Shown here: piece after piece, positions 1-46,209 of the stretch | Layout of the letters: every line of letters begins with the position of its first letter | Numbering within the stretch: position 1 is the stretch's first letter | Origin: Oscillospiraceae bacterium | GTDB lineage: Bacteria > Bacillota > Clostridia > Oscillospirales > Oscillospiraceae | Direction of reading: 5' to 3' | Length of the DNA: 46,209 nt | Assembly: GCA_017461445.1 (NCBI GenBank) | Contig: JAFTXW010000056.1 | Coordinates: forward strand, 1-46,209 | The notes under the pieces: generated by a model | Told to the model about the DNA's origin: nothing | Database searches by the model: none | Seen by the model: the letters and a program-made list of their open reading frames with translations, nothing else | Translations under genes and position numbers: made by a program

Positions 1-88
1 CGATACGATCTGTACACTGACTAACCACACCATTTCCAGCATCACGGGCAGAGAGTGGATTCTTAAATGTTTTAATTAGAAACCAGTA

Positions 89-994
89 TTACTCAACAAT
101 TCCGCCTTCGACGACCAGGGAATCCGGGTCGGCGGCCTCGCCGTACACAGGGGCCAGGGTAGCCTCATAGTCGGCATGGAAGAAGTTCTCCCCGCCCAGG
201 GCTTCGATCTCGCCGTTCAGCCAATCCAGCAGGGTGGTGTTGCCCTTCTGGACAGCGGGAGCGATGGTATCCGCGTTGCCCAAAGCGTCGATACCGACGG
301 TAAAGCCGGGGTTGCTGAGGGCCCAGGCCAGAACCTCCGTGTTATCCGTGGAGAAGGCATCGCCGCGGCCGTCCAGCAGGGCGTTGTAAGCATCGGCGTA
401 CTCATCGTACTTCTGCAGCTCCACATCGGGGTAGTTCTTCTCGAAGAAGGTCTCGGCGGTGGTGCCCTTGACCACGATCAGGGTCTTGCCGTTCAGCTCC
501 TCCACGCTGGTGATCAGCGCATCATCGGGGGACACAACGCCCAGCATGACCTTCATGTAAGGCAGGGCAAAATCCACCTGCTGCGCCCGCTCTTCGGTGA
601 CAGTGAAGTTCGCCAGAATGATATCCACCTTGCCGGTCGCCACATATTCCACACGGCTGGCAGGATCGGTGGAAACATACTCTACTGCCACGCCCAGATC
701 CTGGGCGATCCGTTCCGCGAAGTAAACATCATAGCCCTGGTATTCGCCGTTTTCGTCCACATAGCCGAAGGGAGCCTTGTCGCTGAAAACGCCGATGACG
801 ACCTTGCCGCTCTCCTTGATCTCGTCCAGGGTACGGAAGGAAGCGTTGGATACGGCAGTTGGGGAAATGGAAGCGATTTCCGTGGGATTTTCCGTATCCG
901 CAGGTTCGCTGCCGCAGCCTGCCAGGCTGCCCAGGATCAGCAGAGCGATGGTCGTAACCGCGATCAGCTTGCGAAGTGTGTTCTTCTTTTTCAT
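89..994 (-). CDS. Polar amino acid ABC transporter substrate-binding lipoprotein
   Basis: Extracellular solute-binding protein (family 3, PF00497 type), 301 residues, expected to capture an amino acid outside the cell and deliver it to the permease pair encoded upstream. A lipoprotein signal is visible: Lys-rich N-terminus, hydrophobic stretch, then lipobox LAGC with Cys27. The periplasmic-binding fold follows, with family motifs such as GYDVYFAERIA and NFTVTEERAQQVDFALPY. The start at 994 was chosen because a purine-rich AGAAGGA site sits just upstream and the signal peptide begins there; the frame extends further upstream but that extension overlaps the ATPase gene. It starts one base after the ATPase stop codon, so translation is probably coupled. 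The Met/Cys-rich leader frame and CymR-like operator upstream of the operon suggest cystine or a related sulfur amino acid as substrate. That substrate is inferred, not seen. Confidence 0.93.
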   Translation of the reverse strand: MKKKNTLRKLIAVTTIALLILGSLAGCGSEPADTENPTEIASISPTAVSNASFRTLDEIKESGKVVIGVFSDKAPFGYVDENGEYQGYDVYFAERIAQDLGVAVEYVSTDPASRVEYVATGKVDIILANFTVTEERAQQVDFALPYMKVMLGVVSPDDALITSVEELNGKTLIVVKGTTAETFFEKNYPDVELQKYDEYADAYNALLDGRGDAFSTDNTEVLAWALSNPGFTVGIDALGNADTIAPAVQKGNTTLLDWLNGEIEALGGENFFHADYEATLAPVYGEAADPDSLVVEGGIVE

Positions 995-995
995 A

Positions 996-1787
996 TCAAT
1001 TCCTTCTTTCAAAAGATTCAATTTCACTGGGGATTTTATTTCGTTTTTCATAGGTAAAGGTCTGCAGGAAGTCCTTCGCCCGTTGGGTCTTGGGGTTCGT
1101 GAAGAACTGCTCCGGCGGAGCTTCCTCCACGATTCCGCCTCCGTCCAGGAAGAGGATCCGGTCGGCAATGGCCCGGGCGAACTGCATTTCGTGGGTCACG
1201 ATCACCATGGTCATGCCCTGTCCGGCCAGCTCCAACATCACATCCAGAACCTCCCGAACCATTTCCGGGTCCAGCGCGGCTGTCACTTCGTCGAAGAGCA
1301 TCACTTCCGGATTCATGCACAGGGCCCGGACGATGGCAACCCGCTGTTTCTGTCCGCCGGACAGCTCCCGGGGGTAGGCTTTCCGTTTTTCCCAGAGGCC
1401 CACCCGTTTCAGCAGCTTTTCCGCCTGCTGCTCCACTTCCCCTTTGGCGCGCTTCTGCACCTTCACAGGGGCAAGGGTAATATTGTCGAGGATATTTTTA
1501 TGGGGAAACAGGTCGTAGCTTTGGAATACCATGCCGATCTTTTGCCGCTGCTTTGTGATATTTTTGCCGCCGGAGGTGATGGCCGCCCCGTCAAGGCAGA
1601 TGATGCCTTCCGTTGGGGCTTCCAGGCCGTTCATACAGCGAAGCAGCGTACTTTTGCCGCAGCCGGAGGGGCCCAGAACCACGACCACCTCTCCTTTATG
1701 GACATCCAGGTCGATGCCGTTTAAAACGGTCTCGGCTCCAAATTTCTTTTTCAGCCCCGATACCTGAAGCTGGATCGATTCTTCCAT
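996..1787 (-). CDS. Polar amino acid ABC transporter ATP-binding protein
   Basis: Cytoplasmic ATPase of the GlnQ/TcyC type, 263 residues, powering the importer formed with the two permeases upstream. Visible motifs in order: Walker [10 protein letters not shown] (residues 39-47), Q-loop around residue 89 ([10 protein letters not shown]), signature LSGGQKQR (142-149), Walker B VMLFDE (162-167) followed by VTAALDPE, and the switch histidine in IVTHEM. The Val after the Walker B Glu in place of the more usual Pro occurs in this subfamily and is not a defect. The gene begins 6 bases after the upstream permease ends and stops one base before the binding-protein start, consistent with one transcript. 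Function as an amino acid ABC ATPase is secure; substrate is not readable from this subunit. Confidence 0.96.
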
Positions 1788-1793
1788 GGTCTG

Positions 1794-2468
1794 TCACCTC
1801 CATCGCTGTTCCAGTTTCTTCGCCAGGCTGGAAATGGGCCAGCAGGCAAGAAAATACAGCGCAAATATCACACCATACACCCACAGCGCGGCAGTGGGGT
1901 AATCAAATCGGTTGGCGTCAATGATCTGTTTGCCCACCTTCAGCACTTCCGTGATGCCGATGAGAACCACCAGGCTGGTGGTTTTGATCATGCGGGTGGT
2001 CAGGTTGATGGTCAGGGGGATCAGCCGCCGCATGGTCTGGGGGACGATAATGAAAACAAAGGTCTGTGCCTTTGTCATGCCCAGGGCCGCCGCGCTGTCA
2101 TACTGGTGCTTTGGGATGCTGATGAGCGCGCCCCGCACCAGATCGCCCATCTCCGCCGTTCCCCACAAGGTGAACACCAGAACCGCACTCAGCTCCGCGG
2201 AGAGGTTCCAGCCAAAGGCTCTCGTCACGCCAAAATAGGCAATGAACAGCAGCACCAGCTGGGGCATGATGCGGATAAATTCCAGATACACCCGGCTGAG
2301 TGTCCGGGTAATGGGATTTTTCAGGGTCATGAACATGCCGAACAGAATGCCCAGAGGAATGGACAGGATCACCGCGATCAGGCTGATGCGCATGGTCACC
2401 CAGAGGCCTTCCAGCAGCCGCAGGAAGTTTTTTCCCAGGAACAGAACGTTAATTCCCGAATCCGGCAT
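1794..2468 (-). CDS. Polar amino acid ABC transporter permease (second)
   Basis: Integral membrane permease of the His/Glu/Gln/Arg/opine family (HisM/GlnP-like), 224 residues. It has an N-terminal hydrophobic helix, then the binding-protein-dependent transport motif with the EAA-type loop GALISIPKHQYDSAAALGMTK, which contacts the ATPase. About five membrane segments can be seen. It overlaps the end of the upstream permease gene by 20 bases, so the two are translationally coupled and probably form a heterodimeric channel. The presence of two different permeases is common for cystine and polar amino acid importers. Confidence 0.94.
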   Translation of the reverse strand: MPDSGINVLFLGKNFLRLLEGLWVTMRISLIAVILSIPLGILFGMFMTLKNPITRTLSRVYLEFIRIMPQLVLLFIAYFGVTRAFGWNLSAELSAVLVFTLWGTAEMGDLVRGALISIPKHQYDSAAALGMTKAQTFVFIIVPQTMRRLIPLTINLTTRMIKTTSLVVLIGITEVLKVGKQIIDANRFDYPTAALWVYGVIFALYFLACWPISSLAKKLEQRWR

Positions 2469-3150
2469 ACCGCAGCCTCCTTTCCAGAACCGACGCCAGA
2501 ATGGAAACCGGCAGCAGAATGATGAGGTAAGCGATCACCAGCATCAGCAGTGCTTCATCGGTTTCATAATAAAGGCCGATCAGGTCTTTGGTCACATACA
2601 TTAGATCCGCCAGGGCGATGCCGCTGACGACGGATGTCTCCTTGATCAGGAAGATCATATTGGCACAGACGCCGGGAACGGACACCGCCAGAGCCTGGGG
2701 GAAGATCACTTCCTTCATCATCAGCAGCTGTCCCATTCCGAGGCTGGCTGCGGATTCCAGCTGGCTCTTTTCAATGGATTCCAGACCGCTTCGGATGGAC
2801 TCCGCCATGTAGCTGCCGCCCAGGAAGGTCAGTCCGATGATGGCGCAGCTTTCCGCACTGAGGACAATTCCCAATTTGGGTAGACCGAAATACAGGAAAA
2901 ACAGCTGAACCAACAGGGGCGTATTTCTGCTGAGCTCGATGTACACCGCAACAATTCTATGCAGGACCGGCACACGATAGTATCGCAGAATGGAGCAAAT
3001 CACGCCCACAAGAAGGGCCAGCAGGATCCCCCAGAAAGCAATGGCCACCGTCAGCTTCGCCGCGTCCACATACCAGGGCAGGTATTTGACCATAAATTCG
3101 GTATTCAATTGGTTCCAAAAGTCGAATCTCAGACGCATACTGTCCGCCAT
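2449..3150 (-). CDS. Polar amino acid ABC transporter permease (first)
   Basis: First gene of the transporter operon: a 233-residue inner-membrane permease. Family hallmarks are the RNTPLLVQLFFLYFGLP segment and the EAA-like loop SGLESIEKSQLESAASLGMG that docks on the ATPase. About five transmembrane helices are visible. It starts about 160 bases downstream of an intrinsic terminator and a Met/Cys-rich leader reading frame, so its expression is likely governed by transcription attenuation in addition to the operator at 3536-3558. The start shown begins MADSM; the upstream sequence reads GGGAGATGG so the ribosome site is modest. Confidence 0.94.
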   Translation of the reverse strand: MADSMRLRFDFWNQLNTEFMVKYLPWYVDAAKLTVAIAFWGILLALLVGVICSILRYYRVPVLHRIVAVYIELSRNTPLLVQLFFLYFGLPKLGIVLSAESCAIIGLTFLGGSYMAESIRSGLESIEKSQLESAASLGMGQLLMMKEVIFPQALAVSVPGVCANMIFLIKETSVVSGIALADLMYVTKDLIGLYYETDEALLMLVIAYLIILLPVSILASVLERRLRYAGFGN

Positions 3151-3307
3151 CTCCCTGCCTATGGATCATTCATTTCGTATTATCCTATTCAGAAACACCC
3201 AAAAGTGTCCTGCGGAAGGATGGTTCTGCGGCGGCACATTCGCCCGAACCGGAAGTTTGCTCTGACGAGCTGTTCAAACACATTCTTCATATGGCTAACC
3301 TGCCTTC

Positions 3308-3351
3308 AAAAAATTTAACCGGGAAAACTCCGAAGAAGTCTCCCGGTTAAA
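3308..3351 (-). terminator. Intrinsic terminator (attenuator) in the ABC transporter leader
   Basis: Read on the minus strand, TTTAACCGGGA and TCCCGGTTAAA form an 11-bp perfect stem (3351-3341 with 3324-3314), followed immediately by six U residues. It lies between the promoter at 3571-3599 and the first structural gene at 3150, so it can only act by stopping leader transcripts before the operon. This makes it a conditional attenuator rather than an ordinary operon end. Confidence 0.88.
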
Positions 3352-3377
3352 AGCAACGAAACTGTCCTGCCGGCATC

Positions 3378-3506
3378 CTACGCGGCACACAGTTGAGCCT
3401 TAAAAAAGGAGAACACATCGGGTCGGGGCATACGGAACGCCATGCACATACCGCAACAGTACATGTACATCCGCATTCTATTCAAGGAGGAAAAAGAAGT
3501 CTTCAT
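3378..3506 (-). CDS. Candidate Met/Cys-rich leader peptide (42 residues)
   Basis: A small reading frame lies between the transporter promoter and its attenuator. It starts with ATG 10 bases after an AAAGGAG site and ends with TAG. Seven of 42 codons are Met and four are Cys, concentrated in codons 11-26 as the pattern MRMYMYCCGMCM. This matches the logic of leader peptides whose translation senses the amino acid that the downstream operon supplies. The 14 bases around its ribosome site (about 3523-3510) are perfectly complementary to a stretch within the 3' part of the same frame (about 3421-3408), so the frame lies inside a long-range RNA helix. It could instead be a chance frame inside a structured sensor RNA. 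No homology is recognised. Confidence 0.6.
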   Translation of the reverse strand: MKTSFSSLNRMRMYMYCCGMCMAFRMPRPDVFSFFKAQLCAA

Positions 3507-3535
3507 GAAATGTGTTCTCCTTTCTTTTAGCATAT

Positions 3536-3558
3536 ATTCCTACTTGTTTTGTAGGAAT
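3536..3558. promoter_or_regulatory. Palindromic operator, CymR/Rrf2-like
   Basis: Perfect inverted repeat ATTCCTAC-N7-GTAGGAAT, placed just downstream of the -10 box of the transporter promoter where a bound protein would block initiation. The core TCCTA-N9-TAGGA recurs with identical spacing at the cysK promoter (13788-13811). The local candidate regulator is the Rrf2-type protein encoded at 13240-13671. Binding is inferred. Confidence 0.7.
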
Positions 3559-3570
3559 TACGTTGGTGGT

Positions 3571-3599
3571 ATTATAGCGCGCCTGGTTTCGCTTGTCAA
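3571..3599 (-). promoter_or_regulatory. Sigma-A promoter of the ABC transporter operon
   Basis: On the minus strand a perfect -35 TTGACA (3599-3594), a 17-base spacer and a perfect -10 TATAAT (3576-3571). Transcription would start near 3564 and run through the operator, leader frame and attenuator toward the permease gene. Confidence 0.88.
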
Positions 3600-3635
3600 T
3601 GGGAAATAAGCAAAATTTTCCATTTTAGACAGAAT

Positions 3636-3667
3636 GAAAAAACAGCCATTTGGAAATGGCTGTTTTT
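3636..3667 (-). terminator. Terminator ending the methionine/gamma-glutamylcysteine operon
   Basis: AACAGCCATTT pairs with AAATGGCTGTT around a 2-base spacer, flanked by A-rich and T-rich tracts on both sides, so it could work in either direction. It lies about 20 bases after the stop of the class II amidotransferase gene and separates that operon from the promoter of the transporter. Confidence 0.85.
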
Positions 3668-3683
3668 TGTTAAAAAATCCATA

Positions 3684-4457
3684 TCACAGTGCCGAATAGT
3701 CCACAAACATCATGTGCATATCCTTTTCATTATCCCGGTACACGTTGCCATGATCCGTCCCCTGGAACAGCCTGCGGCCATCCTGGTAGGCGCACAGCAC
3801 CGTGAAGGGATGGGGGTTCCAGCTGCCCCGGTCCAGCGGGGTAGTCGCGAAAAGAATTGCCTCCTCCCGCTGGCTGTAATAGAGAGAATCCGCGTAATTT
3901 GTATGGACATAGAGCATTTCTCCATCGTAAATCAGCAGATTCAGCTTGTTTCCCTTGGCCATGTCACCTACCAGCCCGTCCAGCAGGGAAAACCTCTCCT
4001 CTTTTGTCAGCCCACGGCCCAGTTCCAGCTGACGCTGGTTTACCTGATCCACCAGGAAGCAGAGAATCCGCTCACTGTCCGTCCGGCCCTCCTGCTGGTG
4101 CAGGTAGGGATCGTGCCGGGGGTAATCAAAAATCGTCCCATTATGGGCCAGGGTCCAGCAGCGGTCATAATTGTCCCGCAGCACAAAGGGGTGACAGTTC
4201 ACATACTCCATCATGCCCCTGGTGGCAAGACGGATGTGGGCGATCATATTTCGGACGCTGATTTTCTGGTGAAGCCGCTCCTTTAGATACGCACTTTTGA
4301 TGGCCTGCACCGGCTCCTTTTCCAAAGAAACGGAATTCTCATAGAAGATGGCCATGCCCCAGCCGTTGGCATGGGTCACACTGTGAGAAAAGAATTCTTT
4401 CAGCAGGCCGTTCACTTCGATCTTCCGGCCGGAGCTGACCCCAAACAATTCACACAT
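3684..4457 (-). CDS. Class II glutamine amidotransferase (YafJ/EgtC-like)
   Basis: A 257-residue Ntn-hydrolase of the class II glutamine amidotransferase family. The N-terminal Met is followed directly by the catalytic Cys2 (MCELFG), and further family motifs are visible: HANGWGMA, HIRLATRG, NCHPF and LAHNGTI. Stand-alone members include YafJ (unknown role) and EgtC, which removes a gamma-glutamyl group during ergothioneine synthesis. Here the gene overlaps the end of the GshA-type ligase by 8 bases, making a gamma-glutamyl hydrolase acting on a product made from gamma-glutamylcysteine an attractive idea. That role is inference; EgtB and EgtD are not in the window. The start at 4457 is fixed by the need for Cys at position 2. 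Confidence 0.9.
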   Translation of the reverse strand: MCELFGVSSGRKIEVNGLLKEFFSHSVTHANGWGMAIFYENSVSLEKEPVQAIKSAYLKERLHQKISVRNMIAHIRLATRGMMEYVNCHPFVLRDNYDRCWTLAHNGTIFDYPRHDPYLHQQEGRTDSERILCFLVDQVNQRQLELGRGLTKEERFSLLDGLVGDMAKGNKLNLLIYDGEMLYVHTNYADSLYYSQREEAILFATTPLDRGSWNPHPFTVLCAYQDGRRLFQGTDHGNVYRDNEKDMHMMFVDYSAL

Positions 4458-5733
4458 CCGCTTCCTCCTGCCGCTGCCAGGCCAGCTCCAGACCCTTTTT
4501 CACAAAGCCCCCATCGTAAGCCTGGCGGATCTTCCAGGCATAGCGGTTGTCGCCGTCAATAAACTTTTCCCGTTCAAAGGCCAGAACCTCCTGTACGTCT
4601 TCCGGGAAATCCCTGTAAAACGCCGACATCCGTTCCAGAACGCTCAGGGCGGCATCCGTTACAGAGCAGACCTCCCCGTTGGGCGGCACGATCTTCACCG
4701 TTTTCAGATCATAATGGGCAGCATTTTTGAAATTCTGCACCGCCTGAACCTGGTCTTTGGTGGAAAGCGGCTCCCGGGGTGTAGCCGCCAGCCAGACCAG
4801 GAATAGCTGGGCAAAGACCAGATCCCGTTCCTCGATGCCGCTTGGCACCAGGGGATTCAGGTCAAACATCCGCAGCTCGATATGGTCCACCCCCTGCTCC
4901 CGCAGGGTGCTCAGCTTGTTCACGCCCCGGGGCTTCAGGCGAATGGGATAATACAGCTCCGTGGGGAACCGCAGCAGCCCATCGTCCACATACCGCTGGA
5001 TGCTGTCCGCATAGGCGCGAATATTGGTGTAATCAAAAATCGGAGCGAAGTAATTCCAATACCCCAGTTCACTGCACCGGGTAGATGCCAGACCATTGAA
5101 GGTATTGGCATCAAACTTGCCTTTTTCCACGAAGGAGCTGTCCAGCAGGGGACTGGCGGCTGTCACCGCCACCAGCAGCCAGCCGTAGGCCGCCGCCTTC
5201 TCCGCCAGAGCCACATACAGCTGATTCTTATATTCGGTAAAATCCCCTTCCCCGCTGAGGGCAAAATCCTCCCGCAGCAGCGTTTCGTCGAAGGAATAAT
5301 TCACATGGATGCCGGAGAAGGCCATTTTATAGCGTCCGTAACGGTCGGAAAGATACTCCCGGTATGCCGTCTTGTCCGCCTGCTCGCCGTAGAAGCGGGC
5401 AACGGGGATATCCTCCTCGTTTCGGATGTAGGGCGGATTGGAGAAGGGCCACAGGTATTCCCGCTTGGGCAGACGCTTGATGGTTCTCTGGATCTGGTGG
5501 TCGTATTTTACCAGTGCCGCCACCGCTTCCGCCGCGCTGTGCGCTACCGGCGTGTTGATCTCCGTCTGATTTTCACAGAAATCCCGGACGATATGGTCGT
5601 CGTTTGGGAAGGGGTGGCTGGTGTGGGAGAGGAAGCCCTCTTCATCCACCCGCAGGCTTTCCTTTTCCAGGCCGAAGTTTCCCCGCAGAAGCAATTCTCT
5701 GATTTTCGGATGATCTGCGTGCAGCACGATCAT
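4450..5733 (-). CDS. gshA: Glutamate-cysteine ligase (GshA-type)
   Basis: Predicted cytosolic ATP-dependent ligase joining the gamma-carboxyl of glutamate to cysteine, 427 residues, close to the N-terminal ligase module of bifunctional GshF and to type 1 GshA. Recognisable elements include NFGLEKESLRV near the N-terminus, the segment FSGIHVNYSF, and the RYGRYKMAFSG and HIELRMFDLNP segments. No C-terminal glutathione synthetase module is fused; instead a separate ATP-grasp protein is encoded immediately upstream, overlapping by 4 bases. The product could therefore be gamma-glutamylcysteine itself, glutathione, or a different gamma-glutamyl peptide. The gene is in a Met T-box-controlled operon, tying it to sulfur amino acid supply. 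Confidence 0.88.
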   Translation of the reverse strand: MIVLHADHPKIRELLLRGNFGLEKESLRVDEEGFLSHTSHPFPNDDHIVRDFCENQTEINTPVAHSAAEAVAALVKYDHQIQRTIKRLPKREYLWPFSNPPYIRNEEDIPVARFYGEQADKTAYREYLSDRYGRYKMAFSGIHVNYSFDETLLREDFALSGEGDFTEYKNQLYVALAEKAAAYGWLLVAVTAASPLLDSSFVEKGKFDANTFNGLASTRCSELGYWNYFAPIFDYTNIRAYADSIQRYVDDGLLRFPTELYYPIRLKPRGVNKLSTLREQGVDHIELRMFDLNPLVPSGIEERDLVFAQLFLVWLAATPREPLSTKDQVQAVQNFKNAAHYDLKTVKIVPPNGEVCSVTDAALSVLERMSAFYRDFPEDVQEVLAFEREKFIDGDNRYAWKIRQAYDGGFVKKGLELAWQRQEEADV

Positions 5734-6959
5734 TCACTTCCTTTCCCTTGCATCCAGCCGGTTCCGTCCGCGTGGCGCAGAATGAAGTCGGCCTGCTCTT
5801 CCAACTCCTCTACGGAATCGGACCACAGCAGATAGATATAGCTGCCCATGCCGCCGGAAATGGCCTCCGGGGGACGGTTTTCCAGCAAAATTCTGTCCCA
5901 ATACCGGCTGCGGACTTCCTCCGGCCAGTGCAGATACCGTATTTTTCCGCCCCGGCCCACATGGGTCACATATCGCTTAAAGGTATAGTTGGGGAAGGAA
6001 CGGTTCTCGTTATACACCAGGCTCTCCGCCCAGATCTGGTAAACATCCACGTCATAGGTGTAGTTCATCTTGTCCGGGATTCGCCCGCCAGGGGCCCGCA
6101 TATTCACTTCCAGGCCCAGAATTTCACCCTTTTGGCCCAGTCCCTCCTTGTCCTCGTCCAGCCGGAAGAACTCAAAATGGAAGAAGCGGTTCCGGGGGCA
6201 GAACGCCGCCACCACCCGGCTGCCGATGTCGAACAGGTCACTTTCCTGCACATTCTGGGAGTAGCTGACGTTCTCGCCGCTGCCATGGAGCATTTCCATA
6301 GGCGTCTGCACCATCACCTGCCCGGCGCAGAAGAGGATATTGCCGTCCCGGTCAGTGATGCCGTCAAAAGTCTCCACATGGCCCGGCACGAACTCCTCCA
6401 TGATGAAGGGAATGTCCGGCTTGGCGGCGAAGAAGGCCTGAAGCTCCTCGTCGCAGGTCAGCTTTTCCGTATTGGACGCGCCCACGCCGGTATCGGGCTT
6501 CACCACCACCGGGTAGCCCACCTGCCGGATAAAGCTCCGGCAGCCCTCCAGGTCGTCCACCAGATGGAACCGGGCAGTCTTGACCCCCGCCTTCCGATAG
6601 CCCTTCTTCATCTCGGACTTGCGCTTCACCGCGTCCAGATCAGAAGTGTGGAAGCCGGTGGGGATGTTGAAATCCGTCCGCAGTCTGGCTTCCAGCTCCA
6701 GCCAGTATTCGTTCTGACTATCGATGTAGTCGATGCGGCCATAGCGGAAAATGTAGAACGCCACAGCCTTGTACACTTCCTCATAGTTTTCCAGGCTGTC
6801 CACCCGGTAGTATTCGGTGAGAGAGGCTTTGCAGTTGTCGCTGATGTTGTCATACGGGGTATCGCCGATACCCAGAACGTTCACGCCCATCCGCTTCAGC
6901 CGGTCGCAGAACTGGTAGAAATGGAGGGGAAAATGGGGAGAAATAAAAATCACATTCAT
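5730..6959 (-). CDS. ATP-grasp ligase of unknown substrate
   Basis: A 409-residue ATP-grasp protein resembling the carbamoyl-phosphate synthase large-chain/BL00235 type. The N-terminal part is a Rossmann-like pre-ATP domain (NVIFISPHFP). The nucleotide-binding core shows PVVVKPDTGVGASNT with the ATP-holding Lys, then IMEEFVPGHVETFDG, and the metal-binding LGLEVNMRAPGG. The protein is not a typical glutathione synthetase GshB. Its gene overlaps gshA by 4 bases, so the natural guess is that it joins gamma-glutamylcysteine (or an amino acid) to a further substrate. What that substrate is cannot be told from sequence. It lies 12 bases downstream of the esterase gene in the same operon. Confidence 0.88.
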   Translation of the reverse strand: MNVIFISPHFPLHFYQFCDRLKRMGVNVLGIGDTPYDNISDNCKASLTEYYRVDSLENYEEVYKAVAFYIFRYGRIDYIDSQNEYWLELEARLRTDFNIPTGFHTSDLDAVKRKSEMKKGYRKAGVKTARFHLVDDLEGCRSFIRQVGYPVVVKPDTGVGASNTEKLTCDEELQAFFAAKPDIPFIMEEFVPGHVETFDGITDRDGNILFCAGQVMVQTPMEMLHGSGENVSYSQNVQESDLFDIGSRVVAAFCPRNRFFHFEFFRLDEDKEGLGQKGEILGLEVNMRAPGGRIPDKMNYTYDVDVYQIWAESLVYNENRSFPNYTFKRYVTHVGRGGKIRYLHWPEEVRSRYWDRILLENRPPEAISGGMGSYIYLLWSDSVEELEEQADFILRHADGTGWMQGKGSE

Positions 6960-6971
6960 AGCCTTTTACTC

Positions 6972-7724
6972 CTATGTCCACAAATAGTCCATCCAGACAG
7001 GAAGCTGATACTCCCAGCTGGATTCGTTATGTACGCCGCCCTCCTGGCGGAAAAGATACGTCTGCACGCCCTTCTGCTGCACCAGATACTCCAGATGCCG
7101 GATGCTCTGCTCCAGGTGCCAGACCCCCTCGGGGGAATCCTCGGCGGTGCCCCAGCTGAAGAAAACTCTGGTATCCGGGGAGAAGCTGCCGTTCCCGATC
7201 TCCCTCTTGAAATCCTCCATGGCGGGAAGCAGCGCGGGAGAGATCACCGCCGCCTTTGAAAAAATGTGGTTATACCGCAGCACTGTGAACAGTGACATCA
7301 TGCCGCCCATGCTGTAGCCCGCGATGGCGGTGGCCTCCCGGTGGGGCCAGGTGCGGTAGTTTGCGTCGATCCAGGGCTTCAGCTCCTGAACGACCCAGTC
7401 CATGGTCGCGCCGCCCCGGCCCCAAAGGTCGCCGTAGATGCGGCTCTGGATATGGTAGGGACAGTATTCATGGACCCGCTGGATATCATCGGCGGCGCAG
7501 GCAATGCCCACCACAATGAACTTTTTGCCCCAGCGGTCCAGGAAATCCTTCATGCCAAGGCATTTTCCGAAGGTGGCGTCGCTGTCAAAATACAGGTTAT
7601 GCCCGTCAAACATATAGATGACCGGGTACCGCTCCTGACTGTTATTATAATCATCCGGCAGATACAGATGAATGCCCCGGTTCTCTCCCGCGGGAGAAAA
7701 ATAACGCTCAAATTTCGTGACCAT
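6972..7724 (-). CDS. Alpha/beta hydrolase, esterase D family
   Basis: A 250-residue putative esterase of the PF00756 (Esterase D/Fes) family, apparently cytosolic as no signal peptide is seen. The nucleophile elbow GYSMGG contains the catalytic Ser; the catalytic His is probably in GGVHNESSWE near the C-terminus, and FFSWGTAEDSPEG likely carries the acid. Family members hydrolyse S-formylglutathione, siderophore or acyl esters. Because it is sandwiched between a PLP C-S lyase (overlap 17 bases) and the ATP-grasp/GshA pair, a thioester or acyl intermediate of thiol metabolism is a reasonable but unproven substrate. Confidence 0.88.
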   Translation of the reverse strand: MVTKFERYFSPAGENRGIHLYLPDDYNNSQERYPVIYMFDGHNLYFDSDATFGKCLGMKDFLDRWGKKFIVVGIACAADDIQRVHEYCPYHIQSRIYGDLWGRGGATMDWVVQELKPWIDANYRTWPHREATAIAGYSMGGMMSLFTVLRYNHIFSKAAVISPALLPAMEDFKREIGNGSFSPDTRVFFSWGTAEDSPEGVWHLEQSIRHLEYLVQQKGVQTYLFRQEGGVHNESSWEYQLPVWMDYLWT

Positions 7725-8922
7725 TCACAGCCCCCCTTTCCTTCCGTAAGGCTTCCGCCGCCAGTTTCAGCCGTTCCAAAGCCTGTTCCAGCGTGGCTCT
7801 GGGACAGGCCAGCACCACCCGCTGGAACTGCCCGCCATTCCCGCCGAAAATATGACCGGCATCCAGCCACAGCTTTGCCCGGTTCACGATAAGATCATCC
7901 AGTCCGCGCCGGGACAGGCCCAGCCCGGAGCAGTCCAGCCACGCGAAGTAGGTACCCTCCGGTTCCACCAGCCTGATCTCCGGGATGTTTTCCCCCAGAT
8001 AGGCCCGCAGATAGTCCAGATTCTCCCGCAGATAAGCCCGGCACTGGCCCAGCCATTCCCCGCCCGAAGCATAAGCGGCCTGACAGGCCACGAGACCCAG
8101 CGTGTTCAGCTGAGAATAGCCGCTGCGGTCGATCTCTTTCAGGAAAGCCTCCCGGATCTGCCCGCTGGGGATCCAGATGTTGGACACCTGCAATCCCGCC
8201 AGATTAAAGGTCTTGCTGGGGGCCGTGCAGACGATGGCCTGCTCCGCCAACTCCGGGTTGGCTTCCAGAAATACATGGTGAGGATGCTCCTCAAAAGAGA
8301 AGTCGCAGTGAATTTCGTCGGAGATCACATAGATATTGTATTTTTTGCAGATCCCGCCGATCCGCCGCAGCTCCTCCAAGCTCCACACCCTGCCCACAGG
8401 GTTATGGGGGCTGCAAAGAAGGAACAGCTTTACCTGCCGCTCCACGATCTTGCGCTCAAAGTCCTCAAAATCAACGGAATACCGTCCATTCCGGTAAACC
8501 AGTTCATTCTCAACCACCGTTCTGCCGTTATCCCCGATCACGCTGAAGAAGGGGTAATACACAGGGGGCTGGATCAGCACCGCGTCACCGGGCCGGGTCA
8601 GGGCCCGCACCGCCATGGCCAGGGCATAGACCACACCGGGGGTCTTGACCAGCCACGTCTGCCTGGTCTGCCAGCCGAACCGCCGGGAAAACCAGCGGGC
8701 AACCGCGTCGTAATAGTCCGATTTCACATCGCTGTAGCCGAAAATTCCGTGATCCACCGCCCGGTGCAGGGCTTCCAGAACCGGCCTGGGCGCGGGGAAA
8801 TCCATATCCGCCACCCACAGGGGCAGAACATCCGCAGGCTTGCCCCGCTCCACAGCAAAGTCATACTTCAGACTATTCGTATTTTGGCGGTCAATGACCG
8901 TGTCAAAATTATATTGCTCCAT
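7708..8922 (-). CDS. PLP-dependent C-S lyase, MalY/PatB family
   Basis: A 404-residue fold-type I aminotransferase-like enzyme of the MalY/PatB cystathionine beta-lyase group. Typical elements are the N-terminal LPLWVADMDFPAP, the mid-domain NPVGRVW and DEIHCDF (PLP-binding Asp), and the PLP lysine in TAPSKTFNLAGLQ. These enzymes cleave the C-S bond of cystathionine or cysteine conjugates, giving homocysteine or a thiol, pyruvate and ammonia. With the transsulfuration enzyme 4 bases upstream it would complete cysteine-to-homocysteine conversion for methionine synthesis. The alternative is a C-S lyase acting on a gamma-glutamylcysteine-derived conjugate, comparable to EgtE. Confidence 0.9.
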   Translation of the reverse strand: MEQYNFDTVIDRQNTNSLKYDFAVERGKPADVLPLWVADMDFPAPRPVLEALHRAVDHGIFGYSDVKSDYYDAVARWFSRRFGWQTRQTWLVKTPGVVYALAMAVRALTRPGDAVLIQPPVYYPFFSVIGDNGRTVVENELVYRNGRYSVDFEDFERKIVERQVKLFLLCSPHNPVGRVWSLEELRRIGGICKKYNIYVISDEIHCDFSFEEHPHHVFLEANPELAEQAIVCTAPSKTFNLAGLQVSNIWIPSGQIREAFLKEIDRSGYSQLNTLGLVACQAAYASGGEWLGQCRAYLRENLDYLRAYLGENIPEIRLVEPEGTYFAWLDCSGLGLSRRGLDDLIVNRAKLWLDAGHIFGGNGGQFQRVVLACPRATLEQALERLKLAAEALRKERGAVNGHEI

Positions 8923-8926
8923 TGGC

Positions 8927-10075
8927 TTATTCCTCCAACGCCTGCTTTAAATCCGCGATAATATCATCCACGTGCTCCAATCCCACGGACAGCCGCAGCA
9001 GGGTTTCCGTAATGCCCAGCCGCTCCCGCATATCTTGGGGTACATCATTGTGGGTCTGAAGCACGGGATAGGTGATCAGGGATTCCGTACCGCCCAGGCT
9101 TTCCGCGAAGGTGATCAGCCTTACCTTTTCCAGCACCCGCCGGGCGGTTTCCACGCTGTCGGTCCGGAACGAGATCATACTGCCCGCGCCCCGGGCCTGT
9201 CTGGCGTTTATTTCATAACCTGGATGCTCCGGCAGGCCCGCATAGTACACCCGGGTGATCTTCGGGTGTGTCTTGAGCCAGCGGGCCACCCGGAGGGCAT
9301 TTTCCTGCTGGCGTTCCATGCGGACTGACAGGGTCTTGATGCCCCGCAGCATCAGCCAGCAGTCAAAGGGTGCCAGGATGCCGCCCGTTGTCTTGGCGAT
9401 CATACGCACCCGGTCCGCAAGCTCCTGAGAAGCGCAGGAAAGGAAGCCGGAAAGAGTATCGTTGTGTCCGCTGAGGAATTTGGTGCCGCTGTGCAGCACG
9501 ATATCCGCGCCCAGCTCGATGGGATTCTGCAAATAAGGTGAAAGGAAGGTGTTGTCCACAATGAGCAGGAGCTCCTGTTCCCGGGCAATTTGCGCGCAGG
9601 CATGCAGATCGGTAATGTTCATCATGGGGTTACTGGGGGTCTCGATGTAAAGTGCCCTGGTACAGGGGCGAAGCTTCGCCCGGATCTGCGCGGCATCCGT
9701 GGTATCCACAAAATCCACGGCAAGGCCATTCTTGCTTCCAATGGTCTGCAGCAGCCGGGTGGCTCCGCCGTACAGGTCCTCGGAACAAATAATGTGATCC
9801 CCGGGCTGGAACAGCTCAAAGCAGGCACTGACGGCCGCCATGCCGGTGGCAAAGGCCACCGTATCCCGGGCTCCCTCCAATGCGGAGATGGTTTCTTCCA
9901 GCCGCTGCCGGGTGGGATTCTGCACCCGGGAATAATCAAAGCCCGTGGACTGTCCAACGCCGATATGTCCAAAGGTCGCGGTCTGATAAATGGGAAAGCT
10001 GACTGCCTTATTTGTATCCTGACAGCTGAAATCGGAATTTCCGTGAATACATCGTGTTTCAATGGATCTGCTCAT
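8927..10075 (-). CDS. Transsulfuration PLP enzyme (cystathionine gamma-synthase/lyase family)
   Basis: A 382-residue Cys/Met metabolism PLP enzyme (PF01053), first gene of the operon. The PLP lysine is in HSGTKFLSGHND; other motifs are YSRVQNPTR, ATGMAAVSA and the substrate-side segment ESLGGTESLITYP near residue 330. The Met T-box upstream and the C-S lyase downstream favour cystathionine gamma-synthase or O-acetylhomoserine sulfhydrylase activity (MetB/MetI-like), but sequence alone cannot separate this from cystathionine gamma-lyase (MccB). The start at 10075 follows GGAGG by about 9 bases, the ribosome site lying just downstream of the T-box terminator. Confidence 0.92.
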   Translation of the reverse strand: MSRSIETRCIHGNSDFSCQDTNKAVSFPIYQTATFGHIGVGQSTGFDYSRVQNPTRQRLEETISALEGARDTVAFATGMAAVSACFELFQPGDHIICSEDLYGGATRLLQTIGSKNGLAVDFVDTTDAAQIRAKLRPCTRALYIETPSNPMMNITDLHACAQIAREQELLLIVDNTFLSPYLQNPIELGADIVLHSGTKFLSGHNDTLSGFLSCASQELADRVRMIAKTTGGILAPFDCWLMLRGIKTLSVRMERQQENALRVARWLKTHPKITRVYYAGLPEHPGYEINARQARGAGSMISFRTDSVETARRVLEKVRLITFAESLGGTESLITYPVLQTHNDVPQDMRERLGITETLLRLSVGLEHVDDIIADLKQALEE

Positions 10076-10107
10076 ATGGGACGACCTCCAGTTCTTCTGC
10101 TGTTACG

Positions 10108-10383
10108 AAAAAAGCCCGCCTTCTGCCATAGAAGACGAGCAAAACGCACGTGGTACCACTTCTGTTCATCCCGGCAAACGCCGGAACCTCTTTTCGGATA
10201 TCCAACAATATCCTTTGCTGTAACGGGCAGACCCGGCGTGACTTACCTTTTCGCTCAGCCACGCTGCTCCGGAGCCATGTTCATCCGATGCGCACCGTCT
10301 TCTCTCAGCAAACAAAGACTCTCTGGAAGATGCGCGGTTCGAACTACTCTTTCCTTCACTGCATTTGAAACTATATGTGGTTT
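10108..10383 (-). ncRNA. T-box leader, probable methionine specifier
   Basis: Minus-strand leader upstream of the transsulfuration gene. The conserved T-box core is seen as AAGTGGTACCACG (around 10148-10162), and a terminator hairpin of 11 pairs (10140-10114) with six U residues follows. Stem I features are visible upstream, including AGTAGTT, CCAGAGAGT and GAACATGGCTCCGGAG. In the last, ATG falls where the specifier codon is expected, predicting tRNA-Met. Uncharged tRNA-Met would favour the antiterminator and switch on the six-gene operon. The T-box class is secure; the codon assignment is inferred by eye. Confidence 0.9.
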
Positions 10384-10389
10384 TTTATA

Positions 10390-10418
10390 ATTATAGGAAA
10401 TGTCTTCCGAAAAGTCAA
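10390..10418 (-). promoter_or_regulatory. Promoter of the T-box operon
   Basis: On the minus strand TTGACT (10418-10413), 17-base spacer and TATAAT (10395-10390). The transcript would begin just before the T-box leader. A half site resembling TAGGAA overlaps the -10 region, hinting at a second layer of control, but no full palindrome is present. Confidence 0.82.
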
Positions 10419-10462
10419 GAACTAAAGAAGTAGTTATGTAGGAATTTATTTTGTGGAGCCTA

Positions 10463-10491
10463 TTGACAAGTTCTTTTTATTCCGCTATAAT
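10463..10491 (+). promoter_or_regulatory. Promoter of the DUF2318/HMA-TauE gene pair
   Basis: TTGACA (10463-10468), 17-base spacer, TATAAT (10486-10491). It is divergent from the T-box promoter about 45 bases away. A lone TAGGAATT half site lies upstream at about 10440. Confidence 0.87.
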
Positions 10492-10497
10492 CCCCAT

Positions 10498-10586
10498 AAA
10501 CCAACTGGTACAGTGGGTTAAGCAAAGTGAAAACGTCCGACCCGCATACGGGGTGTCCTGCAGAAACGGACGCCCCGCTTTTTTCG
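10498..10586 (+). promoter_or_regulatory. Structured 5' leader with intrinsic terminator
   Basis: Between the promoter and the DUF2318 gene the RNA can form a terminator: CGGGGTGTCC (10549-10558) pairs with GGACGCCCCG (10568-10577), followed by CTTTTTT. Competing pairings exist: CCCG with CGGG across 10541-10552, and GTCCG (10535-10539) with CGGAC (10567-10571). Mutually exclusive helices upstream of a gene are the signature of a riboswitch or attenuator. I do not recognise the class, and no leader peptide or T-box core is seen. Confidence 0.65.
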
Positions 10587-10615
10587 TATTCTCATTCTTC
10601 CAGAGGAGTATCAAA

Positions 10616-11122
10616 ATGAAAAAGAACATGCAAATTCCTATTTTACCCATTCTGGCCGCGGCGGTGGTTGTGGTCGCGGCCGCCGTGACCCTGCTGCCGA
10701 AGCTGTCTCCGGATACGGCTCCCCAGCAGTCTGAAAGCGCGCAGATCGCGGAAAACGGCGACCTTGTCCTTCAAATTGAGGACATCGGAACGGAAGCCAG
10801 CTTTATCGATTACGACGCGGATGGCACCACCGTCCAGCTGTTCGCGGTTCTGGCCTCCGACGGCACCGTCCGACTGGCACTGAACACCTGCCAGGTCTGC
10901 AACGGCTCCCCCTATGCTTACTTTACCCAGGAGGGCGACTGGTTTATCTGCCAGAACTGCAAGAACAAGTTCGCCTCCACCCATGTGGGCATCGTCAGCG
11001 GCGGGTGCAACCCCATCCCCATCACCGACGGGGTCTACACCCAGCAGGAGGGAACCATCCGTATCCCGGCATCCTTTCTGACGGAAAGTGCCGCTTTGTT
11101 TCAAAACTGGAAGAACTTTTGA
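10616..11122 (+). CDS. DUF2318 Cys-rich membrane-anchored protein
   Basis: A 168-residue protein with one N-terminal transmembrane segment (about residues 8-27) and an extracytoplasmic DUF2318-like domain. The domain has paired cysteines in TCQVC and ICQNC, plus GGCNPIP near the C-terminus, a pattern suited to metal or cofactor binding. DUF2318 proteins are known mostly from iron or copper transport neighbourhoods. The next gene starts 14 bases downstream and encodes a copper-type HMA/TauE-like/cupredoxin fusion, so a role in metal handling at the membrane is likely. The start at 10616 follows AGAGGAG by 7 bases; an upstream in-frame extension would run through the terminator hairpin and was rejected. 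Confidence 0.85.
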   Translation: MKKNMQIPILPILAAAVVVVAAAVTLLPKLSPDTAPQQSESAQIAENGDLVLQIEDIGTEASFIDYDADGTTVQLFAVLASDGTVRLALNTCQVCNGSPYAYFTQEGDWFICQNCKNKFASTHVGIVSGGCNPIPITDGVYTQQEGTIRIPASFLTESAALFQNWKNF

Positions 11123-11136
11123 CCCCGGAGGATCCT

Positions 11137-12423
11137 ATGGAAAAGCGGCATTTTGATATCGGCGGCATGACCTGCTCCGGCTGCGAACGGGCCGTCGAGC
11201 GGGCGGTATCCCGGCTGGATGGCGTTCATTCTGCCCGGGCGGACCACCAGAAGGGGCAGTTGGATGTGGAATTTTCCCCGCCCTGCACCCCGGAAAGAAT
11301 CGGGAATGCGGTAGAAAAGGCGGGCTATGAAGTCACGGATAAGCCCCGGAGCAAAATGGACGCCCTGTATCTGCTGATCATTCTGCTGGGGCTTTCCGTC
11401 ATCGCCCGGCAGCTTGGCTGGACGGAGATTTTCCGGGCAGTCCCAACGGTAAGCGGCCAGCAGCTGGGATATTTGACCCTGTTCCTTACCGGCCTGCTGA
11501 CCTCCGTCCACTGCATTGCCATGTGCGGCGGCCTGAACCTGGCACAAAGCATCAGCGGCGAGCACCACAGCCCCATCTGGGGAAGCCTGCTGTATAATCT
11601 GGGGCGGCTGACCAGCTATACCCTGATTGGCGGCCTTCTGGGGTTTATCGGGGAAAAGGCAGCCATTACCCTCCGGGTACGGGGGCTGATTGGACTGTGC
11701 GCGGGCATCGGAATGCTGCTGATGGGCATTCGCATGCTGACGGGCTTTTCCCTGCCCCGAAAGTTTCGGATTTCCTTACCAAAGGGTCTGGTAAAGAGGC
11801 TGAACGCCTTCAAAAAATGCGGCCCCTATGCTGTGGGATTGGTCAACGGCTTTATGCCCTGCGGCCCGCTGCAATCCATGCAGCTGTACGCCATCGCCAG
11901 CGGCAGCTTCTTTGTGGGAGCCTCATCCATGTTTTTCTTCTGCCTGGGAACGATCCCGCTGGTGCTGCTCTTCGGCGCGGCTGCGGGAATTCTGAAACAG
12001 AACTGGCGTCAGAAAATTCTGCAGCTTGGCTCCGCCATGCTGGTTCTGATCGGACTTTCCACCATGCAGAACAATCTGGCTCTGACCGGGGTTACGCTCC
12101 CCTGGGCCAAAAGCGGCGGCGAGAGCACCGTCATCAGCTCCACCATAGACGGCGGCGTACAATATGTTTCCACCACGCTCCGGGCCAATGGCTATGACGA
12201 TATCCGGGTCACTGCCGGAATTCCGGTCATCTGGACCATCACCGTGGAGGAAGCGGCCCTGAACGGATGCAACAACGAAATTTTCCTCCCGGCCTTTGAC
12301 CAACAGGTCAAGCTGGAAGTGGGCACCACGACCATTTCCTTCACGCCGGAAAAAGCCGGCACCTATCCCTATACCTGCTGGATGGGGATGCTGCAAAATA
12401 CGATCACTGTAACCGAGGAATAA
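11137..12423 (+). CDS. HMA domain / TauE-SafE-like transporter / cupredoxin-like fusion
   Basis: A 428-residue three-part membrane protein. Residues about 4-65 form a heavy-metal-associated domain with the metal site GMTCSGC. The middle, about 75-320, has multiple membrane helices of the sulfite-exporter TauE/SafE-like (UreH/DsbD-transmembrane related) family, with LTSVHCIAMCGG and NGFMPCGPLQ motifs whose paired cysteines are typical. The C-terminal ~100 residues look like a cupredoxin fold ending in YTCWMGML, with Cys and Met as candidate copper ligands. The arrangement suggests capture and transfer of copper or another soft metal across the membrane. ATG at 11137 was chosen for the GGAGG site 5 bases upstream; it follows the DUF2318 stop by 14 bases. 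Confidence 0.87.
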   Translation: MEKRHFDIGGMTCSGCERAVERAVSRLDGVHSARADHQKGQLDVEFSPPCTPERIGNAVEKAGYEVTDKPRSKMDALYLLIILLGLSVIARQLGWTEIFRAVPTVSGQQLGYLTLFLTGLLTSVHCIAMCGGLNLAQSISGEHHSPIWGSLLYNLGRLTSYTLIGGLLGFIGEKAAITLRVRGLIGLCAGIGMLLMGIRMLTGFSLPRKFRISLPKGLVKRLNAFKKCGPYAVGLVNGFMPCGPLQSMQLYAIASGSFFVGASSMFFFCLGTIPLVLLFGAAAGILKQNWRQKILQLGSAMLVLIGLSTMQNNLALTGVTLPWAKSGGESTVISSTIDGGVQYVSTTLRANGYDDIRVTAGIPVIWTITVEEAALNGCNNEIFLPAFDQQVKLEVGTTTISFTPEKAGTYPYTCWMGMLQNTITVTEE

Positions 12424-12425
12424 CT

Positions 12426-13187
12426 ATGCTGAATCAATTTTCAAGAACCCAGCTGCAATTTGGCGCGGAGGGTATGGAAAAGCTGTACGGAGCACGGGTA
12501 GCCGTGTTTGGCATCGGCGGTGTGGGCGGCTACACGGTGGAAGCCCTGGCCCGCAGCGGCATCGGCACGCTGGACATTATCGACGACGACCGGGTATGCC
12601 TGACCAACGTAAACCGCCAAATCTTCGCCACCCGGAAAACCGTGGGACAATACAAGGTCGATGTTGCGGAAGCGCGCATTCTGGAGATTAATCCAAATGC
12701 CATCGTCCACAAATACAAGACCTTCTACGCGCCCCAGACGGCGGATCAGTTCGACTTCACCCAATACGACTATGTGGTGGATGCCATCGATACGGTGACC
12801 GGAAAGCTGGAGCTGGTGGAGCAGGCCCGGAAGGCCGGTGTCCCCATCATCAGCAGCATGGGTGCGGGAAACAAGGTGGACCCCACCGCCTTTGAGGTGG
12901 CCGATATTTATGAAACCTCCGTCTGCCCCCTGGCTCGGGTCATGCGGCGGGAACTGAAAAAGCGGGGAATTGAAAAGCTGAAGGTGGTCTATTCCAAGGA
13001 GCCGCCCATGACCCCCATCGACGATATGACCATCAGCTGCCGGACCCACTGCATCTGCCCGCCCGGCACCGCCCGGAAGTGCACCCAGCGGCGGCAGGTG
13101 CCGGGAAGCAACGCCTTCGTCCCCTCCGTGGTGGGCCTGATCATTGCGGGAGAGGTGGTCAAGGAGCTTTCCGGCTTCACAAGATGA
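12426..13187 (+). CDS. tcdA: tRNA threonylcarbamoyladenosine dehydratase (TcdA, HesA/ThiF family)
   Basis: A 253-residue E1-like enzyme of the ThiF/HesA superfamily that in its TcdA branch cyclises t6A to ct6A at position 37 of tRNAs reading ANN codons. The ATP-binding motif GIGGVGGYTVEALARSGIG is near residue 30, with the IDDDRVCLTNVNRQ segment that holds the catalytic Arg and Asp. Other motifs are AIDTVTGK and SSMGAGNKVDPT, typical of TcdA/CsdL. It begins 2 bases after the previous gene and is probably co-transcribed with it, though a functional link is not obvious. An alternative is a sulfur-carrier adenylyltransferase, but no ThiS/MoaD partner is encoded nearby. Confidence 0.88.
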   Translation: MLNQFSRTQLQFGAEGMEKLYGARVAVFGIGGVGGYTVEALARSGIGTLDIIDDDRVCLTNVNRQIFATRKTVGQYKVDVAEARILEINPNAIVHKYKTFYAPQTADQFDFTQYDYVVDAIDTVTGKLELVEQARKAGVPIISSMGAGNKVDPTAFEVADIYETSVCPLARVMRRELKKRGIEKLKVVYSKEPPMTPIDDMTISCRTHCICPPGTARKCTQRRQVPGSNAFVPSVVGLIIAGEVVKELSGFTR

Positions 13188-13195
13188 TTTTATGA

Positions 13196-13234
13196 TAGAA
13201 GGGCGTGCCGCATTTTTGCGGCACGCCCTTTCTG
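13196..13234. terminator. Bidirectional terminator between tcdA and the Rrf2 regulator
   Basis: GGGCGTGCCGCA and TGCGGCACGCCC form a 12-bp stem around a T-rich loop, with T-runs on the right (tcdA direction) and an A-rich flank on the left. It separates two converging genes. Confidence 0.85.
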
Positions 13235-13239
13235 TTTCT

Positions 13240-13671
13240 TCAAATAACGTAGTCATCCCCGACGGAATCATGCTCCATCAGGTCTGCGATGGTCACGCTT
13301 TCCAGATACTGGCGGATGACCTGATCCAGCCCCTTCCAAAGCGAAAGGGTGCGGCATTTTGCCTGCTTGGAACAGGCATCAGCCCCTTCCTCCAGGCAGG
13401 AAACGGGGGCCAGGGATTCCTCCGTCAGGCGCAGGATGCTCCACACCGTGTACTGCTCCGGGGTTTTCTTCAGCTTGTAGCCGCCGCCCTTACCCCGCAG
13501 GCTTTCCAGCACCCGGGCTTTCACCAGCATCCGAATAATGCTCTCCAGATACTTTTCCGAAATCTCCTGCCGCTGGGCAATGCCCTTCAGGGAAATAAAT
13601 TCATCGGTTTGGTGCTCCGCCAGATCGATCATGACCCGCAGCGCGTAACGTCCTTTTGTAGAAATCAGCAT
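13240..13671 (-). CDS. Rrf2-family transcriptional regulator (CymR/IscR-like)
   Basis: A 143-residue winged-helix regulator with the Rrf2 start MLISTKGRYALRVMIDLA, the recognition region ISEKYLESIIRMLVKARVLES and the wing RGKGGGYKL. Three cysteines, Cys92, Cys100 and Cys106, lie in the loop where IscR holds its iron-sulfur cluster, but the extra His ligand of E. coli IscR is not obvious. Rrf2 proteins include CymR, which represses cysteine genes with CysK as partner. It is divergent from cysK and shares its intergenic region, so a cysteine-regulon repressor is the best reading. Its own promoter also carries a TAGGA-like half site, suggesting autoregulation. Confidence 0.9.
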   Translation of the reverse strand: MLISTKGRYALRVMIDLAEHQTDEFISLKGIAQRQEISEKYLESIIRMLVKARVLESLRGKGGGYKLKKTPEQYTVWSILRLTEESLAPVSCLEEGADACSKQAKCRTLSLWKGLDQVIRQYLESVTIADLMEHDSVGDDYVI

Positions 13672-13700
13672 ATGGTATCCCTCCTGTTTCTTTATATCCT

Positions 13701-13729
13701 ATTATACAGCAAGGTTTGTAGGGAATCAA
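13701..13729 (-). promoter_or_regulatory. Promoter of the Rrf2 regulator gene
   Basis: On the minus strand TTGATT (13729-13724), 17-base spacer, TATAAT (13706-13701), then AGGAGG before the start codon. CCCTAC within the spacer and ATAGGAT after the -10 resemble operator half sites, although their spacing differs from the cysK and transporter operators. Confidence 0.75.
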
Positions 13730-13752
13730 CCAAAATTTTCGTCATATATCTA

Positions 13753-13781
13753 TTGACAAATCCGATTCGGCGTTATATAAT
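13753..13781 (+). promoter_or_regulatory. cysK promoter
   Basis: TTGACA (13753-13758), 17-base spacer and TATAAT (13776-13781), a full consensus sigma-A promoter. Transcription would start near 13788, at the edge of the operator. Confidence 0.87.
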
Positions 13782-13787
13782 CCATAT

Positions 13788-13811
13788 AATCCTAGCAGGA
13801 AGGTAGGAATT
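13788..13811. promoter_or_regulatory. Operator at the cysK start site
   Basis: AATCCTA-N9-TAGGAATT, with the same TCCTA-N9-TAGGA core and spacing as the transporter operator at 3536-3558, again immediately downstream of the -10 box. The divergent Rrf2 regulator is the probable ligand. Confidence 0.68.
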
Positions 13812-13815
13812 AATG

Positions 13816-13848
13816 ATGAAGAACCGCTTACCATACTTCCGATGTTGA
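13816..13848 (+). CDS. Candidate cysK leader peptide 1 (10 residues, C-terminal Cys)
   Basis: ATG preceded by TAGGA seven bases upstream opens a 10-codon frame, [10 protein letters not shown], whose last sense codon is Cys (TGT) directly before the stop. The stop overlaps the next start as TGATG. A Cys codon at the end of a leader upstream of a cysteine synthase gene suggests translation-based cysteine sensing, but a frame this short could be chance. Confidence 0.4.
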
Positions 13849-13907
13849 TGCTCTACCTGTCATTGCGCAAGCTCACACAACACAACATCCATATCAGGAG
13901 GAATTGA
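13848..13907 (+). CDS. Candidate cysK leader peptide 2 (19 residues)
   Basis: A 19-codon frame starting at the ATG that overlaps the stop of leader 1 and ending with TGA two bases before the cysK ATG. It spans the cysK ribosome site, which it reads as two Arg codons. Ribosomes leaving leader 1 could re-initiate here and pass directly to cysK. It has no recognisable homology and no cysteine codon; treat as tentative. Confidence 0.33.
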
Positions 13908-13909
13908 TT

Positions 13910-14842
13910 ATGAGTAAGATTTATAAATCCGCAGATCAGCTGATTGGCAAGACCCCTCTGCTGGAGCTGGTACACATTGAAAAGGAACTGGGCCTGGAAG
14001 CCACCATCCTGGCCAAGCTGGAATATTTTAACCCCGCAGGCTCCGTCAAGGACCGCATCGCCAAGGCCATGATCGACGATGCAGAGGCCAGCGGCAAGCT
14101 GAAGCCCGGCAGTGTCATCATTGAGCCCACCTCCGGCAATACCGGCATCGGCCTGGCATCCGTAGCCGCGGCCCGGGGCTACCGCATCATCATCGTCATG
14201 CCCGAGACCATGAGCGTAGAACGCCGCCAGCTGATGAAGGCCTACGGTGCCGAACTGGTGCTGACCGAGGGTGCCAAGGGCATGAAGGGTGCCATTGCCA
14301 AGGCGGAGGAGCTGTCTAAGGAGATCCCGGGCAGCTTTATCCCCGGCCAGTTCGTGAATCCCGCCAATCCTGCTGTTCACCGGGCCACTACCGGTCCCGA
14401 GATTTGGGAGGACACCGACGGTCAGGTGGATATCTTCGTGGCAGGCGTCGGCACCGGCGGCACCGTCACCGGCGTGGGCGAGTATCTGAAGAGCCGGAAT
14501 CCAGACGTGAAGGTGGTCGCCGTAGAGCCCGCCACATCTCCCGTTCTGAGCAAGGGCACTCCCGGTGCCCACAAGATCCAGGGCATCGGCGCAGGCTTTG
14601 TTCCCGCCGTCCTGAATACCGGTGTCTATGATGAGATCATTCCCGTAGAAAACGAGGACGCTTTCGCTACCGGAAAGAAGATCGGCAAGGCCGAGGGTGT
14701 TCTGGTGGGTATCTCCTCCGGTGCGGCGGTTTGGGCGGCCATCGAACTGGCAAAGCGGCCCGAAAACAAGGGCAAGACCATCGTGGCTCTGCTGCCGGAC
14801 ACCGGCGACCGCTATCTGTCCACCCCGCTCTTCGCGGATTAA
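13910..14842 (+). CDS. cysK: Cysteine synthase A (O-acetylserine sulfhydrylase)
   Basis: A 310-residue PLP enzyme making cysteine from O-acetylserine and sulfide in the cytosol. The PLP lysine is in [10 protein letters not shown] (about residue 43), the substrate loop is [12 protein letters not shown], and the phosphate-binding loop is [17 protein letters not shown] and [11 protein letters not shown] complete the family signature. ATG at 13910 was chosen because AGGAGG ends 8 bases upstream; a TTG two codons earlier is less likely. The gene is divergent from an Rrf2 regulator and has an operator over its start site. In Bacillus, CysK itself is the partner of CymR, so the pair may form one regulatory unit. 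Confidence 0.97.
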
Positions 14843-14946
14843 GCAACGCCGATAGGCGGTGTCTTCTTATTTAAAATTGAAGATTTTAAATAAGAAAGAG
14901 TGTCAGATGCCAGCCGTTTCCGGGCTGCCCCATAATAAAAATTTCT

Positions 14947-14981
14947 CCAGGATCTCAGAAATGAGATCCTGGATTTCTTTT
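14947..14981 (+). terminator. Terminator after cysK
   Basis: CCAGGATCTCA (14947-14957) and TGAGATCCTGG (14962-14972) form a perfect 11-bp stem with a GAAA tetraloop, followed by ATTTCTTTT. The 100 bases between the cysK stop and this hairpin also hold a TTATTTAAAAT/ATTTTAAATAA palindrome. Confidence 0.8.
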
Positions 14982-14984
14982 GTT

Positions 14985-15210
14985 AAAAGAGAACCACCCG
15001 CTATTGCGGGTGAAGCGGAAAAAGTTATACTTATGGATGGAAAAAAGGACCTCCAATGATAGAGTAGTAGCAGGTTCGCCAACCACTACAAAACAAAATC
15101 AGAGGAGGTCATCCAAATGGGCAACCATAGTTTGGCACATACTAAAGACGTTCATCGGCAGGGGTAGAATACCCCCATCCATGAACGCCTTTGCTCATAC
15201 TGGCATTATA
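14985..15210 (+). mobile_element. IS200/IS605-like deletion remnant
   Basis: A left-end-like hairpin CACCCGC-TATT-GCGGGTG (14995-15012) is followed by AGAGGAGG and an ATG at 15117 opening MGNHSLAHTK, the characteristic beginning of IS200-type TnpA (SLxHTKW). The frame then breaks and ends after 16 codons. A right-end-like hairpin follows, GTTCAT...ATGAAC enclosing GGGGT/ACCCC (15150-15186). The catalytic part of the transposase is missing, so this is a non-autonomous relic or PATE-like derivative. Exact ends are uncertain. Confidence 0.65.
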
Positions 15211-15270
15211 TTCCACAGGGGCGCGTTTGTCAATGTGAACAATGGTCAAAAACTTTTTTTGTGCAGGGTG

Positions 15271-15299
15271 TTGACAAATGGAGTTCGCTGGTGTATGAT
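15271..15299 (+). promoter_or_regulatory. glnN promoter
   Basis: TTGACA (15271-15276), 17-base spacer, TATGAT (15294-15299). It lies just downstream of the IS200-like relic. Confidence 0.82.
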
Positions 15300-15314
15300 G
15301 CACCCATAAGGCAA

Positions 15315-15358
15315 AGGCGTCTTTGAGCTACGGCTCGAAGACGCCTTTTTTATTTTTT
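15315..15358 (+). terminator. Terminator in the glnN leader (attenuator)
   Basis: AGGCGTCTTTGAGC (15315-15328) pairs with GCTCGAAGACGCCT (15333-15346), 14 pairs with one wobble around a TACG loop, followed by TTTTT-A-TTTTTT. It begins about 10 bases after the expected transcription start and precedes the glnN ribosome site, so readthrough must be regulated. Clostridial nitrogen genes are often controlled by ANTAR-type antiterminators, but the two-hairpin ANTAR target is not obvious here. Confidence 0.85.
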
Positions 15359-15378
15359 GTCGAAAAGGAGCGTTTGTT

Positions 15379-17472
15379 TTGGGTACTGTTTCTGATTATT
15401 TTGGCTGCCTGGTGTTTGATGACCGGAGCATGAAGGCCAATTTAAGTGCCGATATTTATCAGTCCCTGCGCAAGACCATCGATCAGGGCGCAAAGCTGGA
15501 TGGCAGTGTTGCCAATGCGGTGGCAGCAGCAATGAAGGATTGGGCCATCGCCCATGGCGCGACCCACTTCACCCACTGGTTCCAGCCGCTGACCGGCATT
15601 ACCGCCGAGAAGCACGACAGTTTCATTTCCCCCGCACCGGATGGCGGCGTTATCATGGATTTCTCCGGAAAGGAGCTGATCAAGGGCGAGCCTGACGCAT
15701 CCAGTTTCCCCTCTGGCGGACTGCGGGCAACCTTTGAAGCCCGTGGCTACACTGCCTGGGATCCCACCTCCTACGCCTTCATCAAAGGAAAGACCCTTTG
15801 CATCCCCACGGCCTTCTGTTCCTACGGCGGCGAGGCTTTGGATAAGAAAACGCCCCTGCTGCGTTCCATGGAAGCCCTGAACCGTCAGGCCATGCGGATT
15901 TTGAAGCTGTTCGGCAACGAGGATGTAAAACGCGTCCACACCTCCGTCGGCCCGGAGCAGGAATATTTCCTGATTCCCAAGGAGCTGTATGAGAAGCGCA
16001 AGGATCTGATCTATACCGGCAGAACCCTGTTCGGTGCCAAGCCTCCCAAGGGGCAGGAAATGGATGACCACTACTTCGGTGTCATCAAGCCCCGTGTAGC
16101 GGCTTACATGGCGGATCTGAACCAGGAGCTGTGGAAACTGGGCATTCTGGCAAAGACCGAGCACAACGAGGTCGCTCCCGCGCAGCACGAACTGGCTCCC
16201 ATTTACACTACTACCAACATCGCCACCGACCACAACCAGCTGACCATGGAGATCATGCAGAAGGTCGCCGCCAAGCACGGTCTGGTGTGCCTGCTCCACG
16301 AGAAACCCTTCGCCGGTGTCAACGGCTCCGGCAAACACAATAACTGGTCCATTGCCACCGATACCGGCGTGAACCTGCTGTCCCCCGGTGAGACCCCCTA
16401 TGAAAATGCCCAGTTCCTGCTGTTCCTGTGTGCCGTCATCAAGGCTGTGGACGATTATCAGGATCTGCTGAGAATTTCCGTGGCCACCGCAGGCAATGAC
16501 CATCGCCTGGGTGCCAACGAGGCACCTCCCGCCGTTGTGTCCATCTTCCTTGGAGATGAACTGCAGGGCATCCTGGACGCCATCGAAAATGACACGCCTT
16601 ACGAGGCAGCCAAGAAGAAGACCATGAAGCTGGGTGTGGATGTCCTGCCCCGGTTCGCACGGGACACCACCGACCGCAACCGTACCTCTCCCTTTGCGTT
16701 CACCGGCAATAAGTTTGAGTTCCGTATGGTCGGTTCCTCCAACTCCATCGCCTGCGCCAACATCATGCTGAATGCCGCAGTTGCAGAGTCTCTGAAGATC
16801 TACGCTGACCGTCTGGAGGGTGTGGAGGATTTCGAAACCGCCCTGCATGAGATGATCAAAAAGACCATCAGGGATCATAAGCGGATCATCTTCAACGGCA
16901 ACGGCTATGATGAAGCCTGGCTGGAAGAAGCCGCCCGCCGTGGACTTTCCAACTATCCTACCACCCCCGACTGTATCCCCCACAGCCTGGATGAAAAGAA
17001 TGTCAGAATGCTGACGGCGCACAAGGTGTTCTCTGTGGCAGAGCTGCGATCCCGCTGCGAGATTCAGCTGGAGAATTACTGCAAGACCGTCATCATTGAG
17101 GCCAACACCATGATCGATATGGCCCGGAAGCAGATCCTTCCCGCCGTAGCGGGCTATGCTGCCGAGCTTGCGGGCAACCTGGCGGCAAAGAAAGCGGTCT
17201 GCCCCGATCTTGCCTGCGGTTATGAGACCGGTCTGGTCACCAAGCTTTCTGTGCTGACTGACCAGATCGCAGCGAAAACCGATGAGCTGGAGGCCGTGGT
17301 GCTGAGCCTGAAGGATGCCGGGGACGTGACTGCGGAATCCTACGCCATCCGCAATGCTGTGATCGGTAAGATGGCAGCACTCAGAGCCGTGGCGGACGAG
17401 GCGGAGACCCTCACCGCCGAGAAGTACTGGCCCTTCCCCACCTACGGCGAGCTGCTGTTTGGTGCGCGGTAA
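15379..17472 (+). CDS. glnN: Glutamine synthetase type III
   Basis: A 697-residue GSIII enzyme making glutamine from glutamate, ammonia and ATP, much longer than GSI (about 450). Visible family segments are [14 protein letters not shown] near residue 60, EQEYFLI with metal-binding Glu, [27 protein letters not shown] (catalytic core) and [21 protein letters not shown]. The start is a TTG at 15379, chosen because AAAAGGAG lies 8 bases upstream and the protein begins as GSIII proteins do ([13 protein letters not shown]). It follows a promoter-terminator leader implying nitrogen-dependent antitermination. Downstream lie the major consumers of glutamine in the cell. Confidence 0.97.
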
Positions 17473-17500
17473 GAATTTCGTAAGAAAGAAGAACACCCCT

Positions 17501-17525
17501 GGGAGAGCCGCATTGCGGCTCTCCC
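17501..17525 (+). other. Hairpin after glnN
   Basis: Perfect 11-bp stem GGGAGAGCCGC-ATT-GCGGCTCTCCC, not followed by a T tract. It may be a weak terminator, an mRNA 3'-end stabiliser or a processing site between glnN and the purA operon. Confidence 0.6.
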
Positions 17526-17536
17526 ACAGGTTGGTT

Positions 17537-17972
17537 ATGGAGGAAACGATAACGAATTATCTGAAAGCATTTGCAGAAAATGATATTACCGATGAAGAAT
17601 TTGCGGCAGAACGCAGTCAATATTCCCATGCCCGGCCCTTTACGAAGGAATCCCTGCTGTACCGGGAGATTTTTGATACTATTTTCAATTTGAAATCTTT
17701 CACTTCAAATTGAAAGACGTCGCCTGACGGCGTTGTCAATTCTGTGATTTTCGAAATAGAAAATCACGGGATCCCGTCTCATATTGATCTTCATATAAAA
17801 ACTTCAATGCCTCGCATTAAAGTGTTTAATTGAATATCAGTATGAAAAATACTATCCGGGTCAGGGACAGATGATCGTGGATTTTGGGATGCCAAACAAG
17901 GAATGGGAAAGCTGCAACGTCAGCAGCCCCTCCGCCAGAGTGCTGGCAAGCTATGGCGCGAGCGGCAAATAA
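17537..17972 (+). pseudogene. Small gene apparently split by a MITE-like insertion
   Basis: The left part (ATG at 17537) reads about 46 codons of protein-like sequence ending LLYREIFDTIF. The right part, in another frame from about 17835 to the TAA at 17970-17972, reads YQYEKYYPGQGQMIVDFGMP and ends VLASYGASGK. Between them lies an AT-rich element with stops in all frames and inverted ends. The two parts have the composition of one interrupted gene of about 95 residues. I do not recognise the family. The left half could alternatively be an intact short gene of its own. Confidence 0.45.
17676..17843. mobile_element. MITE-like palindromic insertion (about 168 bp)
   Basis: Imperfect terminal inverted repeats: ATACTATTTTCAATT at the left and, reading the other strand from the right end, ATACTGATATTCAATT. 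Inside are smaller palindromes, CTTTCACTTCAAATTGAAAG and GATTTTCGAAATAGAAAATC. It encodes nothing. The left 21 bases recur, inverted, downstream of carB at 29967-29987, which supports a dispersed repeat family. No clear target duplication was identified. Confidence 0.5.
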
Positions 17973-17988
17973 ACAGGAGGAAAACAAA

Positions 17989-19263
17989 ATGGCAAACACA
18001 GCAATTGTAGGCATTAACTGGGGCGATGAAGGCAAGGGCAGAATGGTCGATCTGCTTACGGAAGATTTTGATATCGTCATTCGCTATCAGGGCGGAGGAA
18101 ACGCCGGGCACACCGTTATCAATGAATATGGCAAATTTGCCCTCCATCTGCTTCCCTCCGGTATTTTTCGCAAGGGAGTGGTAAATATTCTGGGCAATGG
18201 TGTTGCCCTTGATCCTGAAAATCTGTGGATCGAAATTGAGGATGTGACCGCCAAGGGTGTGCCCATCACCCCGGAGAATTTAAAAATCAGCGGCCGGGCA
18301 TCCCTGCTGCTTCCCTGGCACCGGGAGCTGGATGGCCTGGAGGAAGCCCGGCTGGCTGACAAAAAATACGGTTCCACCAAGCAGGGCATTGCCCCCTTTT
18401 ATGCGGATAAATATCAGAAGAAAACCATTCTGGCAGGCGAGCTCCTGTATCCTGACCACCTGAAAGAGCATCTGAAAGACCTGATGGAGTGGAAGAACCT
18501 GACCCTGACTTCTGTTTATGGAGCCAAGGCAGCAACCATGGAGAAACTGGAAAGCTGGATCGCTACCTATTGCGAAAAGATCAAGCCCTTTATCTGTGAC
18601 ACCGGTATATTCCTCCGGGATGCACAGGCCGCAGGCAAGAAGATCCTTTTTGAGGCGCAGCTTGGTGCCCTTCGGGATCTGGACTATGGCATCCATCCTT
18701 ATACCACTTCCTCCAATGCGATTGCTGCCTATGCACCTGTGGGCTCCGGTCTGCCCTCCGCCAGAATCGATGAAGTGGTCGGCGTAGTCAAGGCCTACTC
18801 CACCTGTGTGGGCGAAGGTCCCTTTGTCTGTGAGATGTTTGGCGAAGAGGCGGATGCCCTGCGGGAAGCAGGCTTTGAGTACGGCGCGAAAACAGGCCGT
18901 CCCCGCCGTGTTGGCCCCATCGATATTGTGGCCACCCGGTATGGCGTACAGGTGCAGGGAGCAACCAATATTGCTCTGACAAAACTGGATGTTATGAGCT
19001 ATATGGAAAAGATCCCGGTCTGTACCCGCTATCTGGTGGAAGGCAAGGAAACCGACGAATTCCCCTTCCCGACCCTGCTGGAAAAGGCCCAGCCGGTAAT
19101 CGAATATATGGACGGCTGGAAATGCGGCATTTCCGATGTCCGCAAATGGGAAGACCTGCCCATTACCGCACAACGGTATGTCGAGTTTATCGAACAGCAG
19201 ATCGGCTGTCATATTGGCTACGTTTCTGTTGGCCCGGAGCGGGACAGCATCATCATTCGGTAA
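17989..19263 (+). CDS. purA: Adenylosuccinate synthetase
   Basis: A 424-residue GTP-dependent ligase joining IMP and aspartate in AMP synthesis. The P-loop-like motif is GINWGDEGKGRMVD (Asn-Trp in place of the usual Gln-Trp), then GGGNAGHTV with the catalytic His, GVGEGPFVCEM in the IMP region, and GRPRRVGPIDIVATRYGV near the C-terminal third. ATG at 17989 follows AGGAGG by 8 bases; the frame extends upstream into the broken gene but that part is not PurA. It is the first gene of a seven-gene operon, 12 bases before purB. The divergent P-loop wording suggests a clostridial sub-branch rather than loss of function. Confidence 0.96.
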   Translation: MANTAIVGINWGDEGKGRMVDLLTEDFDIVIRYQGGGNAGHTVINEYGKFALHLLPSGIFRKGVVNILGNGVALDPENLWIEIEDVTAKGVPITPENLKISGRASLLLPWHRELDGLEEARLADKKYGSTKQGIAPFYADKYQKKTILAGELLYPDHLKEHLKDLMEWKNLTLTSVYGAKAATMEKLESWIATYCEKIKPFICDTGIFLRDAQAAGKKILFEAQLGALRDLDYGIHPYTTSSNAIAAYAPVGSGLPSARIDEVVGVVKAYSTCVGEGPFVCEMFGEEADALREAGFEYGAKTGRPRRVGPIDIVATRYGVQVQGATNIALTKLDVMSYMEKIPVCTRYLVEGKETDEFPFPTLLEKAQPVIEYMDGWKCGISDVRKWEDLPITAQRYVEFIEQQIGCHIGYVSVGPERDSIIIR

Positions 19264-19275
19264 GGAGAGAAAGAA

Positions 19276-20691
19276 ATGACAAACAAATACGAATCCCCCC
19301 TGAGTTCCCGATATGCATCCGAATATATGCTGCATCTGTTTTCTTCTGATATGCGCATTCAGACATGGAGAAAGCTTTGGGTGGCACTGGCCCGTGCAGA
19401 ACATACATTGGGCCTTCCTGTAACGGCGGAGCAGGTGGCGGAGCTGGAAGCCCATATCACGGATATTGACTACGAATGTGCCGCCGCCCGGGAGAAGGAG
19501 GTCCGCCATGATGTGATGGCCCATGTCTATGCCTATGGCAAGGCTGCCCCCTCTGCCGCGGGTATTATTCATCTGGGTGCCACCAGCTGCTATGTGACCG
19601 ACAATGCGGATATCATCCTGTACCGGGATGGCCTGAAATACCTCCGGCAGGAGCTGCTGAAGGTTATCGCGAATCTTGCGGAATTTGCAGACAAGTATAA
19701 AGCTGTGCCGACTTTGGGTTATACCCACTACCAGCCTGCCCAGCTGGTGACGGTGGGCAAGCGGGCGGCCCTCTGGATGCAGGATTTTCTGAGCGATCTG
19801 GAAGAACTGGATTTCGTCATTGGCAGCATGAAGTTCTTGGGCTGCCGGGGCACCACCGGAACGGAAGCCAGCTTTCTGGAACTGTTTGAAGGTGATACGC
19901 ATAAGATCGATGAAATGAACCGCCGTATCTGCATGGATTTCGGATTTGAAGAATGCTGCCCGGTCTGTGGTCAGACTTATCCCCGAAAGCTGGACAGCAG
20001 AATTCTGAATGTACTGTCTTCCGTTGCCCAGAGCTGCTATCGGATGGCAAATGACATCCGGCTGTTACAGCATGACCGGCAGGTGGAGGAGCCCTTTGAA
20101 AAGAATCAGATCGGTTCCTCCGCTATGGCCTACAAGCGCAATCCCATGCGCTGTGAGCGGATCTGCAGCCTTTCCCGCTACCTGATGGCGGATGCGCTGA
20201 ATGCCCCCATGACCGCTTCGACCCAATGGCTGGAGCGGACACTGGACGATTCCGCCAACCGCCGCATCTCCATGCCGGAGGGCTTCCTGTGTGCCGATGC
20301 CATTTTACGTCTTGCTCAAAATGTGACCAACGGCCTTCACGTCAATGAGAAGATCGTAGAGAAGGCCGTCCGGGAGTACCTGCCCTTCATCGCTACGGAA
20401 AATCTGATGATGGAGGGCGTGAAGCGGGGCGGAGATCGGCAGGAGCTGCACGAGATCATCCGCAAGTGTTCTATGGATGCTACCGCAAAAATGAAGAACG
20501 GTGAACCTTGGGATTTGCTTTCTGACTTGGCAGAGTACCCCGAATTCGGTATGACAAAGCAAGAGATGGAAGCCGTTCTCGATCCCATGCGCTACATCGG
20601 CAGATGCCCCCAGCAGGTGGCCCGGTTCCTGGAGCAGGTATCCCCGCTGATTGCGGGCATTACCAAAGAAGAAACCCAAATTAATCTGTAA
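19276..20691 (+). CDS. purB: Adenylosuccinate lyase
   Basis: A 471-residue fumarase-superfamily lyase that splits adenylosuccinate to AMP and fumarate, and the SAICAR intermediate in IMP synthesis. The superfamily signature is GSSAMAYKRNPMRCE (about residue 280), with HDVMAHV and LGYTHYQPAQ upstream carrying the catalytic His residues. It follows purA by 12 bases with an AGGAG-type site and precedes guaA by 9 bases. Pairing with purA gives the complete two-step IMP to AMP branch. Confidence 0.97.
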   Translation: MTNKYESPLSSRYASEYMLHLFSSDMRIQTWRKLWVALARAEHTLGLPVTAEQVAELEAHITDIDYECAAAREKEVRHDVMAHVYAYGKAAPSAAGIIHLGATSCYVTDNADIILYRDGLKYLRQELLKVIANLAEFADKYKAVPTLGYTHYQPAQLVTVGKRAALWMQDFLSDLEELDFVIGSMKFLGCRGTTGTEASFLELFEGDTHKIDEMNRRICMDFGFEECCPVCGQTYPRKLDSRILNVLSSVAQSCYRMANDIRLLQHDRQVEEPFEKNQIGSSAMAYKRNPMRCERICSLSRYLMADALNAPMTASTQWLERTLDDSANRRISMPEGFLCADAILRLAQNVTNGLHVNEKIVEKAVREYLPFIATENLMMEGVKRGGDRQELHEIIRKCSMDATAKMKNGEPWDLLSDLAEYPEFGMTKQEMEAVLDPMRYIGRCPQQVARFLEQVSPLIAGITKEETQINL

Positions 20692-20700
20692 GGAGACAGT

Positions 20701-22236
20701 ATGGACGAGAAGATTCTGGTATTGGATTTTGGCGGACAATACAACCAGCTGATCGCCCGGAGAGTCCGGGAGCAGCAGGTCTATGCCGAAATCAAGCCTT
20801 ACAATAAAATCACAACCGAACAAATCAAAGCTGCCGGATACAAAGGGATCATTTTTACCGGAGGCCCTAACAGCGTCTATGACGAAACGTCTCCCCATTT
20901 TGATCCTGCGGTGCTGGAACTGGGAATCCCTGTTCTCGGTATTTGTTACGGGGATCAGCTGATGGCCTGGATGGCCGGCGGTGAAGTCAGCAGTGCAGAC
21001 AGCGGCAGCGAGTACGGAAAGACCATGCTTTACCGCAGGGAATGCCCCCTGTTCCGGGATATCCCCCATACCAGCGTCTGCTGGATGAGCCACACGGACT
21101 TCGTGAGCCGTGTTCCGAGCGGCTTCCGTGTGATCGCCCACACCGACAAGTGCCCCTGCGCCGCCATGTGCGACGAAAACCGAAAGCTCTACGGTGTTCA
21201 GTTCCACCCGGAGGTGACCCATACGGCATACGGAAAGCAGATGCTGCATAATTTCCTGTACGATATCTGCGGATGCCGCGGACTGTGGCGCATGGACGGC
21301 TTTGCGGAGCGGAGCATCGCAAAATACCGCAAAGAGCTGGCCGGAAAGAAGGTTCTCTGCGCCCTCAGCGGCGGCGTGGACAGTGCCGTGGCGGCAGTGC
21401 TGCTGCATAAGGCCATCGGCGATGATCTGACCTGTGTATTTGTGGATCACGGCCTGCTGCGAAAGAACGAAGGCGACTGGGTAAAAAGCATTTTCCGGGG
21501 ACAGTTCGGAATGAACCTGATTCGGGCCAATGTGCAGGAACGGTTTTTGAAAAAACTGGCAGGTGTAACGGAACCCGAGCAAAAACGGAAGATCATCGGT
21601 ACGGAATTCATCCGGGTATTTGAGGAAGAAGCCCGCAAGCTGGGCAAGGTAGAAGTGCTGGTTCAGGGTACCATTTATCCCGATGTCATTGAAAGCGGCG
21701 CGGGTGATGCCTCCACCATTAAGAGCCATCACAATGTGGGCGGCCTGCCGGATGTGATGGAGTTCGAAGAAATTGTGGAACCCCTGCGGGATCTTTTCAA
21801 GGACGAAGTCCGCAAGGTCGGCCTGGAGCTTGGGATCCCTGATGAACTGGTGTTCCGTCAGCCCTTCCCCGGCCCCGGTCTGGCGGTGCGCATTATCGGG
21901 GAAATTACTCACGATAAACTGGAAACCCTCCGGGAAGCGGACTGGATCTTCCGGGAGGAATTGGAAAAGAATCCGGTCAGGAATATTGCCAGCCAGTATT
22001 TTGCGGTCCTTACGGATACCCGCAGTGTGGGCGTTATGGGAGATATGCGAACCTATGGTCATACCGTTGCCCTGCGCTGTGTGACGACGGACGACTTTAT
22101 GACCGTAGACTGGACCAGGATTCCCTTCGGGGTGTTGGAAAAGGCAAGCAGCCGCATCACCGGTGAAGTCCCCGGCATCAACCGGGTGGTCTACGATATT
22201 ACAAGTAAGCCACCGGCTACTGTGGAATGGGAGTAA
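20701..22236 (+). CDS. guaA: GMP synthase (glutamine-hydrolysing)
   Basis: A 511-residue two-domain enzyme converting XMP to GMP with glutamine and ATP. The N-terminal class I amidotransferase domain has the nucleophile in GICYGDQ (about residue 82) and the His-Glu pair in [11 protein letters not shown]. The ATP-pyrophosphatase domain has the PP-loop LSGGVDSAV (about residue 220), and the dimerisation domain ends [11 protein letters not shown], the canonical GuaA C-terminus. It sits between purB and glmS in a tightly packed operon. Confidence 0.98.
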
Positions 22237-22254
22237 CGGTAAGGAGGAACTTTT

Positions 22255-26771
<4,517 letters not shown>

Positions 26772-26779
<8 letters not shown>

Positions 26780-29700
26780 GAGAACAGATATCCATAAAAT
26801 ACTGGTCATCGGTTCCGGCCCCATCGTCATTGGTCAGGCGGCGGAATTCGACTATGCCGGCACACAGGCCTGCCTGGCTCTGAAAGAGGAAGGGTATGAG
26901 GTCATTCTCTGCAATTCCAATCCTGCCACCATTATGACAGACCCGTCCATTGCGGATAAGGTCTACATGGAACCCCTGACCCTGGAATATATCGCCCGGA
27001 TCGTCCGCTACGAGCGTCCGGACGCCATTATCCCCGGTCTTGGCGGCCAGACGGGATTGAACCTTGCCATGCAGCTGGAAAAGAAGGGCATTCTGAGAGA
27101 ATGTCATACGCGGCTGCTTGGCACACCCAGCCACAGTATCGAACAGGCAGAAGACCGGGAGCTGTTTAAGGAGCTGTGCGAAAGCCTGGGCGAGCCTGTA
27201 CTGCCTTCCAGGATTGCAAACACCATGGAGGAAGGTTTGAAAGCGGCCCGGGAGATCGGATATCCGGTGGTTTTGCGGCCCGCTTTTACCCTCGGCGGTA
27301 CCGGCGGCGGCTTCGCGGACAACGAGGAGGAGTTCCGGGAGATCATGAAGAACGCCCTCGTGCTGTCTCCTGTCCATCAGGTGCTGGTGGAGAAGTCCAT
27401 CAAAGGCTATAAGGAGATCGAATACGAGGTCATGCGGGATGCCAATGATACTGCCATCGCCATCTGCAACATGGAAAACCTCGACCCAGTCGGCATCCAC
27501 ACCGGCGATTCCATCGTAGTCTGCCCCTCCCAGACCCTGACCAACAAGGAATACCATATGCTCCGGGATTCTGCTCTGAAGCTGATCCGTGCGCTGAAAA
27601 TTCAGGGCGGCTGTAATGTGCAGTTTGCCCTGGATCCCAAATCCTTCCAGTATTACCTGATCGAAGTCAATCCCAGGGTGTCCCGTTCCTCCGCGCTGGC
27701 CTCCAAAGCCAGCGGCTACCCCATCGCCCGGGTTTCCGCAAAAATCTGCGTGGGCATGACGCTGGATGAAATTCGCCTTGCCAACACCTGTGCGGCCTTT
27801 GAGCCCGCGCTGGATTATGTGGTGACAAAAATGCCCCGGTTCCCCTTCGACAAATTCTCCGATGCCAACAACCGCCTGGGAACCCAGATGAAAGCCACCG
27901 GCGAGACCATGAGCGTGGGCAGAACTTTTGAGGAAAGCCTCCTGAAAGGTATCCGTTCCCTGGAAATCGGTGTGTACCATCTGCACATGGGGAAATTCGA
28001 TGACTGGGACAAGGATGAACTGCTGCGCTATATTGCCATCGGCACCGATGACCGCATCTACGCCATTGCTCAGCTTCTGCGGTTGGGTACGAGGGCGGAG
28101 GAGATCGTGGATGCCACGGGCATCGATGCGTTCTTTATCCGTAAGCTGCGAAACATCGTAGAATTGGAGCAGTATCTGAAAGATCATCCCAATGACGGCG
28201 GCGCGCTGTTTGAAGCAAAAAAGAGTGGCTTTCCGGATAAAGCCATTGCAAAGCTCTGGGGCGTGCGGGAGGGGGATATCTACACTCTGCGCAAAGAACA
28301 GAATATCCTTCCCGGCTACCGGATGATCGACTCCTGTGCCGTGGAATTTGACAGCTATATTCCCTATTTTTATTCCACCTACGAAACGGAAAACGAATCT
28401 GTGGTATCGGACAGGAAAAAGGTCATCGTTCTCGGCTCCGGCCCCATCCGCATTGGTCAGGGCGTGGAATTTGACTATTCCACCGTCCATGCCATCCAGA
28501 CCATCCAAAAGGCAGGCTATGAAGCCATCATTATCAACAACAACCCGGAAACAGTTTCCACCGACTACACCACTTCCGACAAGCTGTACTTTGAGCCGCT
28601 GACTGTGGAGGATGTGATGAATATCGTGACCCTGGAGCGGCCGGAGGGTGTCATTGCGTCTCTGGGCGGGCAGACCGCCATCAACCTTGCACAGCCACTG
28701 ACTGACCTTGGTGTAAAGATCATCGGAACCGACTGTGCCGCCATCGAAAAGGCGGAGGACAGAAATGTCTTTGAAAATCTGCTGAACGAGCTGAATATTC
28801 CCCGGGCAAAAGGCAAAGCTGTTACCAAAATCGAGGATGGTGTGGCTGCTGCCCGGGAAATCGGCTACCCGGTTCTGGTGCGGCCCAGCTTCGTCCTTGG
28901 CGGACGGGCTATGCAGATCGTGGCGGACGAGGAACATCTGCGCCGCTATCTGCACACTGCCGTGGAAATCGATGAGGATAAGCCTGTGCTGGTGGATAAA
29001 TATATCCGGGGCAAAGAGGTAGAGATCGATGCCATCTGTGACGGTACAGATGTATTCGTTCCCGGCATCATGGAGCTGGTGGAGCGCACCGGTGTCCACT
29101 CCGGCGATTCCATCAGCGTGTATCCCTCCTTTTCCATTTCGGATCAGGTCAAGGGGATCATCCTGCAATATGCGAAAAAGCTGGGGCCAGCCATTGGCAT
29201 TCGGGGACTGTTCAATATCCAGTTTATTGTAGATAAAGACGATAATGTGTATATCATCGAGGTCAATCCCCGATCCTCCCGAACAGTTCCATTCCTGAGC
29301 AAAGCCACCGGTTATCCTCTGGCGGACATTGCTACCCTGGTGTCTCTGGGCCACAGTCTGAAAGAGCAGGGTATCGATATGCTGTATCCCGACGAAAAGA
29401 CGCGGTATTATGCCAAGGCTCCCGCCTTTTCGTTTGCCAAGCTCCGGGGACTGGATGCCTATCTCAGTCCGGAAATGAAGTCCACCGGCGAGGCCATCGG
29501 CTATGATAACTCCCTGACCCGGGCACTATATAAGGCACTGCAGGCCTCCGGCGTAAAGCTGCAGAACTACGGTACGGTCTTTGCCACGATTTCCGACGAG
29601 GACAAGGAGGAGGCCCTGCCCCTGCTGCGCCGCTTCTACGCGCTGGGCTTCAATATCGAAGCCACCGCAGGTACAGCGGCATTTCTCAAAAAACACGGTA

Positions 29701-29951
29701 TCCGTACCCGTATCAAGGCAAAGGTGGATGACGGCTCCACGGAAATTCTGGATTCCATCCGGCAGGGTCATGTGACCTATGTCATCAACACCATGGATGT
29801 CCGCTGTGAGGACATTCACTCCGGCTCCAGCCAAATACGCCGCTGCGCCGTAGAGAACGGCGTAACCATGCTGACGGCACTGGATACCGTCCGGGTGCTG
29901 CTGGATGTGCTGGAGGAAATCACTCTGGGGATTTCTACCATCGACGCATAA
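26772..29951 (+). CDS. carB: Carbamoyl-phosphate synthase large chain
   Basis: A 1059-residue synthetase subunit of usual length. Two homologous ATP-grasp halves are visible, each beginning with a VLGSGPIxIGQ-type motif (near residues 10 and 555) followed by VEFDY/AEFDY. Glycine-rich loops [10 protein letters not shown] and [10 protein letters not shown] mark the two ATP sites. The last ~130 residues form the MGS-like allosteric domain ([19 protein letters not shown]), which binds regulators such as UMP. It closes the seven-gene operon. Palindromic repeats and no strong terminator follow immediately. Confidence 0.98.
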
Positions 29952-29953
29952 CG

Positions 29954-29987
29954 ATTTGAAATTCAGATTTCAAATTGAAAATAGTAT
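29954..29987. repeat. Palindromic repeat after carB, shared with the MITE-like element
   Basis: ATTTGAAAT-N4-ATTTCAAAT hairpin, then a block at 29967-29987 that is the reverse complement of the left end of the element at 17676-17843. It may act as an mRNA end hairpin. Confidence 0.55.
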
Positions 29988-30011
29988 GAAAGCGGGGGAA
30001 TCTCCCACGGG

Positions 30012-30060
30012 CTACCCAACATGCCACCGGCATGTTGGGTACGGCTGCTTCGCAGCCGCC
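30012..30060. repeat. Tandem hairpins in the carB/recombinase intergenic region
   Basis: CCCAACATGCC-ACC-GGCATGTTGGG (30015-30039) and CGGCTGC-TTC-GCAGCCG (30042-30058). Both are perfect, GC-rich and without T tracts, resembling the dispersed hairpins at 42600-42745. Confidence 0.55.
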
Positions 30061-30088
30061 GCCCTTTCGATCCCACACAGTTCATAAT

Positions 30089-30128
30089 GAAAAAACTCCG
30101 ATACCTTTTCAGGCATCGGAGTTTTTTT
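30089..30128. terminator. Terminator between carB and the recombinase fragment
   Basis: ACTCCGAT/ATCGGAGT stem extended by CCT/AGG across one mismatch, flanked by A5 and T7, so functional in both directions. It probably ends the purA-carB transcript. Confidence 0.8.
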
Positions 30129-30541
30129 CATGGTGAACGACGGCACTCGGGATAGCTGCTCGGAATAGTAGGCAGCCATGCCTTCAATGACGGCTTCCAG
30201 AATGATACCCTCCGGGGTATCCGGGATGGCTTCGGCTACATAATAGATTTTGACACCGTTTTTCTTCAGGTGATATTTGTTGAGGGCGATCTCCTCTTTG
30301 TTTCGTCCGATCCGGTCGGTCTTCCAGACGATCAAAGCATCGAATGCATGTTTTGCCGCGTCGGCAAACATACGCTGAAACTGTTCTCTGTTGTCGTTTC
30401 GCCCGGTCTGCGCGCGGTCCGCATAAACCTTTACAATGGTCAGTCCATGGGCAGCGGCGAAGCACTCAGCCTCTGCAACCTGACCCTCGATGGACCGCTC
30501 ACCCTGTCTATGACTGGAAAAACGGGCATAGACAACAGCAT

Positions 30542-31129
30542 TCACACAGTTTCCTCCTTTGCAAGCTCCAGATCCAGCGCCATTCTGACCATGTTTTTGG
30601 ATTTGATATCTGCCTGGTCGTAGGCACGGGCAACTTCGTATGCATCAGCAGATACTTCTGCAGGAACGTAATCCTTCACACCCAACCAGACTTCCAGCGG
30701 CACATTCAGGGTATCAGACAACTGCATTGCCAGATCCAGCGGAGCAACCTTCATCTGCCGGGTAATAATCGTCCGGACCTGCTTATCTGTCAGACCGGTT
30801 TTCTGAATAACCCCGGGAATGTCTAGACCCATTTGATCTGCGGTAACCTCAATGAAGATCTTATAGAAAGGCTTCTCCTTTTTCTGTGTCCAGAACATGG
30901 AGGACACGGCCTCAGCCTCTTCGTCACCCAACAAATAATCTGCGGATACCTTCAGCGCCTCGGCATATTTACGCACAACTTCGATTCTGGGGGAGCGGTC
31001 CTCTCGTTCATACCGGCTGAGAATCTGCTTGGATGTTCCCAGAATTTTGGCGAACTCGTCCTGTGTCAAACCCATGTCCTTTCTGATCTCGCGCAGTCTT
31101 CTACCAAACTTCGTATATTCCACATCCAC
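30542..31129 (-). CDS. XRE-family helix-turn-helix regulator
   Basis: A 195-residue protein. Residues about 8-62 form an HTH_3 domain (LREIRKDMGLTQDEFAKILGTSKQ in outline, with the recognition helix at ILSRYEREDRSPR). The rest includes a second possible helix-turn-helix-like segment (DIPGVIQKTGLTDKQVRTIITRQ) and a C-terminal region of unknown role. It overlaps the truncated recombinase, a layout seen in mobile elements and phage remnants. Targets unknown. Confidence 0.87.
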   Translation of the reverse strand: MDVEYTKFGRRLREIRKDMGLTQDEFAKILGTSKQILSRYEREDRSPRIEVVRKYAEALKVSADYLLGDEEAEAVSSMFWTQKKEKPFYKIFIEVTADQMGLDIPGVIQKTGLTDKQVRTIITRQMKVAPLDLAMQLSDTLNVPLEVWLGVKDYVPAEVSADAYEVARAYDQADIKSKNMVRMALDLELAKEETV

Positions 31130-31182
31130 ATCCTGCAGGCTTTCGGTGATAAATTGCTATAAAGTTGATGTGATGACTGCCT

Positions 31183-31671
31183 TTAGCACACAGGCACATA
31201 GATTTGCATCACATTACCGGAGTATACCTCAAAATTGCATTTCTCATCATCGTGACGATAGCCACTGCCTGGGAACCATTCCTTGAAAATATATTGCCAC
31301 AGATCCTTGATTGCCTGAACGTAACCAGCCTGACCGAGCGTCTCGAGTTGGGAGTCCAGCGTGAAAATTGCGTATTTTGCCGCCGGGACCTCCAGCACTT
31401 CCATGCCGTTTGCTACATTGCCGACCGGTTCCACTCTTTCTCCAAAAAAGAACCGCATTTCAAAATCGCCTGTTTCCTTGCATAGCCAGAAGGCGATCTC
31501 CGTGCCGCATTTATTCTCTATTCCTGCATAAGCAGTCTTGTTCATAGTTGAAAAATCAATAACAGACCAATAGGCAGCACGGTCTTTAATGCGACACAGA
31601 CGTCTCCAATCAGCCTCATAAGAATACCCGACTGCATAAATCTTGTTTTCTTCTCGAATGACAGGTTCCAT
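31183..31671 (-). CDS. Stand-alone GyrI-like / AraC effector-binding domain protein
   Basis: A 162-residue protein matching the GyrI-like small-molecule binding (SRPBCC-unrelated, SHS2) fold: the C-terminal half has EVLEVPAAKYAIFTL and IFKEWFPGSGYRHDDEKCNFEVY, the typical end of these domains. There is no DNA-binding domain. Such proteins bind or hydrolyse small hydrophobic compounds or act as effector sensors. It starts 40 bases after the end of the first EcfT gene and could be the tail of the cobalamin operon or an unrelated accessory gene. Confidence 0.82.
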   Translation of the reverse strand: MEPVIREENKIYAVGYSYEADWRRLCRIKDRAAYWSVIDFSTMNKTAYAGIENKCGTEIAFWLCKETGDFEMRFFFGERVEPVGNVANGMEVLEVPAAKYAIFTLDSQLETLGQAGYVQAIKDLWQYIFKEWFPGSGYRHDDEKCNFEVYSGNVMQIYVPVC

Positions 31672-31711
31672 ATTGTTTCTCCCGATAAGCGTATTTCTTC
31701 TGAAATTTTAA

Positions 31712-32590
31712 TCAAATAGTAGTAGAGAAACGATAGTCCGTCCACACTTCCAATGCCAGCGGCATCAGGCAGAGGACTGCATAGCCGACGCAGAACAGGA
31801 TGTCCGTTGCAGCTATCGGCTCCCAGATAATCAGGGGGTCGTACACCATATCGGTCAGCCCCAGCAGGATTGCCATGACGGTCAATGTCAGGCAGGCAAA
31901 CAGGGTGATGACGTACGCCCGGTCACGGTTGTCGAAACGGTAGATAGAAAAGGCTGTTCTTCCACGAAGGGTGCTGCCCCGGCTCCGCATGGAATCAGAC
32001 ATGGTTGCAAGAGAACCGATGGTCCAGGAAATCAGCATAGAGAAAATGCGGATTCCGTTTTTCAGCCGCTGCCAAAGGTTGCCTTGATCAATTCCTTTAC
32101 CCAGTCCCTTTCTGGCTGTATGAATCCGTTTTGCTTCACCTTTGATTCTCGGCACCATACGAAGCAGGATTGCCAGGAGCAGTGAAAGTCGGGGGCTTGC
32201 TTTGCCAAAGAGGTACACCACCTTGTCCGAAGAAAAGACGGAATACACACAGCTCATCCAAATCATCACGCCTGCCAAAGATACACCCAGAACGATACCA
32301 TAAACCAGGGATTCCACCGTCATATTGTTGCCGATGAAATTCTGCCGCAGGACCGTCATGCCAAAGTGATGCAGGCTGCTGTAATAGAGAGCAAAGGCTG
32401 CGATTACCGGCAGCAGGCACAGGTTGAATACCAGGGCTTTGGTGCCGTTTCGTTTCAGACTGTAGGCAAACGCACAAAGAAACGAAATTGCCAGAAACAC
32501 CGGGTGCTGAAAGGCCAGCATCCCAAAAATCACAGCAGCAAAATAGATCAGATTCACTGCCGGGTGGCAGGCTTCAAATCCCATCGTCAT
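31712..32590 (-). CDS. ecfT: ECF transporter transmembrane subunit EcfT (first copy)
   Basis: A 292-residue EcfT/CbiQ-type membrane protein coupling an S component to the ATPases. It begins FEACHPAVNLIYFAAVIFG, has about six membrane helices, and shows the coupling-helix motif SDSMRSRGSTLRGRT used to contact EcfA. It overlaps the S-component gene by 17 bases, so these two form a module. A second EcfT lies at the other end of the operon (41687-42544), with clear resemblance (SMRSRG motifs, HPAVNxIxF start). Which EcfT serves which S component cannot be told from sequence. Confidence 0.92.
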   Translation of the reverse strand: MTMGFEACHPAVNLIYFAAVIFGMLAFQHPVFLAISFLCAFAYSLKRNGTKALVFNLCLLPVIAAFALYYSSLHHFGMTVLRQNFIGNNMTVESLVYGIVLGVSLAGVMIWMSCVYSVFSSDKVVYLFGKASPRLSLLLAILLRMVPRIKGEAKRIHTARKGLGKGIDQGNLWQRLKNGIRIFSMLISWTIGSLATMSDSMRSRGSTLRGRTAFSIYRFDNRDRAYVITLFACLTLTVMAILLGLTDMVYDPLIIWEPIAATDILFCVGYAVLCLMPLALEVWTDYRFSTTI

Positions 32591-33275
32591 CCTCCATCAT
32601 GCCGTACTGCACTTTCACCCTATCCAGCTTTTCCAGCAAGGGCTCTCCCAGGAAACGGATTACCAGGAAAGTGGCAATCGCCTGACTGATATTCACCGGC
32701 AGACCTGCTGCATACTGGGCAGCGGCACCGGCGGCGGTGATGTTCGACTGAAGCAGGAATACTGTGCAGGTGTCCAGGATGGGGCCGATCAGTACCACAA
32801 TCAGAATTGCTCCGAATATAGCCATATGCATGGGCTTCCGCTTGAGAAGCTTCTTCTGATGGGCAAGCCCCACCACCAGTCCAGCAATGCCGTAGGCCAT
32901 CATCTGCCAAGGGGTGTGCGGACCCTGTCCGAAGAAGAAATTGCTAACCAAGGCAGTCATGGCACCGATCAGGAATCCGGTTTCCGGACCAAAGACGATG
33001 GCAGACAGCATAATGATGGCATAAGTTGCCTTGAAGTTGGGGATGGGAATCACCACGCGGCCCGCAACTGCCAGTGCGCACAGAACAGCGATCACTACCA
33101 GCTCCCGAGCCTGGGGTTTCCGGCCCTCAAAGGCAAGAAAGAACGGTAGCATGATCTCCACCAAAATCAAAGTGCTGGTGAGATAGTAGGAGCGTCCGGG
33201 AATCTTGTGGCCAAAGAAAATGGTCAGAGGAATAAGCAGCAAACACAGCAACGTTGCAATTTTGGATTTTTTCAT
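32574..33275 (-). CDS. ECF transporter S component, probable corrinoid-specific
   Basis: A 233-residue membrane S component with about six helices. Typical features are AVAGRVVIPIPNFKATYAIIMLSAIVFGPETGFLIGAMTALVSN in outline and GQGPHTPWQM, in line with the CbrT/cobalamin-type S components. Substrate assignment rests mainly on context: it lies in an operon with cobT, cobU and cobS behind a cobalamin riboswitch, one base after the gene for a transcobalamin-like protein. It probably binds vitamin B12 or cobinamide at the outer face and delivers it through EcfT/EcfA. Confidence 0.82.
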   Translation of the reverse strand: MKKSKIATLLCLLLIPLTIFFGHKIPGRSYYLTSTLILVEIMLPFFLAFEGRKPQARELVVIAVLCALAVAGRVVIPIPNFKATYAIIMLSAIVFGPETGFLIGAMTALVSNFFFGQGPHTPWQMMAYGIAGLVVGLAHQKKLLKRKPMHMAIFGAILIVVLIGPILDTCTVFLLQSNITAAGAAAQYAAGLPVNISQAIATFLVIRFLGEPLLEKLDRVKVQYGMMEDDDGI

Positions 33276-33276
33276 A

Positions 33277-34941
33277 TTAGCCCTCCATTACGTCGGCACC
33301 CAAGTCCGCACCCAGACCGATGCAGGAATAGAGCCACTCGATCTTATCGCCTGGCTTGACTTCATAGCTGGAGCAGCCGTAATTGGGGAAAGTGCCATTG
33401 ACCTGATACATCCAGCCGGATTCCGCGCCACAGTCGAATTCGTACAGGTGACAGATACCCTCCAGATAGTAGCTGTCATACAGAGGTGTCCAGCTATATT
33501 CCAGGGGGATATCTGCCGCCTCGCAGACCCGTTGCAGCACATCAAATACATTCTCACCGGGAGTGAATTCCACCGTAATTTCCGGCAGAATCACACCGTC
33601 GGCCGGAACATAGGGAACCTTTGCTTCTTCCAAAAGATTTTGATTGTCGAGGACTGTATCACAGCGGATGGTGATGGTGCAGATGTTTTCCGTATTTTCG
33701 GATGTGACCAGCCGGTTATCAGGGATAGCGGCAGTTTTGAACTCACTGCCCAGAGCGGGCTTCTGATTAAGCACACCCGTCTGAATTACGAAGCCAATGC
33801 CCAGCACGGAAATCAGCAGGATGATAACTACCATAATTGCGTTGGAAAACTTCTTTTTGCCCAGCTTCTTTTTCAGAGCGAAGCACAGAACAAGCAGTGC
33901 CGCGCCAACCGCCAACACCACCCACAGCCAAACCATGTTGTTATCCTGTGCGCGCTGTTCCTGCACAGTAGGCTTCTGAGGTGTAACAGTGAAGCCGTCC
34001 GTCATATCGTAAAGAGGGGTCTTTCCCTCCAGCATGCGAAAATAGGCAGTCAATGCATAGTAGCCCTGCTCTGTTGCGATGCCGTCAACCTTGCCGGAGT
34101 GAATGTGCTTGAAGCCGCCGCCCTCTACATAATAACCCAGTAAGCCATCCAGGGCAGACATGCCATTCTTTACAAACCGCTCGTCCGTATTGGGGTCAAT
34201 GCCCAATGTACACAGTGCCACAATCACCTGGGAAACAGACTCACTGCTGGCACCATACTGGCTGGGGAAATTACCGGTTTCATCCAGCATACCTGCAAGC
34301 ACCGTAATGGCGGCATCCAGCGCACTCTGAACATCTGCATCCTCCCGGTAGGGTGCAAGTGCCTGGATCGCCATGGAAGTCACATCCGGATCGGCGATAT
34401 TGCCGGAAGTTGCCCAGCCGCCGCCGGGTACCTGGAAATCCAGAATGGTGTCCACAAGGGTTTCCCTGTTGATCCCCTCCGGCATTTCGTACTTTCCACA
34501 GTCAAAGGCGATCAGCGTCCAAATCACACCGCTGACGCCAACCTTGCGGATATAGCCCATATCGTTCAGACCTGCCAGCAGGTTGTGACCACCCACATTG
34601 GTAGGGTCTTTGCCAATGGCAGTCAGCGCCACAGTGAAGCGGCAGTTGGTGGTGCATTTGGTGGCATGGAGCCGCCCGTTGTCGTCGATTTTTTGATCCA
34701 CATAGGCAACCACGCTGTCATAGTAGCTGTCGGGCACTTCTCTTCCACTCCGGGCGAAGCCCAGCGCCATCCACTCGCCGCCGGTGGAACCGGCAGAAGG
34801 ATCACCTAAAGCGGCCATGTAATCCCCGGTGGTTTCAAATGCTTCCCGGATTGCGGTATCTTCCGCTGCCAAAGCGTTGACCGGGAGTGTTGCTATGATC
34901 AGCAGTACAAGTATAAGGGACAAAACTCGTTTCATCTTCAT
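33277..34941 (-). CDS. Membrane-anchored transcobalamin-like protein (alpha/alpha barrel + DUF4430)
   Basis: A 554-residue protein with a signal peptide (1-25), an extracellular helical domain (about 27-305) built of prenyltransferase/squalene-cyclase-type repeats (GGGW and GGGF turns), a transmembrane hairpin (about 336-356 and 367-388 joined by Lys-rich KKKLGKKK) and an extracellular C-terminal DUF4430 domain (about 455-545, with ENVFDVLQRVC and GWMYQVNG). Animal intrinsic factor and transcobalamin have the same two folds in the same order, with B12 held between them. Here the gene is one base from an ECF S component in a corrinoid operon. A surface corrinoid-capture role is inferred. Paired cysteines (96/100; 497/504/523/540) may form disulfides. 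Confidence 0.85.
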   Translation of the reverse strand: MKMKRVLSLILVLLIIATLPVNALAAEDTAIREAFETTGDYMAALGDPSAGSTGGEWMALGFARSGREVPDSYYDSVVAYVDQKIDDNGRLHATKCTTNCRFTVALTAIGKDPTNVGGHNLLAGLNDMGYIRKVGVSGVIWTLIAFDCGKYEMPEGINRETLVDTILDFQVPGGGWATSGNIADPDVTSMAIQALAPYREDADVQSALDAAITVLAGMLDETGNFPSQYGASSESVSQVIVALCTLGIDPNTDERFVKNGMSALDGLLGYYVEGGGFKHIHSGKVDGIATEQGYYALTAYFRMLEGKTPLYDMTDGFTVTPQKPTVQEQRAQDNNMVWLWVVLAVGAALLVLCFALKKKLGKKKFSNAIMVVIILLISVLGIGFVIQTGVLNQKPALGSEFKTAAIPDNRLVTSENTENICTITIRCDTVLDNQNLLEEAKVPYVPADGVILPEITVEFTPGENVFDVLQRVCEAADIPLEYSWTPLYDSYYLEGICHLYEFDCGAESGWMYQVNGTFPNYGCSSYEVKPGDKIEWLYSCIGLGADLGADVMEG

Positions 34942-35481
34942 TTCTCCTCATGGTAAGCAATCATGCCAAACAGGAACAGTTTGCCAGGAATCCAGCCGAA
35001 CTGCAAACCGCAGCGATCAGCAAGCTTTGCTACATCAATGCAGTAGGCGGACATACAACTGATTCTTCTTTCGGGATGGGCACAGGGAAGGCTTTCTTTC
35101 CGCTTGCAGGGGATCGCAGAGGGGGCAGCCGTTGTAGCCGGTACAGAATCCGACACAGCCAGCCTCCCGCACACCCTTCATCAGCCGCAGAACAGCTGCA
35201 TTATGGGTTTCCTTTGCGTGACGGACGGCGCACTTATCGTCAAAGCCCTCAATATCCCAAATGGTGGAGATCACCAGCGCCTTATCCTGGGCCAGAATGG
35301 TCTGGTGCAGCGCCTCTACGGTGCCGCAATCAGGAGGACAGGAATAATTGGCACCATATTGTCCACAGAGATTCTGCTCACAGAATGCCCGGAATTTCGG
35401 GTCTACCGGCACATCCTTCGCCGGGATCACAGCGGCATAGAAACCTTCCGCTTTTGCCAGCTCCAACAGTTTTTCTTCCAT
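34938..35481 (-). pseudogene. DUF2284 metal-binding protein with a frameshift
   Basis: Predicted Cys-rich metal-binding protein. The first part (from 35481) reads FCEQNLCGQYGANYSCPP and CVGFCTGYNGCPLCDP, then the frame fails near 35109-35112, a run of four G on the plus strand. Removing one base restores CDPCKRKESLPCAHPERR and the family-typical C-terminus ending GKLFLFGMIAYHEEK, with a stop at 34938 that overlaps the start of the next gene by 4 bases. The restored protein would be about 180 residues. The shift may be a true mutation or a sequencing/assembly error in the homopolymer. DUF2284 proteins recur in anaerobes near corrinoid and methyl-transfer genes, but their role is unknown. Confidence 0.75.
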
Positions 35482-35494
35482 ATCGCAAATCTCC

Positions 35495-35686
35495 TTACTT
35501 TTTCTTAGGTTCTTTCAGTCCTGCTGCTTCCAAGGCTCTCGGCCAAGGGCCAAGGAAGGTCTTGATTCTGGCGCGGGTGGCATCATCAAAGTCTTTTTTT
35601 GTGGGAGGCCGGCCCAACTCCTGGGCTTTGCGTTGAAGCTGGCTGATTGCCCAAGTTTTTTTCTGTTCGTCAGTCATAGGTATCAT
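35495..35686 (-). CDS. Small protein with a homing-endonuclease-associated (HNH_repeat-like) motif
   Basis: A 63-residue protein whose middle reads LGRPPTKKDFDDA and FLGPWPRALEAAGL, matching the repeat found in multiple copies in homing endonucleases and some phage regulators (PF18780 type). Only one repeat is present and no nuclease domain is seen. It overlaps the phosphatase gene by 4 bases and is therefore translated as part of the corrinoid operon. Possibly a small nucleic-acid-binding protein; function unknown. Confidence 0.72.
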   Translation of the reverse strand: MIPMTDEQKKTWAISQLQRKAQELGRPPTKKDFDDATRARIKTFLGPWPRALEAAGLKEPKKK

Positions 35687-36222
35687 GGTAATTCCTCATA
35701 TGTATTGCCACGGATGACATATCCGCAGCCGTTCTTTGGCTGCCATTCATAGCGGTTCTTATTTTCGTTGGGGAACAGATGCTCCATAATGGCAGCGATC
35801 ACACCGCCATGGGTGATGATGCAGGTGTCCTCCTGAAGTTCCGAAAAGGCTTGCAGAACACGCTCTCGCATCTGCACACCGCTTTCGCCATTGGGAGGGG
35901 TATTCGCATCGTTATCCCCGGTGAGCCATATCTGATATGTAGGCGTGTCTTTTAGTTCCTCGTAGCTGTGCATTTCGAAAATGCCGAAGTCCACTTCCCG
36001 GAACCGGGGCTCGACTTCGTACTGCACATTCCCAAAGAGAATCTGTAAGGTCCCATTCGTCCGCTTCATGCCACTGGTAAGGAAGCGGACATTTTTAATG
36101 TCATAGCAAAACCGGCTCAATTCTTCTCTGCCCCCATCGGACAGGGACAGGTCGGTGCTGCCGCAGTATAGATGACGCTCATTGGCTTCTGTCTTGCCGT
36201 GGCGAATCAAGTATATGGTCAT
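35683..36222 (-). CDS. cobC: Histidine phosphatase, probable alpha-ribazole phosphatase (CobC-like)
   Basis: A 179-residue phosphoglycerate-mutase-like phosphatase with the RHG motif LIRHGKTEAN (catalytic His8), FREVDFGIFE, and the second His in CIITHGGVIAAIM. In a cobT/cobU/cobS context the expected job is removal of the 5' phosphate from alpha-ribazole phosphate or adenosylcobalamin 5'-phosphate. ATG at 36222 was selected over a longer upstream frame because it overlaps the preceding gene as ATGA and starts directly at the fold. Other members of this broad family have different substrates, so the assignment rests on neighbours. Confidence 0.83.
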   Translation of the reverse strand: MTIYLIRHGKTEANERHLYCGSTDLSLSDGGREELSRFCYDIKNVRFLTSGMKRTNGTLQILFGNVQYEVEPRFREVDFGIFEMHSYEELKDTPTYQIWLTGDNDANTPPNGESGVQMRERVLQAFSELQEDTCIITHGGVIAAIMEHLFPNENKNRYEWQPKNGCGYVIRGNTYEELP

Positions 36223-36581
36223 TTTAATCGCTGCTCCAATCCGCAGAATATCCTGCTGACCTGGGTAGCTTCCTTGCTTAGATACTGTGCCAGCCGTCCG
36301 GTTTTCTGCCGCCATGCTCTGGTTTCTGCACCCATGGGAACTACACCGCAGAAGATATCCTGGAGGATTAGAATGCTGTCCTGCCATTGCTCCCGGTGGG
36401 TTTGAAAATAACCGATGGGGTCAGGATGGCCATAGGTGAATTCTTCAATTTTATAGATGCACCGCTTAGAGAAGTCGATTTCTCCGGTGCCGCAGGTATG
36501 CACATCCGCATCTGTAATGTCAAAGGCGTTCTTGGCAAAATCCAGCTTGCCCTGATAGGCTCCACCAATAATCAGAATCAT
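36219..36581 (-). CDS. Short CobU-like protein with degenerate P-loop
   Basis: A 120-residue protein resembling the two ends of CobU, adenosylcobinamide kinase/guanylyltransferase, with the middle missing. The N-terminus MILIIGGAYQGKLDFAK parallels the CobU P-loop but has Leu where Ser/Thr should follow Lys. The C-terminus, DIFCGVVPMGAETRAWRQK and then RIFCGLEQRLK, resembles the CobU C-terminus well. A canonical-length CobU is encoded at 37428-37973, so this is a paralogue whose kinase activity is doubtful. It could assist, regulate or carry part of the reaction. Confidence 0.75.
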   Translation of the reverse strand: MILIIGGAYQGKLDFAKNAFDITDADVHTCGTGEIDFSKRCIYKIEEFTYGHPDPIGYFQTHREQWQDSILILQDIFCGVVPMGAETRAWRQKTGRLAQYLSKEATQVSRIFCGLEQRLK

Positions 36582-36601
36582 ATGTACCTCCCGTTTTTTC
36601 T

Positions 36602-36685
36602 GTCATTCCGAGCCAGTGCTCACACTGGCGTGGGAATCCCCATCGGTACAGGAGATTGCCACATCGCTTCGCTCCTCGCAATGAC
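36602..36685. repeat. Dispersed palindromic repeat (about 84 bp)
   Basis: Terminal inverted repeats GTCATTCCGAG and CTCGCAATGAC (one mismatch), with an internal hairpin GCCAGTG-CTCA-CACTGGC. It interrupts the otherwise packed corrinoid operon between cobS and the CobU-like gene. Elements of this look are common in gut Clostridia genomes; encodes nothing. Confidence 0.7.
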
Positions 36686-36693
36686 GCAGTTTT

Positions 36694-37437
36694 TTAGATG
36701 AGTGCATAAACTGCTACGGCGCACAGCTCACCAATGGTCAGTGCGTAGCCAGAAATGTCACCATTCATGCCGTCCAGAGATTTGTAGGCCCGGTGCAGGG
36801 CAAGGCCGTAGCCAGCCAAACATCCAATGAGAGCAAATCCATACTTGCCGCAGAGCAGGAAGCCTGCCGCAAGGAAAATGCATAGCATGACCGCCAGCAC
36901 CACCATGTGGTACTTCGGTTTTTGCTGATCCGCATACTGGCTGGTGGACATGGGCTTCAATCCAGTCACCGCCAGAGCGGAGCAGCAGCGGCTGATTGCA
37001 GGAATAAATATCAGAATCAGATAATTGGCATCGTTGGATGCAGATGCAAATACCGCAAACTGGGCGATCATCAGCAACACGATGCCGATAACCGCAAAGC
37101 TACCCACATGAGAATCCTTCAGGATCTCCCTTCTGCGCTCCAAGTCCCGCCAGGATTTCACCGCATCGGTCACATCCATATAGCCGTCCAGATGGAGAAA
37201 TCCGGTGACGATGTAAGGATAGGCCGAGAGGATCAATGCCGCAATCATTGTGGGTAGATTCAGCAGACGACACAGCCAAGCTAAACCGGCCCAGATTGCA
37301 CCAATCTCCAAGCCCACAATGGGCAGGAACAAAAGCATTTTGTCCCTGGCCTTCTCGTCCCACACCTGGGGTGCGGGGATGGCACAGAACATACTCTGGC
37401 ACATAGCAAAAGCATGAAGATAGGTTTTCATATGCAC
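36694..37437 (-). CDS. cobS: Adenosylcobinamide-GDP ribazoletransferase
   Basis: A 247-residue integral membrane enzyme that joins adenosylcobinamide-GDP and alpha-ribazole (phosphate) in the last step of the nucleotide loop pathway. The family signature GFLHLDGYMDVTDAVKSW with metal-binding Asp residues and EILKDSHVGSFAVI is clear; about six to seven membrane segments follow. It overlaps cobU by 10 bases. Confidence 0.94.
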   Translation of the reverse strand: MHMKTYLHAFAMCQSMFCAIPAPQVWDEKARDKMLLFLPIVGLEIGAIWAGLAWLCRLLNLPTMIAALILSAYPYIVTGFLHLDGYMDVTDAVKSWRDLERRREILKDSHVGSFAVIGIVLLMIAQFAVFASASNDANYLILIFIPAISRCCSALAVTGLKPMSTSQYADQQKPKYHMVVLAVMLCIFLAAGFLLCGKYGFALIGCLAGYGLALHRAYKSLDGMNGDISGYALTIGELCAVAVYALI

Positions 37438-37973
37438 AGATCCCCCTTGTGAATGATTGGCTGGCCTGCGGACACTTCAATGACGGTACCGCAGACCTTT
37501 GCCAGTCGGCGGTCGATATCCGCCAGACACTTACGGTACATCTCGGTGTTTTCGGAATACTTTTCCGCATCGGAATAGATATAGTCACTGACAAATACTG
37601 CATGGCGGACAGTATGAGCAAACTCCACCAGTTCGTCGGCGCATCGGTGTGCCGCCTCCAGATCCATTTCATAGTTCTTCTCCACCGGGAACAGGGAGTT
37701 CTGGATTAACGCCGTGACACTGTCCACCAGAAACACACCCTCCTGATCGGCAGTTTCCAGGCAGTCCATGATATTGCGGAAGCACTCCACGGTTTCAAAG
37801 CCCATGCCGTCCCGGTCTGCGATGTGCCGCCGAATGCGGTCATCGTCCTCACTCCCAGTGGAGATCATGGTTGCCACATAGTAGTGCTTCCCGCCTTTGG
37901 AAAGAGTAACCGTCAGATCCTGGGCCAGAGTGGACTTGCCGTTCTTGGCACCGCCAGAGATAAAATAGGTCAT
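37428..37973 (-). CDS. cobU: Adenosylcobinamide kinase/guanylyltransferase
   Basis: A 181-residue P-loop enzyme that phosphorylates adenosylcobinamide and then transfers GMP to it. The intact Walker A is ISGGAKNGKST at residues 5-15, followed by RIRRHIADR, which places a His where CobU carries its guanylylated residue, and FLVDSVTALIQN as the Walker B region. The usual GxGIVP-type C-terminal segment is divergent in this copy but looks preserved in the short paralogue at 36219-36581. It overlaps cobT by 4 bases and cobS by 10. Confidence 0.9.
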   Translation of the reverse strand: MTYFISGGAKNGKSTLAQDLTVTLSKGGKHYYVATMISTGSEDDDRIRRHIADRDGMGFETVECFRNIMDCLETADQEGVFLVDSVTALIQNSLFPVEKNYEMDLEAAHRCADELVEFAHTVRHAVFVSDYIYSDAEKYSENTEMYRKCLADIDRRLAKVCGTVIEVSAGQPIIHKGDLCI

Positions 37974-39058
37974 TTCGCACCCTCCACGGAGAACTTGTCG
38001 CCCTCCCGGATCTCATCCAGGTAACCATCATCGATACCCGCCTGGTCGAAGGTAGCCATATCATTGATGATGGCGCAGGCTGCGGTAAGAATCTCAAAAG
38101 CCAGGGGGCATCCGCTGCCCTCGCCCAGCCGCATACCCAGCAGGAACAAAGGCTGCAGCTCCATAGCATCCATAGCAAGCCGATACCCGATCTCATAGGA
38201 TGCGTGGCTGGGGATCAGGTAGCCTTTTACGTTGGGGCAGAGCTTGCAGGCACACAGGGCAGCAACGGCGGAAATAAAACCGTCAATGACCACCGGGCGG
38301 CGGGTTACAGCCGCACCGATGAACGCACCGCACATGGCGGCAATGTCGAATCCGCCGACTTTCGACAGCACGTCGATTACATCGTTTTGTTCGGGACGAT
38401 TGATAGCAATAGCATCCTTGATGACCTGCTTCTTTTTCAGGAAACTGGCATCCGTAATGCCGCCACCCCGACCCGTAACAGCCTCCACATCCGCATCCAG
38501 AAGAACGGACAGCACCGCAGAAGAAGTGGTAGTGTTGCCGATACCCATTTCTCCGATGCCGATCACATCCGCATCGGTAGTCTGTGCGAACTGAATGCCG
38601 GTGAGTATGGCCTGAATCGCCTGCTCCCGGCTCATAGCAGGACCGTTGACGATATTCTGTGTTCCATAGGCGATCTTGCGGTTCAGTACCGCAGATTCCT
38701 TGATGTCCGCATTGACACCCACATCACAGACAGTAATATCGCAACCGAAATGCTTGCAGAGGGTGGATGCACCGGTCTTATGCCGGGTCAGGTTGATTGT
38801 CTGCATCAGGGTCACGGACTGGGGCGCGCTGGAAACACCCTCTGCCACCACACCGTTGTCGGCAGCAAACACCAGCAGATGTTTCTTCTCAATTTTGTTA
38901 TGTACCTTTCCGGTGATGCCTGCAAGCTGGATGGATAAATCCTCCAGCCGTCCCAGACTTCCGGGAGGCTTGGCAAGCTGTGCCTGCCGCTCTCTGGCTG
39001 CTGCCATGGCAGCTTCATCCAGCGGCTGGACAGAATCAAGATAAGTCTTTAACTCCAT
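37970..39058 (-). CDS. cobT: Nicotinate-nucleotide-dimethylbenzimidazole phosphoribosyltransferase
   Basis: A 362-residue enzyme that makes alpha-ribazole phosphate by activating the lower-ligand base with nicotinate mononucleotide. Motifs: KPPGSLGRLEDLS near the N-terminus, VFAADNGVVAEGVS, GIGEMGIGNTT, and GMRLGEGSGCPLAF with the catalytic Glu. ATG at 39058 was chosen over an upstream frame because it follows a GAAGGA-type site and gives the normal CobT length. Its presence without ring-synthesis genes points to salvage of corrinoids and attachment of a lower ligand. Which base is used cannot be told from sequence. Confidence 0.96.
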   Translation of the reverse strand: MELKTYLDSVQPLDEAAMAAARERQAQLAKPPGSLGRLEDLSIQLAGITGKVHNKIEKKHLLVFAADNGVVAEGVSSAPQSVTLMQTINLTRHKTGASTLCKHFGCDITVCDVGVNADIKESAVLNRKIAYGTQNIVNGPAMSREQAIQAILTGIQFAQTTDADVIGIGEMGIGNTTTSSAVLSVLLDADVEAVTGRGGGITDASFLKKKQVIKDAIAINRPEQNDVIDVLSKVGGFDIAAMCGAFIGAAVTRRPVVIDGFISAVAALCACKLCPNVKGYLIPSHASYEIGYRLAMDAMELQPLFLLGMRLGEGSGCPLAFEILTAACAIINDMATFDQAGIDDGYLDEIREGDKFSVEGAK

Positions 39059-39062
39059 AGCA

Positions 39063-39326
39063 TCAACCTTCCTTCTTTCGGGCCAGTTCCGCAATTTGGC
39101 TGAACTTGGAAAGCACATAATCATAACCGCCTGCACTGTGGGGGATCAGACACCCGGAGCAGTCCTTGATTCCTTTTTCGGTATAGGCAAAATTGCCGCC
39201 GCATTGATCTCCAAGGGCATATAGCGGGCAAAAGCAAAACAGACAGTTGAAATTTTCGTTTTTGGTTTTGTGACAGGGATAATATTCACATTCCCGATTC
39301 TGAAAGAATGCATGGCTGTTTTTCAT
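39063..39326 (-). CDS. Cysteine-rich small-domain protein
   Basis: An 87-residue protein with ten cysteines, matching the Cys-rich small domain (PF04071 type): CEYYPCH, NFNCLFCFCPLY, DQCGGNF and KDCSGCLIPH. Such proteins are found repeatedly beside cobalamin genes in archaea and anaerobic bacteria; function unknown, probably metal or iron-sulfur binding. ATG at 39326 overlaps the stop of the TIM-barrel gene as ATGA, supporting this start over a longer frame. It ends 4 bases before cobT. Confidence 0.88.
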   Translation of the reverse strand: MKNSHAFFQNRECEYYPCHKTKNENFNCLFCFCPLYALGDQCGGNFAYTEKGIKDCSGCLIPHSAGGYDYVLSKFSQIAELARKKEG

Positions 39327-40066
39327 AGCTGTTCCTCCAAAAGCCAACGGATAGAAGGTTCTGCGTTCATCAGCTCCAATGTCAGGGTTGCGTTGGGGCA
39401 TTTTTCTTCGATTACCGCAAGCAGTTCCTTCATGGGAATTGTGCCATCCATCAGCTGTCCGTGGGCATCCCGGCTGGTATCGTTGTTGTGAATATGGAAG
39501 TGTGCCACGAAACGTAAGCACCTTTCCAGCCATTCCATAACCGGAACCTTGGAGTAAGCATTCACATGGCCCACATCCAGGCACATCCGAATCCGGGGAT
39601 CGTTTACCTGCCGGACGATTTCCGTCAGCATAGCCGGTTCTTCCTCAAACACATTTTCCAGACAGAACACCATGTCCTCTGGGATCTCCTTGACAAATTC
39701 TTTCCAGAAAAGAACCGACTGCTCGGTGTACCAAATAGGAAAATAGATTCTCGGATTATAGCCGCCGTGGACAACGATTTTCTTGATTCCATAGTCCTGT
39801 GCGATCTGAATCACCTGACGGTACCGCTCCGCAGCTATCGCTCTTACCTTCGGATCGATGGCACAGGGGAATAGTTCGCTGAAGGGAGCGTGGAGCACAA
39901 ACCGATCGGAGCAGGCCAGCTTCTCCCGGATCAGCGGATCGACCTTCTCGAAATCCGTGTCCAGAAACCAGGGTGTGCAGAACTCTGCAATCTCAATGCC
40001 AAAGCCGTGCTGCTTTGCAAGGATATGGGCATTTTCATCAATGGTGGAAAGGTAGAATTTATCCAT
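39323..40066 (-). CDS. Xylose-isomerase-like TIM-barrel protein in the corrinoid operon
   Basis: A 247-residue sugar phosphate isomerase/epimerase-type TIM barrel (PF01261-like, endonuclease IV fold). Metal-site segments are visible: VVHGGYNPR, CLENVFEEEP, CLDVGHVNA, HFHIHNND and TLELM. These enzymes use divalent metals to isomerise, epimerise or dehydrate small molecules. No classical step of cobalamin salvage needs this fold, so its conserved-looking position between EcfA and cobT (overlap of 8 bases with EcfA) suggests a corrinoid-remodelling or lower-ligand role, which is inference. Confidence 0.85.
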   Translation of the reverse strand: MDKFYLSTIDENAHILAKQHGFGIEIAEFCTPWFLDTDFEKVDPLIREKLACSDRFVLHAPFSELFPCAIDPKVRAIAAERYRQVIQIAQDYGIKKIVVHGGYNPRIYFPIWYTEQSVLFWKEFVKEIPEDMVFCLENVFEEEPAMLTEIVRQVNDPRIRMCLDVGHVNAYSKVPVMEWLERCLRFVAHFHIHNNDTSRDAHGQLMDGTIPMKELLAVIEEKCPNATLTLELMNAEPSIRWLLEEQL

Positions 40067-41714
40067 GCCGGTTCTCCCTGTAAAGGTTCACCACATCTTC
40101 CGCCGTGACTGCCATAGAAAAAACATGGCGGCTCATGCGGTTGGCTGCGGTGGTATAGAAACTGTTATTGCCGAAGAAGCGGCGGGGCGTGTCGGTGGTC
40201 AGCACCTGACCGTCAAAGAACATGGACACCGCATCGGCATACTTGGCGCAGAACTCCACATCGTGGGAAACCATGACGATGGTGATGCCCTGCTCCTTTA
40301 GCTTGCAGAGAATTTTCGCCAGTTTTTCCTTGAAGAAGCTGTCAATGCCCTTGGTGGGCTCGTCCAGCAGCAGGAGCTTGGGCTGGGTCAGCAGAACTTT
40401 CGCCAGGGCGGCTCTCTGCTGCTCACCTCCGGAGAGATCGTAGGGGTGGCTGTTCAGGAGATTTTCAATCTCGCAGGTAGCGGCGATTTCGCTGATTTTT
40501 GCCTGATCCTTGGTCATTTCCTCCAGCTCTTCCCGGACGGTTTTGGCTACGAACAGGCTCTTGGGGTCCTGCGGGAGCATGGCAAGACAGCTTTGGAACA
40601 ACTCCGTGGACTTATATTTTTCAATGGGCTTGCCGAAGATCTTCACCTTACCCCGGTAGGGCTTGCAGATGCCGCAGATGGCCTTGAGCGCTGTGGATTT
40701 ACCTGCACCGTTGCCGCCGACGATGGCATACAGGCTTCCGGCAGGCACTTCGGCACTGACACCCCGGAGGATATCGGGACTGTTTTTCTCATAGCGAAAC
40801 CACAGTTCTTTCAGTACAAGGGCGGGATTTTCAATCTCATCAGGCAATTCCTGCACAGGGAGCGCGTTCACTTTTGCTCCCTCTGGGAAGGACTTGCTCA
40901 GCCAGTTTCGGCCCTCCCGGACGGTCAGGGGACAATCGCCGTTTCCGTCCGCGCCATAGAACACCCGGACTGGGGTGGGCATTGCGGTGAACATATCGTT
41001 TTTCTGCTCCCACAGGAGCTTGCCGATATTCCGGGGCGTATCGTCGGCAATGACTTTGCCACCATCCATGACCACTGCCCGGTCCGCATAGGGGAAAATA
41101 TCCTCCAGGCGGTGCTCGGTAATGATGACAGTGGTTCCCAGTTCAATGTTGATCTTCCGTACAGTGTTCAGAAAATCCGACGCGGCGATAGGGTCGAGCT
41201 GGCTGGTGGGTTCGTCCAGAATCAGCACCTCCGGCTGCATGGCCATGATGGATGCCAGGTTCAGAAGCTGCTTCTGTCCGCCGGAGAGGTTCGCCACATC
41301 CCGGTGAAACCAATCCTGGATGCCGAAATAGCAGGCCATTTCCGCAACTCTGGCGCGCATGGTCTTCTGGTCACAGCCCAGACTCTCCAGACCGAAGGCT
41401 AGCTCGTGCCAGACCTTATCCGTGACGATCTGATCGTCGGGATTCTGCATCACATAGCCGATTTTACTGGACTGATCCCGCTGGCTGACCTGCTCCATGG
41501 GGGTGCCATTGAACAGAATTGCACCGCTTCTTTTGCCACTGGGAGTCAGGACGGACTTCAGATGCTTCAGCAGGGTGGTTTTGCCGGAACCGGATTTGCC
41601 GCACAGGACGATATACTCGCCCTTTTCAATGGTGAGGGACACATCGTCCAAAGAGCGTTTATTCTTTGCGGCAGCATAGGAAAAGGTCAGATTCTGGATC
41701 TGGAAATGTGCCAT
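40059..41714 (-). CDS. ecfA: ECF transporter ATPase, fused double domain (EcfA-EcfA')
   Basis: A 551-residue protein carrying both ATP-binding cassettes needed by an ECF importer. First cassette: Walker A GKSGSGKTT, signature LSGGQKQLLN, Walker B VLILDEPTSQLDP, switch ITEHR. Second cassette: GGNGAGKST, signature LSGGEQQRAAL, LLLLDEPTKGID, VSHDVEF. ATG at 41714 follows AGGAGG at a good distance; a longer upstream frame would overlap EcfT excessively. It overlaps the second EcfT by 28 bases. With only one ATPase protein in the locus it may serve both EcfT proteins. Confidence 0.94.
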   Translation of the reverse strand: MAHFQIQNLTFSYAAAKNKRSLDDVSLTIEKGEYIVLCGKSGSGKTTLLKHLKSVLTPSGKRSGAILFNGTPMEQVSQRDQSSKIGYVMQNPDDQIVTDKVWHELAFGLESLGCDQKTMRARVAEMACYFGIQDWFHRDVANLSGGQKQLLNLASIMAMQPEVLILDEPTSQLDPIAASDFLNTVRKINIELGTTVIITEHRLEDIFPYADRAVVMDGGKVIADDTPRNIGKLLWEQKNDMFTAMPTPVRVFYGADGNGDCPLTVREGRNWLSKSFPEGAKVNALPVQELPDEIENPALVLKELWFRYEKNSPDILRGVSAEVPAGSLYAIVGGNGAGKSTALKAICGICKPYRGKVKIFGKPIEKYKSTELFQSCLAMLPQDPKSLFVAKTVREELEEMTKDQAKISEIAATCEIENLLNSHPYDLSGGEQQRAALAKVLLTQPKLLLLDEPTKGIDSFFKEKLAKILCKLKEQGITIVMVSHDVEFCAKYADAVSMFFDGQVLTTDTPRRFFGNNSFYTTAANRMSRHVFSMAVTAEDVVNLYRENRHG

Positions 41715-42544
41715 ACAAGAGCCTCCTGTAAGTGTAATAAGGTGGGAATCAGAGAAAGAAAACCATACAGCAGTAAGCCGATGGGAGAAATCGGAGCCAG
41801 ATACCACTCTGGGGTGAATGTGGCTGTGGTGTGCCCTGCGGAGATCACGGCAATCAATGCTGCAGATAGAACAAAAATCGCTGAGAGCAATCCCCAGTCA
41901 CGCTTTGCCATCCGGTAAATCATAAAGCTGGTTCGTTTCGATGTGCCGTAGCCCCGGCTTCGCATGGAGTCGGCGGTGACGATGCTGCCCTCCAATGCCC
42001 AGGTGATCAGGCACCCGAGAACTGTCATGGCTTCGTCCGTGCCGGACATTTCCTTGCCAATGGACTGTCTCGCGCCGGTGATCTGCTTACCTTTCCGAAT
42101 CAGGCTTGGCACCATGCGGAAGATCATCACCAAAAGCAACGAAAGGGAGGGGATGAGATTACCGAACAGACTGGTGAACTTATCCCCGGTCATCAGGTTG
42201 CTGTAGCAGGAGAACCAAAGGATCATGGTCAGGAACATCCCGCTAAGCACGGCACCGTAGACCAGTGCTTCGAGTGTATAGGGGATTCCGAATACTTGAA
42301 ACAGAATCGTAGCGCCATCCCGGTTGACCAGCGGATTCAGCAGGATCACCGCCAGAAACAGCGGCAACATCATGGCGATCCGTTTCAGTCCCTTGCCACC
42401 ATGGAGAAGCAGGAAATAGCTGAGTGCTCCCACAATCCCGGCAACCAGAAAAGCCGGATGCAGGATCACAACACCGAACCCCAATACGCTGAGAAAAAAT
42501 ATGAAATTGACTGCCGGATGATACCCGGAGAATGCATCCCGCAT
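41687..42544 (-). CDS. ecfT: ECF transporter transmembrane subunit EcfT (second copy)
   Basis: A 285-residue EcfT/CbiQ-like membrane protein, first gene of the corrinoid operon. It begins MRDAFSGYHPAVNFIFFLS, has about six membrane helices and the coupling motif ADSMRSRGYGTSKRT. ATG at 42544 follows GGAGGG by about 9 bases and lies just after a terminator hairpin; the longer frame upstream would translate the repeat-rich leader and was rejected. It pairs with the double EcfA gene downstream. Confidence 0.92.
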   Translation of the reverse strand: MRDAFSGYHPAVNFIFFLSVLGFGVVILHPAFLVAGIVGALSYFLLLHGGKGLKRIAMMLPLFLAVILLNPLVNRDGATILFQVFGIPYTLEALVYGAVLSGMFLTMILWFSCYSNLMTGDKFTSLFGNLIPSLSLLLVMIFRMVPSLIRKGKQITGARQSIGKEMSGTDEAMTVLGCLITWALEGSIVTADSMRSRGYGTSKRTSFMIYRMAKRDWGLLSAIFVLSAALIAVISAGHTTATFTPEWYLAPISPIGLLLYGFLSLIPTLLHLQEALVWHISRSRI

Positions 42545-42566
42545 TGTTAAGTCCCTCCAGAAAACA

Positions 42567-42592
42567 GAAAAAGCTCCCGAAAATCGGGAGCT
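42567..42592 (-). terminator. Leader terminator ahead of the corrinoid operon
   Basis: On the minus strand AGCTCCCGA-TTT-TCGGGAGCT (42592-42572) followed by TTTT-C. It sits between the riboswitch-like element and the first gene, so it is the probable switching terminator. Confidence 0.82.
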
Positions 42593-42599
42593 TACAGTA

Positions 42600-42745
42600 A
42601 CGCAAAGCGACCATGCCGCTGTTGCGGCACGGAATAGTGCATGCATCTTTTTGCATCCCGCAGGATGCAAAAAGGATACGCATAATTTCCGGTTGCCGCG
42701 CAAGCGGCGAGGAAATTGCGTTTGAAATTAATTATTTCTATGCCA
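42600..42745. repeat. Cluster of perfect hairpins in the corrinoid operon leader
   Basis: Read on the plus strand: ATGCCGC-TGTT-GCGGCAC (42613-42630), TTTTTGCATCC-CGCA-GGATGCAAAAA (42648-42673), CGCATAATTTCC with GGAAATTGCG (42679-42720), and TTTCTATGC-CAGA-GCATAGAAA (42735-42756). Back-to-back palindromes of this sort look like an inserted repeat mosaic, though they could instead form the expression platform. The 42600-43010 stretch has no gene. Confidence 0.6.
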
Positions 42746-42784
42746 GAGCATAGAAATATCCGCTGGACAGCCCCCAAGAGTCCT

Positions 42785-42950
42785 GCGTACAGATCATTCG
42801 TCCGTATTCCGACTCCGGACGCCATCTTGTATGTCTCTTCTCAGCTTGCGCCAATGAGATCATACGGCTTTATGTCCGTCTACGGCGGCTTGGTACCGTT
42901 GGGATTTTTCCCCATTCCAATTTAACGAATGTTCTTCAAAAGCAATATAA
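42785..42950 (-). ncRNA. Cobalamin riboswitch-like element (minus strand)
   Basis: Minus-strand leader of the corrinoid operon. It shares with the canonical plus-strand riboswitch the blocks AACGGTACC (42900-42892), TCATTGG and CTGAGAAG (42859-42838 area), and has AGTCGGAATACGGAC (42814-42800) in the place of the B12 box. A weak promoter (TTGCGA-N17-TACGAT, 42999-42971) precedes it and a terminator follows. The B12 box departs from AAGTCAGGA, so ligand preference may differ. Confidence 0.68.
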
Positions 42951-43011
42951 CAGGCTTTCACCTTTTATATATCGTACCACACTATGTCGAAAATCGCAAT
43001 CCCTTTTTCGA

Positions 43012-43040
43012 TTGACAAAACGGGGCCAAAGTGCTATTCT
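43012..43040 (+). promoter_or_regulatory. Promoter of the DUF4430 lipoprotein transcript
   Basis: TTGACA (43012-43017), 17-base spacer, TATTCT (43035-43040), placed directly upstream of the cobalamin riboswitch. Confidence 0.82.
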
Positions 43041-43049
43041 ATTGGCAAG

Positions 43050-43250
43050 TGAATATCCGTTTGAGTGCCTGTGGGTGTGGTAACAGCCCCATGGGAGAAT
43101 AGAGAATCGTGTGCAAATCACGAACGGTACCGCCACTGTATGCGTGGAGGTTCTGCTGTTGGGCGAAAGCCGGTCATTGGGGTTTCCCTGAGAAGGCCAT
43201 GCAAAACCTAAGAAGCGCAAGTCAGGAGAACTGCTTAAACGATGTGAACC
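43050..43250 (+). ncRNA. Cobalamin riboswitch (canonical)
   Basis: Conserved blocks in order: GTGTGCAAATCACG, CGAACGGTACCGCCACTGTA (43121-43140), AAAGCCGGTCATTGG, CTGAGAAGGCC, and the B12 box AAGTCAGGAGAACTGC (43219-43234). A strong terminator follows at 43303-43340. It should switch off the lipoprotein transcript when a cobalamin form is abundant. Confidence 0.93.
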
Positions 43251-43302
43251 ACACCGGGGTCTGCAAGTACGGACTGCGGTGGTCTTTGACGCGGAAAAAC
43301 GG

Positions 43303-43340
43303 CTGCGGCAATTCCTTCGGGAGTTGCCGCAGTTTTTGTT
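43303..43340 (+). terminator. Terminator of the canonical cobalamin riboswitch
   Basis: CTGCGGCAATTCC and GGAGTTGCCGCAG form a 13-bp stem with a TTCG tetraloop, then TTTTTGTT. It would stop transcripts when the riboswitch is in the ligand-bound state. Confidence 0.88.
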
Positions 43341-43443
43341 GTCCCGGATGTCCGGAAGTACTCCCCCCTTCTTCCGGTGATTGCCCTTCCGGGGCAACAC
43401 TGCGGCAAAGATGGCAGGCATCCACTGAAAACTCTTTTTTGAT

Positions 43444-43552
43444 GATTTAGGCGAGAGATTTGTGCCCAAATTAAGATTTGTAAAGTTCGGAATACTTTGC
43501 GTATTGCGAACTTTACAAAACGAGAAGTTGGGTGCAAAGATCCGGCTAAATC
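43444..43552. repeat. Large palindromic element between two riboswitches (109 bp)
   Basis: Ends GATTTAG/CTAAATC pair, then TTGTGCCCAA with TTGGGTGCAA (wobbles), then a long inner hairpin TTTGTAAAGTTCG/CGAACTTTACAAA with AATAC/GTATT at its tip (43477-43519). The whole stretch is nearly one hairpin. It is either a MITE-like insertion or an extra structural element between the tandem riboswitches. Confidence 0.65.
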
Positions 43553-43589
43553 GCAAAAGGTGAGTTTTTAGAGGTGCCCTTAACAGCAA

Positions 43590-43760
43590 AATCTGCATAG
43601 CAACGCTATGAGATCTGCACGATCTGTCAAACAGGTGCGAATCCTGTACGTGACCGCCGCCGTGAACACACGGCATCTTTCTTCTTTCAGTGCCGCAATT
43701 GAGAAAAGAAAGATGCCCAGTATAGTCGGAAAAGACAGACCGTGTTCCCAACATACATAC
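43590..43760 (+). ncRNA. Second plus-strand cobalamin riboswitch-like element
   Basis: Downstream of the canonical riboswitch. It shows CAGGTGCGAATCCTG, then TACGTGACCGCCGCCGTGA (43646-43664), a long P5/P6-like stem GCATCTTTC/GAAAGATGC enclosing CAGTG and TTGAGAAA, and AGTCGGAAAAGAC (43724-43736) as B12-box equivalent, similar to the minus-strand element. No terminator lies between it and the gene, so it may act on ribosome access. Confidence 0.72.
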
Positions 43761-43810
43761 GCCGCGAGATCCGGCCAAGGGAAATATATCATATAAGGAG
43801 AGTAATGAAC

Positions 43811-44860
43811 ATGAAGAAAATCATCGCGCTTTTACTTGCTTTGGTGATGGCTCTGTCCCTGGTTGCCTGCGGCGGCACCGACACGCCTGATTCCACCTCC
43901 ACCACCCAGCCTTCCGTAGAATCCACCCCCGCAGCATCCGACAGCGTCGGTGCCAATTTCACAGTCGTAGTGACAGATCTGGATGGCACCGAAACCACTT
44001 TTGAGTACACCTCCGAAGCAGCCACTGTCGGCGAAGCTCTGCTGGCAGAAGGTCTGATCGCAGGTGACGAGAGCGACTGGGGCCTGATGGTTACCACCGT
44101 CAACGGCATCACCGCTGACTGGGCAACCGAAAATGCTTACTGGGCATTCTACATCGACGGTGAGTATGCACAGACCGGTGTCGATGCTACTGAACTGACT
44201 GATGGTGCTACTTATAGCTTCACCAAGACCATTTCCTACACCGTGATGGGTGAGGGTGCAACCACCTTCTACTTCACCGCCAAGGATCTGGACGGCACCG
44301 TTACCAAGTACGAAATCCATACCGATGCCACCACCGTGGGCGAAGCACTGGTCGCTCTGGAACTGGTTTCCGGCGACGAGAGTGACTGGGGTCTGATGGT
44401 CACTACCGTCAATGGCATTACTGCTGACTGGGCAACCGAAAATGCTTACTGGGCATTCTACATCGACGGTGAGTATGCACAGACCGGTGTTGATTCCACC
44501 GAAATCACCGCAGGTGCTACCTATGAGATGGTCAAGACCATTTCCTATACTGTGCTGGGTGAAGGCGAAACCACCATCTATGTCACCGTTAAGGACGTGG
44601 ACGGCACTGTTACCAAGTTCCAGGTCAATACCGATGCAAAGACTGTTGGTGAAGCTCTGCTGGCTGTGGAACTGATCGCAGGTGATGAGAGTGAGTATGG
44701 CCTGTATGTCACTTCCGTCAACGGTATTACCGCTGATTGGGACACCGAAAAGGCATACTGGGCATTCTACATTGGCGAGGAATACGCACAGACCGGCGTC
44801 GATGCTACCGACATTGTTGCGGATACCGAATATTCCTTTGTAAAGACCATTTCCGAGTAA
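43811..44860 (+). CDS. Lipoprotein with three tandem DUF4430 (transcobalamin C-terminal-like) domains
   Basis: A 349-residue secreted lipoprotein: hydrophobic signal, lipobox LVAC with Cys20, a Ser/Thr/Pro-rich linker to about 47, then three repeats of about 103 residues (roughly 47-141, 150-244, 253-348). Each carries TVGEAL, YGL/WGL-MVT, and the DUF4430 hallmark AYWAFYIDGEYAQTGVD. DUF4430 corresponds to the small beta domain of intrinsic factor and transcobalamin. Two cobalamin riboswitch-like elements upstream imply a corrinoid-related, surface-exposed binding role. ATG at 43811 (10 bases after AAGGAG) is chosen; ATG at 43805 is equally possible. Confidence 0.87.
   Translation: MKKIIALLLALVMALSLVACGGTDTPDSTSTTQPSVESTPAASDSVGANFTVVVTDLDGTETTFEYTSEAATVGEALLAEGLIAGDESDWGLMVTTVNGITADWATENAYWAFYIDGEYAQTGVDATELTDGATYSFTKTISYTVMGEGATTFYFTAKDLDGTVTKYEIHTDATTVGEALVALELVSGDESDWGLMVTTVNGITADWATENAYWAFYIDGEYAQTGVDSTEITAGATYEMVKTISYTVLGEGETTIYVTVKDVDGTVTKFQVNTDAKTVGEALLAVELIAGDESEYGLYVTSVNGITADWDTEKAYWAFYIGEEYAQTGVDATDIVADTEYSFVKTISE
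44114..44490 (+). repeat. Intragenic near-identical 309-bp tandem repeat
   Basis: Bases 44114-44181 and 44423-44490 are identical over 68 positions, offset by exactly 309 bases (103 codons), inside the DUF4430 lipoprotein. Identity including synonymous positions indicates recent duplication or gene conversion; the third repeat is more diverged. Confidence 0.85.
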
Positions 44861-44863
44861 TCC

Positions 44864-45547
44864 GTGGACCACACTTGCATCGTCTGCTGTGATTCCCTGG
44901 AAAGCCACCTGGAAGCAGCACAAGTAAAAATGGGGACGAATTTCCCGGTGTATGCGCTGGACAGAACGCTTCACGCGCAGCCGAAAAATATGCGCCAAAG
45001 TCTTCTGGATACATTGCATGCTTTGCCTGAACCCATGACTACCGTCCTGATCGCCATGGGTTACTGCGGCGGCTCACTGGATAACATCTGTGCCAGGCAG
45101 CGGCTTGTCATTCCCAATTTGGATGACTGCATCACGATGCTTTTGACCCGGACGGATGCGCAGCAGGGCAACCTGAAGCAACGGGGGCATATGTATTTCC
45201 GTGACAGTGAATGTGGCGGAGTCAATGTGCAGCGGATGCTGGATAACCTGTGCCGGGAGTACGGTATGGAGCGGGGCGTCGGAATCTTCGGCATGTGGTT
45301 CGCGGACTACACCCACGCAGACATTATCGATACCGGTGTATTCGACTGCTACGAGGAAAGCTATGTGGAGTCAATTCAGAAACAAGCGGATTTGATTCGC
45401 TGTGAGCTGGACTATGTGGAGGGCAGCAACCGCATTCTGGAGAAATTGGTTTCCGGGCAATGGGATGAACAGTTCCTGATCGTCCAACCCGGTACAGTAC
45501 TCACAAAATCCGCGTTTTCTTTAGGCGAAGAATTCACATACGGATAA
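44864..45547 (+). CDS. DUF1638 protein
   Basis: A 227-residue protein of the DUF1638 type: TVLIAMGYCGGSLDNI, then RLVIPNLDDCITMLL and GHMYFRDS match the family pattern (glycine-rich turn, then IPRAHDCI-like and YxxS). It begins with a GTG three bases after the lipoprotein stop and lacks a strong ribosome site, suggesting translational coupling. DUF1638 genes are often seen near corrinoid-dependent methyltransferases in anaerobes; function unknown. Several cysteines (CIVCCDS, GYCGG) could bind a metal or cofactor. Confidence 0.85.
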   Translation: MDHTCIVCCDSLESHLEAAQVKMGTNFPVYALDRTLHAQPKNMRQSLLDTLHALPEPMTTVLIAMGYCGGSLDNICARQRLVIPNLDDCITMLLTRTDAQQGNLKQRGHMYFRDSECGGVNVQRMLDNLCREYGMERGVGIFGMWFADYTHADIIDTGVFDCYEESYVESIQKQADLIRCELDYVEGSNRILEKLVSGQWDEQFLIVQPGTVLTKSAFSLGEEFTYG

Positions 45548-45565
45548 AGAAAAGGATACAACAAT

Positions 45566-45799
45566 ATGAATAACTACACCAATCTGAATGGCCGTGAGGA
45601 TCTTCTGGAATCCATCACCGCTCTGGAAAAGGAACTGGCTGCCAAGACCGGCAAAGATGTTGCCCTGGTTGCCTACAGCCCTGTGAAATATGCCGCGCTG
45701 AGCGAGGATGCCGAAGCACTGGCTAAGATCACCGAGCTGGAGCAGCTGCTTAGCAAGAAGACCGGCAAGGACATCGTTCTGGTTGCGTTTTCCATCTAA
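45566..45799 (+). CDS. Small internally duplicated protein (77 residues)
   Basis: A short protein made of two similar halves: ALEKELAAKTGKDVALVAYS (about residues 19-38) and ELEQLLSKKTGKDIVLVAFS (about 57-76). A putative AAAAGGA ribosome site precedes it and an intrinsic terminator closes the transcript 16 bases after its stop, so it is likely expressed as the last gene of the riboswitch-controlled unit. I do not recognise the family. No signal peptide or membrane segment is present, so a cytosolic partner of the DUF1638 protein is one possibility. Confidence 0.72.
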   Translation: MNNYTNLNGREDLLESITALEKELAAKTGKDVALVAYSPVKYAALSEDAEALAKITELEQLLSKKTGKDIVLVAFSI

Positions 45800-45815
45800 C
45801 CAAATTGCGCACAAG

Positions 45816-45850
45816 GCCGCTGATGCAGTTACGCATCAGCGGCTCTTTTG
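45816..45850 (+). terminator. Terminator after the small duplicated protein
   Basis: GCCGCTGATGC-AGTTAC-GCATCAGCGGC (45816-45843), a perfect 11-bp stem followed by TCTTTT. It ends the riboswitch-controlled lipoprotein operon. Confidence 0.87.
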
Positions 45851-45852
45851 CG

Positions 45853-45993
45853 CAACTTATTGTACCTTATCAAAACCGATCCTACCTCTGCTGGACCATG
45901 TCGCCGGAAATCAGCAGTGTGATTGAATACTCTCCTGAAGCTGTGTCCGAGGAAAGCATATTCCGGATGGCAGAGAGTGTTCCTGTGTCATAA
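45853..45993 (+). pseudogene. Possible C-terminal fragment of a DUF4367-like domain
   Basis: A frame open through the terminator reads SYLCWTMSPEISSVIEYSP and ends EESIFRMAESVPVS before TAA. This resembles the end of DUF4367 (DUF4179/anti-sigma-associated) domains, typically W-x-D/E followed by LxKIAESI. There is no start codon or ribosome site after the terminator, so it is probably a gene relic. Weak evidence. Confidence 0.3.
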
Positions 45994-46001
45994 AAGAAAA
46001 A

Positions 46002-46095
46002 TCCCGCGGATTATCCTGTCTTATCAGGAAAACCGCGGGATAAAAAGTAATTTGAGCAAAAGAAATCCCACCTGATTACTCAGGTGGGATTCTTT
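46002..46095. terminator. Two hairpins before the tRNA gene
   Basis: TCCCGCGG/CCGCGGGA (46002-46040, with an internal CCTG-TCTTAT-CAGG hairpin) followed by TAAAAA, and ATCCCACCTGA-TTAC-TCAGGTGGGAT (46065-46090) followed by TCTTTC. The second could serve plus-strand transcripts or the tRNA transcript from the other side (AAAAGAAA flank). Confidence 0.65.
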
Positions 46096-46147
46096 CAGTG
46101 AACGCAAATCATTCCTCACGATGTGCAGGGTTCGTATTTGCGCGTCA

Positions 46148-46209
46148 TGGTGACCCGTACGGGAATCGAACCCATGTTACCGCCGTGAAAGGGCGGTGTC
46201 TTAACCGCT
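46148..46209 (-). tRNA. tRNA-Glu (UUC), partial at window edge
   Basis: Read on the minus strand: D-arm end AGCGGTTAAGAC, anticodon stem-loop CCGCC-CTTTCAC-GGCGG with anticodon TTC, T-arm ATGGG-TTCGATT-CCCGT, acceptor strand ACGGGTC, discriminator A and encoded CCA at 46150-46148. The 5' acceptor half (about 14 bases) lies beyond the window. Confidence 0.93.

Follow-up and report, generated by a model that had tools for sequence, protein, structure and literature searches.

A membrane-tied toroid–DUF4430 fusion protein beside an ECF S component: a candidate surface corrinoid receptor in an Oscillospiraceae bacterium

Introduction

Animal carriers of vitamin B12 are soluble and are taken up through receptors, and in Bacteroides the surface protein BtuG captures B12 and feeds a membrane importer, in an outer-membrane system of different fold. 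ECF importers are, to our knowledge, generally described as binding through the S component alone. Bacterial fusions of an alpha/alpha toroid with a beta-grasp domain of the SLBB type were described by Burroughs et al. (2007; PMC1796856): the sections dealing with them present secreted or surface proteins that have the toroid on either side of the SLBB domain and are predicted to scavenge B12. Their genes generally share predicted operons with CbiO-like and CbiQ-like ones, and a second SLBB protein is often encoded there too. According to the same sections, the bacteria concerned usually lack key B12 synthesis enzymes, and the animal carriers are proposed to derive from Gram-positive bacteria by transfer; both the two-part arrangement and its predicted B12 role are thereby already published (PMC1796856). 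A further point of reference is ECF-CbrT of Lactobacillus delbrueckii (structure 6FNP), which imports cobalamin and cobinamide; CbrT is itself the substrate-binding protein, its gene lies in an nrdJ-cbrS-cbrT-pduO cluster, and the parts of the report concerned with it mention no extracellular clamp (PMC5997447).

Mentions of DUF4430 in open-licence papers, as far as the passages that name it go, concern fish carriers, and bacterial DUF4430 proteins appear there only in lists, among mutations and in a network. RtpR is a B12-dependent reductase. In Lacticaseibacillus rhamnosus, rtpR adjoins a DUF4430 gene to which the relevant passage assigns no function (PMC9963975), and a passage on TCN proteins, from fish and others, makes DUF4430 their C-terminal domain (PMC4350170). 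Open-licence papers, a body that leaves most subscription-journal papers and bioRxiv outside, yielded no later studies of bacterial toroid–DUF4430 proteins or of the hairpin form described below, and none on a riboswitch/transcobalamin link in Firmicutes, PF01122 or RUMGNA_00854.

Here we describe a protein that shares with those of Burroughs et al. the toroid and SLBB domains, the surface setting, the neighbours of CbiO and CbiQ type and the predicted B12 role, but which carries a transmembrane hairpin between the domains; neither this hairpin nor a history of fusion and fission is described in the sections cited, the words “riboswitch,” “S component” and “substrate-specific” are absent from the main text, and whereas the bacteria treated there usually lack key synthesis enzymes, our genome has much of the corrin-ring pathway (PMC1796856). 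The membrane-tied fused form looks new. With intrinsic factor, haptocorrin and transcobalamin it has in common the order of alpha then beta domain, a related beta domain and a toroid of about 290 residues, similar in length to theirs, whereas it differs from them in the inter-domain hairpin and in a toroid that does not match PF01122. We consider the protein to be a surface corrinoid receptor for the ECF importer encoded beside it, with a probability of roughly 0.7.

Results and Discussion

Architecture and Membrane Topology

The window, by which we mean the whole stretch of 46,209 nucleotides that was analysed, carries on its minus strand a gene for a protein of 554 amino acids, running from an ATG at 34941 to 33277 (33277..34941); the preliminary description had these coordinates right and left the strand unstated. 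All features of the protein lie on this strand. A predicted signal peptide (residues 1-26; 34864..34941), assigned by eye and by hydropathy at an N-terminus that reads MKMKRVLSLILVLLIIATLPVNALAA, precedes a toroid ectodomain (residues 27-315; 33997..34863). This is followed by a first transmembrane helix, TM1 (residues 336-357; 33871..33936), a loop of sequence KKKLGKKK that joins the two membrane helices (residues 358-366; 33844..33870), a second helix, TM2 (residues 367-389; 33775..33843), and an ectodomain with a transcobalamin-type beta-grasp fold of the SLBB type, DUF4430 (residues 418-550; 33292..33690). The hydropathy windows, at residues 6, 336 and 368, come from a simple Kyte-Doolittle scan rather than a trained predictor, run on an identical copy of the protein on a second contig (C52). 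As the loop is lysine-rich, the positive-inside rule would place it in the cytoplasm and both the toroid and the DUF4430 domain outside.

Signal peptide, toroid, two-helix anchor and C-terminal DUF4430 domain, all proposed in the preliminary description, are supported by hydropathy, Pfam matches and profiles. The whole architecture recurs at 87% identity in locus L064 and 62% in L065, and the same scan found it at 31-34% identity in L096, L127, L133 and L135; the fused reading frame is therefore not a chance reading.

The Beta Domain

Pfam DUF4430 (PF14478) matches residues 462-539 of the fused protein with an E-value of 2.4e-17 (63.6 bits against a cut-off of 23.8). A single-sequence search of the PDB with the whole protein returned one match, at E 0.53, and the animal carriers were absent from a PDB search with profile A3, made of 50 mostly closer DUF4430 rows. 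When profile A5, built from 30 diverse bacterial DUF4430 domains, was run against the sequences of all PDB chains, it matched five distinct sequences at E up to 10, none of them unrelated: haptocorrin (4KKI, E 0.001), the bacterial 3U7Z (E 0.0023), intrinsic factor (2PMV and 3KQ4, E 0.28) and transcobalamin-2 (5NO0, E 1.4), of which only the best two are significant on their own. These matches support a kinship of the bacterial domain with the beta domains of the animal carriers.

Five DUF4430 positions are invariant in 50/50 rows (Y492, E501, S508, G509, and W510). Transcobalamin-like SLBB domains are characterised, in the passages describing them, by a beta-hairpin insert after the helix that bears a conserved aromatic residue (PMC1796856, PMC1949818); in the fused protein the stretch where this insert is expected, read from sequence alone, holds Y488 (41/50 rows) and Y492 (50/50 rows).

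The Alpha Domain

Taken singly, the fused sequence matches toroid models below their cut-offs (Prenyltrans, E 0.012; the NCBIfam model SCO2321_fam, E 1.5e-05). Profiles built from 47 and 33 toroid domains of the family (A4 and A6) match squalene-hopene-cyclase-type toroids in the PDB, with best E-values of 7.4e-14 and 3.2e-16 respectively, and at E up to 0.001, 41/98 family rows match SQHop_cyclase_C and 35/98 match Prenyltrans, where the 98 include rows with DUF4430 only. When the toroid profile was compared with itself, the top-scoring pairs joined inner with inner or outer with outer helices, as labelled by eye, and lower pairs were mixed; only the best pair (21.7) outscores all 100 column shuffles (highest 18.7). 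Profiles and family matches support residues 27-315 as an alpha/alpha toroid, and the pairing of like helices among the top scores is what a repeat barrel would give. The alpha/alpha barrel that had been claimed for residues 27-305 thereby gains sequence-profile support, with which the weak repeat test is consistent.

The likeness to the animal carriers is less complete in this half of the protein. The animal Cobalamin_bind family (PF01122) has no match in the whole genome at E up to 10, and neither toroid profile search of the PDB returned the animal carriers. From the proposal that the protein repeats the domain order of those carriers, we therefore retain the alpha-then-beta order and the kinship of the beta domain, but for the alpha domain there is no PF01122 match to set beside them.

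Because the closest solved structures are squalene-hopene-type cyclases, and one related plasmid protein is annotated as a terpene cyclase/mutase, we asked whether the toroid might rather be an exported terpene cyclase or prenyltransferase of some kind, with no relation to B12. Class II terpene cyclases depend on a catalytic acid motif, DxDD, which 7XQ4 shows as DVDDT. Across 113 toroid hits, from 87 loci with a few repeat copies included, the position reads DxD[M/V/I/L/K/Q/R]T in 103 and is absent in 10; the fourth D is present in 0/113, on which ground we rejected a terpene cyclase identity for the family. The B12 gene context speaks against an exported enzyme of either type as well, and we regard this explanation as extremely improbable.

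Nine positions of the toroid are invariant in 47/47 rows (R64, K95, R101, D147, D186, T188, S235, K258, and Q292), with H279 conserved in 46/47; as the rows were chosen by score, these figures are inflated. The fused protein itself deviates at two near-invariant positions, having V134 where 44/47 rows have Q and S137 where 43/47 have N. The conserved positions of toroid and DUF4430 domain together fit a polar pocket, and that H279 might be a cobalt ligand is a guess.

The Operon, its Riboswitches and the Mode of Uptake

The fused gene lies in a same-strand series of cob and ECF genes headed by a cobalamin riboswitch (42783..42944, minus strand; 39.2 bits, gathering threshold 31.5). From the riboswitch onward, all on the minus strand, the order is ecfT1 (41687..42703; CbiQ, 31.1 bits, above the cut-off of 25), fused ATPases EcfA-EcfA' (40059..41807), a xylose-isomerase-like TIM-barrel protein found also in the cob/ECF loci of genomes G030 and G022 (39323..40066), cobT (37970..39136; 426.2 bits, above cut-off), cobU (37428..37973; E 9e-20, below cut-off), cobS (36694..37437; E 1.2e-24, below cut-off) and a CobC-like phosphatase (35683..36387; ribazole_cobC, E 1e-32, below the model's own cut-off). 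There follow a small HNH_repeat protein present in several relatives' loci (35495..35680), a predicted metal-binding DUF2284 protein (35035..35481), the fused gene, the ECF S component (32574..33275) and a second EcfT, ecfT2 (31712..32590), whose CbiQ match (E 0.0051) is below cut-off and which is 33% identical to ecfT1 by BLAST. The setting within a cob operon and the spacing to the S gene were as first described: the S component starts at 33275, one base past the stop of the fused gene, and its same-strand neighbours are cob genes and the second EcfT. The one-base spacing is found in L064 and L065 too.

The 741-bp stretch upstream of the fused gene was considered as non-coding and rejected as such, since it holds the two small same-strand genes for the HNH_repeat and DUF2284 proteins; a search for a hidden riboswitch between 34942 and 35682 listed nothing up to E 1. 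Between cobS and the cobC-like gene, at 36219-36581 (minus strand), lies a frame whose match is to the C-terminal portion of CobU. Two EcfT genes in one ECF operon are unusual, and here two (31712-32590 and 41687-42703) stand with one EcfA-EcfA' gene and one S component, as they do in G030, G011 and L073. Past the end of the operon, at 30012-31129 (minus strand), a gene for a 177-amino-acid resolvase N-terminal domain lies beside one that by eye resembles a helix-turn-helix regulator.

Among solved structures, the best match of the S component is ECF-CbrT (6FNP, E 8.7e-8), at a modest 35.5 bits, the next being 4HZU (2.4e-4); Pfam places it closest to a riboflavin-type S family. A CbrT-like S component is supported by the structure match, and ECF-CbrT is the importer of cobalamin and cobinamide introduced above (PMC5997447).

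A second cobalamin riboswitch (43051..43252, plus strand; 83.3 bits) diverges from the first, and behind it lies a gene for a lipoprotein with three DUF4430 repeats (43742..44860, plus strand), which matches the same 3U7Z structure as the profile of the beta domain (E 6.1e-12) and is possibly a second corrinoid catcher. A DUF1638 gene follows this lipoprotein (43742-45547, plus strand, for the pair).

The preliminary description had suggested looking for this architecture next to cobalamin riboswitches. Counting those on the strand of the operon that lie upstream of or overlap the start of the first called gene, we found a cobalamin-class riboswitch in 20/31 hand-chosen, non-random loci against 0/7 control stretches of 20 kb, drawn from five genomes to which most of the loci do not belong (Fisher p 0.0025). 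Two of the 20 are marginal, namely L092 (31.7 bits against 31.5) and L063 (AdoCbl-II, 38.7 against 36.5). At the gathering threshold there was none in the remaining 11/31 loci (L064, L135, L060, L047, L050, L097, L114, L175, L082, L140, and L131), some of which are on short contigs; L060, L064 and L135 among them carry fused genes. In the 17-kb locus L073, four cobalamin riboswitch matches were seen, in 1-2144 and 11575-11820, one cut by the end of the locus, and the first three each stand ahead of a DUF4430 gene.

We propose that a receptor of this kind would work as follows. Outside the membrane, linkers of about 20 and 28 residues would carry the two ectodomains, which would close over one corrinoid in the manner of the animal carriers. 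Their common tie to the membrane would keep the loaded clamp beside the S component, to which it would pass its ligand for import by the ECF module. CobU, CobS, CobT and CobC may then finish or remodel imported cobinamide or foreign cobamides.

The last step bears on what the clamp mainly binds. Much of the corrin-ring synthesis operon is present on another contig (G000:C22:80000-97000, L174), so the organism need not depend on uptake, which counts against the receptor reading. The same pathway would make it worthwhile to scavenge odd corrinoids, and with the cob genes inside the operon, and import of cobinamide by CbrT as well (PMC5997447, in the part cited), it could be argued that the same clamp serves chiefly for incomplete or foreign corrinoids (cobinamide, other cobamides) to be repaired by CobT, U, S and C. 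The riboswitches sense cobalamin, yet they report need and not the captured form, and so decide little here; such a change of main ligand seems to us unlikely. Locus L174 also holds a second CobT-type gene and a gene for a periplasmic-binding protein. A further point against a receptor comes from B12 users: the families PF02310, PF02607, TIGR00276 and TIGR02504 gave no match at E up to 0.001 in this 91%-complete genome.

Origin of the Membrane Hairpin

The hairpin had been described as inserted between the two domains of a carrier. Relatives in which the two domains are encoded separately do not fit that description, as their anchors align on either side of the loop and the break falls inside it; we therefore rejected an inserted module. 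The toroid protein of G030 closes with a membrane helix followed by KFKKKD, and the separate DUF4430 gene starts MKKKKLANVIMV and aligns with the fused protein from residue 360 at 60%; between the two lies one gene, encoding C39-peptidase and cell-wall-hydrolase domains. The DUF4430 protein of G027 has a G030-like start; for that of G016 the same holds if translation is taken from a methionine inside the called frame. Anchored toroid and anchored DUF4430 genes directly succeed each other, in that order, in L097 (with a 4-base overlap) and in L114. In the split systems TM1 thus has its counterpart in the C-terminal anchor of the toroid protein and TM2 in the N-terminal anchor of the DUF4430 protein, and the loop is the point of splitting or fusion. 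Since the anchors of the split partners meet in what is predicted to be a cytoplasmic loop, the hairpin most likely represents two such anchors joined by gene fusion. There are exceptions among the split systems: the DUF4430 partners of G022, L092 and L136 are lipoproteins by eye, and a C-terminal anchor is missing from the G022 and G027 toroids.

Phylogenetic analysis placed the nine fused rows in two groups. In the DUF4430 tree of 109 rows they fall into two groups; in a reduced set of 71 rows, which leaves out multidomain rows and three further rows, two changes are needed and forcing the fused rows into one clade gives an AU p-value of 0.0047. The toroid tree of 111 rows likewise has two changes, with an AU p-value of 0.037 for one clade. 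A single fusion inherited by all fused genes was rejected on both trees, with the limits that these are quick trees with some long branches (L060 among them) and that we had seen the first before testing. The trees favour two independent fusions, short of proof: a toroid gene with a C-terminal anchor and a DUF4430 gene with an N-terminal one would have joined apparently twice.

This history also bears on whether toroid and DUF4430 domain act together. The DUF4430 domain could bind a corrinoid alone, or each domain a separate molecule, with the toroid serving as a scaffold or a spacer that faces the cell wall. DUF4430 proteins without a toroid do exist, as the triple-repeat lipoprotein of the window shows, and at L066-L070 toroids occur in large surface proteins with no ECF genes in view; against this, exactly these two parts were fused in two apparently independent events, and many polar residues of the toroid are conserved. 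We consider it distinctly unlikely that there is no joint clamp.

Distribution and Significance

A match at E up to 1e-10 is present in 17/60 near genomes and in 58/398 genomes drawn from the phylum, the window's own being counted in both. A scan of contigs gave 255 places encoding a relative, of which the best 80 were kept; these make up 79 loci, the nearest part of the family, several of them on short contigs. Within this set (best 80 of 255), a toroid gene is found in 75 loci, DUF4430 in 72, ecfS in 48, ecfT in 42 and one or other of ecfS and ecfT in 54; an ecfA-type ATPase is seen in 57/79, by a profile that also matches other ABC ATPases. The closest named match, again among the best 80 of 255 places, comes from an Oscillospiraceae MAG from goat rectum (L064, 87%).

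In 6/79 loci (best 80 of 255) we found the fused toroid-TM-TM-DUF4430 form (L064, L065, L096, L127, L133, and L135), which also occurs in L060 and L063 from near genomes; L065 is the locus of the near genome G004 (L044). In the split form on a plasmid of Latilactobacillus curvatus, five consecutive genes encode an LPXTG toroid protein, a DUF4430 protein, EcfT, an ATPase and an S component, and no riboswitch was found at this plasmid locus. Loci L066-L070 carry toroids and DUF4430 domains in the large surface proteins noted above.

These last proteins, at loci without ECF genes in view, could be taken to suggest that the family sequesters corrinoids at the surface, as a store or to deny them to competitors, and does not feed the neighbouring transporter, the more so as the link between fused protein and S component is one of gene neighbourhood. 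The one-base spacing to the S gene in the window, L064 and L065, and the presence of ecfS or ecfT in 54/79 loci (best 80 of 255), argue against storage or denial, which we regard as very improbable. For the receptor feeding the ECF importer, the locus and its relatives offer a concrete and testable candidate.

It is an evenly balanced question whether these loci represent a class of ECF transporters with an extracellular receptor of their own, in which a transcobalamin-type clamp by the S component is usually split and has been fused at least twice independently through a transmembrane hairpin. If so, ECF transport would gain an outer stage of capture, and gut Bacillota would use the same clamp as animals for the same vitamin. 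The series from split to fused forms is “Rosetta stone” evidence for toroid and DUF4430 partners functioning as a single unit elsewhere in the Bacillota. It is also relevant to the idea, put forward in 2007, that intrinsic factor and transcobalamin reached animals from Gram-positive bacteria.

Finally, positions 26948-46209 of the window (G000:C42), which include the fused gene and its operon, are identical to a region of G000:C52 over 19,262/19,262 aligned bases, and the shared region is probably an assembly duplicate.
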